A stretch of DNA of 64,000 nt. Origin: Rhodamnia argentea. Its lineage: Eukaryota; Streptophyta; Magnoliopsida; Myrtales; Myrtaceae. The stretch covers positions 24,868,934 to 24,932,933 of the forward strand of contig NC_063151.1 in assembly GCF_020921035.1 (NCBI RefSeq), in the 5' to 3' direction. The position numbers were made by a program, and so were the translations under genes. The notes under the pieces are model-generated. The model saw only the letters and a list, made by a program, of their open reading frames with translations, searched no databases and had not been told where the DNA came from. This document shows positions 1-64,000 of the stretch, piece after piece (within the stretch, counting starts at the first letter, position 1; the number at the start of each line of letters is the position of its first letter).

Positions 1-426
1 TACGTTAAAATTGCAAGGTTGTAAGGCCGAACATTCTCCCGAGGCCTAAACGCTATTAATGGCTGCCTCGCATACAATCAAATGGAAAAGACTCGGCGTT
101 CAGCTTGCAAAACCAATTCATTAATCATCATTTCCAACAAATTGTCTCCGAGCCCCTAAAAGTTACATCTTTACCATCTTTCCTGTGGCTGAGCAACATT
201 ATTGCACATTGTCAAGAATGCATGTTCCCTTGGACAAGTCCGGTTCAAGAACACAACGCATTCCAAAGAAGAACCGTCGTAATCAGAGAATAAAGTGAAA
301 AAGAAACAAGAATGCGGGCTACATCGTTCCGACCCAAAAGAACCGCGCGAGCCTCTGATGCACCAGAATTCCTGAGTTCCATTCGATGCGCTAAGGAAGA
401 AAGGGGCTCAGTTCGCTTCCTTGCAT

Positions 427-3400
427 TCATGCGTTCTTGTAATCCGGGTTATCGCGCAGTCCAAGCTTAGAGAGAACTAGGCAGTATGAATCCCAGTCTG
501 TCCTTCGCAAATACTTCAAGAGCCTCTTCCTTCGCTGCACCATCGCTTCAAGCCCTTTTCGAGAATGCTTATCCTGCCAAATCACAGTTCCACAGATTGC
601 CGCGTGAAATCTACATCCTTTTTATATACAAGAACAAAAGTACTGTATGTCAGGGGGAAAAAAAAGGATGCACTGAACAAAAGTCAGAATCCTAGGATGC
701 ACGAAATTTCACCGACCAATTTATAAACCTGTCCAGACATAAAACTTGCTACAGTCACTAGTTTCTTCAGTTCACTAAGAGTAAAAGATGAATTTATGCT
801 TTTTCATTTCCTTCCTCAAGCAATGTGACATGGATAAGTAGTGCAATTTTGTTTTGAGAAGAGTATGAAAGGAGACCACTTAAGCATAAATCCAAGATTT
901 TCTTCAAGGAAAAGGGATTAAAATTGCGACACAATTGACGGGCAATGATAATGAAGAAAAATGCAGCACTCAGCTCTTGCAGTAAGCTGCAGAAATCTCT
1001 GAACAAGACAAACTACAAAATCGCAAAAACTAGAGAACCGCCTGTAGGTCAAATAACAAAGTTGAAGACAACATTCAGGGAAACTGGAAACAGTCAAACT
1101 ACTCCATCACGACCTGTCACTGTAACCTAATAGAGTGATTGACATAGTTCCAACCATACTGATCTGTTCTCACCTTTTTGTGTAAGGCTTTCGCTAAATG
1201 CTTTATCTTTGTCGTCAGCTGCGCCACTGCAATAGTTCAATGAGAAGTGAATCTATTACCAAATAAAGAACAAAAGATCCATTGGAAGGCAAAGAGGGGA
1301 GAAGAGCAGAAGTTCATGCTTAAGAAAAACCATTTCGAAATCATGAGATCGCGTGCACAGAGAGAGAGAGAGGGGGGAGGCAGATAATTGGTTCAAGCAT
1401 ATAAGTTTAGGCATTCACTTTGTAATGCAGACTTGTTAATAGCCATGTCCCCTTCATTTTCACCAAGAAATCCTCACAGACAAGACATAACAATCATGAC
1501 ACTCCCTAATCTGTCAGACACTCTGGATAATTTTAAGAAATCTAGTCATGTCCAAGATTTTTGACGGACAAACATGTTAAAAAGGGTACAGAATTCACAA
1601 AACGAAAGCTGGACAGCTCTAAAACCTCCCTTATCAGGTTTCTCGGGTACTTGGAACTCTCCTATGCCAAACCAGGCACAAACTTCATTTTGAGTGATTT
1701 CAGTCTGTGCTGGCCTTTTCAATAAGTACCGTACTGTTAAAAGACCAGAATTACCTGATTACATGATGAAAACTTCCAACAGAAAGGAATACAAAGTTCA
1801 GTATCTCAGTGCTAACTATAGTTTAGAAGGCTTACTAATCCTGGATAACTAAATAAGGTTGTGGTCTTGTATAGGGCATTCAGATAAACCCACTTCTCTA
1901 AACTATCTGTCACATCATTCAGTAAACTGGGTTATGCTTCAGCATAGTCTGAACAGGAAAACAAAGTTTTAACTGCTACTTTAAATCTACTATAAGTGGT
2001 TAAAATGGTATGGTGTCCAGATAGCATCCTATCAAGCCAGACAGAAGAGTCATGTGACAAAATAATAAACACTACATGCATTGATTAAGCTACTTATGGC
2101 CATGCAAAAAGATACAGGTTCTAATAAAGCCTACTGCTTGAGAGCAAACCTTGCACACGTGCAGATCCACAGTCTGACTGTGACATTTTAAACTCGTCCC
2201 TCACTTCCGCAAGCTGAATCTTCAGTTTTTCTGCAGAAGACATGTTATCCGGATGGAAGTACTGCAATAACAGCACATCTTAGAGGTTTTGACATCATTC
2301 ACCAAAAAGAAGAAGGAGAAGAAGAAGAAGAAGAAGAAGGAGAAAAGTTTAAGACATCAGTTTGATTCAAAAACAATTATAAATAAGCAGATAGCAACAC
2401 ATTTGAGCAGTTGCAAACAAAGCATCAAACATTTAGCAGGCCATGCCTTCAGTTAAACAACACCATTTGGCCATGCAAAAACAAAATTACACAATTAATC
2501 CTTGATCACAAGTCCATAATGCAAATAACTAGTAAAATCACAGCAAATTCGCTAATTTTTGTACTCTTTTGAAGAGAGATGGAGCGTGTGTTACGAATCT
2601 CGGTGCACTGCAGAGTCTTTTTGGTTCACTGATGACTAATCTAGGTCAAGAGCATGGTATGCACTTTAGTTCATGTGCTGTGCATGCCAAGGTAATGTGA
2701 CGCTACAGGCACTAAAGGTCGCCAGAATGTAATACTTATCCCAGAAAGAAGAAGACTCGATAAGAAACGAGAAAGCACCACTTACCTTTTCAACTAATTG
2801 TTCCTTTGGAGGCTGCAGCATGAAGTCTGGAGTTCCCCCTAACTGTCCTAGCAAATTTAGTCTCAGGACTGAAAAATAAATCAAATCAACGGATTATTAC
2901 CACTCCTTGATGCAGACAAATACGTCATGTAGATTTTTGTGATGGTATTCCATATTAGAAGAAAGCATCAAGCTTTCAGATAGGAAGCCATGATATATTA
3001 CAAAGAGACTAATGGGACAAATAAATTGCCAGACATTACAAAAATTGAACAAATCACAGAAGAACTTCTTCAGGCTTTCCGCAGTAGAAGATATCTGAAA
3101 TCAGACACCTTAAATTCTGTAAAGAGACTGCTGAATCGAGAGCCTCATAGCACAGAAGGAGCGACAGAGATAACAACACCACAGGAGCAGGTAAGATTCT
3201 AAGGACCGTCTTTCTTCTCTGAGCGGTTAGAAAATCAGTCAATTTTTTTTTTCCTGCTGTGTTTCCTCTGATTTTGCAACAAAACTTTGAATTAGGACTG
3301 GAGTCAAGAACACCACGAGGATAAAATTACAAAGACACTAATGACTCATATAGATACCAAGAGAAATGAAGGTGACAAAATATCACCCCAAAACCAATCT

Positions 3401-4482
3401 TCTATATCATCTAATTCGAGGACCCTTCCTAGCATTTCTAAGCAACTCTCAAATGAAAAGTCATATGTATGCAAACACTCACGCGTCGTCTTCTTCGTCT
3501 TCTCATCATCAGCATATTTCATGTGGGTCAAACTTGACCTCAAATCACTGAAAGGAGACCCTCCCGTCTGTTTCTCCTCCATCTCCCTCAACTTCACCAA
3601 CCTCTCATTCAACTCCTCCAGTGAAAACCACCCCTTCCCATCTCTACCTTTCGCCACGCACTCTGGCCTCAACATCTTCAACTTCCCTCCCAAATCTGCA
3701 TAACCATACATCCTCAAGAACTCCGTTTTCGACCTGCCATCGAGCGTTTTCCCTTCCCCTTCCTTCCTCTCCCTCATCTCCCTCCCAAACACCGACGGGG
3801 GCAAATTCTCGCCCCCTCCGATAGCCTTGATTCCCGAACCCGAGTCCCCTAGCCCCGGGCTCGTCCTCAGAGAATTAGCTAACTGCGAGAGTGACATCAG
3901 GTTCCTGCTCTTCGGAAGGGCGTCAGGACCGGTGTTCTGACCGGACCCCATCTTCGTCAGGCTCTCGCTGATCGCATTCAAGGAGAGCTTCCCCCCCGGT
4001 TTCGTAGGCACAGACCCGGGACCACCCGAATTAGCCTCCCCGTTCCTCGCTATCACATTGCGATTGTACAACTCCTGGAAAGTAACGGACCGGACATTGG
4101 AGGAGACCAACGGGTCCGGCACCGCAGACCGGCGACGGAACTCGGAGAGGTTTCTCCGGCTTTCCTCGAGGGAAGCGGCTCTCGAAGGCTGTTGGTTCGG
4201 CGCATTCGACGCGGGAAAAGAAGACGAGAAAGTGGGTCTGTTATATCGCTGCTGCTGCTGCTGTTGCTGCTGTTGCTGATCCTGTTTGAGCCTCGCTCTG
4301 ACCTGGCTCAAGAAATTAGAGAGAGGGACATGTGGCGTCGAAGACTGCGGCTTTGAGTCAGTGTCGTCGGGAGTGAAGTTTGGTGGAGGCGATTCCGCAT
4401 CTGGGTCTGGCTTTTCGGAGAAGAAGCGCATGAGGGAAGGGCTAGGGAGCGATTTCCGTCCGCTCCTGAGCTGGAGAGCCAT
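427..4482 (-). CDS. Mitochondrial-type ribosomal protein uS15 (S15/NS1 RNA-binding), five exons
   Basis: Exons by splice sites and frame: 4482-3483, 2868-2786, 2261-2150, 1226-1174, 573-427; 1395 nt, 464 aa, every junction in phase. The S15 fold is encoded by exons 2-5 (about residues 362-464). Diagnostic stretches are GSARVQVAQLTTKIKHL across exons 3/4 and DKHSRKGL followed by RRKRLLKYLRRTDW in exon 5, which match bacterial S15 (VQVALLTERI, HHSRRGLL, RRRLLDYL). S15 binds small-subunit rRNA near the central-domain three-way junction. The first 360 residues form a long basic, Ser/Pro-rich extension with a run of about ten Gln (residues 67-78) and an N-terminus rich in Arg/Ser and poor in acid for about 20 residues, as in a mitochondrial presequence. 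Bacterial S15 is about 89 aa, so three quarters of this protein is plant-specific. I recall the family as At1g15810/At1g80620. The function call is sure; the organelle is inferred. Confidence 0.93.
2308..2342. repeat. GAA/GGA purine microsatellite in an intron of the S15 gene
   Basis: About 35 bp of AGAAGGAGAAGAAG-type trinucleotides between exons 3 and 2 of the S15 gene. On the transcribed strand it reads as TTC/TCC and could serve as an extended polypyrimidine tract; it is too far from the exon 3 acceptor at 2261 to be its core signal. Confidence 0.8.
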
Positions 4483-5942
4483 GGTAATGAGAGCGTTGAT
4501 GGAACCCTAGACGCAGGGTGGAGAAGAAGAAGAAGAAGCAGCAGAAGAGAGGAAGCGGCGAGGTGACTGGATTTTTTTTCTTAAAATGTTTTTCATTTTT
4601 TTGTTTCCCCTTCTATAATTTTTTTCTACAATTCTTGCGCATTACATCTTCGTGCAATTTCGTTTCGATCTAGTTTCAAATCCATGTAATTCTATTCCCT
4701 AGCGCACGTTATATTTTCTTACTCTTAGGTTTGTAAAACCTAGCGCACGTAGGTTTTTTAAAATTTGTCTTTTATCCTAACATTATCGTGCACTTTACGC
4801 TACATCCGTGCCAATATGTGAAATTATGAATCGTCTTCGATTGCTCTTCGTTTATCTTGAATTTGAATTGTTTTGGTGCATACCCATTATTTTTCCGTGG
4901 ACATTAACTTTGCAGCTAATTGGCATTCAAGTGGATCGCGTTCTAACCTATTAATAGGAGATTTGCTGGAGGACGCAAACATGAGAATTTCCAAATCCAG
5001 AATTTAAGCTATTTTACTTCTCCTCGGGTGTCTCCTCTCCTTGTTTTTCGAGTAGACCGGGTGAAGTAAACTCGATGGCGAGATCTACGTGGACCATCGT
5101 GGCTAACGATTTTCGTGTCTGCTCTAGATTTGGGCCGGGTCGAGTATCGGATTTCGAAATCCCATCGATTTGCTGAAACAAAAGATTTTGCCAACTTGCC
5201 AAAAGCGCGAGGGACTTCAATCTCAAATTGCCAGAGAATGAAACGGATGAGATGACGGGGGCGTTTATGTAGGAATTTCGCTTTTGAAGCCATGGATGAT
5301 GAATGCGCTGCTTGTTAAGGGGGCAACTTTTGGATGGTACACTCTGTGCACATAAAGCCCACGGCCGTCGGCCGCCCCTGGCTCCTCCTGCCGAGGTTCG
5401 AAGCTACAAAGCCAACCACGGTGAGATTGTTGATCGGGGGACCGGATGGTTGATAGTCAGCGGGCTAATGCTCCAACGACCGGCGACGGTTGTCAATCAC
5501 CGGTTGACGGCCATCTCGATCATCCGACCGTTCATCCATGGCCCAACAATTTTTGCCATGGAGGGATCGGTTTTGCCATGCGAAACACTAATAAGCCGTA
5601 GCGACCATGCAATTTCATGTTCAATTAAAAAAGGGTTGGTCATTGTTTTGCCCATTGTTTTAGTATTGACAAGCTAAACTAAGCCGAGCATGGAGATACT
5701 CTCAATAACTCGACTGAAGTTGAGCTCTTAAAAAATCACAACTAGATAACCGGCATGCGTCGAAAACATGGGCTCATGGGCTGATGGCCTGTCGGGCCAG
5801 AAGCATAAATGGGTAGGTTTGGACAGGTAATTCCCTTCTTGGGCCCAGCCCGCTCAAGCCTGATCCATCTTACATAAGGAATCAATTTTTTGTTTTCACA
5901 TATACATGGCCCACCCATTGATTGATCTTGTAATTCCGACCC

Positions 5943-5970
5943 ATAATAATAATAATAATAATAATAATAA
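5943..5970. repeat. (AAT)n microsatellite
   Basis: Nine near-perfect AAT units in the spacer. No function is visible; it should be length-polymorphic. Confidence 0.9.
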
Positions 5971-6724
5971 AATATTGATCTAGTAATAACCAAGGAAAGA
6001 TGCATATCAACATGAAATATTGGCATATAATCAGAGGTGTGCCCCTCCAAAGGATCTCTGCACGATTCGAGGTCCCCTTAGATTGACCATATTTATTCCA
6101 TTGACATAGTGATCAAACCATATTTCATAAAATCGGTGGTTGAAGAACTCGAGTGCGACGATCAAAATTAGAAGTGATCGATTCCAAGGTGGATGAATCA
6201 CCCACTTATTTTTGGACCCACTCAAGAATAGAACCATCGGTCCGGTTCGGCTCTCGAGTGGGTCCACGGATCTAAAAGTTACATCGAGGTAGCCAAGAGC
6301 GAAATGAGAGGGAGGCGAGGCCACAACAATGCCATCAATTCCATCAGATTCATCAACACCGAGCAATAAAAACAATACTGATCATCATATAGAGGAGTAA
6401 GAACAAGTGAATTCTCCATATTAATCGCTCTTAATTTCCCCTTTTCGTGAGAGCAAAAATCATTTCATCCAATCTCAACAACTAAAAAAAGGCTCAATTG
6501 CAAATTCAATTGGAAAAGGCTATGAACAAGGAAACCCTACTTCTTCTTACCATCGTCGCCTATCACGCCTTTGATGTTTGATAGGAGGACCGAGGAGTGA
6601 GGAAGGAAGAGTAATTCGCGGCATTAAGTTTGATACTTTCACATTACCAAGAGAGAGCTCAAATTCAAACCCGTTAACATATCAAATTGGTTCCATCTTC
6701 ATTCAAAAGTCGAAACTAATGAGT

Positions 6725-6812
6725 TGTGAGTCGGTTAGGGTATATTAATTGCTTCACACCACATGAATTCTCCGATACATAACTTCTCTAACACAATCAC
6801 ACGTGTATCTCA
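6725..6812. repeat. Dispersed repeat fragment shared with 49265-49352
   Basis: The sequence running from TATATTAATTGCTTCACACC through CTCTAACACAATCACACGT has a close counterpart at 49265-49352 (TATATTAATCGCTCCACACC, then TTTCTAACACAACTCACGT). Both are preceded by a similar AAA/TTAA-rich stretch. The 49-kb copy lies inside a TIR element, so this is probably a fragment of an abundant dispersed repeat. I cannot assign its class. Confidence 0.6.
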
Positions 6813-6983
6813 AATGAACACTCGCGTCAACCAGATTTCGTGAACGCCATCGATCGTCAACGACCTCGCATCGAATCCGAATTTCCGATTGACTATCTCA
6901 TTCGACACATACAATTAAATTAAGGGGTTATGTCATGAGTTCAAACTCTATCCAACCTTGGATAGGCCACAAGAAAGGGGGCT

Positions 6984-6984
<1 letters not shown>

Positions 6985-7022
<38 letters not shown>
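6985..7022. repeat. (GA)n microsatellite
   Basis: About 19 uninterrupted AG/GA dinucleotides roughly 310 bp upstream of the TATA box of the NLS/EAR protein gene. Long GA/CT tracts can bind BASIC PENTACYSTEINE (GAGA-binding) factors in plants; a regulatory role here is only inferred. Confidence 0.9.
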
Positions 7023-7025
<3 letters not shown>

Positions 7026-7335
7026 CGGCCTCGCGGGTAAAACCCTAGATAGGAAAGGGAGGCAAGAAGCAAAAGCAGCACATGAGCAAATTGCAAAAAG
7101 AACGAAAGGGTGAGAGTAGTGCGGACTGCGGGGGGTTAATCCGTATTGGTTGACTGGTGGGTCCCAACTGCGTCCACGAGCGACAAGGATACGATGTGGG
7201 ACGTGAACGTAAACAAATAGAAAAGGGACAGGAACGAGAAAAGGAAAATCACACCCAAGAAGCACAGAAACTTCAAAGGAAAATTCGACTTTCTTCTGCG
7301 TTTCGTCAACAAACAACAACAACATCTACTCCACC

Positions 7336-7347
7336 GCATATAAAACC
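7336..7347 (+). promoter_or_regulatory. Probable TATA box of the NLS/EAR protein gene
   Basis: GCATATAAAACC stands about 200 bp upstream of the ATG at 7546. Transcription starting about 30 bp downstream would give a leader of about 170 nt that contains the CT tract at 7458-7490. Confidence 0.6.
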
Positions 7348-7455
7348 CTCCTCCTCCTCCATTTCTCTCATTTATTACCATCATTTCCCCCCTCCCTCAT
7401 TAACCCCACCCCCCCCTCCTCCCTCACTCTCATAACAACTTCTTCCACCCCCCAT

Positions 7456-7457
<2 letters not shown>

Positions 7458-7490
<33 letters not shown>
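7458..7490 (+). repeat. (CT)n tract in a 5' leader
   Basis: About 16 CT dinucleotides 55 bp upstream of the start codon, on the coding strand and downstream of the TATA box, so probably transcribed as a pyrimidine-rich leader. The IPMDH and MFS genes of this window show the same arrangement. Confidence 0.85.
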
Positions 7491-7492
<2 letters not shown>

Positions 7493-7545
7493 CCCGACAC
7501 GCACAACCAGAAAGGAAAGGGACGACCAGAAAGAAGAGAACACCC

Positions 7546-10500
7546 ATGTCCGGCGAAGACGACACCGACCCGGGGTGGGTCCGCCTCGCCATGACCGACG
7601 CCTCCCTCGTCGCCGAGCTCCTCCTCCGCCTCGGCCACTCCCGCCTCAACCCGCCGCACCCCGCCTCGCCCCCCTCGGAGCTCGCCTGGACCGTCCGCCA
7701 GCGCCGTACCAGGCCGCCCCCCAGGAACCCGGCCGAGGACAGCAAGAAGGGCGGCCGCTCCAGCCCCACCACGCCCCTCTCGTGGAGCGGCGCCACCTCC
7801 AGCGGCGGCGGCGGGGGGTCCGAGGAGTCGCCGCCCCACTTGGACAGCGCCACGAGATCTAAGGTTTGTGAACGTGACTCTCTCTCTCTCTCTCTCCGCC
7901 CGCTTTCCTTTTCCCAAAGACCGTGTCGTTTCTCTTCTTTCGTTCCCCTTTTTTCACTTTTTCTCTCCCGATTTTGCCGGTTTCCTTTCCTCGTGGCCCA
8001 TTTGGATAAGAGGTTGCACTTGCACATATATGCGTCGATTTTTGCAGGAAAAAAAAAAAAGTGTTTTGTCGCAAAGATCAACGGAGTTCGTGGGATCTTC
8101 GGTTCTGTTCGCCTCGCTTCTTGTTTTTTCCCGGTGATTAATTTGGTTAACTGAAAGAATAAATCCCTTCTTCAGCGTCTTCAATCTTTCTTTCTATATG
8201 ATTATTTCGCGATTGGACCAGGATAAGTCACACGTAAATGACGTGTCGGGCCGTAGCCTGTCAGATTCGATCGCCCCCCCTCCCTAACTTTTTGCAGAAA
8301 ATTACTAGTTAAAACCATTCTTCTTAAATTCTCCATTGAAGGGACCTTCCCTTCTCATACGCAAAATGAAAAAAAGAAAGAGTCAAAATCTCCACGTTCC
8401 TTCTTCATCCCCGCTTTTCATACCCCAAAGCCCATTAATTTATTCGCCCACCTGTCACGCTCCGTCTAATTGGAAAACTCCAAAAAGACCCCGTCCCCTC
8501 CTCGAGAAGGGCAGTTTCGTCATTGCGCCTCGCGCGCTACATGTGAGACATTGTCAATCTCCAGGTCGCCGGGTGTCGGTCAACTCTCGTTGGTGCCCGG
8601 TTCAGGCTATTCTCCCTTTGGACGAAAAGCCCCCTACTTTAAGTCAACCCCGTGGTCTCTTCCGAGGGTAGTTTGGTCAAACAGCAGCCCAGCTTTACCG
8701 GTTTAACCGGTGACGTGTTTAGGCCTGCCAGCAGTTTGGTGGGCTTGCAGCATCGTTAGTGGGTGTAGGCTATTTATGTTGTGTTTTGAACAGGAATATT
8801 TCCTTTTCCTTTTTGTTTTTTTTTTTTCCTCTTTCGATGATGCTAGATGCTAATTAATAATTATATCATAAATTTAACATAAAATATGCGGTGGGTGCAG
8901 CCAAAATTACGAGTCGACCTAAACCAATGTTTCTTGATAATGAAAAAATGCACTTAATATGAATTAAATTTCACTTCTGTTTGGTGCCGTGGATTGCAGT
9001 TTAAGGTTTCATGTGGAATCACGAGCGCACGATACGTCATTCACCTCTTGTCGTTTCGCCAGAGCGGCCACTGTCATGCTCTGTAACCCAAAGAGGAAGG
9101 GTCGCGACAAAAAGGGGACATTTTTTTTTTTTGGAAAAATGATTGCTTTTTCAAGTGAATTTCGGGTTGTAGCAGAGTAGTACTATTTCACGCCTCGGTG
9201 CACAGAACTGTCGATCGAGTCTTGAGGAAACCGCCGCAGGCAACACTGCACGGTCCTGATGTGTCCTGTTCTTCCTCACCTTAAAAAAACCACAGGCTTG
9301 CTAGTTGTTTGGTTTTTTGGGTCAGAGAAGGGGTGAGTTCTGGTCGATCAGATGTTCCTTTCCCCCACAGTTAACATCGTCGCTCGTCCATCTGTGCTCA
9401 TGTGCTGTAAGTTAAGGCTTCATCGTTCGTAAAGATCATATAAATAATATAAATTATGAGTGTTTTTTGGTCATGGGTTTTGAGATATGAAGCACTAGAA
9501 TGAATGTAGACAGGTGGGGGCTTTGGGGGGTGTGGACGGTATTTGGCCAGTGGAGTTAGCTATGGAGGTGGGCACCACTTTGTCGTCTCCACAGTAATGG
9601 CGTAGGCCGACTTCTTTCGTGATTCGGATTACCAACTCAACCTCAGCACCTTTTATCTTTATAGCCTGCAACTTTAGATTCCACCTTTGCCTTTTTCTTC
9701 CCCTGCCCTTATCTGCGCTCTGAGATGTGTGAGACCAACGAAGGGTTCGAGCTTCCCGATCTAGAAGTGCAGAACAAAAAGACTAGTTCAAAACTAGAAA
9801 GAAGCATTGAACGTGTGAACATACGACATGGGAGTGTCGGTACAAGCGCCGTGCGTGGACCAGAAGTTCTGACTTCCCACACGGTTCTGACTTCTCACAC
9901 GGTCTCTACTTAGACCGTGACCGAGAGATGGAGGAGAACCTCGTGAGAAATTTCTGAGTAGTTCGTACGGTCTTTCTTTCTTCCCGTGTCTTTTACTTGT
10001 CTTTTGCATACTGAGAAGGAAGAAAGAAACAACGTAAAAAACAGTTCTTGGTAACTTTGGCATTCTGTAAAGAATACATAGACTTTGGTTGTTGTGGGGG
10101 CAATTGGGTGAACAAGACTTTAATTTGAATGAGGGAAGTGAAGACTCCTCCTCCAAAAGCTGTCTTTGTTTCGTGTAATGCAAAGTCGATTCACTGTGGA
10201 AAAAAGCAATATGCCTAGAGTCCATATATCCAATTCATTTTTCTTTCGATAATTGTTGGAGCCAACATTTAATCAGTCTGCCGCAGTTATCGGTGTTCAA
10301 AGTTTTGTTTTTCCGTGTTCAGGTCCCTATAGCGAGTGCGAGTACCGTGTCAGCTACCATCGGCGGCAAAAGGCCGAGGAAGAAAAAGGTACGATTTCAT
10401 TAAACTCGCCTTGCGACGTAGAAATCCCCTACCATCTCCAGAACATGTGGATCGAGAAACCCGGTCGAGGGTTTTGAAAAGCTAGGATATGATTAACAAC

Positions 10501-11264
10501 GTTTGCCGAAGTAACTGGGTAGTATTTGAAGAGCTAGCGAGTTAGTTTTCCAGGGCGTGTACCTAGTGTTTGTGCGCTTGAAGCAATTTACGATCAATTT
10601 TGGGACATCTTTCCTTAATCCGAACGGCTTTTGTTGCTTGTATAGACTTTGGCTGAACTCAGAGAAGAGGAAAGCTTACTGTTGAAGGAAAGGAGAGATC
10701 TGAGACAAGTATGATTCTTCAGCATGCTTTATCTCTTTATGCACATCCTTTTAAAGAGATGCTTGGTTTTCACAAAGGATGTGGCGATCTGTCCTCCTAT
10801 TATTGTACAGGAATTGGTGACTTTACGGCTCAACTTTGAGAAAGAAAGATCCATAAACCAAAGCTTGAAGAGAACAAAGGTAATTCTACTCTCATCAATC
10901 ATAGACTTTGAGATCGAAACTGGCTTCCTGACTGATGGAGGTGGCCTACATTTTTGAGGAAACATTGAAATGGTGTATGATCTTTGAAACTTTTCCTTCT
11001 TTTTTCTTTTCTCGAATGGTGCAGATCGGTGTGCGACCTCCGGTTATTTCCGAGCAACATGAGCAAGCACGGGCACCTTGTGTTCCATCGGACTGCACGG
11101 AACAGAGAAGTGGTGATGGTGGCGCTGAAGTAGCAATGCGACCACGTTCTTGTAACATTTCAGAAGTAAAGAAGGCCGAGAGCCGCGAGACGCTCGAGCT
11201 ACCCGACCTGAACCTGCCGCTCGAAGATGGCGGCGGCCCCAACATTTCGTGTGCCGCAGCTTGA
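7546..11264 (+). CDS. Nuclear protein of unknown function with NLS, leucine-rich coil and DLNLPL motif, five exons
   Basis: Exons 7546-7863, 10323-10388, 10646-10708, 10811-10879 and 11025-11264: 756 nt, 251 aa, all junctions phase 0 with GT/AG. Exon 1 encodes WVRLAMTDASLVAELLLRL and the Ser/Thr-rich SPTTPLSWSGATSS, both of which feel conserved in a plant-only family. Exon 2 ends in a classical basic NLS (KRPRKKK, residues 122-128). Exons 3-4 (129-172) are a charged, Leu-spaced helix (LAELREEESLLLKERRDL, then LVTLRLNFEKE), likely a coiled coil. The C-terminus holds LELPDLNLPL, with DLNLPL at 233-238 matching the DLNxxP/LxLxL EAR repression type. NLS followed by a coil resembles a bZIP, but the basic region lacks the N-x7-R/K signature. 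Exon 1 is very GC-rich compared with its surroundings. By position it may match At1g80610/At1g15800 (unknown proteins, from memory). Nuclear co-repressor or adaptor is inference. Confidence 0.85.
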
Positions 11265-12122
11265 GGGAGTTCCGTCAAGCCCCGGCATGGTGCTGCATTC
11301 TTACTGAAGTGAGCTGACTGATTTAAGTTTAATTCAATCAAGTAGCTAGCTGATAATTTTCCTAGTCTTGCGCATGGAGTATCGAGGCAGGATTGAAATT
11401 GATCATGAGTTTGATTAGTTGTTGTAATTACCAATGGTAGTACTTACCGAGCTAGTTAGCCTTACCACGTTTTCACGTGTCTTTTCCAAGGTTAGTGTAA
11501 TTGTAGACACCCTTACCTAGATTTGTATTCAGCTCTCTCTCTCTTGCTCATGTTTGCTTTTCGTGAAAAAAATACCAATTGAAGTGGACAAAATGCCATT
11601 GTACGAGCCGAGAGCCGAGAGTCTTCCCTATGTCACTTGACCATGTCGAGGTTATTGCAAAGTTCTAGATAATTAAGTGGATGCGGATTAGTTGTTCTCT
11701 ATTGTGAACCCATTTGCTGTCTCCATCTTGATATCGCGACACGTGTCCATTCAATTATGTCTCGCCACATCCAATTCAAATCATCATCCTAATTAAGTTT
11801 CCATCTACGGCGTCGCAGAAAAGGATCGCGACGATTGTGGGTATTTGTGCGTTAAATAACATCATCGGCATGGCACAAAAGAGGCTATGATGCCCACTAG
11901 ATTAGCTAGCTAGCTAGCTGAAAAAGAGAGGGTAAGAGCCATCACTTTCTGCCAAATTCAACAAAGATTCACAGTGGAAAAGCCTATAACAATTGTTCGA
12001 AAAAGGTTGAGAGTGATCAACCTTAATGACATTTGGGTTTTGAAAATATACTAGTCAAAGATCAAACTAAGTAGTCTCTTTCTCTTCGGGAAAATATGAG
12101 GAGACAAACTTTTCTCTCCATT

Positions 12123-12405
12123 TTAGGGTGCGCATGACAACACTTCTGGAATAGAAATTTATTTGATAATGTAACTTCTAAAACAGAAATCTGTTTGGTT
12201 ACACAATTTCAAATTTTCTCTTTCTAAAGTATTTTTTTTACTCTAGAAGTAGTTTTAGAACCATTTAAAGATACAAAAAAAATTTACTTCTCTTCAGAAT
12301 TAGAAAAATTAACTTTTGTTCGGAAGTAACAGTAAAAAAAATCTATTTTTAGTCACAAGTTAACTTTTAAAGTATAAGTGTTGCCGTATCACTTATCTAA
12401 GGGAG
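12123..12405. mobile_element. Degenerate TIR foldback (MITE-like), about 0.28 kb
   Basis: The left end carries GCATGACAACACTTCTG and the right end CAGTGTTGCC-type sequence in reverse orientation (AAGTGTTGCCGTATCAC), giving inverted termini around ACAACACTT/AAGTGTTG. The interior is AT-rich with further inverted pieces (AAGTTAACTTTT, TTAACTTTTGTTC). No clean target duplication could be read, so the exact ends and the superfamily (perhaps hAT-like) are open. Confidence 0.5.
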
Positions 12406-13628
12406 AATGAAACTCGAATTGAACAATAAAATGATGAAAAAAGACGAAGATTGTTTCAACATTCCAAATCCAACTGCCATTTGGCATGGGCCAGGCCTGA
12501 GCGTGGCAGGCCAGAAGAAGAAGATGGCAATCGGTCGCAGTGAAAATTACTGGTTTACAGTTGGTTTACAGTGCCGGGTCATCAGTCGTCAGCGCTAATA
12601 AGGACCGAAATGATGCACGTTCGTTCTTCGGGTTTCGAACCACGAATTTCTTCCCTTTTTCTTTTTGACCTTTTCCTCTTCGAATTTTACAGCCGAAAAT
12701 ACGAGGTAAAGACGTTAATTTTTTTTTTTGTTTACCCCTCGAATATATGGATGTCGAAGAGAGAGGAAAACAGGAGGTGGCGTACTGGGACTACGAGTTC
12801 AGCTGCGGAAGATCCAGTAGCACTGCTAGTTGCTGAGAGTACTTCCCTTCAATCAGTGTCAAAACACAACTGAGCAAATTGGTCAGAAAGAACTCAGAAC
12901 TTACAATCGGTAATTACTAATCAGTACTTTCTCCATTTTCATTTACGTCAGATCTCAACTGACCATTTCAGAAGTGGAAGAGTTAAAGATCGATTGATTT
13001 TAATGTCGTGAATGGTTTCTTGGAGAAATCACATGAACTTCCTATGAAAGGTTTTGGGCCTTTGGGGTTAGAACGCACTCGTTACCCAATTTTCCAACTT
13101 TTACACGCTCCTTTCTGAACTTTCGTTTTGTTACGACCGTTGATCCTTGGTTAGTTTTCTTTTTTCATTGGTATGTGTAATGCATGTTACTTTTTAAGAG
13201 ACGAAGGTATACTTACATTTCATCCTTTTCAAAAGCAACTCCTCTTTTAGTCAAATGGTAAAAATTGGTTGCTCATCATGTGTAATGAAAGTGCCAATCA
13301 AAAGAAAATTTAAATCAAGATATTTAAAAAAAACTTCAAAAGGAAATTGTGTCCTCCACTCATAAGAAGACAATGATTAACCAAATCCGACGTGGTATTT
13401 TTTTCAATATTCCTTATTAATCGGTCATTTTTCCTTATTTCGATAAAAATAATTCATGTTCATTTTGTCTTATATCAATATTTCCTTTAATATCAAATAG
13501 AAACAAGATTTCAAATACAAAGAAGAAACGCGACCTTAATACTCCCATTGGGTGTTCATACTTCGTGAGAGGTACAAATGACGCGATTGATAATCAATCG
13601 GTTAATTATATATCAAGGAGTATACGAG

Positions 13629-14308
13629 TTTGAAGCTTGTAGATTCGCTTTTTCTTCTCTTTTCAAACTTTCAAAATCAACATTCCTTTTTTTTTTTGGA
13701 TAGTAGCAAACATCATCAATCTTCAAGCATATAAATCTGTTTGATATTTTGGATCATTGAAGTTTACTTGAAACTTGTCCATTTTTCGGAGGGAAGATAA
13801 AAGCTCCTAAGCTTACAAAGGCCTCATTGATTGAAATCTTTCTAAAGAGTAGACTAAGTGTGAAAAGGGATCGTGAAGTTTCGATGGTTAGTGCAATTTG
13901 TCAACATGATTAGAAAGGACAAATCAAATTTCACGAGCTTAAGCAGTTAGGTCTCCCTTATCTTAAGAGCTAGCTCAAAAATGACTTATAAACGTTTGAA
14001 GCTTGTAATTTCTCATTTTCTTTTGTTTTCAAACTTTCAAAATCATCATTCCATATTCTTATTTTTTGGGTAGTGGCAAACACCATCAATCTTCAAGCAC
14101 ATAAATCGGCTCGTCATTTTGCGTCTCTGTAAGTTTACTTAAAACTTGTCCATTTTTCCGGAGAAGATGAAAGCTTACAAAAGCCTCGTTGATTGAAATC
14201 TTTCTAAGTAGTAGACAAAGTGTGAAAAGGCATGGTTAAGTTTCCATGTTTAGTGCAATGGCCGGCGTGATTAGGAAGGCCAAGCTTAAGCAGTTTGGAA
14301 AACCTAAA
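13629..14308. repeat. Direct duplication, about 320 bp x2, offset 366 bp
   Basis: Copy 1 (about 13629-13952) and copy 2 (about 13995-14308) both read TTTGAAGCTTGTA, TTTTCAAACTTTCAAAATCA, CATCAATCTTCAAGCA, ACTTGTCCATTTTTC, GATTGAAATCTTTCTAA, AAGTGTGAAAAGG and GCTTAAGCAGTT in the same order. Divergence is moderate, with small indels. No open frame is shared, so this is a noncoding tandem duplication. Confidence 0.85.
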
Positions 14309-14580
14309 ATTGCCGGACGGTTAAAAAAGCATCGTATCCCACCACAACCCCGTCGGCAGGCAGAACAACGCACGTTGGAATGATGACTTAGGATCATCCT
14401 AAGACACTGTAGCAGCGACCAGAGTTACTGTACCACCCACCCGCCTCAGATCAGAATCCATCTTCCTGTTCTCCCTCATGGAATCACCCCGCGTTTCTCT
14501 CCCACCCTCGCGAAGATCCTCCGGCTTCCAAGGGCTCCTCTCATAATTATTCACCGACCCAGAAGAAAAAAAAATCCCAG

Positions 14581-14603
14581 AGAGAGAGAGAGAGAGAGAG
14601 AGA
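14581..14603. repeat. (GA)n microsatellite
   Basis: Uninterrupted AG repeat about 250 bp beyond the ERF stop codon. Confidence 0.9.
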
Positions 14604-14791
14604 GGCGCGCAAATTGCAAGCTTTCCACCACATCATAAGCACATAACCATTCGAGTTCTGCCCAAGCTCTTACATTGCATGCAGATTTGTTCTCATCAAA
14701 ACGCAAAAAGATCCGACCTGCTTCTCTTTGACGTGCAATTTCAGGTCATGGCTATATTGCTACTACCACAAGCACACTGCTTGACCCAAAC

Positions 14792-14793
<2 letters not shown>

Positions 14794-14833
<40 letters not shown>
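14794..14833. repeat. (GA)n microsatellite at the 3' end of the ERF gene
   Basis: About 20 GA units starting 18 bp beyond the ERF stop codon; on the ERF mRNA it would be a CU-rich tract at the start of the 3' UTR. Confidence 0.9.
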
Positions 14834-14837
<4 letters not shown>

Positions 14838-14850
14838 ATATAATTAAAGC

Positions 14851-15720
14851 TTAAACAGCCATTGTTTTAGCAGAAGTATTCCTAAGACCGAACCCAACCC
14901 CAAGCTTCAAATCCAGCTCCACGTTGCTACTACTGTTGCCACCTCCAACGCCGACGCCCCGACCGTTTGTTGAACTGAACAGGTGCTCCAGCGATGTCAC
15001 GACCGAGCATTTCCTCCCACCATCCAAGCCCTCCTTCCTCTTCTTCCCGCCCCCACCACCGCTCCTATTCCTGCCGCTGTTGTCGTTTCCCGGAGCCGGC
15101 CGCGACAGGAACGGCACCACCGGGGGTATCTGGAAGTTGGTTCGCGCCTTGGCACCCCTCAGCCTCCTCGCCGCCGCGTCGTACGCTCTCGCCGCCTCCT
15201 CCGCCGTGTCGAACGTCCCCAGCCAGTGCCTGCACCTCCCTACCCTGTCCCTTATCTCCGCCGACCACCTCCCCCACGGCCTCTTCCTCACCCCCCTGTA
15301 GCTCGTCTGACCGGCCGACGAACCCCCCGCAACGCCCCGGGCTTTACCGTCGACTTCGTCATCCCCTTGCACTTCTCTAGCCTTAGGAACCGAAAGCCGC
15401 GAGACGCCGCGGGCCGCCGCGCCGCCGGCCAAGGCATCCTCCTTCTTCTTGTTCTTTCCGAAGAGCACGTCCTCGCCCACTACGGCCGCAATCCCGTCGA
15501 GGACGGCGGGTTCCGCCTCCGTCTCCGTTTTGCCCCGCGTTTCGGGTCTCGGAAACTCGAGAGGCGGAGGCAGATTGCATGGTGGGAAGTGGAAGCGATG
15601 ATGATCGAATAAAGGGACGTAAAGAAACGGGGGTTCGGCCGGGAAGCGAAACGTTTCGTAAGCGGAGCATGGCTCGCAAGTGGTGTCAAACGGAACGGGG
15701 TTCAGTGTTTGGCCGTCCAT
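14851..15720 (-). CDS. AP2/ERF transcription factor, group VIII-b-like
   Basis: Intronless, 289 aa. One AP2/ERF domain at residues 141-197: [34 protein letters not shown] and GAKARTNF. The Ala and Asp of the [12 protein letters not shown] segment mark ERF rather than DREB specificity (GCC-box binding expected). The N-terminus is Pro/Phe-rich, the linker after the domain is Gly-rich with a basic KKRK cluster (possible NLS), and the C-terminus has VELDLKLG (267-274), an LxLxL/DLxL EAR-type repression motif. The domain most resembles group VIII-b (ERF084-ERF090, which includes LEP, PUCHI and DRN/DRNL regulators of meristem and organ initiation). If the neighbourhood is collinear with Arabidopsis, ERF084 (At1g80580) is the best candidate, but the subgroup is not proved by the sequence alone. 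A TATA box lies 59 bp upstream of the ATG. Confidence 0.92.
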
Positions 15721-15778
15721 AGCTCAACTGCTAAAGACAAATGCTTAGACTAGAGAGAAGTCGGAGGTAAACGGTGTG

Positions 15779-15788
15779 TATTTATATA
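15779..15788 (-). promoter_or_regulatory. TATA box of the ERF gene
   Basis: Reads TATATAAATA on the minus strand, 59 bp upstream of the ATG at 15720, which predicts a very short 5' leader of about 25-30 nt. Confidence 0.65.
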
Positions 15789-15949
15789 GAGGAGGAAAAT
15801 AAAACAAAATAATAATAATAGTAAAACTTGGTGGGTATTTGTTTTGTTTTATTTTATTTTTAGTGTTGGGGTATGTATTTATTGGGATGAAGATTTGTGA
15901 AAGGCGATTTAAGATATTCCTGTCAAAATCGATGAGACCGTAATCACAC

Positions 15950-18900
15950 CACATTTACAAGCTTGTCTTTCCTAGGTAGGGGGGGTTACATGGTGCCTCT
16001 CCAAATGTCTAGAGTGCCCCCTCCGTAAAATATAAATGGAGTTAACAAACAAAAAAAGTTTAATTAATTTAGCTAAGAAATTTAAAAAGCTGACGATGTA
16101 CCGTTATCACAATGAAATTTCAATTGTAAATATTATGAATGAAAAAAAATAAAGAGGACATGACGGGACCCATCTCTGACTTTATGCTTGGCATTCTACC
16201 GTAATACTATTACACGGATCATATTAGCAGGACCCTTTAGTTAATTTCCTTGAATTAGGTGAGAGGTCATAGTGCTTCATGGTCCAGCAATAAATTATTA
16301 TTTAATTTTTAGGACACAACTCATCTACTGGGATGAGGGATAAATATAGTCATATGTAGGACTAAGCTCACCAAAACCTGCAAGATGTAAACGAGGGAAA
16401 TTAATATCAAGTTAGCCCAAAACAAGTGAGTTTCAAGAGCAAAAGATAGGCATAAACTTCAGAGCCAGAGCTAGAGCACACAAATTCCATCAAGCCAATT
16501 TATGTAGCAACTTTTGGGTGATTGGGCATATATAATTGAGTTAGCCAAACTCAAGTGTAATTTCAAGAGTTGAGCTTCAACTTGAAAAGGAAATAGTCTT
16601 GAAACTGAATATAATATCTGGTTTTAATTTTTTAGAATATGTTTATGTCACGAGTTTTCATATACTGTGAAATTAACAGTGTGTCGTGAGTAATAAAAAA
16701 AAATTACTAATTAAAATTATCGTGAGATCTATTTTTTTTAAGAATTTGTGCTTCACAACATGCTATTATTATCAAAGTCACGAGAGATTGTTCCTCGCTT
16801 TTTTCATGTCAATTGGTTTCGACTAAATTGCATAATTGATTCCATTAAATTGGAGTACCTTCGTTATCATTGTCCATAGAGAATGTATGTCAAATCTCTA
16901 TCGGATCAGTAGGCATGGGTATAAAAAAAAAATTGCATATAACGTCTCTTTATGTGATAAGTTAATTCAAATTATTCATTTTTCGTGAAACAAGAAAATA
17001 TTTGTCCCCTTAAAAAATTATCCACGTATGGGATAGTATAGTTTTCTTTTGGATCGGCATGGAATATATAGAGTTTCCTAGCTACAAGATTTCAGGCATA
17101 TGGATGATAAATACAAGGGGCAAGTCAAAAACCACTAGCGAAACCAAGAGGGGCATGGATGTAATTAGGAGGCGAGAGCATGGGCAACGGGGGAGATAAC
17201 GATTTGACAAGGATCATGTATGGGATGGGGCTATGTGATCTCGAGGATTTGAAAGGGGGGCGATCGACAGCCGTTGGATTATGCAAAAATGCCTCAGGGG
17301 CTTAGAGCGAGCGTCACGATGTCGTCGCGCGTCGGGGAGGGAAAAGATTGTTTGACTGCTTGCTTGCTTTGCTTTCCCCTTTAACACGGGGCCACGTTCC
17401 GGTGCTGCTCCGGCTCACCGCTGCAACCCTGCGGCGTCACCCTAATAACCGTTATGCAAGGGGAAGGCGCTGCTATGTATACTGTGGTCTCCTCTCTCTT
17501 CCGATCAAGTGGTGTGATGATGAACAGAAGAAGGTCCTGATCACGTCAATCATTGGCTTCTGTGTTTTCATGAAGTGTTCTTTATGGTGCAAAAAAAGAT
17601 CTTTGGGAAGGAGTAGGAGGGAAAGGGTTGCTTGATCACGACCGTGTGATCTTGTGGATGTGTTGTTGCGTGTGGTGTCAAATTGACCGGCGAAGTTTCA
17701 AATTTTTTGCTTTGGTTGCAAGGGAAATGAAATTTAGGGTTTCTGAGCAATGGTCTGTGGGTTTTCAAAGTACTCCAAATTAATAGCCACGAAAGGATAT
17801 AATGACATGGATTCAGAACATTTTTCAGCAGCAAGAGTCATAGGCGCAAGTGCAATGATGTGGGATTGCAATGGAACAAAGAGGAGAGAATGTGGACATG
17901 CCTAGAACAAAGTTTTACTTAGATCGTTGCCTCGTTTAGATTGGTATCTCGAAGGCATCACCTTTAGTTCGTGACCGGAACCTTAAGCAAAATGCTGCTT
18001 CAAATCGCTATAATTGTTCACGATTTATTATATCCATGTGCAATGGCATGCAATTTAAGAATTGTACACACATTTATGCGTGGACTGCGAACTTGTGTCG
18101 GTAACCATTCCTACATGCGCTTGCTGAAGCTAAAGTCCTTAGCTGGATAGGGAAAAACTATAACGAGATGCAATGGCACATTGACCCTCATCGAGAGACC
18201 AGCAGTTGAAACGTTTTTCCCAAGTCAAACCTCCGAACCTGTGCTACAAGTAACGATCCATTCCATGCAGATTTTGTAACCGAGAACAAGAACCCATCAG
18301 GACCCACCACGCCACACAGCCTTGTGATCGCAATGCCGATGTCTTGTTGAGGCAAAGCTTCAAGGATGATGGTGGGGAGCGCCCCGCCCTTGCTTCGATA
18401 GTTACAGAAACATTCGCTAGGAACAAAAAAGAATGTCTGTCTATATGACCCTAGACACACGAAAACACAGAGTGTTTGCCTTTTCGAGAACTCTGAGGAG
18501 GGGGTTGGCAGTTCTTTGTCTTTTTTTTCCAATTTCCCGAGAGCGAAGTCGCCGGGAAGCACGCGAAGGTTTAGTGTTCTGCAATCTACACACACTTACA
18601 TGCGGGCTCTCTCTTCGGACCCGGGGATCTTCTCTTGCTATGAGGAGAAAAGAATGCACCCCAGCTAGGATTTTTCTAGGGTTTCGAGGAAAATCCCAAG
18701 AAGTGAAACGAGACAGAGAAAAAGTATGTTATGATGATATCTTTATGGGTGTTGTACTTTAATGGGTCGTCGTCGAGTGGGGTGTGCGTGTGCATGGTTG
18801 CTTGTGGGAAAAAATTTGTGTGGATTTGCTCGAAATGCAGCACACATCTTTAGATTTTGTTTCTTCTGTGTTTTTCCCTTTTGAGGGTGTTGATGTTGCT

Positions 18901-20390
18901 GCTTATGAATATTCTCTCCCACTTCAGTTGCTTTTTATTCATGAGAATGGTGAAAAATCATGGATTTGCGAGGCTTAGGAGATGGAAATTTTGGGTCAAT
19001 GGCAAGGTAGAATGGACTCCATTGGCAGATCTTCTACCCTAGCATTTCTACCTTTCTCTCCATCCACGATGATTTCGCACAACCCACCCTCTCCCTCCCC
19101 TAGTACTTTTGTCAAATGTTCAAATGAGTTTCCACACTTTTTTATTTTTTTTACTGATCGAGTCCTAAAGGGGCTACCACGAAAGACTCAAAAGAATGTC
19201 TTTCGCTTATGTTCATTGATTTGGTTAAAATATGTACAAAGACGGGGTTGGGTAGGTGGTTTGTCAATGCTAACTACGTTGTGATTGATTCTATTTCTAC
19301 CACGGAGGCTGACGTGCAGGGTCATGATTAGGACCATCTTACTCGTTGATCTTATTGCTTTTCTAGAATTAAACCTACTGAGGGCCTTGGGGTTGGAAAC
19401 TCATGAATTCATATTTGCTTAATCATTTAGAGTCGCTTTTGCAATTTTATCGCGAATCGAAATCGTCAAGTGAGCAATATTGTAGCGAGTGAAGTACTTT
19501 GTAACCGATTGTAATCACGCCTAGACGAGGCAAGTTGAACCACAATAACCAACCTTTGTACTCGATATCGACTAGTGGATTAGATGTAACCCTCGGACGA
19601 GTTCGAAGAGTGGAGCAAGCAGATTTATGTATGTATTTTTTTTTTGTTGGTCTAGGTCAAACAACTATAAATCGATCGAGTGACTCTCTATCTCTACACT
19701 CTTTATTTTTCTCAGCTTAAATGTGCACTATAAATGATTCATGTTCTATTTGCGTGTATTATCTTGATATGATGGTGCACATAGCGAAATTTTTGGACCG
19801 ACAACAGCCTTCCTGTCAAGCCAAAGAAAACCAAGATTCCTAGCATATTTGCATTTTGTTGTTAATCTGGATGTCGATTTCCAAGTTGTTTTCAACACAT
19901 GTACACCATTAAGAAGTTGCTCACCACATTTCTAGTAAAATGCCTAAGTCAAGCCTTTGCAAATACGTCATGATTAAAACCTCTTTTTGTTTGCTGAAGT
20001 TCTATTTTTGCCGTGCTCCATGGCTGGAACATCAATTTCCTGAGGCATTCACGTTGGTTAGCTTCTCCAAACTTTGGTCTATACAATCCTTCTATGTTGC
20101 GATTGGGAATGTTAAAAAGTTTGGTGGCCAACAGTGGTGATTAGTGATGGTTTAAATTGATAGTTTGGGCTTAATCTGCTTTGATGGGGTGATAGGTTGG
20201 GCTCAATCTGTTTAGATAGAGGGCTTTTGGCTATTATTTACTTTGAGTTGGGTACGTTCACGGTCCAACCAATAAGAGTCCGCAATCAGCCCATATCCGG
20301 GCCAGGCCTCAAGGCCCGGCCCTAGTCCCTATTTCCAAAAAATTATAAACCCGAGAACAAGAAATGGGAAACTTGGTTTTAAAAAGCAGG
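15950..20390. other. Gene-poor intergenic region
   Basis: About 4.4 kb between the ERF promoter and the first unit of the repeat family. Open frames up to 135 codons (18188-18595, 18433-18762, 17348-17635) overlap on opposite strands and show no domain, signal peptide or exon logic. Parts (17150-17650, 18200-18700) are less AT-rich than the rest and might be decayed coding DNA, but I could not recognise a protein in them. Confidence 0.5.
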
Positions 20391-20394
20391 TATT

Positions 20395-22900
20395 TATGAA
20401 ATCGTCACTTCATCAGAACTTATATAGTTAGGAGCGTTCTTTCCTTGCTTTCTAGTATAATTCATGTCTTTACTCGATTGATTGTTGATTAGCATGTTCA
20501 TTTTAGATTAGATTATCATGTTCGAGTATATATGATCCCAAGAAGTTTTGCCTTTACCCGCTTTAACAATGAAGGATCTCGAGCAGAGCCATCGGCTGTG
20601 GTAGAGTAGCTCCCATTTGGAATACCGAGTGAAATAAGATCTAACGACATTAATTGTAAAAATAATCAGCACGTTAGGCGAATGAAATTAAAGATCGGTC
20701 CTTCGATTATTGCAAAAGTACTGAATTTTTATGGTCAATGTCATTTGCCCAATTTAGTTGGTATATTTTTTTTGGGTGCCATTTCTTGAAAAATTCTAAC
20801 ATGAGGAAGAACTTTTTTAAGTTCTAGACATTTCTAGAAAATTCCGACACGACTCTACATAGTAACATCTATATGAATCGAAAGGTTTCGTGCGTTTGAG
20901 AAATGTCATCAAGATTTTTTCGATATCGGGAAAAAGAAATAGTCTCGAGCTTTGTTCTTCTGTAAAGGGGAAACATAAATAATATGCCTCATCTTTTACA
21001 CGTGGAGGGCCGGCATAAAACGAGAAGTCGTTTCGTCGGTGCGTATGTTATTCAAGGAAATAAGGAAATAAGAATTTTGGCCATCATATTTGATTTCTCC
21101 AGTTTCCTATTTTAAATAAAGCAACGATCTCTTCTTTATCGCTCGGTCGGTCGGTTCGCCTCTATGAAAATTGAAAATCTTCGCTTTCTCCCCTGCTGAA
21201 CTCCTCGCTTAATTCTCTTTCCGCGTCTCTTCTTCTTCTTCGTCCGTCGTTCTCGATCATCGTCAGAAACCCTAGCAAAGTAAGAAAAGCCAGCGTCAAG
21301 CTCGCGAAGATTCAGAAGTGGGTCAACTACACCTTCGAGTTTCTCCCCGCCGTCTTCACGGATGCCAAGTACTTTGCCTCCCACGTCAACGACGTCGTTG
21401 AGGGTATCATCGAGGGCCTGACTTGCGTCTTCTGACGCCTCCATGACCATCGAGCTCCTCAAGGAGGTCTTGGAGAAGGTCTTCCAGAAACTTCAGTTGG
21501 AGCTCTCTTTTTTTGTGTGTTTGTATGTCTGTGACAATATAATTTATCGTGACCAAATTTCCATATAAACAGTTATATACGGCCAAGACCAAGGCCAAGA
21601 TGAAGAGAAAAGTCAATGCTGGACGGACAAAACACAATGCTGTGAGAACCGATTTAGAGATGGCCAAGATGAAGGGTAAGGTCGGTGCTGGACGGAGCAA
21701 ACACAATGCTGTCAAAACCCATTTAGAGAGCAAGGCCAAGATGAAGGCTGCGAAAACTGATTTAGAGACCAAGATCAATGCGACGGGAATGCGTAAGGTG
21801 AAGAAAAAGGAGACGACCGTGAGGGCGGCGAAGATCTTCAAGAACCAAGCCGCAAAGAATGAAGCATGGCCTCAAAAGCGTAACAATGGAAAAGACCAGC
21901 AAAACGGACGAAATACCCAGCAGCATTACTTGAAGGGTTGTCTTATAGAACCGAAGCTGCCTTCCAAGGGACAGAAGAAGACTGTCAGTTTCAACTTGCC
22001 TGAGGATGATTTTGGGAGCAGATGAGGATGATTTTGGGAGCAGGTGAGGATGATTTTGATTAGGAGAAGAGGATTAAGCATAGGCCTTTTAAGTCTTCAC
22101 TTCATTGAAAAGAGTTGCCTTTCCTTCATTGTTGGTCCGAGAGGCAAACTGCTCAGCTCCATAAAGGCGAACAGCGGACGCTAAAACACTGTGGCAGCAG
22201 CCGGATGCCGCTCCTGACACAGTTCTATTCGATACGATAATCAGCAAAATATATCTCGGCCTGCTCATTTGAATGAATCGCATTTTTGAAGGGAATACTC
22301 GTGTTTTCTTTCTCAGGCTAAATTACCGACATAACATCAATATTTTACTGAGTAGTAGTTACTCATCTTTCAGACAGTCGTGCAAGAGGACATGTTTTTC
22401 TTTAGGTTAGTTAGCAAATGTTTGTACTTCCATCTTTTGAGCACAATCTTCCATTAGGGTGGGTTCTTATTGCTGCTCCTATCTAAAGATTATTAGACGC
22501 TTGTTTGGGTCGAACTCTCATCTATCAATTCGGTAATGCCTTCAGAGATTGAATAGACCCATCAATCACCAAACCGTATTTTACATGCATATTGGCCCAA
22601 AAAAAGAAGACTATATTATGATCGATTCTTCGTAATATATGGTTTGATGCTCATGAGATGCACTTCTTTGGAAAATGTTGGGATTTTTTTTTTTTTTTCA
22701 GTGTTGGCGGTGTCGGGTCATTCTAAAATCAATTCGATTAGGAAAATGAACTGAAGTAGGCAAATAATTGCACCATAAAGATGCAATTCTCCATTGATAG
22801 TGCCCGTTCCACTTCAGTTTTATGCAAATCAATTCCAATAATCCACCGCATTTGTAATACAACCATCAAGCTTGCCCTAGTTATTTAAGTTTTGAAAAGG
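20395..22900 (+). repeat. Duplicated block A carrying copy 1 of the lysine-rich gene family
   Basis: From ATGAAATCGTCACTTCATC (20396) through AACATGAGGAAGAACTT, the gene copy, the 3' flank GCGAACAGCGGACGCTAAAA and GACTATATTATGATCGATTC (22600), this block matches block B (24885-29420) in order and orientation. Block B carries extra insertions at about 25100-27010 and 28820-29042. The limits are approximate and set by loss of visible similarity. Confidence 0.8.
21290..22025 (+). pseudogene. Copy 1 of the lysine-rich repeat family; 5' exon broken, 3' exon open
   Basis: The 5' part (21290-21500) aligns with exon 1 of copy 2 (CGTCTTCACG, AACGACGTCGT, GAGGGTATCATCGAGGGCC, CTCCAAG-type ending) but lacks the ATG region, has internal deletions and a TGA at 21433, and the TATA box seen in copies 2 and 3 is altered (CTATGAAA at 21162). 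The 3' exon, after an acceptor at 21571-21572, stays open from 21573 to the TGA at 22023-22025: LYTAKTKAK, two full 24-residue repeats from 21600, a truncated third repeat, then a basic Gln/Asn-rich tail ending KKTVSFNLPEDD. An open 3' exon behind a broken 5' exon could mean recent inactivation or use of an internal ATG (21600). Function unknown. Confidence 0.7.
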
Positions 22901-23640
22901 AAAATGTTCCCTCCGAAGTTATGAAAGGAATTATCCTATGATTATGTCGTGACGCTGACTAAATCCTATCGTAAAGTAGGCATTTTGCTTTGCCTTAGAC
23001 TCTATTGAAACAAAGCAAAGAAGGAGACGGAATGGAGAAAGGAAAAGGGGCGAGGGCAGTCTTGCTTGGCATGAAGGCTGCTGGTTTGAAACTTTGAAAT
23101 ATCAGGAAAATCATCATCTGTATAGGGCTTGAACAAAAATTGAATTTTGAAGAAATAAGTGTACAGGAAGTCCTAAAATTTGTTACCAAGGTGCAATTGA
23201 GTCCTAAGACTTTTAAAATGTGCAATCAAACGGGAAGTCCTAAAACCTGTCACGAAAGTACAATTGAGTTCTAAAAATTTCAAAAAATGCAATTAAGCAG
23301 TAAAACTTATTATAAAAGTACAATCGAGCACTAAAACTTTCAAAAAGTGCAAGTCAATCCTAGAACTTGACGAAATGAATGTGACGAGGAGTGGTAGAGC
23401 GTGGGCACCCTCGGCTTTTATATCTCATCACGATGAGGAGTGACCGGGAGTGCTTGTGAATTTAAATAAAGAAGGCATCCTCCTTTACAGTTTACAGTGC
23501 ATGTAAATTTTAGTCATTCCAAGTGTTTACCAGTGTACAAATCACGTTTCACCCATTATCTCGGCATCAATGATTTGACGCTATCTTTTGTACATGCAAA
23601 ACTCGCAAAACAGTATCAACAAGATTAAAGGAAACCACCT
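22026..23640. other. Spacer between copies 1 and 2 of the repeat family
   Basis: Holds the 3' flank of copy 1 (matched in block B up to about 22900) and then a divergent AT-rich stretch with the minisatellite-like segment at 23165-23375. No gene recognised. Confidence 0.6.
23165..23375. repeat. Minisatellite-like array, about 65-bp units
   Basis: Three imperfect units of the form AGTCCTAAAA-TTGT..AAAGTACAATTGAGT-CTAAAA..TTCAAAAAxTGCAAT. The words resemble the TIR arms at 25.7, 48.8 and 55.1 kb (GCAATTGTGCCAATTxAGTCCTAAA), so it may be an isolated, amplified arm of such an element. A short single unit recurs at about 29535-29580 in block B. Confidence 0.6.
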
Positions 23641-23757
23641 AATATTTAAGGGAATAAGATTTTGGCCCGCATATTTGATTTCTCCAGCTTCCTATTTCAG
23701 ATAAAACAATGATCTCTTCTTTCGTTTTTCTCTCTAATTGCCTGTTCTGTTCGCCCC

Positions 23758-23764
23758 TATAAAT
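23758..23764 (+). promoter_or_regulatory. TATA box of lysine-rich gene copy 2
   Basis: TATAAAT within CCCCTATAAATCTCCAC, 136 bp upstream of the ATG. The same box is kept in copy 3 (27566-27572) and lost in copy 1. The surrounding 100 bp, including TTTTGGCC.GCATATTTGATTTCTCC, is conserved among the copies, so it is the likely core promoter. Confidence 0.65.
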
Positions 23765-23893
23765 CTCCACTGTCTCCACCACCCCTCCCCCCACATTGAA
23801 CTCCTCGCTTAAACTCTCTTTCCCCGTCTCTTCTTCTTCGCTTTTTTTCATCATCATCAGAAACCCTAGAAAAGAGAGAAAAGCCTCATCACA

Positions 23894-24801
23894 ATGTGGT
23901 GCCGCCTTGCAGGTCCGTTCGAGTACCTCGCCATAATAGGAGGATGGATCCTCGCCATAACAGGAGGATGGATCAAGGACGTCAAGGTTGTGAAGGTGGC
24001 GGAGTTATCGCCGTTCCAGAAGTGCGTCAAGTTCGACGTTTCCCCAGTGGACTACACGTTCGAGTCTCTCCCCTTCTTCCGCCCCGCCGTCTTCACCATC
24101 GGCCCCCAAGTCACCAACCACCAGAGCCTCGTCCGCTATGCCAATTTCTTTGCCTTCCGAGTTGAGCGCTCGGTCCACATCAACGACCTCGTCAAGGGTA
24201 TCATCGAGGGCCAGACCCACATCTTGGACGCCTCCGTGACCTTCCAGCATATCTTGGAGGGGGTCTCGGTCGAGCATATCTTGGAGGAGGTCTTTGGGAA
24301 GTTCTTCTCGAAACTCCAGTTGGAGCTCAACCAGTTTGGGCTCGTGATCTTCAAGGCTCACCTGGTCGGATATTTTTGCCCTAATTGAGCTCATCCTGAT
24401 ACATGAATTTCATAATCTTGTGACGTGGATCATGTGTTTTTTTTTTTTGTTTGCCTGTTACAATATATTTTATCGTGACCAGGTTACTTTATTAACAGGA
24501 ATATGCAGGCAAGACCAAGATGAAGGGTAAAGTCGGTGCTGGACAGACCAAACACAATGCTGTGAAAATCAATTTTGAGACTAATGGCAAGATGAACGTT
24601 AAAGTCGGTGTTGGACAGACTAAACACGATGCTGTGAAAACCGATTTTGAGACCAAGGCCAAGATGATGGTTAAAGTCGGTGTTGGACAGACCAAACACA
24701 ATGCTGTGAAAACCGATTTAGTAAACAAGATCATGGCGACCGGAATCCGTAAGGTGGAGATAAAGGAGACGACTACGAGGGTGGTGAAGATCTTTAGGTG
24801 A
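23894..24801 (+). CDS. Copy 2 of the lysine-rich repeat family, unknown function, two exons
   Basis: Predicted exons 23894-24364 and 24499-24801, joined in phase by GTCGGA / TTATTAACAG: 257 aa. Exon 1 alone is open to 24388 (164 aa), so the splice is an inference, supported by the same phase-0 junction in copy 3. Exon 1 begins MWCRLAGPFEYLAIIGGW, with a 21-bp internal duplication giving two GGWI boxes, followed by a segment with SPVDYTFESLPFF, VNHQSLVRYANFF-like and GIIEGQTHILDASV blocks and a helical Leu/Phe-rich end. Exon 2 encodes three 24-residue, 72-bp repeats (KxKVGxGQTKHxAVK), then KIMATGIRKVEIKET and a stop that coincides with AGGTGAGG, so a further exon is possible. Strongly basic; no known domain found. 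The ATG follows the leader CATCACA shared with copy 3. Probably a lineage-specific family. Confidence 0.6.
24520..24735 (+). repeat. Three 72-bp coding repeats in copy 2
   Basis: Three head-to-tail units starting ATGAAGGGTAAAGTCGGTG, ATGAACGTTAAAGTCGGTG and ATGATGGTTAAAGTCGGTG. Each encodes 24 residues and keeps the reading frame. Copies 1 (from 21600) and 3 (from 27885) have two full units and one truncated unit. Confidence 0.9.
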
Positions 24802-25694
24802 GGATGATTTGGATGATGAAGAGAGGATAAAAGCGTGAGGTCTTAAGAAATTGGAAAATTGTTTAGAAAAATAGGTTTTTATGAAATCGTCACTTCATTG
24901 GAACTTATATAGTTAGGGACGTTCTTTTCTTGTTTTCTAGTATAATTCATATCTTTACTCAACCGTGTTGATTTAGCATGATCATTGTAGATTAGATTAT
25001 GGATTTTTAGTTCAGTTTAGAATCGTGTTCGAGCATGTGATCTCAAGAAATTTTGTCTTACCGGCACTAACAACGAAAGATCTCGAGCAAAGCCATTGAC
25101 TGTTCAATGCTCCAAGCGTAGGGCTAAGTTGTGCTTCAACATCACCATTGTAGTCATGGTCAAGGTTGCCCAAAGCTGCGGCGGATCAACATAAATAGCT
25201 TACTATGTTAGATGAATTTTCCTTTTTCCATAGTAATTAATCGCGTCCTTTCGATTTAGTGTCAATGTGTGGCTAGCAGTTAGTTAACCCGCGCCACATG
25301 AAAAGATTAGGAAATTACCATTGTACCATGACTTTTGCAAACTAGGTGCCGTGTGGATTATACACCAAAAATTCTTTGCCATCAATTCAATCACATATAT
25401 CCAAATATAAAAGTATTGTCATTGATTCTGCAAAGATCGAATATTCATCTCGAACAGACAAATATAGCAAAAGAAACCATCGCGCAAAGCGCACTTTACC
25501 CTTTCCTTACTTAAACTAAAGGATTGAACAAGTGTTACAAATGCATTCATCCACCGCAAATTTTTCTTCCTTCTTTTTTGAACGAAAGGCAGTTGTAATG
25601 CCTTTAAGAATCATACTCGGAGGTGCTGGTACGCATTTCTTATCTTCCAAGTTGAAATACAGTCCTAACATTTCAATTGTGCAAGTTTTCTTTT

Positions 25695-26690
25695 TTCGGG
25701 TCGAAATTTATATCAGTTGAGTCTTAAGCCTTTTGACAATTTGTCAATTTAGTTATAAACCTTTCAATTGTGCCAATTTAGTCATCTCGGCTAATTTTGA
25801 CGAGAAATCTCTGACGTGGCGGTCTAGTCAACGCCGACCCTTCCCACGCACCACGCCGGTTATGATGTGGACAACCATTTGTAATAATTTTTGTAATTTT
25901 TTGAACTTTCTTTTCACCTTCTTCCTCTAGTCGGTCACCGGGTCTCAACGATGGTTGACGAGGCTTGACATTGCCGTCGCCGGGCAAGGTGACTTTGACA
26001 AGGTCGAGCCTCACCTAACCATCCTCGCCAACCTGGTGATGGCGAACCTTGGTCGCGATGGTGAGTTTGAGCCTCTCCGGCGACCGATGAGGGCAAGCTT
26101 TGCTCGAGGTTTGGCGATTGGCTAGAGGGAGAAAGGGAAAGAAAAACAAAGAAAAAAAAATAAAATATTTCAAAAAAATTATTAAAAGAACTTTAAAATT
26201 GTCTACGTCTGCGCCGACCGTCACGTAGGATGGCCGATACTGACTAGATCGCTACGTTAGTAATTTCTGGTTAAATTGAAAAATTACAGAAAAAATTCAA
26301 ATTATCAAAAGATTTAGGACTAAGGTTGCGTTCGTTTTGCGAAAAATGAAATATTCGAAAAATATTTTTCAAAAAATGATTGCTTCTATGGTTTAGAAAA
26401 ATTAGTCAATGAAAAATATTTTCATCATCGATAGCAATCCATGCCTAACTATTTTCATATGCGATGAAAAAATGTTTTATTCATTTATTTTTGTAAGCCA
26501 TATAAGCGATTATTTTTCAAAAAATGTTTTACAAATCACTTATTTTTTCGCGAAACGAACGCATTCTAATTTGATAAATTATCAAAAGGTTTAAGACTAA
26601 ATCGATACAATTGAAATGTTTACAATTAAATTGGCAACTTGCCAAAAGTTTTAAGACTAAATTAATACGAGTACAACATGTTTAGAAATT
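25695..26690. mobile_element. Long-TIR foldback element, non-autonomous, about 1 kb
   Basis: The left arm (about 25695-25830) reads TGAGTCTTAAGCCTTTTGAC, CAATTTAGTTATAAACCTTT, CAATTGTGCCAATTTAGTC, and the right arm (about 26570-26690) is its reverse complement with moderate divergence. Inner inverted pieces flank a GC-richer core (25810-26250) with CGACGTGGC-type words but no transposase frame. It lies in the segment of block B that is absent from block A. It belongs to the same class as the elements at 48.8 and 55.1 kb; no clean target duplication could be read. Confidence 0.65.
26324..26565. mobile_element. MITE nested in the right arm of the 25.7-26.7 kb foldback
   Basis: Ends GGTTGCGTTCGTTTTGCG and CGCGAAACGAACGCATT form imperfect inverted termini around GCGTTCGTTT. 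The interior is AT-rich and self-complementary (AAAATATTTTTC / GAAAAATATTTTC). CTAA flanks both ends, so a 3-4 bp target duplication (TAA) is possible, which would suggest a PIF/Harbinger-Tourist type. It interrupts the host arm between 'taggacta' and 'ctaatttg'. Confidence 0.6.
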
Positions 26691-27565
26691 TTTTGGCAAT
26701 TTTCTCACTACAATTATTTCCCCAAATTCCTATAGAAAGGTCGTCCTGCCACTATTATTTTCCATGTGGGGAAATAATTGCCGTTCACAAAGTGTAGGAC
26801 ATCCATTTTACGAGAAGATAGTCTTGACATGTTTTTGGGTGAATTCTATGGACTAGACTTAAATTTGGATAACCGAAGGCAACAATCTTTTCTTTGCTCC
26901 TTCCTTTTCTTGGGGTCTAATGCATTCTAATTGTAGTTCGACTAAATTTTTTGGTGAAATTCTGATCTTGCTAGCAATATGGCTTATTGAAAATTGTTTA
27001 CATATCTATCTGTGTTTTGCCGCAATACTGAATGAGATAAGATCTAAAGACTCAATGATAAAATAATAGGCACATTAGGCAAATGAAATTAAAGATCAGT
27101 CGCTCGATTGCGATAACGCTGGATTTTCATGATCAATGTCATTTGCCCAGTTTCAGTTTCTTTGATGTATTTTTCTTTTGGGTGCCTTTCCTTGAAAAAT
27201 TGTAACATGAGGAAGAACCTTTTAAATTTTAGACATTGCTAGAAAATTTCGAAATGACTCTACATAGTAACAATTGTTCGAATCGAAAGGTTTCAAGCAT
27301 TTGAAATCGAGTTCTAAAGTTTTGGATCATTTAGAAATATAATCCCGCTTTTTCGTTATTAGGAAAAAGAGATAGTCTCGAGCTTTGTCCTTCTAAGGAG
27401 GGGAAACATAAATAGTATACCTCATCTTTTACATGTCGAGCACCGGCATAAACTATCAAATGCAGTCATATAAATTAGTTTTAATAAATGAGAAGTTGTT
27501 TGTAGGTGCGCATTTTACTAAGGAAATAATATTTTGGCCTTTATATTTGATTTCTCCGGCTTCCC

Positions 27566-27572
27566 TATAAAT
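27566..27572 (+). promoter_or_regulatory. TATA box of lysine-rich gene copy 3
   Basis: TATAAAT in CCCTATAAATCTTCACTC, 104 bp upstream of the ATG at 27670; conserved with copy 2. Confidence 0.6.
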
Positions 27573-27669
27573 CTTCACTCTCTTTCCCCGTCCCTTCTTC
27601 TTCTCCGGCGCTGTCGTCGTTCTCGATCATCATCAGAAACCCTAGAGAAGAGAGAAAAGCCTCATCACA

Positions 27670-28325
27670 ATGTGGCGTGTCGCAGGCCCGTCTGAGTACC
27701 TCGCCGTAACAGGAGGATCCATCGAGGACTTCAAGCTCGCGAAGGCGGCGTGGATATGGCCGGCGGTCGGACTTCTTTTGCCCTAATTGAGCGCATCGTG
27801 ATACATGAATTTCATATTCCTATTACAATGTATTATATCGAGACCAAATTTCCTTATTAACAGGTATATGCAGGCAAGACCAAGATGAAGGGTAAAGTCG
27901 GTGCTGGACAGACCAAACACAATGCTGTGAAAACCGATTTAGAGACCAAGGCCAAGATGAAGGGTAAAGTCGGTGCTGGAAGGAGTAAACACGATGCTGT
28001 CAAAACCGATTTAGAGACCAAGGCCAAGATGAAGGCTGCGAAAACCGATTTAGAGACCGAGATTACAGCGAGGGGAACCCGTAAGGCGGAGATAAAGGAG
28101 ATGGCGGCCACAAGGGCGGCGAAGGTCTTCAAGAACCAAGCCACAGAGAATGAAGCATGCCCTCAAAAGGGTAACAATGGAAAAGACCAGCAAAAGGGAG
28201 GAAATACCCGGCAGCAGCACATGAAGGGTTGTCTCAAAGATCCGAGGAAGCGGCCTTCCAAGGGACAGAAGAAGACTGTCAGGTTCAACTTGCCTGAGGA
28301 TGATCTTGGGAGCAGGTTAGGATGA
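27670..28325 (+). CDS. Copy 3 of the lysine-rich repeat family, unknown function, two exons
   Basis: Predicted exons 27670-27765 and 27864-28325, joined in phase 0 (GTCGGA / TTATTAACAG): 185 aa. Exon 1 starts MWRVAGPSEYLAVTGGS and has lost the large central part present in copy 2 by an in-frame deletion that leaves the conserved donor. Exon 2 has two complete 24-residue repeats (KGKVGAGQTKHNAVKTDLET, then KGKVGAGRSKHDAVK), a truncated third (MKAAKTDLET), then a basic tail rich in Lys/Gln/Asn and a C-terminus KKTVRFNLPEDDLGSR. KTVRF fits the PP1-docking pattern [RK]-x-[VI]-x-[FW] and the residue pattern is kept in copy 1, which is suggestive only. Without splicing, exon 1 would end after 38 codons at TAA 27784. 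No known family recognised. Confidence 0.6.
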
Positions 28326-28819
28326 TTTTGATGAGGAGAAGAGGATAAGCATAGGGCCTAAAGTCTTCACTTCTTTGAAAAAGAAGTTGCCTTTTCTTCA
28401 TTGTAGGTGCAGGAGGCAAACTGGCGAGCTCCATAAGAACGAGAGGGGCCGAGGGGCAAAAGGCGAACAGCGGACGCTAAAACACTATGGCAACAGCCGG
28501 ATGCCGCTTCTAACAGGCCTGCAAAACGTATTCCGGCCTGTTCATTTGACAGCGGCACTTCCCCTGTTTGGATGAATCGCATTTTGATCGGAATACTTGT
28601 GTTTCTTTCTCAGGCTATAACATCCATATTTTACTGGGTAGTAGTTACTCATCTTTCAGACAGTTGTGCAAGAAAACATGTTTTAAGTTAGGTTAGTTTT
28701 GCGAATGTTTGTAGTTCATCTTTTGGGCACAATCTTCCACTAGGGTGGGTTCTTATTGCTGCTCCTCTGTGAAGATCATTAGATGCTTGTTTGAGTTCAA
28801 TTCTGATCTATCAATTCAG

Positions 28820-29042
28820 CTGTTAAAGATATTATGATATTTACTTGATTATGTATACTATTCAGGATCATGCATATTATCTTCTTTGATATTACATATC
28901 CTTGATTGACTAGATTTGGTATCATATTTATCTTATTACCTTAAATAATTATGTAATAAAGCTAGGCTCCTTGTACTCTTTTCTATTCATATCGACATAT
29001 ACAGAAATTACTCAATTATTGTTCGTCCGTGTTATTCTTAAG
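28820..29042. mobile_element. LTR-like insertion (solo LTR candidate), 223 bp
   Basis: Block A reads CTATCAATTCGGTAATGCC (22525-22543) without interruption. In block B the same site is split by 223 bp that begin CTGTTAAAGATATTATGA and end TCCGTGTTATTCTTAAG, flanked by TTCAG (28815-28819) and TTCGG (29043-29047), a 5-bp duplication with one change. The near-terminal TGTTA, an internal ATAAAG-type signal and the size fit a small Ty1/copia-type solo LTR, but the 3' end lacks a clear CA. Confidence 0.6.
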
Positions 29043-29658
29043 TTCGGTAATGCCTTTTGAGATTGAATAGAACTATCAATCACCAAACCGTATTTTACAT
29101 GCATATTGCCCCAAAAAAGAAGACTATATTATGATCGATTCTTCACAATTGATGGTCTGATGCTCGTGAGATGCACTACTTTGGTAATAAGTTAGAGTTT
29201 TTTTTTTTTCTTTTTTGATGTTGGCCGCATTGGGCCATTCTGAAATCAATTCAATAAGGAAAATGAACCGAAGGAGGCAAATAATTGCACCATAAAAATG
29301 CAATTTTTTCTCCATTGATAGTGCCCGTTAGCAACAATGTCTAATGTATGCAATGTGCCTCTTACTCCACCGCATTTGTAATACAACCATCAAACTTTAC
29401 CCTAGTTAATTACATTTTCGAAAGGGAAAAACGTTTATGTTCCACTCCGGAATTTGAAAACGAAGGGAATTATCCTCACTTTGAAATATCAGAAAAATGG
29501 GCTCGAACAAGAAGAGAATCTGGAAACGCATAAGTCCACGAAAAGTCCTAAAACTTGTCAAATGAAGTGCCACTTGAGTCTATATATGAGAGTCCAAATA
29601 TAAGAATGCTCCATACAAAGATAGGATAAAGCCACCAAAAAATTTCCCGTCCATCGTC

Positions 29659-29903
29659 CAATTGACTCGATTATTTTGCCCAAAAAAAAACTCGCGACCC
29701 AATTTTTGTGAAATAAGATTTGATTTTCGAAATAGAGTTTACTGCAATTTTATTTGTTTCTATTTATTTTGATCCAAACGTAGCCTCATAGTTATTTGAT
29801 TTTATTGTAATTACATTTTTTTGTCACTATTAAAATGATCAAATCTCATTTTACAAAAGACCAGGTCGCGAACTTTCCGTTGATAAAATAATCGAGTCAA
29901 TTG
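29659..29903. mobile_element. TIR foldback element, about 245 bp
   Basis: CAATTGACTCGATTATTTTG at 29659 is matched in reverse complement by AAAATAATCGAGTCAATTG ending at 29903. Inside, CTCGCGACC/GGTCGCGA and AAATAAGATTTGATTTT/CAAATCTCATTTTAC extend the fold. No target duplication was read with confidence. Confidence 0.65.
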
Positions 29904-30334
29904 TGTTAGAGTGATTAAATATAAAACCATGTCTTTAACTAACAGCTTAATCTTTTAGAATAATTGATGGTGGTTCGAAAAAATTTGACGGAGATCTTGA
30001 ATTCAAATCTTTCCTAATTTCATTTCACAAAGATTTACTTTTTTCTTTCATTTTCTTCCATGGATTGCCGTGAGGTGAGGCCTCCATGAGGGTCAGCCTA
30101 TGGGGTTCTATAACGATAATGTAACATGAGGTTCCATAGAACCCCAAGCGATTCAATTAAACTACTAAAAAGCATGTGAAATAAATGGTTTTATTTTTCG
30201 GAAAAAAAAATGGTTTTGTTTCGATCAATTTCTCGGCGGCAAGGGCATTTAGGAATTATAAGAAAACTTGACTTCTCGCAAATATCACACAACTTTACGG
30301 ATTTTGTTTGCTCATTACGGTTGCATGAGAAGAC

Positions 30335-30690
30335 AGTGACTTTTTTTTAATTTTCGAAGTTAGCCGTTTGAGGTCACTCTAAAATCAATTTGATGAGGGA
30401 CGTGAATAGAAGTAGGTAGATAATTGCGCCTCTAAATTGTAATTAGAAGAGCTCTCCATTTAAAGGAAATATCTATTTAGTTTTTGGAAAAGAAAGCACT
30501 TACCGTTTCCCTCAGAAATTTCTAGAAGAAGTATTCCGAACTTAAAAGAAAAATCATCAAAAGATTTTCGATTCGTCGTATGTACTATGTATGTTTTGAA
30601 AGATTTTAGGTCCTGTTTTGACGCCAAAAAAAAAAAAAAAAACAATTTAGATGTTGGGCTCGAACAAAGAACTGAATTTTAAAATTATTT
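30335..30690. repeat. 3' relic of a third duplicated block, abutting the PPR gene
   Basis: GGTCACTCTAAAATCAATTT, AGAAGTAGGTAGATAATTGC and GGGCTCGAACAAAGAACTGA follow the order and spacing of 22713-23145 in block A and 29230-29515 in block B. Only the distal 3' flank of the unit is present; no gene copy accompanies it. Confidence 0.65.
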
Positions 30691-30800
30691 AGGGGCTGGG
30701 CTGGGCTTAGTCCAATTGCTCGGTCACTTGGCCCATTATCGAAGTTCGAAAAGGCTGTAACACATTCAGCCTCCGTCGTCTTCTTCTTCGTTATTCGCTA

Positions 30801-31082
30801 ATGAAAGCCTTGCTTTCACTGCAATTCCAGCAATGGAAAGAACGATCCGAACGCTTTCCACCTCACCCTCTCTCCTCCCTCGCGTCAAGCTCCTCCTTTC
30901 GCGCCGCTTCTCCCTCTCGTCCTCTCCGCAGCCCACGCCGGACCCCCCAGACTTGTCGCCCGCCTCCGTCTGCGGCGCCCTCTCCGGCTACGCCAATGAC
31001 TGGAGGAAAGCCCTCGACTTCTTCAACTGGGCCGAGCAGCAGTGCCGCTTCCGGCACACCACCGATACCTACAACCGCATGA
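30801..31082 (+). promoter_or_regulatory. Upstream ATG/uORF overlapping the PPR start
   Basis: An ATG at 30801 in another frame opens 93 codons that run past the PPR start at 30833. Its context (CTAATGA) is weaker than that of the PPR ATG (GCAATGG), so leaky scanning could reach the main start. Whether 30801 is inside the mRNA is unknown. Confidence 0.35.
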
Positions 31083-32158
31083 TCGACATTTTGGGTAAGG
31101 TCTTCGAGTTCGACCTCTCTTGGAGCTTGATTGACCGAATGCGGGACGACCCGCTCTCGTTCCCGGACCACGTCACGTTCCGGATCATGTTCAAGCGGTA
31201 CGTGAGTGCCCATCTGGTCGATGAAGCATCCAGGACGTACGATAGGCTCGATGAGTTCGGTCTGAAGGACGAGACCGGTTATTACAATTTCGTAGACGCG
31301 TTGTGCGAGTACAAGCATGTGATGGAAGCTCACGAGCTCTGTTTCGGCAAGGACAAGAAGGCGGAGTTGGGCTTCGATGTCGATGACACAAAGATCTGTA
31401 ACATGATTCTTCGCGGGTGGTTCAAGATGGGGTGGTGGAGTAAGTGCGGGGAATTCTGGGAAGAGATGGATAAGAAGGGCATTAAGAAGGACTTGCACTC
31501 GTACTCGATTTACATGGACATCGAGTGCAAGAGAAGGAAGCCGTGGAAGGCGGTAAAGCTGTACAAGGAGATGAAGAGGAAGGGGATTAAGCTTGATGTC
31601 GTGGCATATAACACCGTTGTTCGCGCCGTCGGGCTCTCGGAAGGCGTGGACTTCGCAATTCGTTTGTGTAGGGAGATGAGAGAATTGGGTTGTGAGCCCA
31701 ATGTGGTGACAAACAACACCATCATCAAGCTCTTGTGCGACAATGGCAGGGTCCGGGATGCGCATAAACTGCTCGACGAAATGCGCAAGGGCGGTTGTAA
31801 ACCAAATGTGGTTACTTATAACTGCCTGTTTGGTTCGTTGGAGAAGCCTAGAGAGATACTGAGATTATTTTATAGGATGATTGGGACCGGAGTCGACCCT
31901 AGGATGGACACGTATGTGATGCTCATGAGGAAGTTTGGGAGGTGGGGATTTCTCAGGCCTGTCTTGATGTTATGGAATAAGATGGAAGAACTAGGAGCTA
32001 GTCCTGATGAATCTGCGTACAATGCCTTGATCGATGCTTTGGTGGACAAAGGCATGATAGATATGGCTCGAAGGTACGACGAGGAGATGCTTGCCAAAGG
32101 TCTTTCCCCCAAGCCTAGGGTAGAGCTGGCGCCAAAATCAGAGGAAGGTTCTCGATAG
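30833..32158 (+). CDS. P-class pentatricopeptide repeat protein, probably mitochondrial (At1g80550-like)
   Basis: Intronless, 441 aa. An Arg/Ser-rich, acid-poor N-terminus (RTLSTSPSLLPRVKLLLSRR) fits an organelle presequence. From about residue 78 the protein is built of 35-residue PPR motifs, clearest in the second half: YSIYMDIECKRRKPWKAVKL, VVAYNTVVRAVG, VVTNNTIIKLLCDNGRVRDA, VVTYNCLFGSLEKP, ESAYNALIDALVDKGMID. No E, E+ or DYW extension, so P class: RNA binding for stabilisation, splicing or translation rather than editing. Segments such as ALDFFNWAEQ, TTDTYNRMIDILGK and LILRGW-like blocks match what I recall of At1g80550. The ATG at 30833 gives the best presequence and context; an out-of-frame ATG lies 32 bp upstream. 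Convergent with IPMDH, whose stop is 1.6 kb downstream. Confidence 0.93.
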   Translation: MERTIRTLSTSPSLLPRVKLLLSRRFSLSSSPQPTPDPPDLSPASVCGALSGYANDWRKALDFFNWAEQQCRFRHTTDTYNRMIDILGKVFEFDLSWSLIDRMRDDPLSFPDHVTFRIMFKRYVSAHLVDEASRTYDRLDEFGLKDETGYYNFVDALCEYKHVMEAHELCFGKDKKAELGFDVDDTKICNMILRGWFKMGWWSKCGEFWEEMDKKGIKKDLHSYSIYMDIECKRRKPWKAVKLYKEMKRKGIKLDVVAYNTVVRAVGLSEGVDFAIRLCREMRELGCEPNVVTNNTIIKLLCDNGRVRDAHKLLDEMRKGGCKPNVVTYNCLFGSLEKPREILRLFYRMIGTGVDPRMDTYVMLMRKFGRWGFLRPVLMLWNKMEELGASPDESAYNALIDALVDKGMIDMARRYDEEMLAKGLSPKPRVELAPKSEEGSR

Positions 32159-33732
32159 CCGAAACTTACAAGCTGCCATGCTAAACACAGGTTACCTGGA
32201 GCGTGGATTGCTCCACAAGTGGAACCAAAACGGTAGCATGGAATGTCACTCGCAAAAAATGCGGTACTATCGGAGTAGGCTTCTTTTGATCATAGAGTTA
32301 GGTAGCACATGATTTTTTTAGTTACAATCAAGAAAATATAGATAGTATAATGCATTTCAAACATATCTAACTCAATAGGTTTCTTATTCAAACAACATTT
32401 ATTATGTTTAATTATGTTTCTAATACAAAATATTTAGATAAAACATGTACTTTGGGTACGTAATGTGATTATTTGTGTTGAAACATTTGGAATGCTCATT
32501 TAACGTGCCAAATCATTAGTGTATCGATTGAAATGGTGTTTTCTGGTAATCCTGTGCGAAACATGCCGTGTTTAGTATGTAATGTTAATATCATTGAGTA
32601 GACAACATGAATCTTTGCATGCTTGCTGCAGGGTGCAGATAAGTGCAGCTACTGTGCTTCAAGAACAACGGTAACATCTCCACAGCGGATACCATGTTGA
32701 TCCACCGATTGAAATCTGCTAGTTTTGCGCCTTGGATGATGGTCCGGTCATGATACACACAGGCAAGCATGATCAAGAGTCAGGTCTCCTCCTGAAGTTC
32801 TGCCCGGGGAGAGAGCTCAAACACTAAAGATGGGCTCAAGATTTAGAAGAACAAACAATTTCCTTTGAAGCAGTTTTTCTTGAAAGTTTGATGATGCTCG
32901 TTCTTTTTTCAACTTCTTCTTTTAGTTGAGTATCTTCAGGTAAAGGAATTCATATCATGCTGAAGAGCAGAAGCATCGAATTGTCCAGATTTCCCTCAAG
33001 GTCAATGTGCGCTGCTTCATCGATACAAGAGTTAAGAGACTGGGAACGTTGGGATGGGCAGTTGATTCAGAAAGTAGTTCTGTCCTCGGGGTCGCAGCTA
33101 CATTTTTTTAACTGTTATTGAAATGACAAAGCAAGAATTTGGTATACTAATGTGAATGTGATGGTACTATTTTTTTGTCGAGTATGTGAACTTTGGAGAA
33201 GTGGATGCATGGCATGAGGTGGTGGATTTGCATAACAGTTCATGCAAGCCCATCGGATCTAATAGTGAATCAAATTTGGTAGATTGTCTTAGTATACCAC
33301 TACTGTTCTTAGCATTACTCATATCTAACAGTGAACTTGTGTCCTCATACTCCAGTCTTTTCGAGTTTTCCTCAATCATCTTACTCTCTGCAGTCTCATG
33401 TTCATTCATCTGCCATACTCGCTCTGCCCAGTGGAGATTCGGCAATAAACAGAAGGAACGAGAATCTCACATTGTCTGTAATTTCACATTAGTCTATATA
33501 GTTTCTGCAGCACAAATTAACAAAGCCTGTAAATGGATGAATACTCTGAGTGATACCAACATCACCACGAAATGTTAAACTGTTTTGATATAGGTGCTCA
33601 ATCTGAAAATAATGAAATAGCCAATGCCGTACCAAGTAGATCTCTGGCTGATGTCTAGCTGATCTTTCAGAGCGGCAACTCAGTTCTCTTGTTACAATCT
33701 TTGCAATCTTTGTAATTAGGACACCCTCCTAC
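32159..33732. other. Spacer between the convergent PPR and IPMDH genes
   Basis: Contains the 3' UTRs of both genes. Frames at 33186-33578 (+) and 33167-33445 (-) overlap each other and have no known domain, so neither is called. GCTGCAGGGTGCAGATAAG at 32627 looks like an acceptor and might mark an intron in the PPR 3' UTR. Confidence 0.5.
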
Positions 33733-39789
<6,057 letters not shown>

Positions 39790-39795
39790 CGTTCG

Positions 39796-39819
39796 GAGAG
39801 AGAGAGAGAGAGAGAGAGT
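39796..39819. repeat. CT tract (minus strand) in the IPMDH 5' leader
   Basis: About 12 dinucleotides ending 6 bp before the IPMDH ATG; CU-rich on the mRNA. Confidence 0.85.
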
Positions 39820-40953
39820 GTTAAGCAGAAATAAAGGCTTGGCTGCTTGGGGACTCCTGTTGGAAAACAAAATCTCTCTGCACGTGTCTTGGTTTAATCA
39901 CGTGTTTACGCAAGCACAAAGACTGGTTTTTGGTCGGAGCATGCACAAAATTGGATGATCAATTAATAAAAAAACACACTTTGACCAAAAAACAAATTAA
40001 TAATAAAAACTTCGACCACAAAAAAAAATTAAAAACAGAAAAATCACTTTTTTTTTACTTTTATTCAATATTAATATCCTATATATTTGATAATCTAAAT
40101 TTCTTTGTTCATGATTTCTATCTTCACACTTAATGCCTAAGATATCTTTTCGCCCAATCCAAAGTGAAACTGAAAAATTATCAAAAATATTATAAACTTA
40201 TTATAATTGTGTCAATTCAGTCAAAAGTATTTTGCATTTGTGCCAATTCAGAAATCACCGATATAGATGCTATCCATGGATGTCGGCCATAAACAATTTT
40301 TAATAGTATATTAATATTTTTTTCTCAAATTTTTGTGTTTTCTGCTCTTTTCTTTTCCTTTAAAGGGCTGGCTTATTCCTTCATAAACGAAAGTGGGAAT
40401 ATTAGAATGTACTCTAATCCATACAATAGGGGGAAAAAAGGAGTCAATCATGCTTATTCCTTAAGAGAGAAACTTTTGAAGGTTTAACCATTAGCCATCA
40501 CTCTTGTTTTGGCCAACTCCCATTAGTCATTGCCCTCTGCACACAGAATGATAGTCAAATGAAGACTTCTTGGCTGTCCCCAGCCACAAGAAAATGACTT
40601 AGGACATCCCTCACTTTGTCAAAGTCGGTACGTTTATCATGACAAAAGAGAGGACCTTAGGAATGCGGACGATCAATGGAAGCGAGGATGATTCGAGAAT
40701 ATATATCCGCATGGAGCATCGCTCGAGACAGAGAGAGCGGTTTCAGAGCCGAACGTGCATGCAGTTACGAGGAGCAAGAAACAAAACGAACACAAGACGT
40801 TAAAAGTGCGCATAGAATGTCAGGCCGGGAAGACAAAAGAGCAGCACCCTTGTCCTCTCGATAAGTTTAAGGCGCCAAAAAAACTTCTTCGTTCATCAAA
40901 TAGCACATTCCTCCTGCAGGATAACCACACACAACAGGGCAAGAGCTTGCATA
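39820..40953. other. Divergent spacer between IPMDH and the membrane-protein gene
   Basis: Shared upstream region of two divergent genes. AT-rich at 39950-40350 and includes an isolated TIR-arm fragment. No convincing TATA box was fixed for either gene and no coding region is visible. Confidence 0.5.
40160..40300. mobile_element. Isolated TIR-arm fragment of the 48.8/55.1-kb element class
   Basis: GAAAAATTATCAAAAATATT, then TTATAATTGTGTCAATTCAGTC and GCATTTGTGCCAATTCAG, the same word order as the left arms at 48764 and 55062. No matching right arm is found downstream, so it is a truncated or very eroded element. Confidence 0.55.
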
Positions 40954-43900
40954 ATGTTTGCTTCTGTCGAATCTCACTCCCCTCTTCTTCTCCTCGCTGT
41001 TCTCCTCATCTGTTCGGTCTCCATTTCATTCTCTGACGGCGGTTCTCATCTCCACCACCCACAGACCGCACGCTCTCCGAGTAAACATTCTTTCTTTTCT
41101 GGTCCTCCCCTGTTTCGTTCTTGCAATTTTTAAACTTGATCTTCGATGAGCCTAGTGCGGATTTAAGCTGGACGTGTGATCACTCTTTCAGCACGGCAGT
41201 TCAACTTGTGGAGCGCCTCTTTCGATCATGTGTGGTTTTACATGGGCTTGATGGCCTCCTTCTTGTTGTTTTCTGTGTTATGACTGACATTATGTATGAC
41301 AAAACGACCATTTCTTTTCTGCTGAAGAAATCGCTGTTTTGGCAGAGTTTGATGTGGTTCGGTGGGAAGAGAGGAGGCTAGTTCTTGAAGGAAAGAATGA
41401 AGGTGGGGTACAGAATTCGACGCTGGTATTAGCTGAAAAGAGAACACGCAGGAGAGACCCTCTGGATGATTTCAGGCACTACAAGGGGGGTTGGAACATC
41501 AGCAGCAGACATTACTTATTTGTCAGTGCTATCGTTTAATTCCCTCTCTGTTCTGTTTGATCCTTCAATGAGTTTATGAAATTATAACCAGGAACATGTT
41601 CGTTTTATTTAGTATTTTTGATGACAAATATGCCTAGAGAGGGGGGTGCAGGGCTGGGTGACAAATATGTTCTTATTTGGGATGTTTGGTAGTTTTGCTG
41701 TGATGGCAGAGTTAGTTCTGTCCTATGATTCCTTATTGACTTACTAAAAAGAAGAAAAAAAAGAAAGAGCCATTCCACATTGGCTACATCTTCAGTGGCT
41801 GGATTTCAGATGGTGAACTTCCAATGTGTTCCATTTTTTTTTAGACAAATGGAGTTCCTTTTCACATTTCATCCGTACCTTTTGTTCTCATTACCCGGTT
41901 ATGCTGATGATGTTTCCATTGCAAGTCCATTTTTTTCATTGCCTACACTCTCAAGGGCAAGCTCTTGGTTTATGATTTATTTCAGTCAAATGGAAGAGTC
42001 GGTTCCCTAATCGCCAGCACTTTTTCCCTTGTTGATGGTCTCATTTATCTGCAGTAGAGAGCTCCATATACTTGCCGACAGATGTCAGTATTCATTTTGT
42101 GTTGTTTTATATAGCTGTAACTCTAAAAGTATTCTAATTACTTTCATTTAACAGTCTGTTGCATTTACTGCTGCTCCATTGTTTGTCATTGCCGCAATTT
42201 GGTTTCTGGGGTTTGGTCTATGCCTTTGCATCATATGTGTTCGCCACTACTGCTGCCACCGCCTCAAACAGTCTAATGGCAATTCAAAATCCAAATATGC
42301 TCTGTCTCTACTTGGACTATTCATTACAGCGGCTATGTAGGTTCCTCCCTTCTCTTTGTTATGTCAAAAACAAGTGATGTGAACCATGTGAATGATGTCT
42401 TATCTGTTCTTTCAAGTGTCGGAAGCATTGTCCTGTTCACCGGCCAGGAGAAGTTCCGTGGAAGCACAAGTAGCACGCTGAAATATGTGGTGAAGCAGGC
42501 TGATACTACGGTTGAAAAGCTTAATAACGTATCTGATTACCTTGCTGCCGCTAAGCGTGTTGGAGTGGATCAAGTAGCTTTACCACCGAATATCCAGCAC
42601 AACATTGACAAAGTAGAAACTAAGATTAATTCTTCAGCAACCACAATTGATAGAAAAGCAGACCAGAATTCAGATAAGATTCAGCATGTGTTGAATTCAG
42701 TGTGAGTGATTAATCAATGTTCTGTCCTGTACATCTTTTTCTATTTCAGCATTTGTACTGATTGATTGTTTCCACTTTCTGCAGAAGATTGGCTGTTATC
42801 ATAGTTGCAGCTATGATGCTCCTCTTGGCTTTGCTTGGCTTTGGTAAGACTATCTGTTCTCGCACTCAGGATCAACTGCATATATCCCTAGTGACTAATA
42901 GCGAAATTCCCTCACACGTTTGATTGTTACTCATGGCAGTTCTATTGGTTCTAGGAGTTCAGCCACTCGTGTCCTTGTGAGTGATTCAGCTGTTAATATG
43001 TCCTTACTTTTCAGGAAGTATTTTCCCTTTTATCCACTTTTTTTTCACCCAGAATGTGGACTTCTTGCAGATTGTCAACTTTGGGTTGGATCTTGGTCAC
43101 TGTTACATTCGTTTTATGCGGACTATTTCTCATTCTCCACAAGTAAGTGCAGGGGATCCCTTCGTGATCTGTCTGTTGTTGCCCCATAAGCCTTATGGTT
43201 TGTCTCTCAGTCTTCTGTTCTCTAAAATTTTCAGTGCAATGGGTGACACCTGTGTTGCCATGGAAGAATGGATCCAAAATCCCACAGCCCACACATCCAT
43301 GGATGATATCCTTCCCTGTATGGACAATGCTACTGCGCAAGAGACCTTGTTACAGACCAAAGATGTTACCTTCCAGTTGGTCCACGTAGTCAACAGATTC
43401 ATCGGCAATATCTCAAATCACAACTTTCCAGCAGGCAGTGGCCCTGTTTACTTCAACCAGTCTGGCCCATTAGTGCCGCTACTTTGTAATCCTTTCCACC
43501 ATGATAAAACTGATAGAAGCTGCGCCGATGGCGAGGTCAACTTTGACAGCGCTTCGCAGGTAAGCCAGAGAATCTGTACGCTAGCAATTACTAAAGCTGT
43601 TTCTTCATGGAGATGGGACAGCCTAGTCGAATCAAGTCCTGTGAAACTTATAGTAGTTATGATCTGCAATGTTTTCTCATACATATCGAGGAAAGAGAAG
43701 TTGAGGATAATTTTCATCAGACAACTTACCACGAACACTAGCGTGCTTAAGAGAAGAACTGTGTAATGTATCTATTCACTGATCAAGGCCATTAGATTTC
43801 ACTTCTCTTTTGGAAGCTTCTAAGGGTCGTGTATACATATTTGTCAAATGAGAAGGCCATGGATGATTTTCTAGTACAGAGTTTGCAGAGAGCTTTGCAA

Positions 43901-44315
43901 TTAACATAGCCGCAATATTCCGGTGCAGGAATGGAGGAAATACGTCTGTGAGGTGTCAGCAAATAATCTTTGCACTTCAGTGGGCCGCTTGACGCCCGTA
44001 TTCTACGACCAGATTACAGCCATTGTCAATGTAAGCTACGGCTTATATTACTACGGTCCATTCCTTGTTGACCTACAAGACTGCTCCTTCGCTCGAGAGG
44101 CCTTCCGTCAAGTCGAAAAGGATTACTGTCCTGGCCTGAGGCTCTATAGTGAGCGGATCTATGTCGGGTTGGCTTTGGTTTCTGCCTCAGTAATGCTTTC
44201 ATTGGTATTCTGGGTGGTTTATGCGAGAGAGAGGCGGAAACGCCCGGTCACCGAACAGTTCGTAGCTTTGACAGATCAAGATCAATCGTCGGGAGTAGAA
44301 AACGGTCGAGATTAA
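40954..44315 (+). CDS. Plant multi-pass transmembrane protein (At2g12400/At2g25270-type), nine exons
   Basis: Exons 40954-41080, 41346-41521, 42155-42336, 42417-42701, 42785-42843, 42940-42976, 43071-43142, 43235-43559 and 43929-44315: 1650 nt, 549 aa, all in phase. Residues 1-28 form a signal peptide (LLLLAVLLICSVSISFS). After a charged domain with RRDPLDDFRHYKGGWNIS come hydrophobic spans near 103-125, 152-170, 257-312 (two or three) and 493-515 (VGLALVSASVMLSLVFWVVY), separated by a large Cys-containing extracytosolic loop with NxS/T sites (NNVS, NATA, NQSG, NVSY). The biochemical role is unknown to me; the family is plant-wide and annotated only as transmembrane or membrane-fusion-like. 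Exon 2 could instead begin after the AAG at about 41326 (same frame, slightly longer). The gene was tandemly duplicated with the following DUF247 gene, and the second copy has decayed (49.7-51.3 kb). Confidence 0.88.
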
Positions 44316-45683
44316 CTGCGCCAATGAATCGCGCAAATTCTCACTTCATTCTATCTCTTGTCTACTGTGGAAAAAGATTCTCAACCCATCACGTAAGGTA
44401 TTGGAAAAAAATCAGCATTTGCGAAAGACGTGAGAGAATATAGGTCTGGTCCCGAAGGTGTGAGCTCGGTCACATTCATCTTTCTTCAAAGATTCTTTTC
44501 CAACATGTTGGAACGTCATTTTCCTCTGCATCAGGGACTCTTGCCCTTGAAATTTCTTTCCAGAGAGTAGGAAAATAATTTACGCTTAAACATGGCGCAC
44601 CGGCATCATTTACAACTTGAGTCGTCCCGAGTTGTCAAAGCTAGTTACATGTTCTTCCCTTAGATCGGAATATAACAACCATCCATCCATCCCTCCCTCG
44701 GTCTCTCGCTATAAGCCCGCGATATTTGCATCTCTGGCAGAATTCTGTTCTTTCCTTCTCTCCTATTTACACATTCGAGTTTGTTCCGATGTACTTGGGG
44801 AAACAACATGCGATGACGACATCTATATAATGACGACCCTACATGAGGAAATTAGCTAAGCTCGTGCTAAAGCATAAGCAATTAGCAAAGCTGTGAGACC
44901 AGAAAAATAGTGCGGAAGAGATGGAAACTGTACATGGGCGGTGGTCGACTGAGGATTACATGTCCCTGCAGTTTCACCTTGCAATCGTGCAACAGGCAAA
45001 TTTTCCTGGTCTGTATGTACGGCTTTGAAATTCAGTAAGATGAAAGGAGAGACGCAGACGGCATTGCCACGACTCTTGGTTCCACAGCGAAGGTTGACTA
45101 TGACCACCATATGTTGTCTTTTTTTGCCAAGGTTCCCATATTTTCCCCCCTACCACCTTTGGTTTTTTCGTTAGCTGTGCGACAGAGAAAGGCTGCTGAC
45201 CTTTCTTTACCGTCTCAAGGATCACGTTGAACTCATGAAAAACTTAGTTCCCGGAAGCCAACGCGGCGAGTGACTATCGGACGCACGCTAGGGCTGGACC
45301 TTGCAGGTTAGCGACATGATTGTCCCTTGTAGTTGCATGCCAAACTACATAGGAACGCATTTCACATGCGCCTTGAAAATTCCATTTATTCCAAAATCTA
45401 CGGGAAAAATCGAGAAAAGAACGGATTCATTTTATTAGATCAAGTCAATCACATGTTGAGAAATACCTTGACTACTACATTCAATTAAAAAAAAATACAA
45501 GCTTCCAACGCGTTTATTTTTAAAATGTGATTGGTTTGGTTTAACACATCGTTTCTGAAATGAATCTATAGGATTTTATTTATGGAAAATTAGTGATTGT
45601 GAAAAATGAAACCTAAGGAGCGGTTTCGACGAACTTGTCCACATGGATGACTTGGACAAGATAGAAAGAACATAGCTTGCAGC
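44316..45683. other. Spacer between membrane-protein and DUF247 genes
   Basis: 3' flank of the membrane-protein gene followed by the DUF247 promoter region. Nearly all of it is matched in 51340-52700, so it was part of the duplication. No additional gene is supported. Confidence 0.6.
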
Positions 45684-45691
45684 TATAAATA
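45684..45691 (+). promoter_or_regulatory. TATA box of the first DUF247 gene
   Basis: TATAAATA in GCAGCTATAAATAGAAATG, 132 bp upstream of the ATG. The paralogous position in the second gene reads CTATAGGGAG. Confidence 0.65.
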
Positions 45692-45815
45692 GAAATGAAT
45701 TGCAACCTTGAGAAACGCACTTCTCCACATAAAAGCATCTATTAAGAGAACTCGTTCACTGTACTAGACTCTCCCCAGAAAAGTTTCTTTGAACGGATTA
45801 AGCAGCTAAGCCAAC

Positions 45816-47507
45816 ATGGCTTCCTTTGTCCAAACCGACTCCTCGATGCCGAAAGTGGGCGAGATCTTTGACGAGAACCGGTGGGTGATCCAAATCCGCC
45901 GGGCGCTCGAGGAAGAGCTCGAAGACGAAACCGAGGTGCCGGTCTCCATTTTCAGTGTCCCGAAAGTACTAAAGTCTAGCGACCCGGATTTGTACACCCC
46001 GCAACAAGTGGCGATCGGTCCATACTACCATTGGTGCCCGGAGATGTACGAGATGGAGAGCTACAAGCTCGCGGCGGCGAAAAGATTTCAGAAGCAACTC
46101 CAAAGGATCGAGTTCAAGAATTTGGTGGAGGAACTGGTAAAGCTTGAGTCGAGGGTCCGAGCCTGCTATCACAAGTACCTGGACTTCAATGGCGAGACGC
46201 TGGCATGGATGATGGCCATCGACGCGTCGTTCTTGCTCGAGTTCCTCCAAGTCTACGCGATCAAAGAAGGTAAGATGCTCTCCAGGGTCTCGTCGAGGAT
46301 GTCGCATTTGGTCGATCATGCAGGAAGGAAGTCTGCACACAATGCCATCCTTAGGGACATAGTCATGCTAGAAAATCAAATCCCCCTTTTCATATTGAGG
46401 AAGATGTTGGAATTCCAATTCGCGTCCCTCGACGAAGCCGACAACATGTTGCTTGCGCTGCTAATGGGGTTTTACAAGGAAGTCTCACTTTTCAAACTGA
46501 TGGAGTCATTGCCCAAGATACAAGTTTCAGCCTGTGCCCACTTGCTAGACTTCTTGTATGACACCATGGTACCCAAGGTGGAGGAACAACCCGAGATCGT
46601 CGAGGATGAAGGTAACAGCGAGGACAAGAAAGAAAAGGGAATATCGCCTTTGGCCTCGTCTAGCAGCGGCTCGAAGTACATCAAGCAACTTTGCGATATA
46701 ATCTGGAGTTCGCTCTTCAAGTTGAGCAAGGGCACCATTGAAATTGTCAAGAGGCTGATTCTTGCAAGCCCAGTGAAGGCACTATTGAAATTGCCATTGA
46801 CTATTCTCTCTAAACTCCCATTTTTCTCAGTCTTGGCACAGCCTATTGAGTCCTTAGTGTCATCCCAAGTAAAAGAAGAGGGCCAGTCAGAAAATGAAAA
46901 CGGCAATCCTCACAAGCCACCTTCGGTTGAGGAGATCGCAATCCCCTCAGTCTCTGATCTATCGAAGGTAGGAGTCCGTTTCCTGGCCACCAAGGGCAAC
47001 CTCGCTAGCATCAGTTTCGACGCCAAGATTGCTACGCTTTACTTGCCTGCCATAAGTCTGGACGTGCACTCGGAGGCGTTCATGAGGAACCTAGTCGCTT
47101 ACGAGGCGTGCAACGCGTCAGGCCCATTGGTTTTCACGCGCTACACCGAACTCATGAACGGCATCATAGACTCGGATGAGGACGTGAAGCTGTTGAGAGA
47201 GAGAGGGGTCATTTCGAACCGGCTGAAGAGCGACGGGGAGGCCGCGAAGCTGTGGAACGGGATGAGCAAGTCGATCCGGTTGACAAAAGTGCCGTTCCTG
47301 GACAAGGCGATCGAGGACGTGAACGAGTACTACAACGGGAGATGGAAGGTCAAGCTCGGCAAGTTCTTGAAGCAGTACGTGCTCGGCTCATGGCAATTCC
47401 TGGCGGTGCTGGCTGGGATCGGGCTCTTGCTGCTATTGACATTACATGCCTTCTGCTCGGTCTATAGCTGTTCTCGCGCATTTCATATCAAAACCCCAAG
47501 CATATGA
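45816..47507 (+). CDS. DUF247 (UPF0481-type) membrane-anchored protein, copy 1
   Basis: Intronless, 563 aa. The DUF247 signature runs from about residue 40 to 540: VSIFSVPKVL, YTPQQVAIGPY, an ARK-rich helix, DASFLLEFLQVYA, RDIVMLENQIPLFILRKML, FLATKG and AYEACNASGPLVFTRYTELM, ending in the typical C-terminal membrane anchor (528-550, FLAVLAGIGLLLLLTLHAFC). A Ser-rich acidic/Lys linker at about 255-290 is variable between copies. The family's biochemistry is unknown; DUF247 genes sit at the S and Z self-incompatibility loci of ryegrass and elsewhere are multi-copy and fast-evolving. The ATG after AGCCAAC is shared by both copies. Full length and undamaged. Confidence 0.95.
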   Translation: MASFVQTDSSMPKVGEIFDENRWVIQIRRALEEELEDETEVPVSIFSVPKVLKSSDPDLYTPQQVAIGPYYHWCPEMYEMESYKLAAAKRFQKQLQRIEFKNLVEELVKLESRVRACYHKYLDFNGETLAWMMAIDASFLLEFLQVYAIKEGKMLSRVSSRMSHLVDHAGRKSAHNAILRDIVMLENQIPLFILRKMLEFQFASLDEADNMLLALLMGFYKEVSLFKLMESLPKIQVSACAHLLDFLYDTMVPKVEEQPEIVEDEGNSEDKKEKGISPLASSSSGSKYIKQLCDIIWSSLFKLSKGTIEIVKRLILASPVKALLKLPLTILSKLPFFSVLAQPIESLVSSQVKEEGQSENENGNPHKPPSVEEIAIPSVSDLSKVGVRFLATKGNLASISFDAKIATLYLPAISLDVHSEAFMRNLVAYEACNASGPLVFTRYTELMNGIIDSDEDVKLLRERGVISNRLKSDGEAAKLWNGMSKSIRLTKVPFLDKAIEDVNEYYNGRWKVKLGKFLKQYVLGSWQFLAVLAGIGLLLLLTLHAFCSVYSCSRAFHIKTPSI

Positions 47508-47745
47508 TCATCCAATTATTTTTCTCTGTAGATTCGCCAACTACTCGTTGCCCGTACGAATGGATGAAACTCGTGCGATTATATTATTTCAGTTTTCAGT
47601 CAAACTACGTATCTTAATTGTGGTCAGAGGGTATTTAAGTGCTGGATTAGTCACATTTAATTACAGACTGAAGAATTGTCGACTTATGTGAAAGTACGAA
47701 ACCTTCTGTTACGTTCAAGGAGGTTTATGTATTCTGTCGTTAGTA

Positions 47746-49734
47746 ATTAGTCACTTTCCTAGGTCATGTCTCTAACAATTACTTTCAAACATCGTGAACA
47801 ACACGTAACTCCATGTCTCTAGACTTTGGGCCAGATGCAGGCCATTTGCCCAGGGGGTTCAATAGCATAACAACGTTTGGTAAATTCTGAATTGCGTGCC
47901 TTTTATGGTTGTCACATCTTAGGCATAAATGAAAATATTTGCAGTTGGTGCTCCTGGAGTTCTGAGCAGAACTATAGAAACGTAGGAAGATATTTATAAA
48001 TTCTGAATTATTCCTTGGTTCAACCTCATGGAATTGTACTTGGGAAAATGCAAATACTTTTAGGCTAAATGAGACTTTGAAATGCAAATAGTATTTGGCA
48101 AAGTATAGTTTAAAAATATATTGAAAAGCAACTTTGACGTAAATGCCGTTTGATAAAAATAAAGACTTTTACTAACTAAAAAAAAAAATTAAACTATTTG
48201 CACCAGCAGTGATCGGTTTTGGCCTCCGACAACCGGATCTAGCCTCCGGCCAAGCCTTGCCTAGGGTTGCGAGACCCCGGACTATGCAACCTAGGCCTCG
48301 CCTCCGTCGTGTGAACCCAAGCAATGCCACTTAGGTCACACGACCTCGTGCTACCTTGCCTGGGTTGCCCGACCACAAGCGGCGTGACTCGGGCGAGACG
48401 GGCGATCGCTCACGAAGCCTTCACCGGCGATGAAGTCCTTTGCTAACAAAATTAGGGTTTTCGTGGATATCTTCGGAATTATGAAAGATGAGCGAGGGCG
48501 GAAGAAAAAAATTACAGTTGTATTTCGAAAATGCAACTTTCTAAAATACCTGCAGAGCTATTTTGGGTTAAAGGCCTTAGGCCTTTGAAAACCAAACGCA
48601 AAATTGTATTTGGCCAAGGGACTTTTTAGCCCCAAAGCCCCTTCAAAATATTGAACCGAACAAGCCCAAAGTTTCACAATTGGTTAAAGGGTTATTTGAA
48701 GCGAGTCCTAGAACCAAACATGCCCAAAATTATGTAATCTTCTTGTCATATCACATAATTTTGGAGAAAATTACCCAAAAAAATCATCAAAAATATTGCA
48801 ATTATACCAATCCAATCCTAAATTTTTTTTGTCAATTCAATCTTAAATATTTGGTATTGATGTCAATTCAATCCTAAACATTTTGTATTTGTGTCAATTC
48901 AGTCCATCAAGCCAATTTTAGCCGTAAATTGTTGACGTGGCTCTGGCGGCGCCGACGTGGCAAATTTTATAATATTTTCATATTTTTTGAATTTTTTTTT
49001 TTCTTTTCTTTTTCTTCCGACGATCGGCTCGAGGTTGAAGAAGATAGGGAAATAAAGAAAAAGAAAAGATGAATAAAAAATTTAAATACTACTAAAAATT
49101 GTCACATAACCGACCAACAGTCCCCTTCCACTACCATTTATTGTGAGTGCATAGCAAGATTTCGATACCTCGACTGCGGAAGATCACCAAGAAGGAGCTC
49201 AAGGCTGAGCCCATCAATATATCCAGTTGGACACATATTCACTCAAAAACTTAAACCATTAAGTTATGGATCAATTTGAATATATTAATCGCTCCACACC
49301 ACACCAATTCTTGATTGTATGACTTTCTAACACAACTCACGTATGCATCTTAACAAGATGGATTGAATTAGCACAAATATAACAAGTTTAGGATTTTTTT
49401 TGGTAATTCTCATCATAATTTTGACATGGGCAGGTTGTAGGGTCGAAGTCAAGTTTAGCAAAAATTCTACTGGGGTCGAGAGCTTAAACTTTGCTTGGCG
49501 AGATAAACTTTTTGACGGTATAATGTTCAACAAAATGAAAAACAAAAGTTCAATGGGAGCACTGCTCAACAAAGCTTAGCGTTGTTCATTACTTGGATCA
49601 ATAAAAACTAGTGAAGATATGTTCTCCCTATAATCAAGTTCAAATGATCTCATATTTGAGTCACTCGTTTAAGTTTTATTCTTTTCCGATTTATAAAGTT
49701 AATGGATAGGCAAAAAAAAAAAAAAAAGTCCTGA
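47746..49734. other. Spacer between the two tandem blocks
   Basis: Not part of either duplicated block. Includes a GC-rich stretch with repeated GCCTCCG/GGCCTAG-type words (48220-48420), inverted GGCCTTAGGCCTTTG words at about 48575, and the TIR element at 48764-49413. No gene recognised. Confidence 0.55.
48764..49413. mobile_element. Non-autonomous TIR element, 650 bp, with 10-bp target duplication
   Basis: Flanked on both sides by CATAATTTTG (48754-48763 and 49414-49423). The left end GAGAAAATTACCCAAAAAAA is matched by the reverse complement of the right end TTTTTTTTGGTAATTCTCAT; next inside are ATTGCAATTATACCAATCC and the inverted GGATTGAATTAGCACAAAT. The interior carries GGCGGCGCCGACGTGGC and a fragment of a dispersed repeat. 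No transposase frame. A duplication of 9-10 bp with long termini points to a Mutator-like (MULE) family. Confidence 0.8.
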
Positions 49735-51340
49735 ATTCAGATAAGATTCAACATGTGTTGAATTCAGTTTTAGTGTTAATTTAAGATGTTCACATGATTG
49801 AGCATTTGTACTGATCGATTGTTTCCACTTTCTGTAGAAGATTGGCTCTTCTCAAATTGGGTAGAAAAAGTCGTGCCTTCGTTGTTGAAGCAAACATATA
49901 TTTATAGACCATATGTGAGTAGTAATACGTAATGATTGGATGGTGAAAAGTGATTGGACTGCCATGATTGGATATTAAGTGAACACTAATATGTCTGTCA
50001 TGATTAGTCATTGAGTGAACAGTAATTGAATAATAGTTTGTCTATCATTGCTAGTGTCTGGTAGGTAATCTTCTTTTGGTGATTTTATTCTTCTTCATCA
50101 AACATTTTGATTCAGCAACAGTCTATCTTATATTACACATGGCTCCCCCTATTGTTACGCTGAATTTACATGCTAGAGTTGGCTTGAACACTAGCGATTT
50201 TTACTTTCTAACTCTTCTTCTTCTTCTCTGAAATGTTCAGTGCAATGGCTGACACCCGTGTTGCCAAGGACTATGGAGGAGTGGATCCAGGCTCCCACAG
50301 CCCACACATCCATGGATGATATCCTTCCCTGTGTGGACAATGCAACTGCCCAAGAGACCTTTTGTTACAGACAAAGATGTTACCATCCAGTTGGTCCCGT
50401 GTAATCAACAGATTCATTGGCAACAGCTCGAACCACACAACTTTCCAGCAGGAGGTGGCCTCCTTCTTACTACAACCAGTCTGGTCCGTTAGCGCCACTC
50501 CTTCCCATCATGATAAAACCAACAGAAGTCGTGCCGATGGTGAGGTCAAATTTCGCCTTTGCGTCGCAGGTAAGTTGGAGAATCTGTACATTAGCAATTA
50601 TCAGAGCTGTTTCTTCATGGAGATGGGACATTCTGGTTGAATCAAGTCCTGTGAAACTTAAGAGTAGTCATGATCTGCAGTGTCTTCTCACACACATCAA
50701 GGAAAGAGAAATTGATGATGAATTGATGATTTGCGTCACCCAATTTCCACCAATACTATCGTGCTTTAGAGAACTATAATGAAACTCTTCACTGATAGAG
50801 GCCAATAGATTTCACTTCTCTCTCTTAACTTTCTAATACGTACATAATTGGCAAATGAGAAGGCAATGGATGATTTTATGATACAGAGTTAGCAATTAAA
50901 ATGGCCAACATTAATCTGGTGCAGGAATGTTGGAAAATTGGAAATTCGTCTGTGAGTTCTCAGCAAATGATATTTGCACTTCAGCGGGCGGCTTGACACC
51001 CGCGTTCTAAGATCAGATGACGGCCGGCTTACATCACTACGGCCCTTTCCTTGCTGACCTACAAGACTGCTCTTTCATTCGAGAGGCCTTCCGCCAAGTC
51101 GATAAGGATCGCTACCGAAGCCTGAGGCTTCATAATAAGTGGATCTATGTCGGATTGGCTTTGGTTTCTGTTCCGGTAATGCTTTCAACGGTGTTCTGGG
51201 TGCTTTATGCTAGAGAGGCAGAAACGCCTGGTCACCGGACAGTTCACAGGTTTGACAGATCAAGAACATTGGGGAGTAGAGAAAGGTTGAGATTAACTGC
51301 GCCAATGATCGTGAAGGTTTTGGAAAAATCAACGTAAGTG
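49735..51340 (+). pseudogene. Decayed second copy of the transmembrane-protein gene
   Basis: The exon 4 end (49740-49770) and the start of exon 5 (AAGATTGGCT at 49838) are followed by about 370 bp of unrelated sequence where the rest of exon 5 and exons 6 and 7 should be. Exon 8 resumes at 50241 (TGCAATGGCTGACACC) with a 6-bp insertion and several frameshifts. Exon 9 begins at about 50925 and keeps GPFLADLQDCSF, REAFRQVDKD and the last membrane span (GLALVSVPVMLSTVFWVLYA) but has an in-frame TAA at about 51008 and a frameshifted C-terminus. It has lost the 5' half altogether. Not a functional gene. Confidence 0.9.
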
Positions 51341-52710
51341 ATAAACATGCGAGAGAATATAGGTCTGGTCCCGACATTGTCATCTTGTGACCATGAAAGT
51401 GACCTCCAGTTGCTTTCATTTTTCTTCGTAGATTCTTATCCAAACATTTTGAACGCGGTCTCCTCTTCATCAGGGACTCTTGCCCTTTGAAATTTCTTTC
51501 CAGAGAGCAGGAATTTATGCTTAGACGTAGTTCATTCACTTAGCCTCCAGAGCTTATGCTTCAATATGGCACACCAGCACCATTTACGATTATCAGCAAT
51601 CAATCCCTCGGTTTCTCTCTATAATCACATGATATGTGTACTAAAGTTCAATACTACACTGACCATATATAAGAAAACAAGAAAGCGCTAGGTAAGGTCG
51701 TGCCGTGCCAATTCAATGACATCTAGAGAAAGCAACAAAGACTCGAAACCCTAAAAACAGCCTTTCGTAGAAATTTCCCCTACCGACCACAACAATATCG
51801 ATCGCACACAATCTTGTGGCCCTATAAGAAAGAGAACATTACATTTTCCTGAAGTGTCTTTGCCGAGACTATAATACAGCATCAGGGGACACGAGCAAAT
51901 AGCAATCTGTGATACCAGAAAGGCAGAAAACAGAGCAGATCAAATGGAACTGCCATGGGCTCTCTTAGACACAAGTTGTCCTGAAAATCCGAACTGTTAC
52001 ATAGGGGGCGGTCAACTGAGGCTTGCAACTTCACCTTGCAATCATGTAGATGGCCATCTTAGTTTGCAACAGCTTTGAATCTCCATAAGATAAAGAAAGA
52101 GACAGCATTGGGCCGACTCATTTTATGTTGTTTTTCTGTTCAAAGAGCACACATTTTCCCTATCACCTTTTTTTTTTTTCCGAGATGTCTGTGACGGAGA
52201 CAAAGCTGCTGACCTTTTTTGAAAGACCTCGTGGAGCATGCTAAACTTATGCAAACCTAACAGCGGTGAGAAAACTAATGCTAGCCAACGAAACGAAATG
52301 ACTATGAAATGCAAGCAAGGGGTGGACCTTGCAGGTCAGCTACATGATTGTCCCTTGTAAGCTAAACTATAAGGGAAGGCATTTCACATGTGCCATAAAT
52401 AAATAAATAAATAAAAGATCCACTCAAACCAAGATTTATAGGAAAATTCGATATACAACGGATTCCTTCTACTAGATCAGGTCAATTACATGTCGAGAAA
52501 CAATGCGAACACTACATCCGACGAAAAAATACAAGTTCCCACATATCCATCTTAAAGTGTAATTGGTTCTGTTCGTCACATCATCAACGCAATGGATCTA
52601 TCTATTTTTTTCTGTTTTGTAAACTTAAAATTAAAGATGTGAAAAACGAAACCTACCTAAGCTTGTCCACATGGTTGACCTGGACTGGATCCAAAAAACA
52701 TAGTTTGTAG

Positions 52711-52774
52711 CTATAGGGAGATTTAAATTGCAACCTTGAGAAACGCATTTCTTTACATAAAAGCATCTATAAAG
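52711..52774 (+). promoter_or_regulatory. Altered core promoter of the second DUF247 gene
   Basis: The ancestral TATA position reads CTATAGGGAG (52711-52720), whereas a new TATAAAG has arisen at 52768-52774 (TCTATAAAGAC; copy 1 has TCTATTAAGAG there). If used, it would shorten the leader to about 45 nt. Confidence 0.45.
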
Positions 52775-52843
52775 ACAACTCATTCACTGCACTACACTCC
52801 CCCCAGAAAAGTTCCTTTGAACAGATTAAGCAGCTGAGCCAAC

Positions 52844-54535
52844 ATGTCTTCCTCCGTCCAAACCCAATCGTCGATGCCGAAATTGGGTGAGATCTTCGAT
52901 GAGGTCCAGTGGGTGATCCAAATCCGCCGGACGCTCGAGGAAGAGCTCGAAGATGAAACCGAGGTCCCAGTCTCCATTTTCAGCGTTCCGAAAGTGCTAA
53001 TGTCTAGCGACCCAGATTTGTACACCCCGCAACAAGTGGCCATCGGTCCATACCACCATTGGCGCCCAGAGATGTACGAGATGGAGAGGTACAAGCTTGC
53101 AGCGGCGAAAAGATCCCAGAAGCAATTCCAGAGGATCAAGTTCCAGAATTTGGTGGAGCAACTGGTAAAGCTAGAGCCGAGGGTCCGAGCCTGCTACCAC
53201 AAGTACCTGGACGTCAACGGTGAGACACTGGCGTGGATGATGGCCATCGACGCATCATTCTTGCTCGAGTTCCTCCAAGTCTATGCTATCAAAGAAGGTA
53301 AGATGCTCTCGAGGGTCTCGACGAGGATGTCGCATTTGGTCGATTATGCAGGGAGGAAGTCTGCACACAATGCAATCCTTAGGGATATAATCATGCTAGA
53401 GAATCAAATCCCCTTTTTCATAGTGAGGAAGATGCTGGAATTCCAATTCGCGTCCCTCGACGAAGCCAATGACATGTTGCTCGCGATGCTAATGGGGTTT
53501 TACAAGGAAGTCTCACCTTTCAAACTGATGGAGACATTGCCCAAGATACAAGTCTCAGTTTGCGCCCACTTGCTAGACTTCTTGTATGACACCATAGTTC
53601 CCAAAGTGGAGGAACAACCCGAGATCTTCGAGGAGGAAGGTAACGGCGAGGACAAGAAAGAGAAGGGAAAATCGCCTTCGGCCTCGTCTAGCAGCGGCAC
53701 AAATTATATCAAGCAACTTTGGGATGTGATTTGGAATTTCCTCTCCAAGTTGAACAAGGGCCCAATTCAAATGCTCAAGAGGCTGCTTCTTTCAAACCCA
53801 GTGAAGGTACTATTTAAACTGCCATGGACTATTCTATCTAAACTCCCATTTTTCTCAGTCTTGGCACGGCCTCTTGAGTCCTTATTCTCCTCCCAAGAAA
53901 AAGAAGATGGCAAGTCAGAAAATGAAAACGGCAACCCTCACAAGCCACCTTCAGTTGAGGAGATCGCAATCCCCTCGGTCTCTGACCTATCCGATGTAGG
54001 AGTCCGTTTCGTAGCCACCAATGGTAACCTCTCTTGCATCGGCTTCGACACCAAGACAGCGACACTTACCTTGCCTGCCATAAGTCTGGACGTGAACTCG
54101 GAGGTGTTCATGAGGAACCTAGTCGCTTACGAGTCGTCCAACGCGTCAGGCCCATTGGTTTTCACGCGCTACACCGAGCTCATGAACGGCATTATAGACT
54201 CGGACGAGGACGTGAAGCTGTTGAGAGAGAGAGGAGTCATCTTGAACCGACTGAAGAGCGACGAGGAGGTAGCGAAGCTGTGGAACGGGATGAGCAAGTC
54301 GATCCGGCTGACAAAAGTGCCCTTCCTGGACAAGGCGATCGAGGACGTGAACAAGTACTACAACGGGAGGTGGAAGGTCAAGCTCGGCAAGTTCATGAAG
54401 CAGTACGTATACGGCTCATGGCAATTCCTGGCATTGCTGGCGGCGATTGCGCTCTTGCTGCTCATGACATTGCAAGCCGTATGCTCGGTCTATAGCTGTT
54501 CTCGTATATTTCATATCAAAGCCATAAGCACATGA
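52844..54535 (+). CDS. DUF247 (UPF0481-type) membrane-anchored protein, copy 2
   Basis: Intronless, 563 aa, exactly as long as copy 1 and alignable end to end without gaps. It keeps VSIFSVPKVL, YTPQQVAIGPY, DASFLLEFLQVYA, MLENQIPFFIVRKML, VFTRYTELM and the C-terminal anchor (FLALLAAIALLLLMTLQAVC, about 528-550). Differences cluster in the acidic/Lys-rich linker (about 255-345) and near FVATNGNLSCIGFDTKTAT. No stop or frameshift, unlike the membrane-protein pseudogene of the same block, so this half of the duplication has been retained. The core promoter differs from copy 1. Confidence 0.95.
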   Translation: MSSSVQTQSSMPKLGEIFDEVQWVIQIRRTLEEELEDETEVPVSIFSVPKVLMSSDPDLYTPQQVAIGPYHHWRPEMYEMERYKLAAAKRSQKQFQRIKFQNLVEQLVKLEPRVRACYHKYLDVNGETLAWMMAIDASFLLEFLQVYAIKEGKMLSRVSTRMSHLVDYAGRKSAHNAILRDIIMLENQIPFFIVRKMLEFQFASLDEANDMLLAMLMGFYKEVSPFKLMETLPKIQVSVCAHLLDFLYDTIVPKVEEQPEIFEEEGNGEDKKEKGKSPSASSSSGTNYIKQLWDVIWNFLSKLNKGPIQMLKRLLLSNPVKVLFKLPWTILSKLPFFSVLARPLESLFSSQEKEDGKSENENGNPHKPPSVEEIAIPSVSDLSDVGVRFVATNGNLSCIGFDTKTATLTLPAISLDVNSEVFMRNLVAYESSNASGPLVFTRYTELMNGIIDSDEDVKLLRERGVILNRLKSDEEVAKLWNGMSKSIRLTKVPFLDKAIEDVNKYYNGRWKVKLGKFMKQYVYGSWQFLALLAAIALLLLMTLQAVCSVYSCSRIFHIKAIST

Positions 54536-55061
54536 TCGATCTTGAAGATGCGCGTGTCTCTGTGTAAGTGTTCCATGTCTTTTCTTTTAAGTCAAGGAAA
54601 AAGCATATTCTTATGGTTAGATCCAGTGCAATATGGATCGAGCTGGTTGCACGTGAAAATTTGCAGGTTTTTCATAGATTTTTAGCTGCACGAGGAGCCT
54701 TTGTGAGGTTGTGGTGTACTATTATTGAAAAGATGCAAGTGGGGTTATCTTACATTGTTAATTAATAGGACAGATGCTGATGGGTTTGTTGGTTCCCGCT
54801 TAATCTATTACGTCTCTCTCCTTAATTTATCATGGGCATGTTCAGTACTTATTATATTATATGCTGGGTTGGTTGTTCGTGTTTTGTAGTTATTACATAT
54901 TTTTTGTTGACACGCCAACTCTGTGCGGACTGTATGAATGGATGAGACTCGTGCGATTATCTTATTTCGGTTCTCAGTCAAACTATCTACCTTAATTATA
55001 GTCAGATGGATTTAGTGCTGGATTAGTCATCTCTAATTACAAACTGCATTGTCAAATTATG

Positions 55062-55691
55062 GGGAAAATTATCAAAAAAATCCTAAATCTATTGCAATTG
55101 TGCCAATTCAGTCCTAAACCTTTTTTTTTTGTCAAATCAATTTTTATATCTTTTATATTTGTGCAAATTCAATATATTTGACCAGCCGGCTAACATGGCA
55201 CTACCCATACTAACATGAATTTTTTTAATTTATATTTTAATAATTTCTTTATGATTTTTTTTTACCTTTTCCTTTAGCTTTTTGTTCCTTAAACCCTTAG
55301 GGCTAGGACGCCCTCGCCAGCACTAGGCGAGGGCATCGGGGCCCTCGCCCGGGCAAGTGAGGTCATCACGATTGTCACCTAGCCTAGGCGAGGGCCACAA
55401 TAGCCTAGCTCGATCCGGACGAGTGACACCATTGTCCAATGCCGGTGAGGGAGTCCCGACCCTCACCGACCCTAAGGGTTTAGGAAGAAAAAAGGTAAAG
55501 AAATGAAAAAAAAACTCATAAAATTTTTAGATATTATTAAATTATTATCTAAAAAATCTACGTCAAGACTGGCTGGCCAAATTGAATGAACTGTCACAAA
55601 TGTAAAATGTTTAAGACTTAATTGACAATATATATAAGACTAAATTGGCACAATTGCAATAAGTTTTAAGGCTTTTTTTTATAATTCTTCC
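55062..55691. mobile_element. Non-autonomous TIR element, 630 bp, 10-bp target duplication, empty site known
   Basis: TCAAATTATG flanks both sides (55052-55061, 55692-55701). The termini GGGAAAATTATCAAAAAAAT and the reverse complement of TTTTTTTTATAATTCTTCC match for about 60 bp, including TATTGCAATTGTGCCAATTxAGTC. The interior has inverted GC-rich pieces (CCTCGCC..GGCGAGG) and no transposase. The paralogous block 1 reads GTCGACTTATGTGAAAG at 47679-47695 without the element, the related empty site. Mutator-like by target-duplication size. Confidence 0.88.
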
Positions 55692-56240
55692 TCAAATTAT
55701 GTGAAGGCGCCTAGCCTTCTGTCACGGTCGAGGAGGTTTCTAGGTTCTAACCCTAGTGGAAGGATTCATGGAGCAATAGCAGCTTTGTCAACCTCATGGC
55801 TCATAGTATGTTTTTTTTTTTTTGGTCGGAAGTCAACCTGAAAGTTGACAGCTTTGGCTCTTGCCTTTTCTTTTACCTTTTACTTTCCTTCCTAGTTTAA
55901 TATTGATCTTCTGCAGCTTTTCCTCATACCCATAATACAAATCTTAATAAACTACAGATCACGGTTGTTAACGAATACTAATCTGAATAAACTATTTTCA
56001 GTCACTTCAACTTCCCAACCTTCTCATATCCTAGAGTTAATGTTTTATCGCCATTGCCGCGGCTCATTCCTCCTAGATGCCCTCTGGGGATTACTTATCC
56101 ACATCAGTCTCTTGCAGAACATCACCATCTAGGATATCTGCAACTCAAAGTCAAGTTTCCATCCGTTCCCAGTTCCCACGCATTGTTTTGTGCATGTACC
56201 ATCAACTAATTGTTCTGCTCTCTCCCATGACAAAGGATCG

Positions 56241-56670
56241 GGCTTAAGTACACTCCAAGTGCCATAAGTTGTGTACGGCGTTCACTTTAGTGCCAAAACA
56301 TTCAAATCGATCACTTTAGTGCTAAGTTTTTGTAACTTCGATCACTTAAGTGCTAACTTCTTTTAAAAACGATCACTTTAGTGCCAGAGCTAACGTGGCT
56401 TGTCGAAAATTCGACACGTGGCATTTTTTTATTAATATTTGAGATGACGTGGCTCGGTGAATTTGACACTAAAAGCGATCGTTTTTTAAAAATATTGGCA
56501 CTTAAATGATCGTTTTTAAAAAAAGTTGGCACTTAAGTGATCATTTTGAAAGTTTTGGTACTGAAGTGATCGAAGTTACAAAAAATTAGCACTAAAGTGA
56601 TCGATTTGAAAGTTTTAAGACTAAAGTGAGCGTCGTACACAACTTATGGCACTTGGGGTGTACTTAAGCC
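56241..56670. mobile_element. Long-TIR foldback element, 430 bp, 10-bp target duplication
   Basis: Flanked by CAAAGGATCG on both sides (56231-56240, 56671-56680). The element starts GGCTTAAGTACACTCCAAGT and ends ACTTGGGGTGTACTTAAGCC, and inversion continues through GCCATAAGTTGTGTACG, TCACTTTAGTGC and CGATCACTT, so nearly the whole element folds back. The arms consist of about 34-bp subrepeats (GATCACTTTAGTGCTAA-type). No coding capacity; different sequence family from the 55.1-kb element. Confidence 0.88.
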
Positions 56671-56878
56671 CAAAGGATCGTTTACAACTTTGCCAGGTTA
56701 GGTCTTTTGCCAAGGGAAGAAGCAAGCCCAACATGAGCTGTGGCACCAAAAGTTGGTGTTGGGCCTCCCAGTATTAATGGGCCCTCAGAGCCTCTAAAGC
56801 TACTCGGACTTTGCTCCAAGTCTTGTCGCCATCTCTTCTGGTACCAACCTTGGTCTGTAATTCAACTTATCACCGACG

Positions 56879-57127
56879 TTTGGTCATGTCGCCCCCACAA
56901 ATCCGGGGTGGTTGCCCGAGAATTGATCTCGGGTGGGCCGAGAAAAAGGTGGAATAGAAGTTGCGCTGAATCTACCTGATTACTCACATATCCGTAATTT
57001 AGGCAAGGTTTTGTGGATGAACTTATTTAACCCAAGGCATCGAAGTCATGAGAAGTTGGATGATGATAGTTTGGTCATGTCACCCCACAAATCCAAGGGT
57101 GCATGCCTGAGATTTGATCTCGGGTGG
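56879..57127. repeat. Direct repeat, about 57 bp x2, offset about 190 bp
   Basis: TTTGGTCATGTCGCCCCCAC..AATTGATCTCGGGTGG at 56879-56936 recurs as TTTGGTCATGTCACCCCAC..TTTGATCTCGGGTGG at 57070-57127. No coding frame is shared. It may be part of a dispersed repeat. Confidence 0.65.
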
Positions 57128-58164
57128 TATCCGGTGCCCCCTTGCACGGTCACTGTACTAGTACAAATCAAGGTGAAATCTGAGTATTTGATGTGCTGAC
57201 ATAAACCCTGATAAAGAGATGAGAAAATACACAAACCGGTTCTGTTTGCCTGATAAACACGTCGATATGCTTGTACACTTGGTAGTAAAGCACTCGGTAG
57301 GTGATAAAGTCGGGTAGATCGAAGTAAATTTTGTTTTTTTTATGGTCATAGCTGGTTTTAACCATTAAAGTTTCTTTTTGAACGGTGAGGGAAGGGTCAA
57401 TAACAAACAGAGTTTTCGCGAAAAAGGATGGCAAAGGAAAGATGCCAATCGTTTTGGAGTCGGAGCAATTGGAGGTGCTTGTCAGGACCACCCTATGGTG
57501 AGTTGGAAAAATCGAACACCCGTGTTAAAACTGCACTTCTCTTCATCTGGGTCATCTCAGTGAGAGCTCCTCTTTCATTTGGCTTCTTCTTTTCTCACTT
57601 AGGGTTATGGTTTCACTGTTGCACCAACTATTCCAAACGAAGAAAGAAACAGCAGAAAGATACGCAGCTGCGGGATCTCTTCCCATCTTTTTGAAAGGGA
57701 AGAAGCTGCAAGAACAAAAAACAAAAGAAGCTGCAAGTCACGCGCAGGTGCTGGTGTAGTTATTTGTTAACAGATGGTGCGGAGGTAGATGACTGGAGTA
57801 ATCGACTGACAAGTTAGCGCATGGTGTGAGATGAACGGCCACACATGTTTTTTGATTGATGTTATAGACGTGACGGCAATGATTCCAACGGATTCATTTA
57901 TATGATGAAATCATTGCATTCGTTCGGCCTATTAAGCTAAGTCGATTATTTATCGAGACTTGGCAAGATTAAACTTTGATAAGATGGGAAAATCATATCT
58001 TCTGTACTACTGTAATCTTTAGTGTGTCTACGTCATCGTTCATTGATGTAGTCGCGTCCGATGTCCAAATCTTGGGTGTGTCTGACAATCCGAGTCCTGA
58101 CGAAGACAGGCCACGCATCGTGTCATGCTCTGATTTGATCCACTCAAAACTCTCCCACCGTTCC

Positions 58165-58167
<3 letters not shown>
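57128..58167. other. Upstream region of the MFS gene
   Basis: Spacer of about 1 kb without recognised coding sequence. Frames at 57378-57563 and 57168-57491 have no domain. The last 270 bp before the ATG hold the CT tract and a CCT/CTC-rich leader; no clear TATA box was found. Confidence 0.5.

Positions 58168-58198
<31 letters not shown>
58168..58198 (+). repeat. (CT)n tract in the MFS gene leader region
   Basis: About 15 CT units, followed by CCTCCTCC repeats, 240 bp upstream of the MFS ATG on the coding strand. Confidence 0.85.
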
Positions 58199-58202
<4 letters not shown>

Positions 58203-58435
58203 TGTCCGAATTTCCAACAGACATTCCACACCTCCTCCTCCTCCTCCTCCCACCCCTCTCTCTGTCTTCCAAAAGGGGCCCGGCCAACCCCTGTTTTGAT
58301 TGATACCTTCCCCAACTTTGTTGCTGAAAACAATAACTTTCTCTCGTTTCCCTCGTACCCATCTGAAAAGGAAAGCGAGCAATCAACTCTGCAGCAAAAA
58401 AGCAGAGCAATCGTCATCGGCTCGAAGGGAAAGAA

Positions 58436-58914
58436 ATGCCGAAGCAAGTGCTGAAGGCGGGAAGCAGACCGCCATGGGTGGGATTGGCGGCTGCGGTCTG
58501 GGTCCAGACAGCAGCAGGCAACTCCTACAACTTCCCTCTCTACTCGCCGACCCTAAAGTCGGTGATGGGTTATAGTCAGCAGCAGCTCACGATCCTCGGT
58601 GTGGCCAATGATATCGGAGAGAACATGGGCATTCTTCCTGGGATCGCCTGCAACAAGTTTCCACCTTGGGCTGTGCTCTTGGTTGGGGTCGTCTCTTGCT
58701 TCTTGGGTTACGGTGTTCTTTGGCTAGCTGTCAGTCAAACCGTCCAAAATCTCCCTTACTGGCTGGTAGTGCTTTAGTCTGTCCCTCTCTTTCATTTTTA
58801 TTAGCCGTAGCCTTCATCTGTCGATGCTGCTTTGGACTTTTCTATTGTTTGCTGTAGCCTTCATATGGAATTGGGATTTTTCTCTTATTTTTTAGGACTG
58901 AGGAGTTGATGGGG

Positions 58915-58986
<72 letters not shown>

Positions 58987-61624
58987 CGTAACTGTTGGGA
59001 ATTTCTTTCTCCTGAAGTGTAACCTTTTGCTTTATGAGGAAATGATATCTTGGCTTTTGAAATATCGTAACTGTTGGGAATTTCTTTCTCCTGAAGTGTG
59101 ACCTTTTGCTTTATGAGGAAATGATATCTTGGCTTTTGAAATTGGGGAAGGAGTTGTTTGATGAATGCTATGGTGATGATTTTTTGGTGAATCGAAGGAA
59201 ACTAGCCACGTTTGTCATGGGACCACTTTCCCAAAAAAATAATTGTGCGTCACCACCGTATGTGTTGCACATTGTCCAGTAAGCCAGATTAATAAAGGTC
59301 TAGCATTCCTAGCCTTAGTACTTCCTCTAAATGAGCTGGCGCTCTGGTTAAAATTTGGAGGGTAGGTGCTTGGACCTCTTCCCCCTCCTCTTTTGTTGGG
59401 CTGCACAGTGGTTCGTCATCCGGTTAACGAGGGATGGGCACATTTGTTTCTGTTTTTGGGCTAAAAAGGTGCAATTTTTCTGGTTGATTGTTGCACCATA
59501 ATATCACCCTTGTCCTCTGCTTGTCACATAGAGAATTTGGTGCAATTTCTCTGGCTAATGTTTGCACCAAACGTCATTTCTTGAGTACGTCTCCATCAAT
59601 CATTTCTCATCATAAGTTAGACGGGATAAATGGGTAAATGCTTGCAAGAATCCCATCCAATTCCTCTGCTTCCTAGCCTTAAGTATGCAAAATCTGCCGG
59701 GAATGGCTCGGTAGCGGCATTGCTCTGAAATGTCTGCACTCTTAACTGACACACATCCAATAACCGATGTTATCTGCTAGAGATTTTTCTGTTTTCTTTT
59801 TTTGTGAAAATTCCTGCTGCTGTATGCTAACTGACCTTACCAAGTAAACATGCTTTCACCTGGGACAATATTGTTGTTTTCTTGAACTGCATCTTATCTT
59901 TGCTTTAGCACGTGTAGTGTTGTTTGGCTTACTTACTGCTTCTGCATGTGGCAGTTATGGCTTGCGCTTTGTGTGGCCACTAACAGCAGTGCTTGGTATG
60001 GCACAGCAGTGCTTGTGACAAATATGAGGAACTTCCCTCTCAGCAGGGGCACTGTCGCCGGCATTCTCAAGGGTTATATTGGGATCAGCGCTGCAGTTTA
60101 TACTGCAATATACTCTATGGTGCTTGGCGGGACTGCATCAAACTTATTGTTGTTCCTTACGCTGGGGCTTCCCATCTTATGTCTTGCTATGATGTACTTC
60201 ATTCGGCCTTGTACTCCGGCATCTGGAGAGGACTCTTCAGTGCATGTTCATTTTATATTCACCCAGGCCGCGAGTTTTGTGCTTGCTGTCTACATTCTAA
60301 CTGTCACTGTATTATATGACTTGTTTTCTTTCAGTAAGGTTGTTGGATACATTTTTGTTGCCATAATGGTCGTCCTCTTGACCTCCCCTCTTGCAATTCC
60401 TGTCAAGATGACATTTTTTCCTACAAACAATAAGAAGTTTGGCCCACAAGTTCCTTCTTCAGATAGTTTAGCACAGGAAGAAGGTGAATCAACCCCAGCT
60501 GATCCATTGTTGCTGACACCATCTTCATCAGCCGCTAATCTCGGGATGGAGAGTGAGGATGTTTCGGATGTGGAATACCTTCTCGCAGTGGGAGAAGGGG
60601 CTGTAAAGAAGAAAAGAAGGCCTAGAAGAGGGGAAGATTTCAAGTTTCATGAAGCCTTTATCAAGGCCGATTTCTGGCTTCTTTGGTTTGTGTATTTTCT
60701 CGGGGTTGGTTCTGGAGTAACAGTTCTTAATAATTTGGCTCAAATTGGAGCTGCTGTAGGTGTTGATGATACAACAGTGCTGCTGTGTGTCTTCAGCTTC
60801 TTCAATTTTCTGGGACGTCTGGGGTCAGGTGTAGTTTCTGAATACTTTGTCAGGTAATATTTCTTGTTTCTCATGCTGCCTCAAAGACTTGGTTTAGTTA
60901 TGTTTGGTGTATTGCTCAATTAAGTAAATACTTGTATATCGAGTTTCACATTAGATTTTTCACTTGCTTTCATGACTTACAAAATTTCCTCGACCCTCCT
61001 GCAAATTTTCTCTTGGTTTGCTACTTTCTTGGCTCTCTTTGGTGCTTTCTTCCATCTTGAAAATAGATGACATCTTTTATTTTCTGTAGATATGCAGTTC
61101 TTGGTTTCTAGACAGCCTTCTCCTATGTTGATATCAGATTGCTTTAACTCAATGTTAGGTCTAAAGCTCTTCCTCGGACAATTTGGATGACATTTGCTCA
61201 AATAATCATGATTGCAACATTCCTTCTGTATGCATCGGCCCTCAATGGTACTCTATATGGTGCTACTGCTCTACTCGGGATATGCTACGGTGTTCAGTTT
61301 AGCATCATGATCCCAACTGCGTCTGAGCTTTTTGGTTTGAAACATTTTGGCATTATTTTCAACTTCATGCAGCTGGGCAATCCTATCGGCGCATTTCTTT
61401 TCTCGGGTATCCTTGCGGGTGATGTATATGACGCAGAAGCTGCGCTACAGGGGGTGTCAACGTGCTTGGGTCCGACTTGCTTCAGGCTCACATTCCTTGT
61501 TTTAGCTGGTTTATGTGGGTTAGGCGCCCTCCTGAGCATTGTTTTGTATGTTAGAATTCGACCAGTTTACCAAAGTCTTTACTCTGAGGGTTCTTTCCGT
61601 ATTCCCCCGGGTTCAGACCATTGA
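58436..61624 (+). CDS. Nodulin-like / NFD4-type major facilitator superfamily transporter, three exons
   Basis: Exons 58436-58765, 59955-60853 and 61159-61624: 1695 nt, 564 aa, in phase. The N-terminal nodulin-like domain (about residues 13-255) starts with RPPWVGLAAAVWVQTAAGNS and FPLYSPTLKSVMGY, then GVANDIGENMGILPG, NSSAWYGTAVLVTNMRNFP and GTVAGILKGYIGISAAVYT. A polar cytosolic loop (about 257-325) with DVEYLLAVGEGAVKKKRR links to the second half, which has FLGVGSGVTVLNNLAQIG, FNFLGRLGSGVVSEYF and ASELFGLKHFGIIFNFMQL. About 12 membrane spans are expected. The substrate is unknown for this subfamily; relatives were identified as nodulin-like and NUCLEAR FUSION DEFECTIVE 4. Intron 1 (1.2 kb) contains a CT/AT microsatellite and a 79-bp duplication. 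I recall the Arabidopsis neighbour At1g80530 as this family. Full length. Confidence 0.94.
58921..58986. repeat. Compound (CT)n(AT)n microsatellite in MFS intron 1
   Basis: About 22 CT units followed by about 11 AT units; perfect and likely hypervariable. Confidence 0.92.
58982..59139. repeat. 79-bp tandem duplication in MFS intron 1
   Basis: ATATCGTAACTGTTGGGAAT..GATATCTTGGCTTTTGAA occurs twice head to tail with about one difference (GTGTAACC/GTGTGACC), starting inside the AT end of the microsatellite. Near-identity indicates a very recent event. Confidence 0.9.
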
Positions 61625-62527
61625 TAAGCGAAAACATCTTTCAGATGGGAGGTCATTAGCAATATTCAACCACAGTTGAGCAACACCATTGAGTTTTCAC
61701 TTCTCAGAGAGGCGGTTACACAATCATTGCAGCATCTGATCTTTGGTGTTTAAGATCTTCTACAATAAACATCAGGATCATCGTGAGTGTCAAACATCGT
61801 GGGAACCTGTTGTTTTGTTGTAAACTACAACTACTGCAGAATATCAAGTTTTGGCAGAACTTTCTCATTCTCGGTATATTAGTTAGATAGCTATTCGGGG
61901 TTTCTGTCTAGCGTGCTCTATATGGAGACGTAACTGACGATACTCTGTTGTCGGGAGCAGATGTTCTGTAAGTTTGACGAGACATATTACGGTTGAGTTG
62001 AAATAACAGTATGTTATGGCGTTCTATGGTTGAGATCTTCTATGCTTGTATCCAAGTGTACCTTATAATCACATCCGTCATGCACTGTATATGAGAGTAC
62101 TAGCAACTGAATGTTCAACTGTTCAAAGCAGATAGTTTCCAAGACAGCATGCCATGACCAGGGAAGTTAAAGCATTTAACTTCGCCCGATGATTAACATG
62201 AACAAAGTTTCGAACAAAGGAAATTAGTCGTCGCGTTTACTAAGACAAAAAATGAGCTTCTTTCAGAATAAACTGGCTCACACCTAACACAAATCAACCT
62301 CACATGTGGTGACATTAAACTTCCCCTGCAGATGAGACAATATCCTGCAGATAAAGGCTACCTAGTGCACGATACACTGGACTTGAAGAACAGAGATAAG
62401 AACTCCTACAGAAACAAACAATCTTTGGTGGAGGAACCAAAAACCAATCTCGCACCATCGAAGAGCTTCGAACTTGGACTCCAGAGACTCTGGAAATTGG
62501 TGACTCTGGGAAGAAGACTTTTAATCT
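61625..62527. other. Spacer between convergent MFS and SAM genes
   Basis: 3' UTRs of both genes; no coding region is supported. The frame at 62332-62541 lies antisense to the SAM 3' region and has no domain. Confidence 0.6.
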
Positions 62528-63088
62528 TCACGTGGGTTTAAGATTTTGGAACATTGTGTCCCATTTGATGTCTGGAACCCCATCATACTGGTCATCCACA
62601 AACTTTTCTTCTTTACTAAGAGCATAAACCAACGGACTCGAAAAGCTGTTGAGACGAGGCGTTGATACTGCCAGAGGACTCCCATTAGTGAGCAACAACC
62701 TCCCTTGCTTAGCCACCATCAATTTCCTGTTCCTCTTCACCATTGCACTCCTCCATCTGGTGCCATAGCCAGGCCTTGGCACACAAGTGAGAGCAGATTC
62801 CTCACGATGCGTCCACTTCCTCATGTAACCGGCCAGGCGCTTCTTGGTCATGTTGATCGCACCGACAAGGCTCGAAAACGGATGCGGCTTCAAGAAATTC
62901 TCCTTCCTAGCAAGTTTGAGTATCTCCAGCCGGTGCTTGGCTATGGATATGCCGACGCTCTGCAGGAACTCGTGGTTGAAGTGACTTATGTCATCTTCCT
63001 CGAGCTCGTTGTGCGCAAAGGCGAGGCCGTATTCATACACAAGAGACGGCTCGAGACCGGTTTTCGATAACCAAGAAAACCAATCCAT
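62528..63088 (-). CDS. SAM (sterile alpha motif) domain protein, plant type
   Basis: Intronless, 186 aa. Residues 1-66 form a SAM domain: MDWFSWLSKTGLEPSLVYEY, DDISHFNHEFLQSVGISIAK and HRLEILKLARK, with the classic L-x-x-L-G-I-x-x-x-G/H-x-R-x-x-I-L spacing. SAM domains mediate protein oligomerisation and sometimes RNA binding. The remainder is basic (MTKKRLAGYMRKWTHREES, RWRSAMVKRNRKLMVAKQGR) and ends acidic (FVDDQYDGVPDIKWDTMFQ); no second domain recognised. Matches a small plant family I recall from At1g80520 and relatives. TATA-like sequence lies about 45 bp upstream of the ATG. Confidence 0.92.
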   Translation of the reverse strand: MDWFSWLSKTGLEPSLVYEYGLAFAHNELEEDDISHFNHEFLQSVGISIAKHRLEILKLARKENFLKPHPFSSLVGAINMTKKRLAGYMRKWTHREESALTCVPRPGYGTRWRSAMVKRNRKLMVAKQGRLLLTNGSPLAVSTPRLNSFSSPLVYALSKEEKFVDDQYDGVPDIKWDTMFQNLKPT

Positions 63089-63130
63089 GGCCTAATTAGA
63101 AAGAGCAAGTATTGCTATCGACAATCTGCC

Positions 63131-63144
63131 ATATATAAATATAG
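63131..63144 (-). promoter_or_regulatory. TATA-like element of the SAM gene
   Basis: Reads CTATATTTATATAT on the minus strand, 43 bp upstream of the start codon at 63088, implying a very short leader. Confidence 0.5.
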
Positions 63145-64000
63145 TAGAGGGGAGATGAAGAAGAGAGTTATCAAGTAGAGGTTTGTGACTTGTTTTACGG
63201 CATGAGTAGCTTCGTAAGTTGGATGTTAGTTGGGAATTTCGGAGTGATTGGAGAAAAAGGAGAACTACCGTGTGGGGTCTCCATCCATGGCCATTGACCC
63301 TCCCAAAAAAAAAAGAAAGAAAACAAGAGCAAGTGCTATCAAAAGCTGCTCATGAAAACGCATTGCCTTCAATCACGGAAAAGGAGAGGATTGGGAAGGT
63401 GGGTCTGCCTCTCTTGTGCACGTAGTTGGAGGAAAAGTGGCACCGAAGATGGACTCGAAATTTCCAAACTTTGAACCCCTTTCTCGGGTTTCGGTCGTTA
63501 AAAAGAAAAAGGCGGGATCGTCCGTGCAGAGATGTTGGATATGCGATGTTTAATGCTCTTCCGCATGGACTTTTCTGCATAATTGGTTGAATCGTGTCGT
63601 GAAGAACTCAGTACCTAAAAAAGAAATTGCTTCCTTCGTCGGTGGTACGAGTGTACAGGGATGATGGCTGGCTCTGGAATCTTTGACCACTTGAACATGG
63701 TCACTAGCCTGCCGTACGAGCAAAATTTGATTAAAGGTAATGTTTTTTCAGTATCTATAATAGGTTCTTGGAAGAACGTGATCGGATTTTGCCCTGTCGG
63801 GAACATCTTTTCCTTGAGCCTTGTGAAGTTATGCCCCTCCATGATGCGTTTCCTCCTAGAGGGAGGACAGGACACTACCACTGAGACAATTCACCCCTCA
63901 CTTTTTGTGAATCTTATGATTACCCTTGTGTTCTCTGTCTACAAGGCTCACTCCGGATTTACCTGGCAAGTCCAATAATGGCGGAACCAGGAGTTTAATC
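63145..64000. other. Upstream spacer to the window end
   Basis: No recognised gene. The 105-codon frame at 63661-63978 (+) and its antisense counterpart (63615-63881) have no domain or supporting splice or promoter context. Confidence 0.5.

Follow-up and report, generated by a model that had tools for sequence, protein, structure and literature searches.

The DNA analysed here (the window) is a stretch of 64,000 nucleotides from Rhodamnia argentea (Myrtaceae), and self-blastn identifies on its plus strand three related gene copies, A, B and C, to which all coordinates given below refer. Copies A and C match over 21534-22531 and 27825-28817 at 79.6%, and B and C over 24454-24794 and 27819-28129 at 77%. 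The likeness extends upstream of the genes: a 5' block of copy A (20621-21019) matches at 75% that of copy C (27024-27452), and further 5' pairs link 21061-21291 with 23647-23885 (72%) and 23813-23945 with 27577-27718 (81%). Another stretch, 20359-20599, resembles at 76% the DNA just 3' of copy B (24845-25103), so that it is possibly what remains of the 3' end of a fourth, lost copy. Tandem arrays detected by TRF have a period of 72 bp in B (24510-24719, 2.9 copies) and C (27875-28035, 2.2 copies), and of 69 bp in A (21585-21747, 2.3 copies). The three-copy tandem family proposed in a first-pass annotation, in which an intron precedes a 3' exon that carries the repeats, is real, apart from the 5' exon of copy A, which is unusable. 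As also proposed, the 3' exons are open, with the exon-2 frame being free of stops in all three copies. Full 24-residue units number three in B and two in A and C, where an 11-codon gap leaves an additional partial unit, and the remaining exon-2 gaps between copies are of 1-2 codons each; hence, the repeat number does not change by whole 24-codon units, as had been supposed.

Copy B corresponds to an NCBI protein named flotillin-like protein 3 (P0003), which the first-pass two-exon model, 23894-24364 joined to 24499-24801, reproduces letter for letter with a GT-AG intron (24365-24498). Its first exon (23894-24364) comprises 157 codons that resemble a flotillin SPFH region, divergent and duplicated in places, including a 24-bp direct duplication at 23926-23974, and is matched by residues 1-150 of the Syzygium oleosum flotillin-like protein 4, P0073 (tblastn, E 1.7e-32), and by a plant-flotillin HMM (E 7e-43). 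It carries insertions and lacks about 7 residues inside the SPFH region, around QAMSAEK of the ordinary protein. Pfam Band_7 reaches only E 0.19 on this exon, below the cut-off, with no match at E 0.01 on P0003. In a tree of exon-1 proteins the end branch of copy B is 1.4-1.7 changes per site long against a median of 0.12; only branch lengths are used from this tree, in which 12 of the 21 inner branches are open and two long groups meet. The second exon (24499-24801) holds the three units and lacks the tail seen in A and C, as TRF, the alignment and P0003 agree (HMM E 0.00099), and the protein ends in KIFR.

NCBI lists copy C as an uncharacterised model, P0001; the two exons earlier proposed for it are right, and NCBI adds a third. 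The first (27670-27765) consists of 32 codons of a flotillin N-terminus (HMM positions 1-32, E 2.5e-9; 87% to P0005 residues 1-31), the second (27864-28315) of two full units and a partial one followed by the tail, and the third (28407-28575) follows a GT-AG intron (28316-28406), the whole reproducing P0001 and ending in ALPLFG. In copy A, the flotillin SPFH exon is a broken remnant (21295-21514; tblastn and translations): tblastn of P0005 and P0010 places residues 43-104 within 21322-21417 in frame 1 and residues 102-128 within 21437-21514 in frame 2, the start is absent, and an out-of-frame ATG is interrupted by a TGA. Together these features leave copy A without a usable 5' exon. Its exon 2 (21573-22025) is open, with two units, a partial one and the tail (alignment; 75% identity in a genome search with C exon 2), carries a 22-bp duplication at its end, and terminates in DDFGSR.

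Flotillin derivation of the exons and of the 24-residue unit

Judged by their sequences, A, B and C are flotillin-derived genes and not complete flotillins. The B model matches 186 proteins at E <= 0.001, with Pfam Band_7 present in 118 of the 120 matches listed, and its best matches are plant flotillins, the Syzygium flotillin-like protein P0005 (E 4e-67, 53%) among them. These known Band_7 proteins, together with the existing NCBI name of copy B, contradict the description of the family as unrecognised and of no known domain. Likewise, a profile of 91 plant flotillins, from which five named Myrtaceae proteins were left out, was run on 2088 six-frame ORFs of the window and hits seven at E <= 1, all inside the cluster. 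It picks up the first exons of B and C, the second exons of all three copies and the broken first exon of A. The HMM scores of exon 2 (11.1 bits in A, 14.4 in B and 15.3 in C) were reached by none of 2000 shuffles each. Sequence searches of solved structures, queried with the first exon of B, the second exon of C and an alignment, A2, gave nothing above the cut-off, the sole match being a ribosomal protein (E 0.22), which we take as chance.

The homology in exon 2 of all three copies lies in the segment following the SPFH domain, at the start of the barrel. In C it covers residues 178-271 of P0073 (E 1.8e-6) and 136-254 of P0005 (E 1e-21; both tblastn). In exon 1 of B and C the cluster resembles the N-terminal SPFH sequence of plant flotillins, and in exon 2 it shares with them a KMKGxxG...GQTxxNAxKxDxET segment followed by KIxAT, EIK and VKxF. 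The 24-residue unit is this single segment (about residues 178-205), which occurs once in an ordinary plant flotillin and is multiplied here: among the 91 ordinary flotillins its motif was found once in 79, twice in none and not at all in 12. Unlike plant flotillins, the cluster has lost four residues from the segment, lacks residues about 151-177 at the B intron, and is devoid of most of the barrel and the C-terminal region. As regards the full helical barrel and C-terminal oligomerisation region, the latter is unmatched by tblastn in the cluster on its strand, and the alignments in copy C stop at ordinary residues 271-316, the longest entering the tail.

The path from ordinary to multiplied segment is bridged by paralogues in the same genome. 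Four of these, L017, L018, L019 and L023 on contig C2, lie 137-248 kb from copy C and have a single, less altered unit; they resemble C in the exon-1 start (72-80%), the exon-2 unit (73-74%) and the 3' DNA (75-81%). Part of the C 5' block also matches L023 (27280-27464) and L017 (27399-27464). The unit in L017 and L019 reads KAKMKGKVGA-MLCA-GQTKQNSAKIDAETK; L018 differs by two residues and L023 is frameshifted. Exon 2 has a stop or frameshift in three of the four, and L017 stays open across its unit until it meets a stop, behind which lies flotillin-like C-terminal sequence. The ordinary Rhodamnia flotillin copies are on contig C8. The multiplied unit also occurs in divergent flotillin-like proteins of Syzygium oleosum (P0005) and S. 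grande (P0010), with four and five copies by reading, and both start MWRVAGPSEYLA, as in copy C. Unlike the cluster, they keep a flotillin C-terminal stretch (43.5 bits in P0005, by alignment in P0010) and have no HIPP-derived tail. In literature searches, neither flotillin-like genes in Myrtaceae nor a fusion of flotillin with a heavy metal-associated isoprenylated protein was found, and among the matches listed for the Rhodamnia argentea genome none concerned flotillin.

A tail from a HIPP-type gene

The basic Gln/Asn tail of the first-pass annotation is present in A and C and absent from B. The tail of C scores -3.7 bits against the flotillin HMM, a value reached by 520 of 2000 shuffles, and is thus not flotillin; its sequence identifies it instead as the linker of a HIPP-type gene, as blastn finds for both A and C and the genome search for C. 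The donor-like gene, L004, lies on another contig and encodes an HMA-domain, CaaX-ended protein (HMA 2.1e-16, with exons joined by eye; C-terminal end CSIM). A genome search with C exon 2 matches it at 71% over query residues 98-150, and in blastn the linker-derived DNA spans 28162-28337 in C, in the HIPP reading frame (to L004 1667-1478, 74%, E 3e-34), and 21871-22066 in A (to L004 1667-1453, 72%, E 7e-31). About 48-53 linker residues are alike, of the form QKGNNGKDQQxGGN...KGxxKD..PSK..KTVRFNLxEDDxG. Unlike L004, the window copies have neither the HMA domain with its CxxC, HMA having no match at E <= 1 in window exons or P0001-P0004, nor a CaaX end, which is absent from A, B and C. A protein search with the tail among 32 candidates of about 270-870 aa gave no match at E <= 10, and it was the genome search that revealed the source.

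A counterpart outside Rhodamnia is Psidium guajava J3R85_000677 (P0002; 63%), which has the exon-2 units, the HIPP-derived tail end and third-exon sequence as in the cluster, with most of C exon 3 aligning to it. P0002 and copy A have in common the out-of-frame ATG and a KAKM insertion; P0002 differs in missing 23 residues at the tail start and in being open where copy A has the TGA.

Substitution rates and reading frames

The frame had been thought to be selected, and a neutral dN/dS among the 3' exons had been named beforehand as a refuting result. The values for exon 2 are 0.91, 0.91 and 0.94 (95% intervals together 0.44-2.16), which, as far as the data reach, is indistinguishable from neutral and does not bear out the claim of selection. 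They depend on method, with YN00 giving 1.84/1.24/2.56 and ML 1.16/1.25/1.14 for AC/BC/AB, and since the NG86 median under neutral simulation is 0.67-0.79, the observed 0.91 is if anything above neutral. For A/C, NG86 gives 0.58 in the repeats alone and 2.00 in the tail alone; over the HIPP part, A-C dN/dS is 1.66, with a wide interval (0.47-4.86). Measured against the HIPP-type gene, it is 0.34 (0.15-0.77) for C and 0.54 (0.21-1.7) for A, values to which the donor's own branch contributes. The open frames carry less weight than had been supposed, because neutral simulation with substitutions alone at the observed level leaves exon 2 open in all three copies about 7% of the time, and one A/C-sized comparison with 50-60 substitutions in 13-17%.

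The gap lengths still argue, weakly, for a constraint that is either past or weak. All 6 gaps in exon 2 are multiples of three, whereas in the non-coding alignments nearby 7 of 33 are (Fisher 5e-4); for this contrast nine non-coding stretches and two coding pairs were taken together and hand-counted before the test. The A/C stretch ended at 22000/28294, leaving out the 22-bp duplication of A; counted as a gap, it makes 6 of 7 in frame (p 0.0026). Some exon-2 gaps fall within repeats, and there slippage keeps the frame for mechanical reasons. The rates are best read as a sign of relaxed constraint.

Origin of the cluster and its meaning

We consider it very probable that the cluster consists of relaxed, decaying and truncated fast-evolving flotillin-like genes with a captured HIPP fragment. 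From the homologies demonstrated above we infer the following order of events. An ancestral flotillin copy would have arrived on the chromosome of the cluster, lost the greater part of its barrel and C-terminal regions, and been duplicated both in tandem and to nearby sites. The segment would have lost its four residues and then been amplified into the 24-residue units through unequal crossing-over or slippage. An approximately 180-bp piece of HIPP-type linker would, in the lineage that includes Rhodamnia and Psidium, have been fused in frame after the units to form the basic tail, which copy B probably lost later, while the SPFH exon of copy A broke. The present function of the cluster is most likely little or nothing.

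Counted against decay are the open Psidium relative with its tail end and third-exon sequence, the prediction of genes at the cluster by NCBI, perhaps with RNA support, the frame-keeping gaps, and the dN/dS of C and A relative to the HIPP-type gene; we also set against our explanation the sub-threshold Band_7 score of B and the openness of L017 through its unit. The gaps, the Psidium relative, the GT-AG introns and the NCBI models would fit a young functional chimera, in which C and the Psidium protein, with multiplied lysine-rich units and a HIPP linker added to a flotillin N-terminus, act under weak selection as a small membrane-associated or plasmodesmal adaptor. This is rather unlikely, as dN/dS among the copies is not below neutral, including in the A-C HIPP part, copy A is broken and copy B is without the tail. 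Capture by a Pack-MULE or Helitron, in place of ordinary local duplication, could explain the joining of pieces of two unrelated genes and the spread of copies within 260 kb on both strands. However, a search of 20000-29800 with arms of at least 18 nt shows no long terminal inverted repeats around the units, the three long-range inverted pairs being only 19-26 nt, AT-rich and 73-89% complementary, and the 5' blocks, introns and 3' DNA were duplicated along with the gene, which makes such capture quite improbable. The annotation had named a match to a known transposon protein as a refuting result; a match to a known protein exists, but it is to a cellular gene.

As dominant-negative forms or decoys, truncated SPFH proteins might still be built into flotillin assemblies or microdomains, capping or poisoning them. 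Copy B does keep its SPFH-like exon, and published work describes SPFH1 as binding membrane and the C terminus as stabilising oligomers (PMC11260169). However, the insertions, missing residues and very long branch of B, and the mere 32 SPFH codons of C, render this very unlikely. A new protein family founded on a new repeat domain, the original proposal, has in its favour that scans of the window's single exons with Pfam and NCBIfam bring up no family above the cut-off; it is refuted as to origin by the flotillin and HIPP matches in profile, tblastn, shuffles, genome search and bridging paralogues, and is scarcely credible.

With decay as the preferred explanation, an apparent new domain gives way to traceable gene decay and recombination: near-intermediates in this genome allow one flotillin segment to be traced from its single-copy state to the multiplied unit, to which a fragment of an unrelated gene has been fused in frame. 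Cases of this kind illustrate how uncharacterised lineage-specific proteins come out of automatic annotation. If expressed, B would yield a fragment of SPFH and C the short N-terminal part of a flotillin, each with a lysine-rich stretch and without the parts that close the cage. More speculatively, and in our view unlikely, the flotillin membrane-binding start, the multiplied lysine-rich barrel segment and the HIPP linker could form a young fusion gene of the Myrteae, whose product, a small adaptor of a new kind, would sit at plasmodesmata or the plasma membrane and compete with the two families from which it came. Were a copy to prove functional, it would provide a natural test of a flotillin start without its cage.

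Flotillin ancestry of the tandem copies

Self-comparison of the window bears out that three plus-strand tandem copies, A, B and C, share 5' blocks and 3' exons; the first description of arrays, open frames and splice sites holds in general, with some exceptions. The window maps to C2:24868934-24932933 of the Rhodamnia argentea genome. The structure is thus real, but the cluster is a truncated, recombined branch of the known flotillin family rather than the new gene family proposed in the first-pass annotation. It is already annotated in part: the two-exon model of copy B is identical to the NCBI protein P0003, named 'flotillin-like protein 3', and P0001 (LOC125313682), the NCBI model of copy C, covers 98% of the copy C exon-2 protein at 100% identity.

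Exon 1 appears to correspond to the flotillin SPFH region. In copy B (23894-24364) it aligns with residues 1-150 of P0073, an ordinary Syzygium oleosum flotillin-like protein 4 (46%, E 1.7e-32), and in copy C with residues 3-32. A profile of 91 plant flotillins recovers exon 1 of B at E 7e-43 and of C at 2.5e-9; it was built from a set of 124 proteins after excluding P0001-P0004, the five named proteins of Myrtaceae and any sequence whose length was not within 440-520 aa. Copy B falls below the cut-off for Pfam Band_7 (E 0.19), being the sole exception in a test alignment in which 6 of 7 proteins reach E <= 0.01. Its exon 1 carries a direct 24-bp duplication at 23926-23974 and one insertion, and lacks about 7 residues; that of copy A is reduced to two broken pieces in differing frames.

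A segment equivalent to the 24-residue unit is present once per ordinary flotillin (in Arabidopsis P0055 from residue 181, for 30 residues); its motif is single in 79 of the 91 plant flotillins, double in none and not found in 12. With the flotillin profile, exon 2 scores 11.1 bits in A, 14.4 in B and 15.3 in C, and 0 of 2000 shuffles of each score as high. The connection is stronger when made via P0005, a divergent S. oleosum protein with four units and a flotillin C-terminal stretch still present, which exon 2 matches at E 1e-21 (C), 4.5e-21 (B) and 1.2e-14 (A) with composition adjustment off. The ordinary gene has no interruption at the intron site of copies B and C, where copy B lacks residues ~151-177.

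Between B and C, a 237-bp palindromic stretch (26327-26563; 73% to its own reverse strand, 20-bp ends 95% complementary) resembles an element of the fold-back or MITE type. The cluster's neighbours are an AP2-domain gene (14851-15723, minus strand), a PPR gene (30761-32158, plus) and a nodulin-like/NFD4 transporter (59886-61624, plus; 61148-61624 by reading only), about 0.7 kb ahead of whose open frame lie two 79-bp units (58983-59142, 98% matches). Two equal-length plus-strand DUF247 genes, each with an open frame of 565 aa (45810-47507, Pfam E 3e-104; 52838-54535, E 2e-109), form a second tandem pair within the window.

The tail and the third exon

The basic Gln/Asn tail behind the units of A and C shows no flotillin signal: its profile score is reached by 520 of 2000 shuffles. 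With the best 14 candidates scored, a genome search with C exon 2 led to four places only, namely A, B, C and one locus on C6, which matches residues 98-150 of C exon 2 at 71%. In DNA, the C6 gene is matched in its own reading frame by C 28162-28337 (74%, E 3e-34) and A 21871-22066 (72%, E 7e-31), whereas copy B retains no more than 23 nt of it (24798-24820, E 1.6e-4). The HMA domain of the C6 gene is split (E 2.1e-16 once two exons are joined by eye) and shows HCEGC, and the gene terminates in CSIM; the HMA domain and CSIM end agree with published descriptions of HIPP proteins. This gene or a sister of it would be the donor. Among four proteins found by protein search the tail occurs only in P0001 and the Psidium guajava relative P0002 (J3R85_000677), and it is absent from the Syzygium proteins P0005 and P0010; on these few species, the flotillin-HIPP fusion therefore probably dates to the tribe Myrteae. 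No earlier description of the fusion was found in open-licence papers, which makes it the sole feature of the cluster for which they yielded no precedent.

The third exon of copy C (28407-28575; CRRQTGELHKNERG...) is largely retained in P0002, and gave no match to the flotillin profile or to the HIPP locus. Its copy A counterpart (~22130-22250) has, by alignment, an altered 3' splice site.

Constraint on the frame and paralogues elsewhere

Selection on the frame, which a dN/dS below 1 among the 3' exons would have supported, is not borne out by dN/dS; the gaps leave a weak case for it. NG86 dN/dS for exon 2 was 0.91 for AC (0.53-1.78), 0.91 for BC (0.44-2.12) and 0.94 for AB (0.46-2.16), all intervals spanning 1, against medians of 0.67-0.79 in neutral simulations with stops barred. 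Differences at codon positions 1, 2 and 3 are flat for AC (20, 15, 18), and the third does not exceed the second for BC (6, 17, 14) or AB (10, 22, 18). Exon 2 diverges by 12-13%, neighbouring non-coding DNA by 10-20%, and all three frames stay open in ~7% of neutral runs. The gaps divisible by three (6/6 in exon 2 versus 7/33 outside, p 5e-4; 6/7, p 0.0026, with a 22-bp duplication at the end of copy A exon 2 included) speak against pure neutrality. We read the whole as relaxed constraint, perhaps with the frame maintained weakly or at some earlier time.

Searching the genome with P0073 gave 24 places: ordinary copies on C8, broken fragments, copy B and, at a distance of 137-248 kb from copy C, four minus-strand loci on C2 (L019, L018, L017 and L023). 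All four of these loci have in common with copy C the start of exon 1 (27666-27752, 72-80%), the exon-2 unit (27850-27950, 73-74%) and 3' DNA at 28642-28698 (75-77%), whose copy A counterpart (22356-22412) is 79-81% to them; L017 and L023 also retain parts of the 5' block. Each has one unit. Four extra unit residues are in frame in L017, L018 and L019, and L023 is frameshifted there; further on, exon 2 meets a stop in L018 and a frameshift in L019, while L017 is open up to a stop behind which flotillin-like RMLPPLLKTLHEQALG carries on. The family of the cluster thus includes a single-unit form, also decaying.

The ordinary C8 copies are 94% identical in this search, and we read their single interruption near residue 310 as an intron. 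They (L005-L010, L012, L013, L015 and L022) lie in two similar sets ~3.8 Mb apart, one at about 14.85-14.89 Mb and the other at about 18.66-18.71 Mb, which would reflect either a block duplication or a single haplotype assembled twice.

Functional prospects

According to PMC11260169, human flotillin binds the membrane by its SPFH1 domain, has a barrel 186 residues long, and forms a cage of 22 subunit pairs stabilised by the C terminus; PMC6052134 states that Arabidopsis flotillins form hetero-oligomers via the C-terminal domain. Copies A, B and C lack these C-terminal parts, so the window copies alone should not be able to build a flotillin cage. Copy B might amount to a stray piece of SPFH sequence, and copy C holds just 32 codons of the SPFH exon. 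For these reasons a young chimera ranks second, and capture by a transposon or service as a decoy ranks lower; the reading we place first is that the cluster would be a branch of the flotillin family under relaxed decay.
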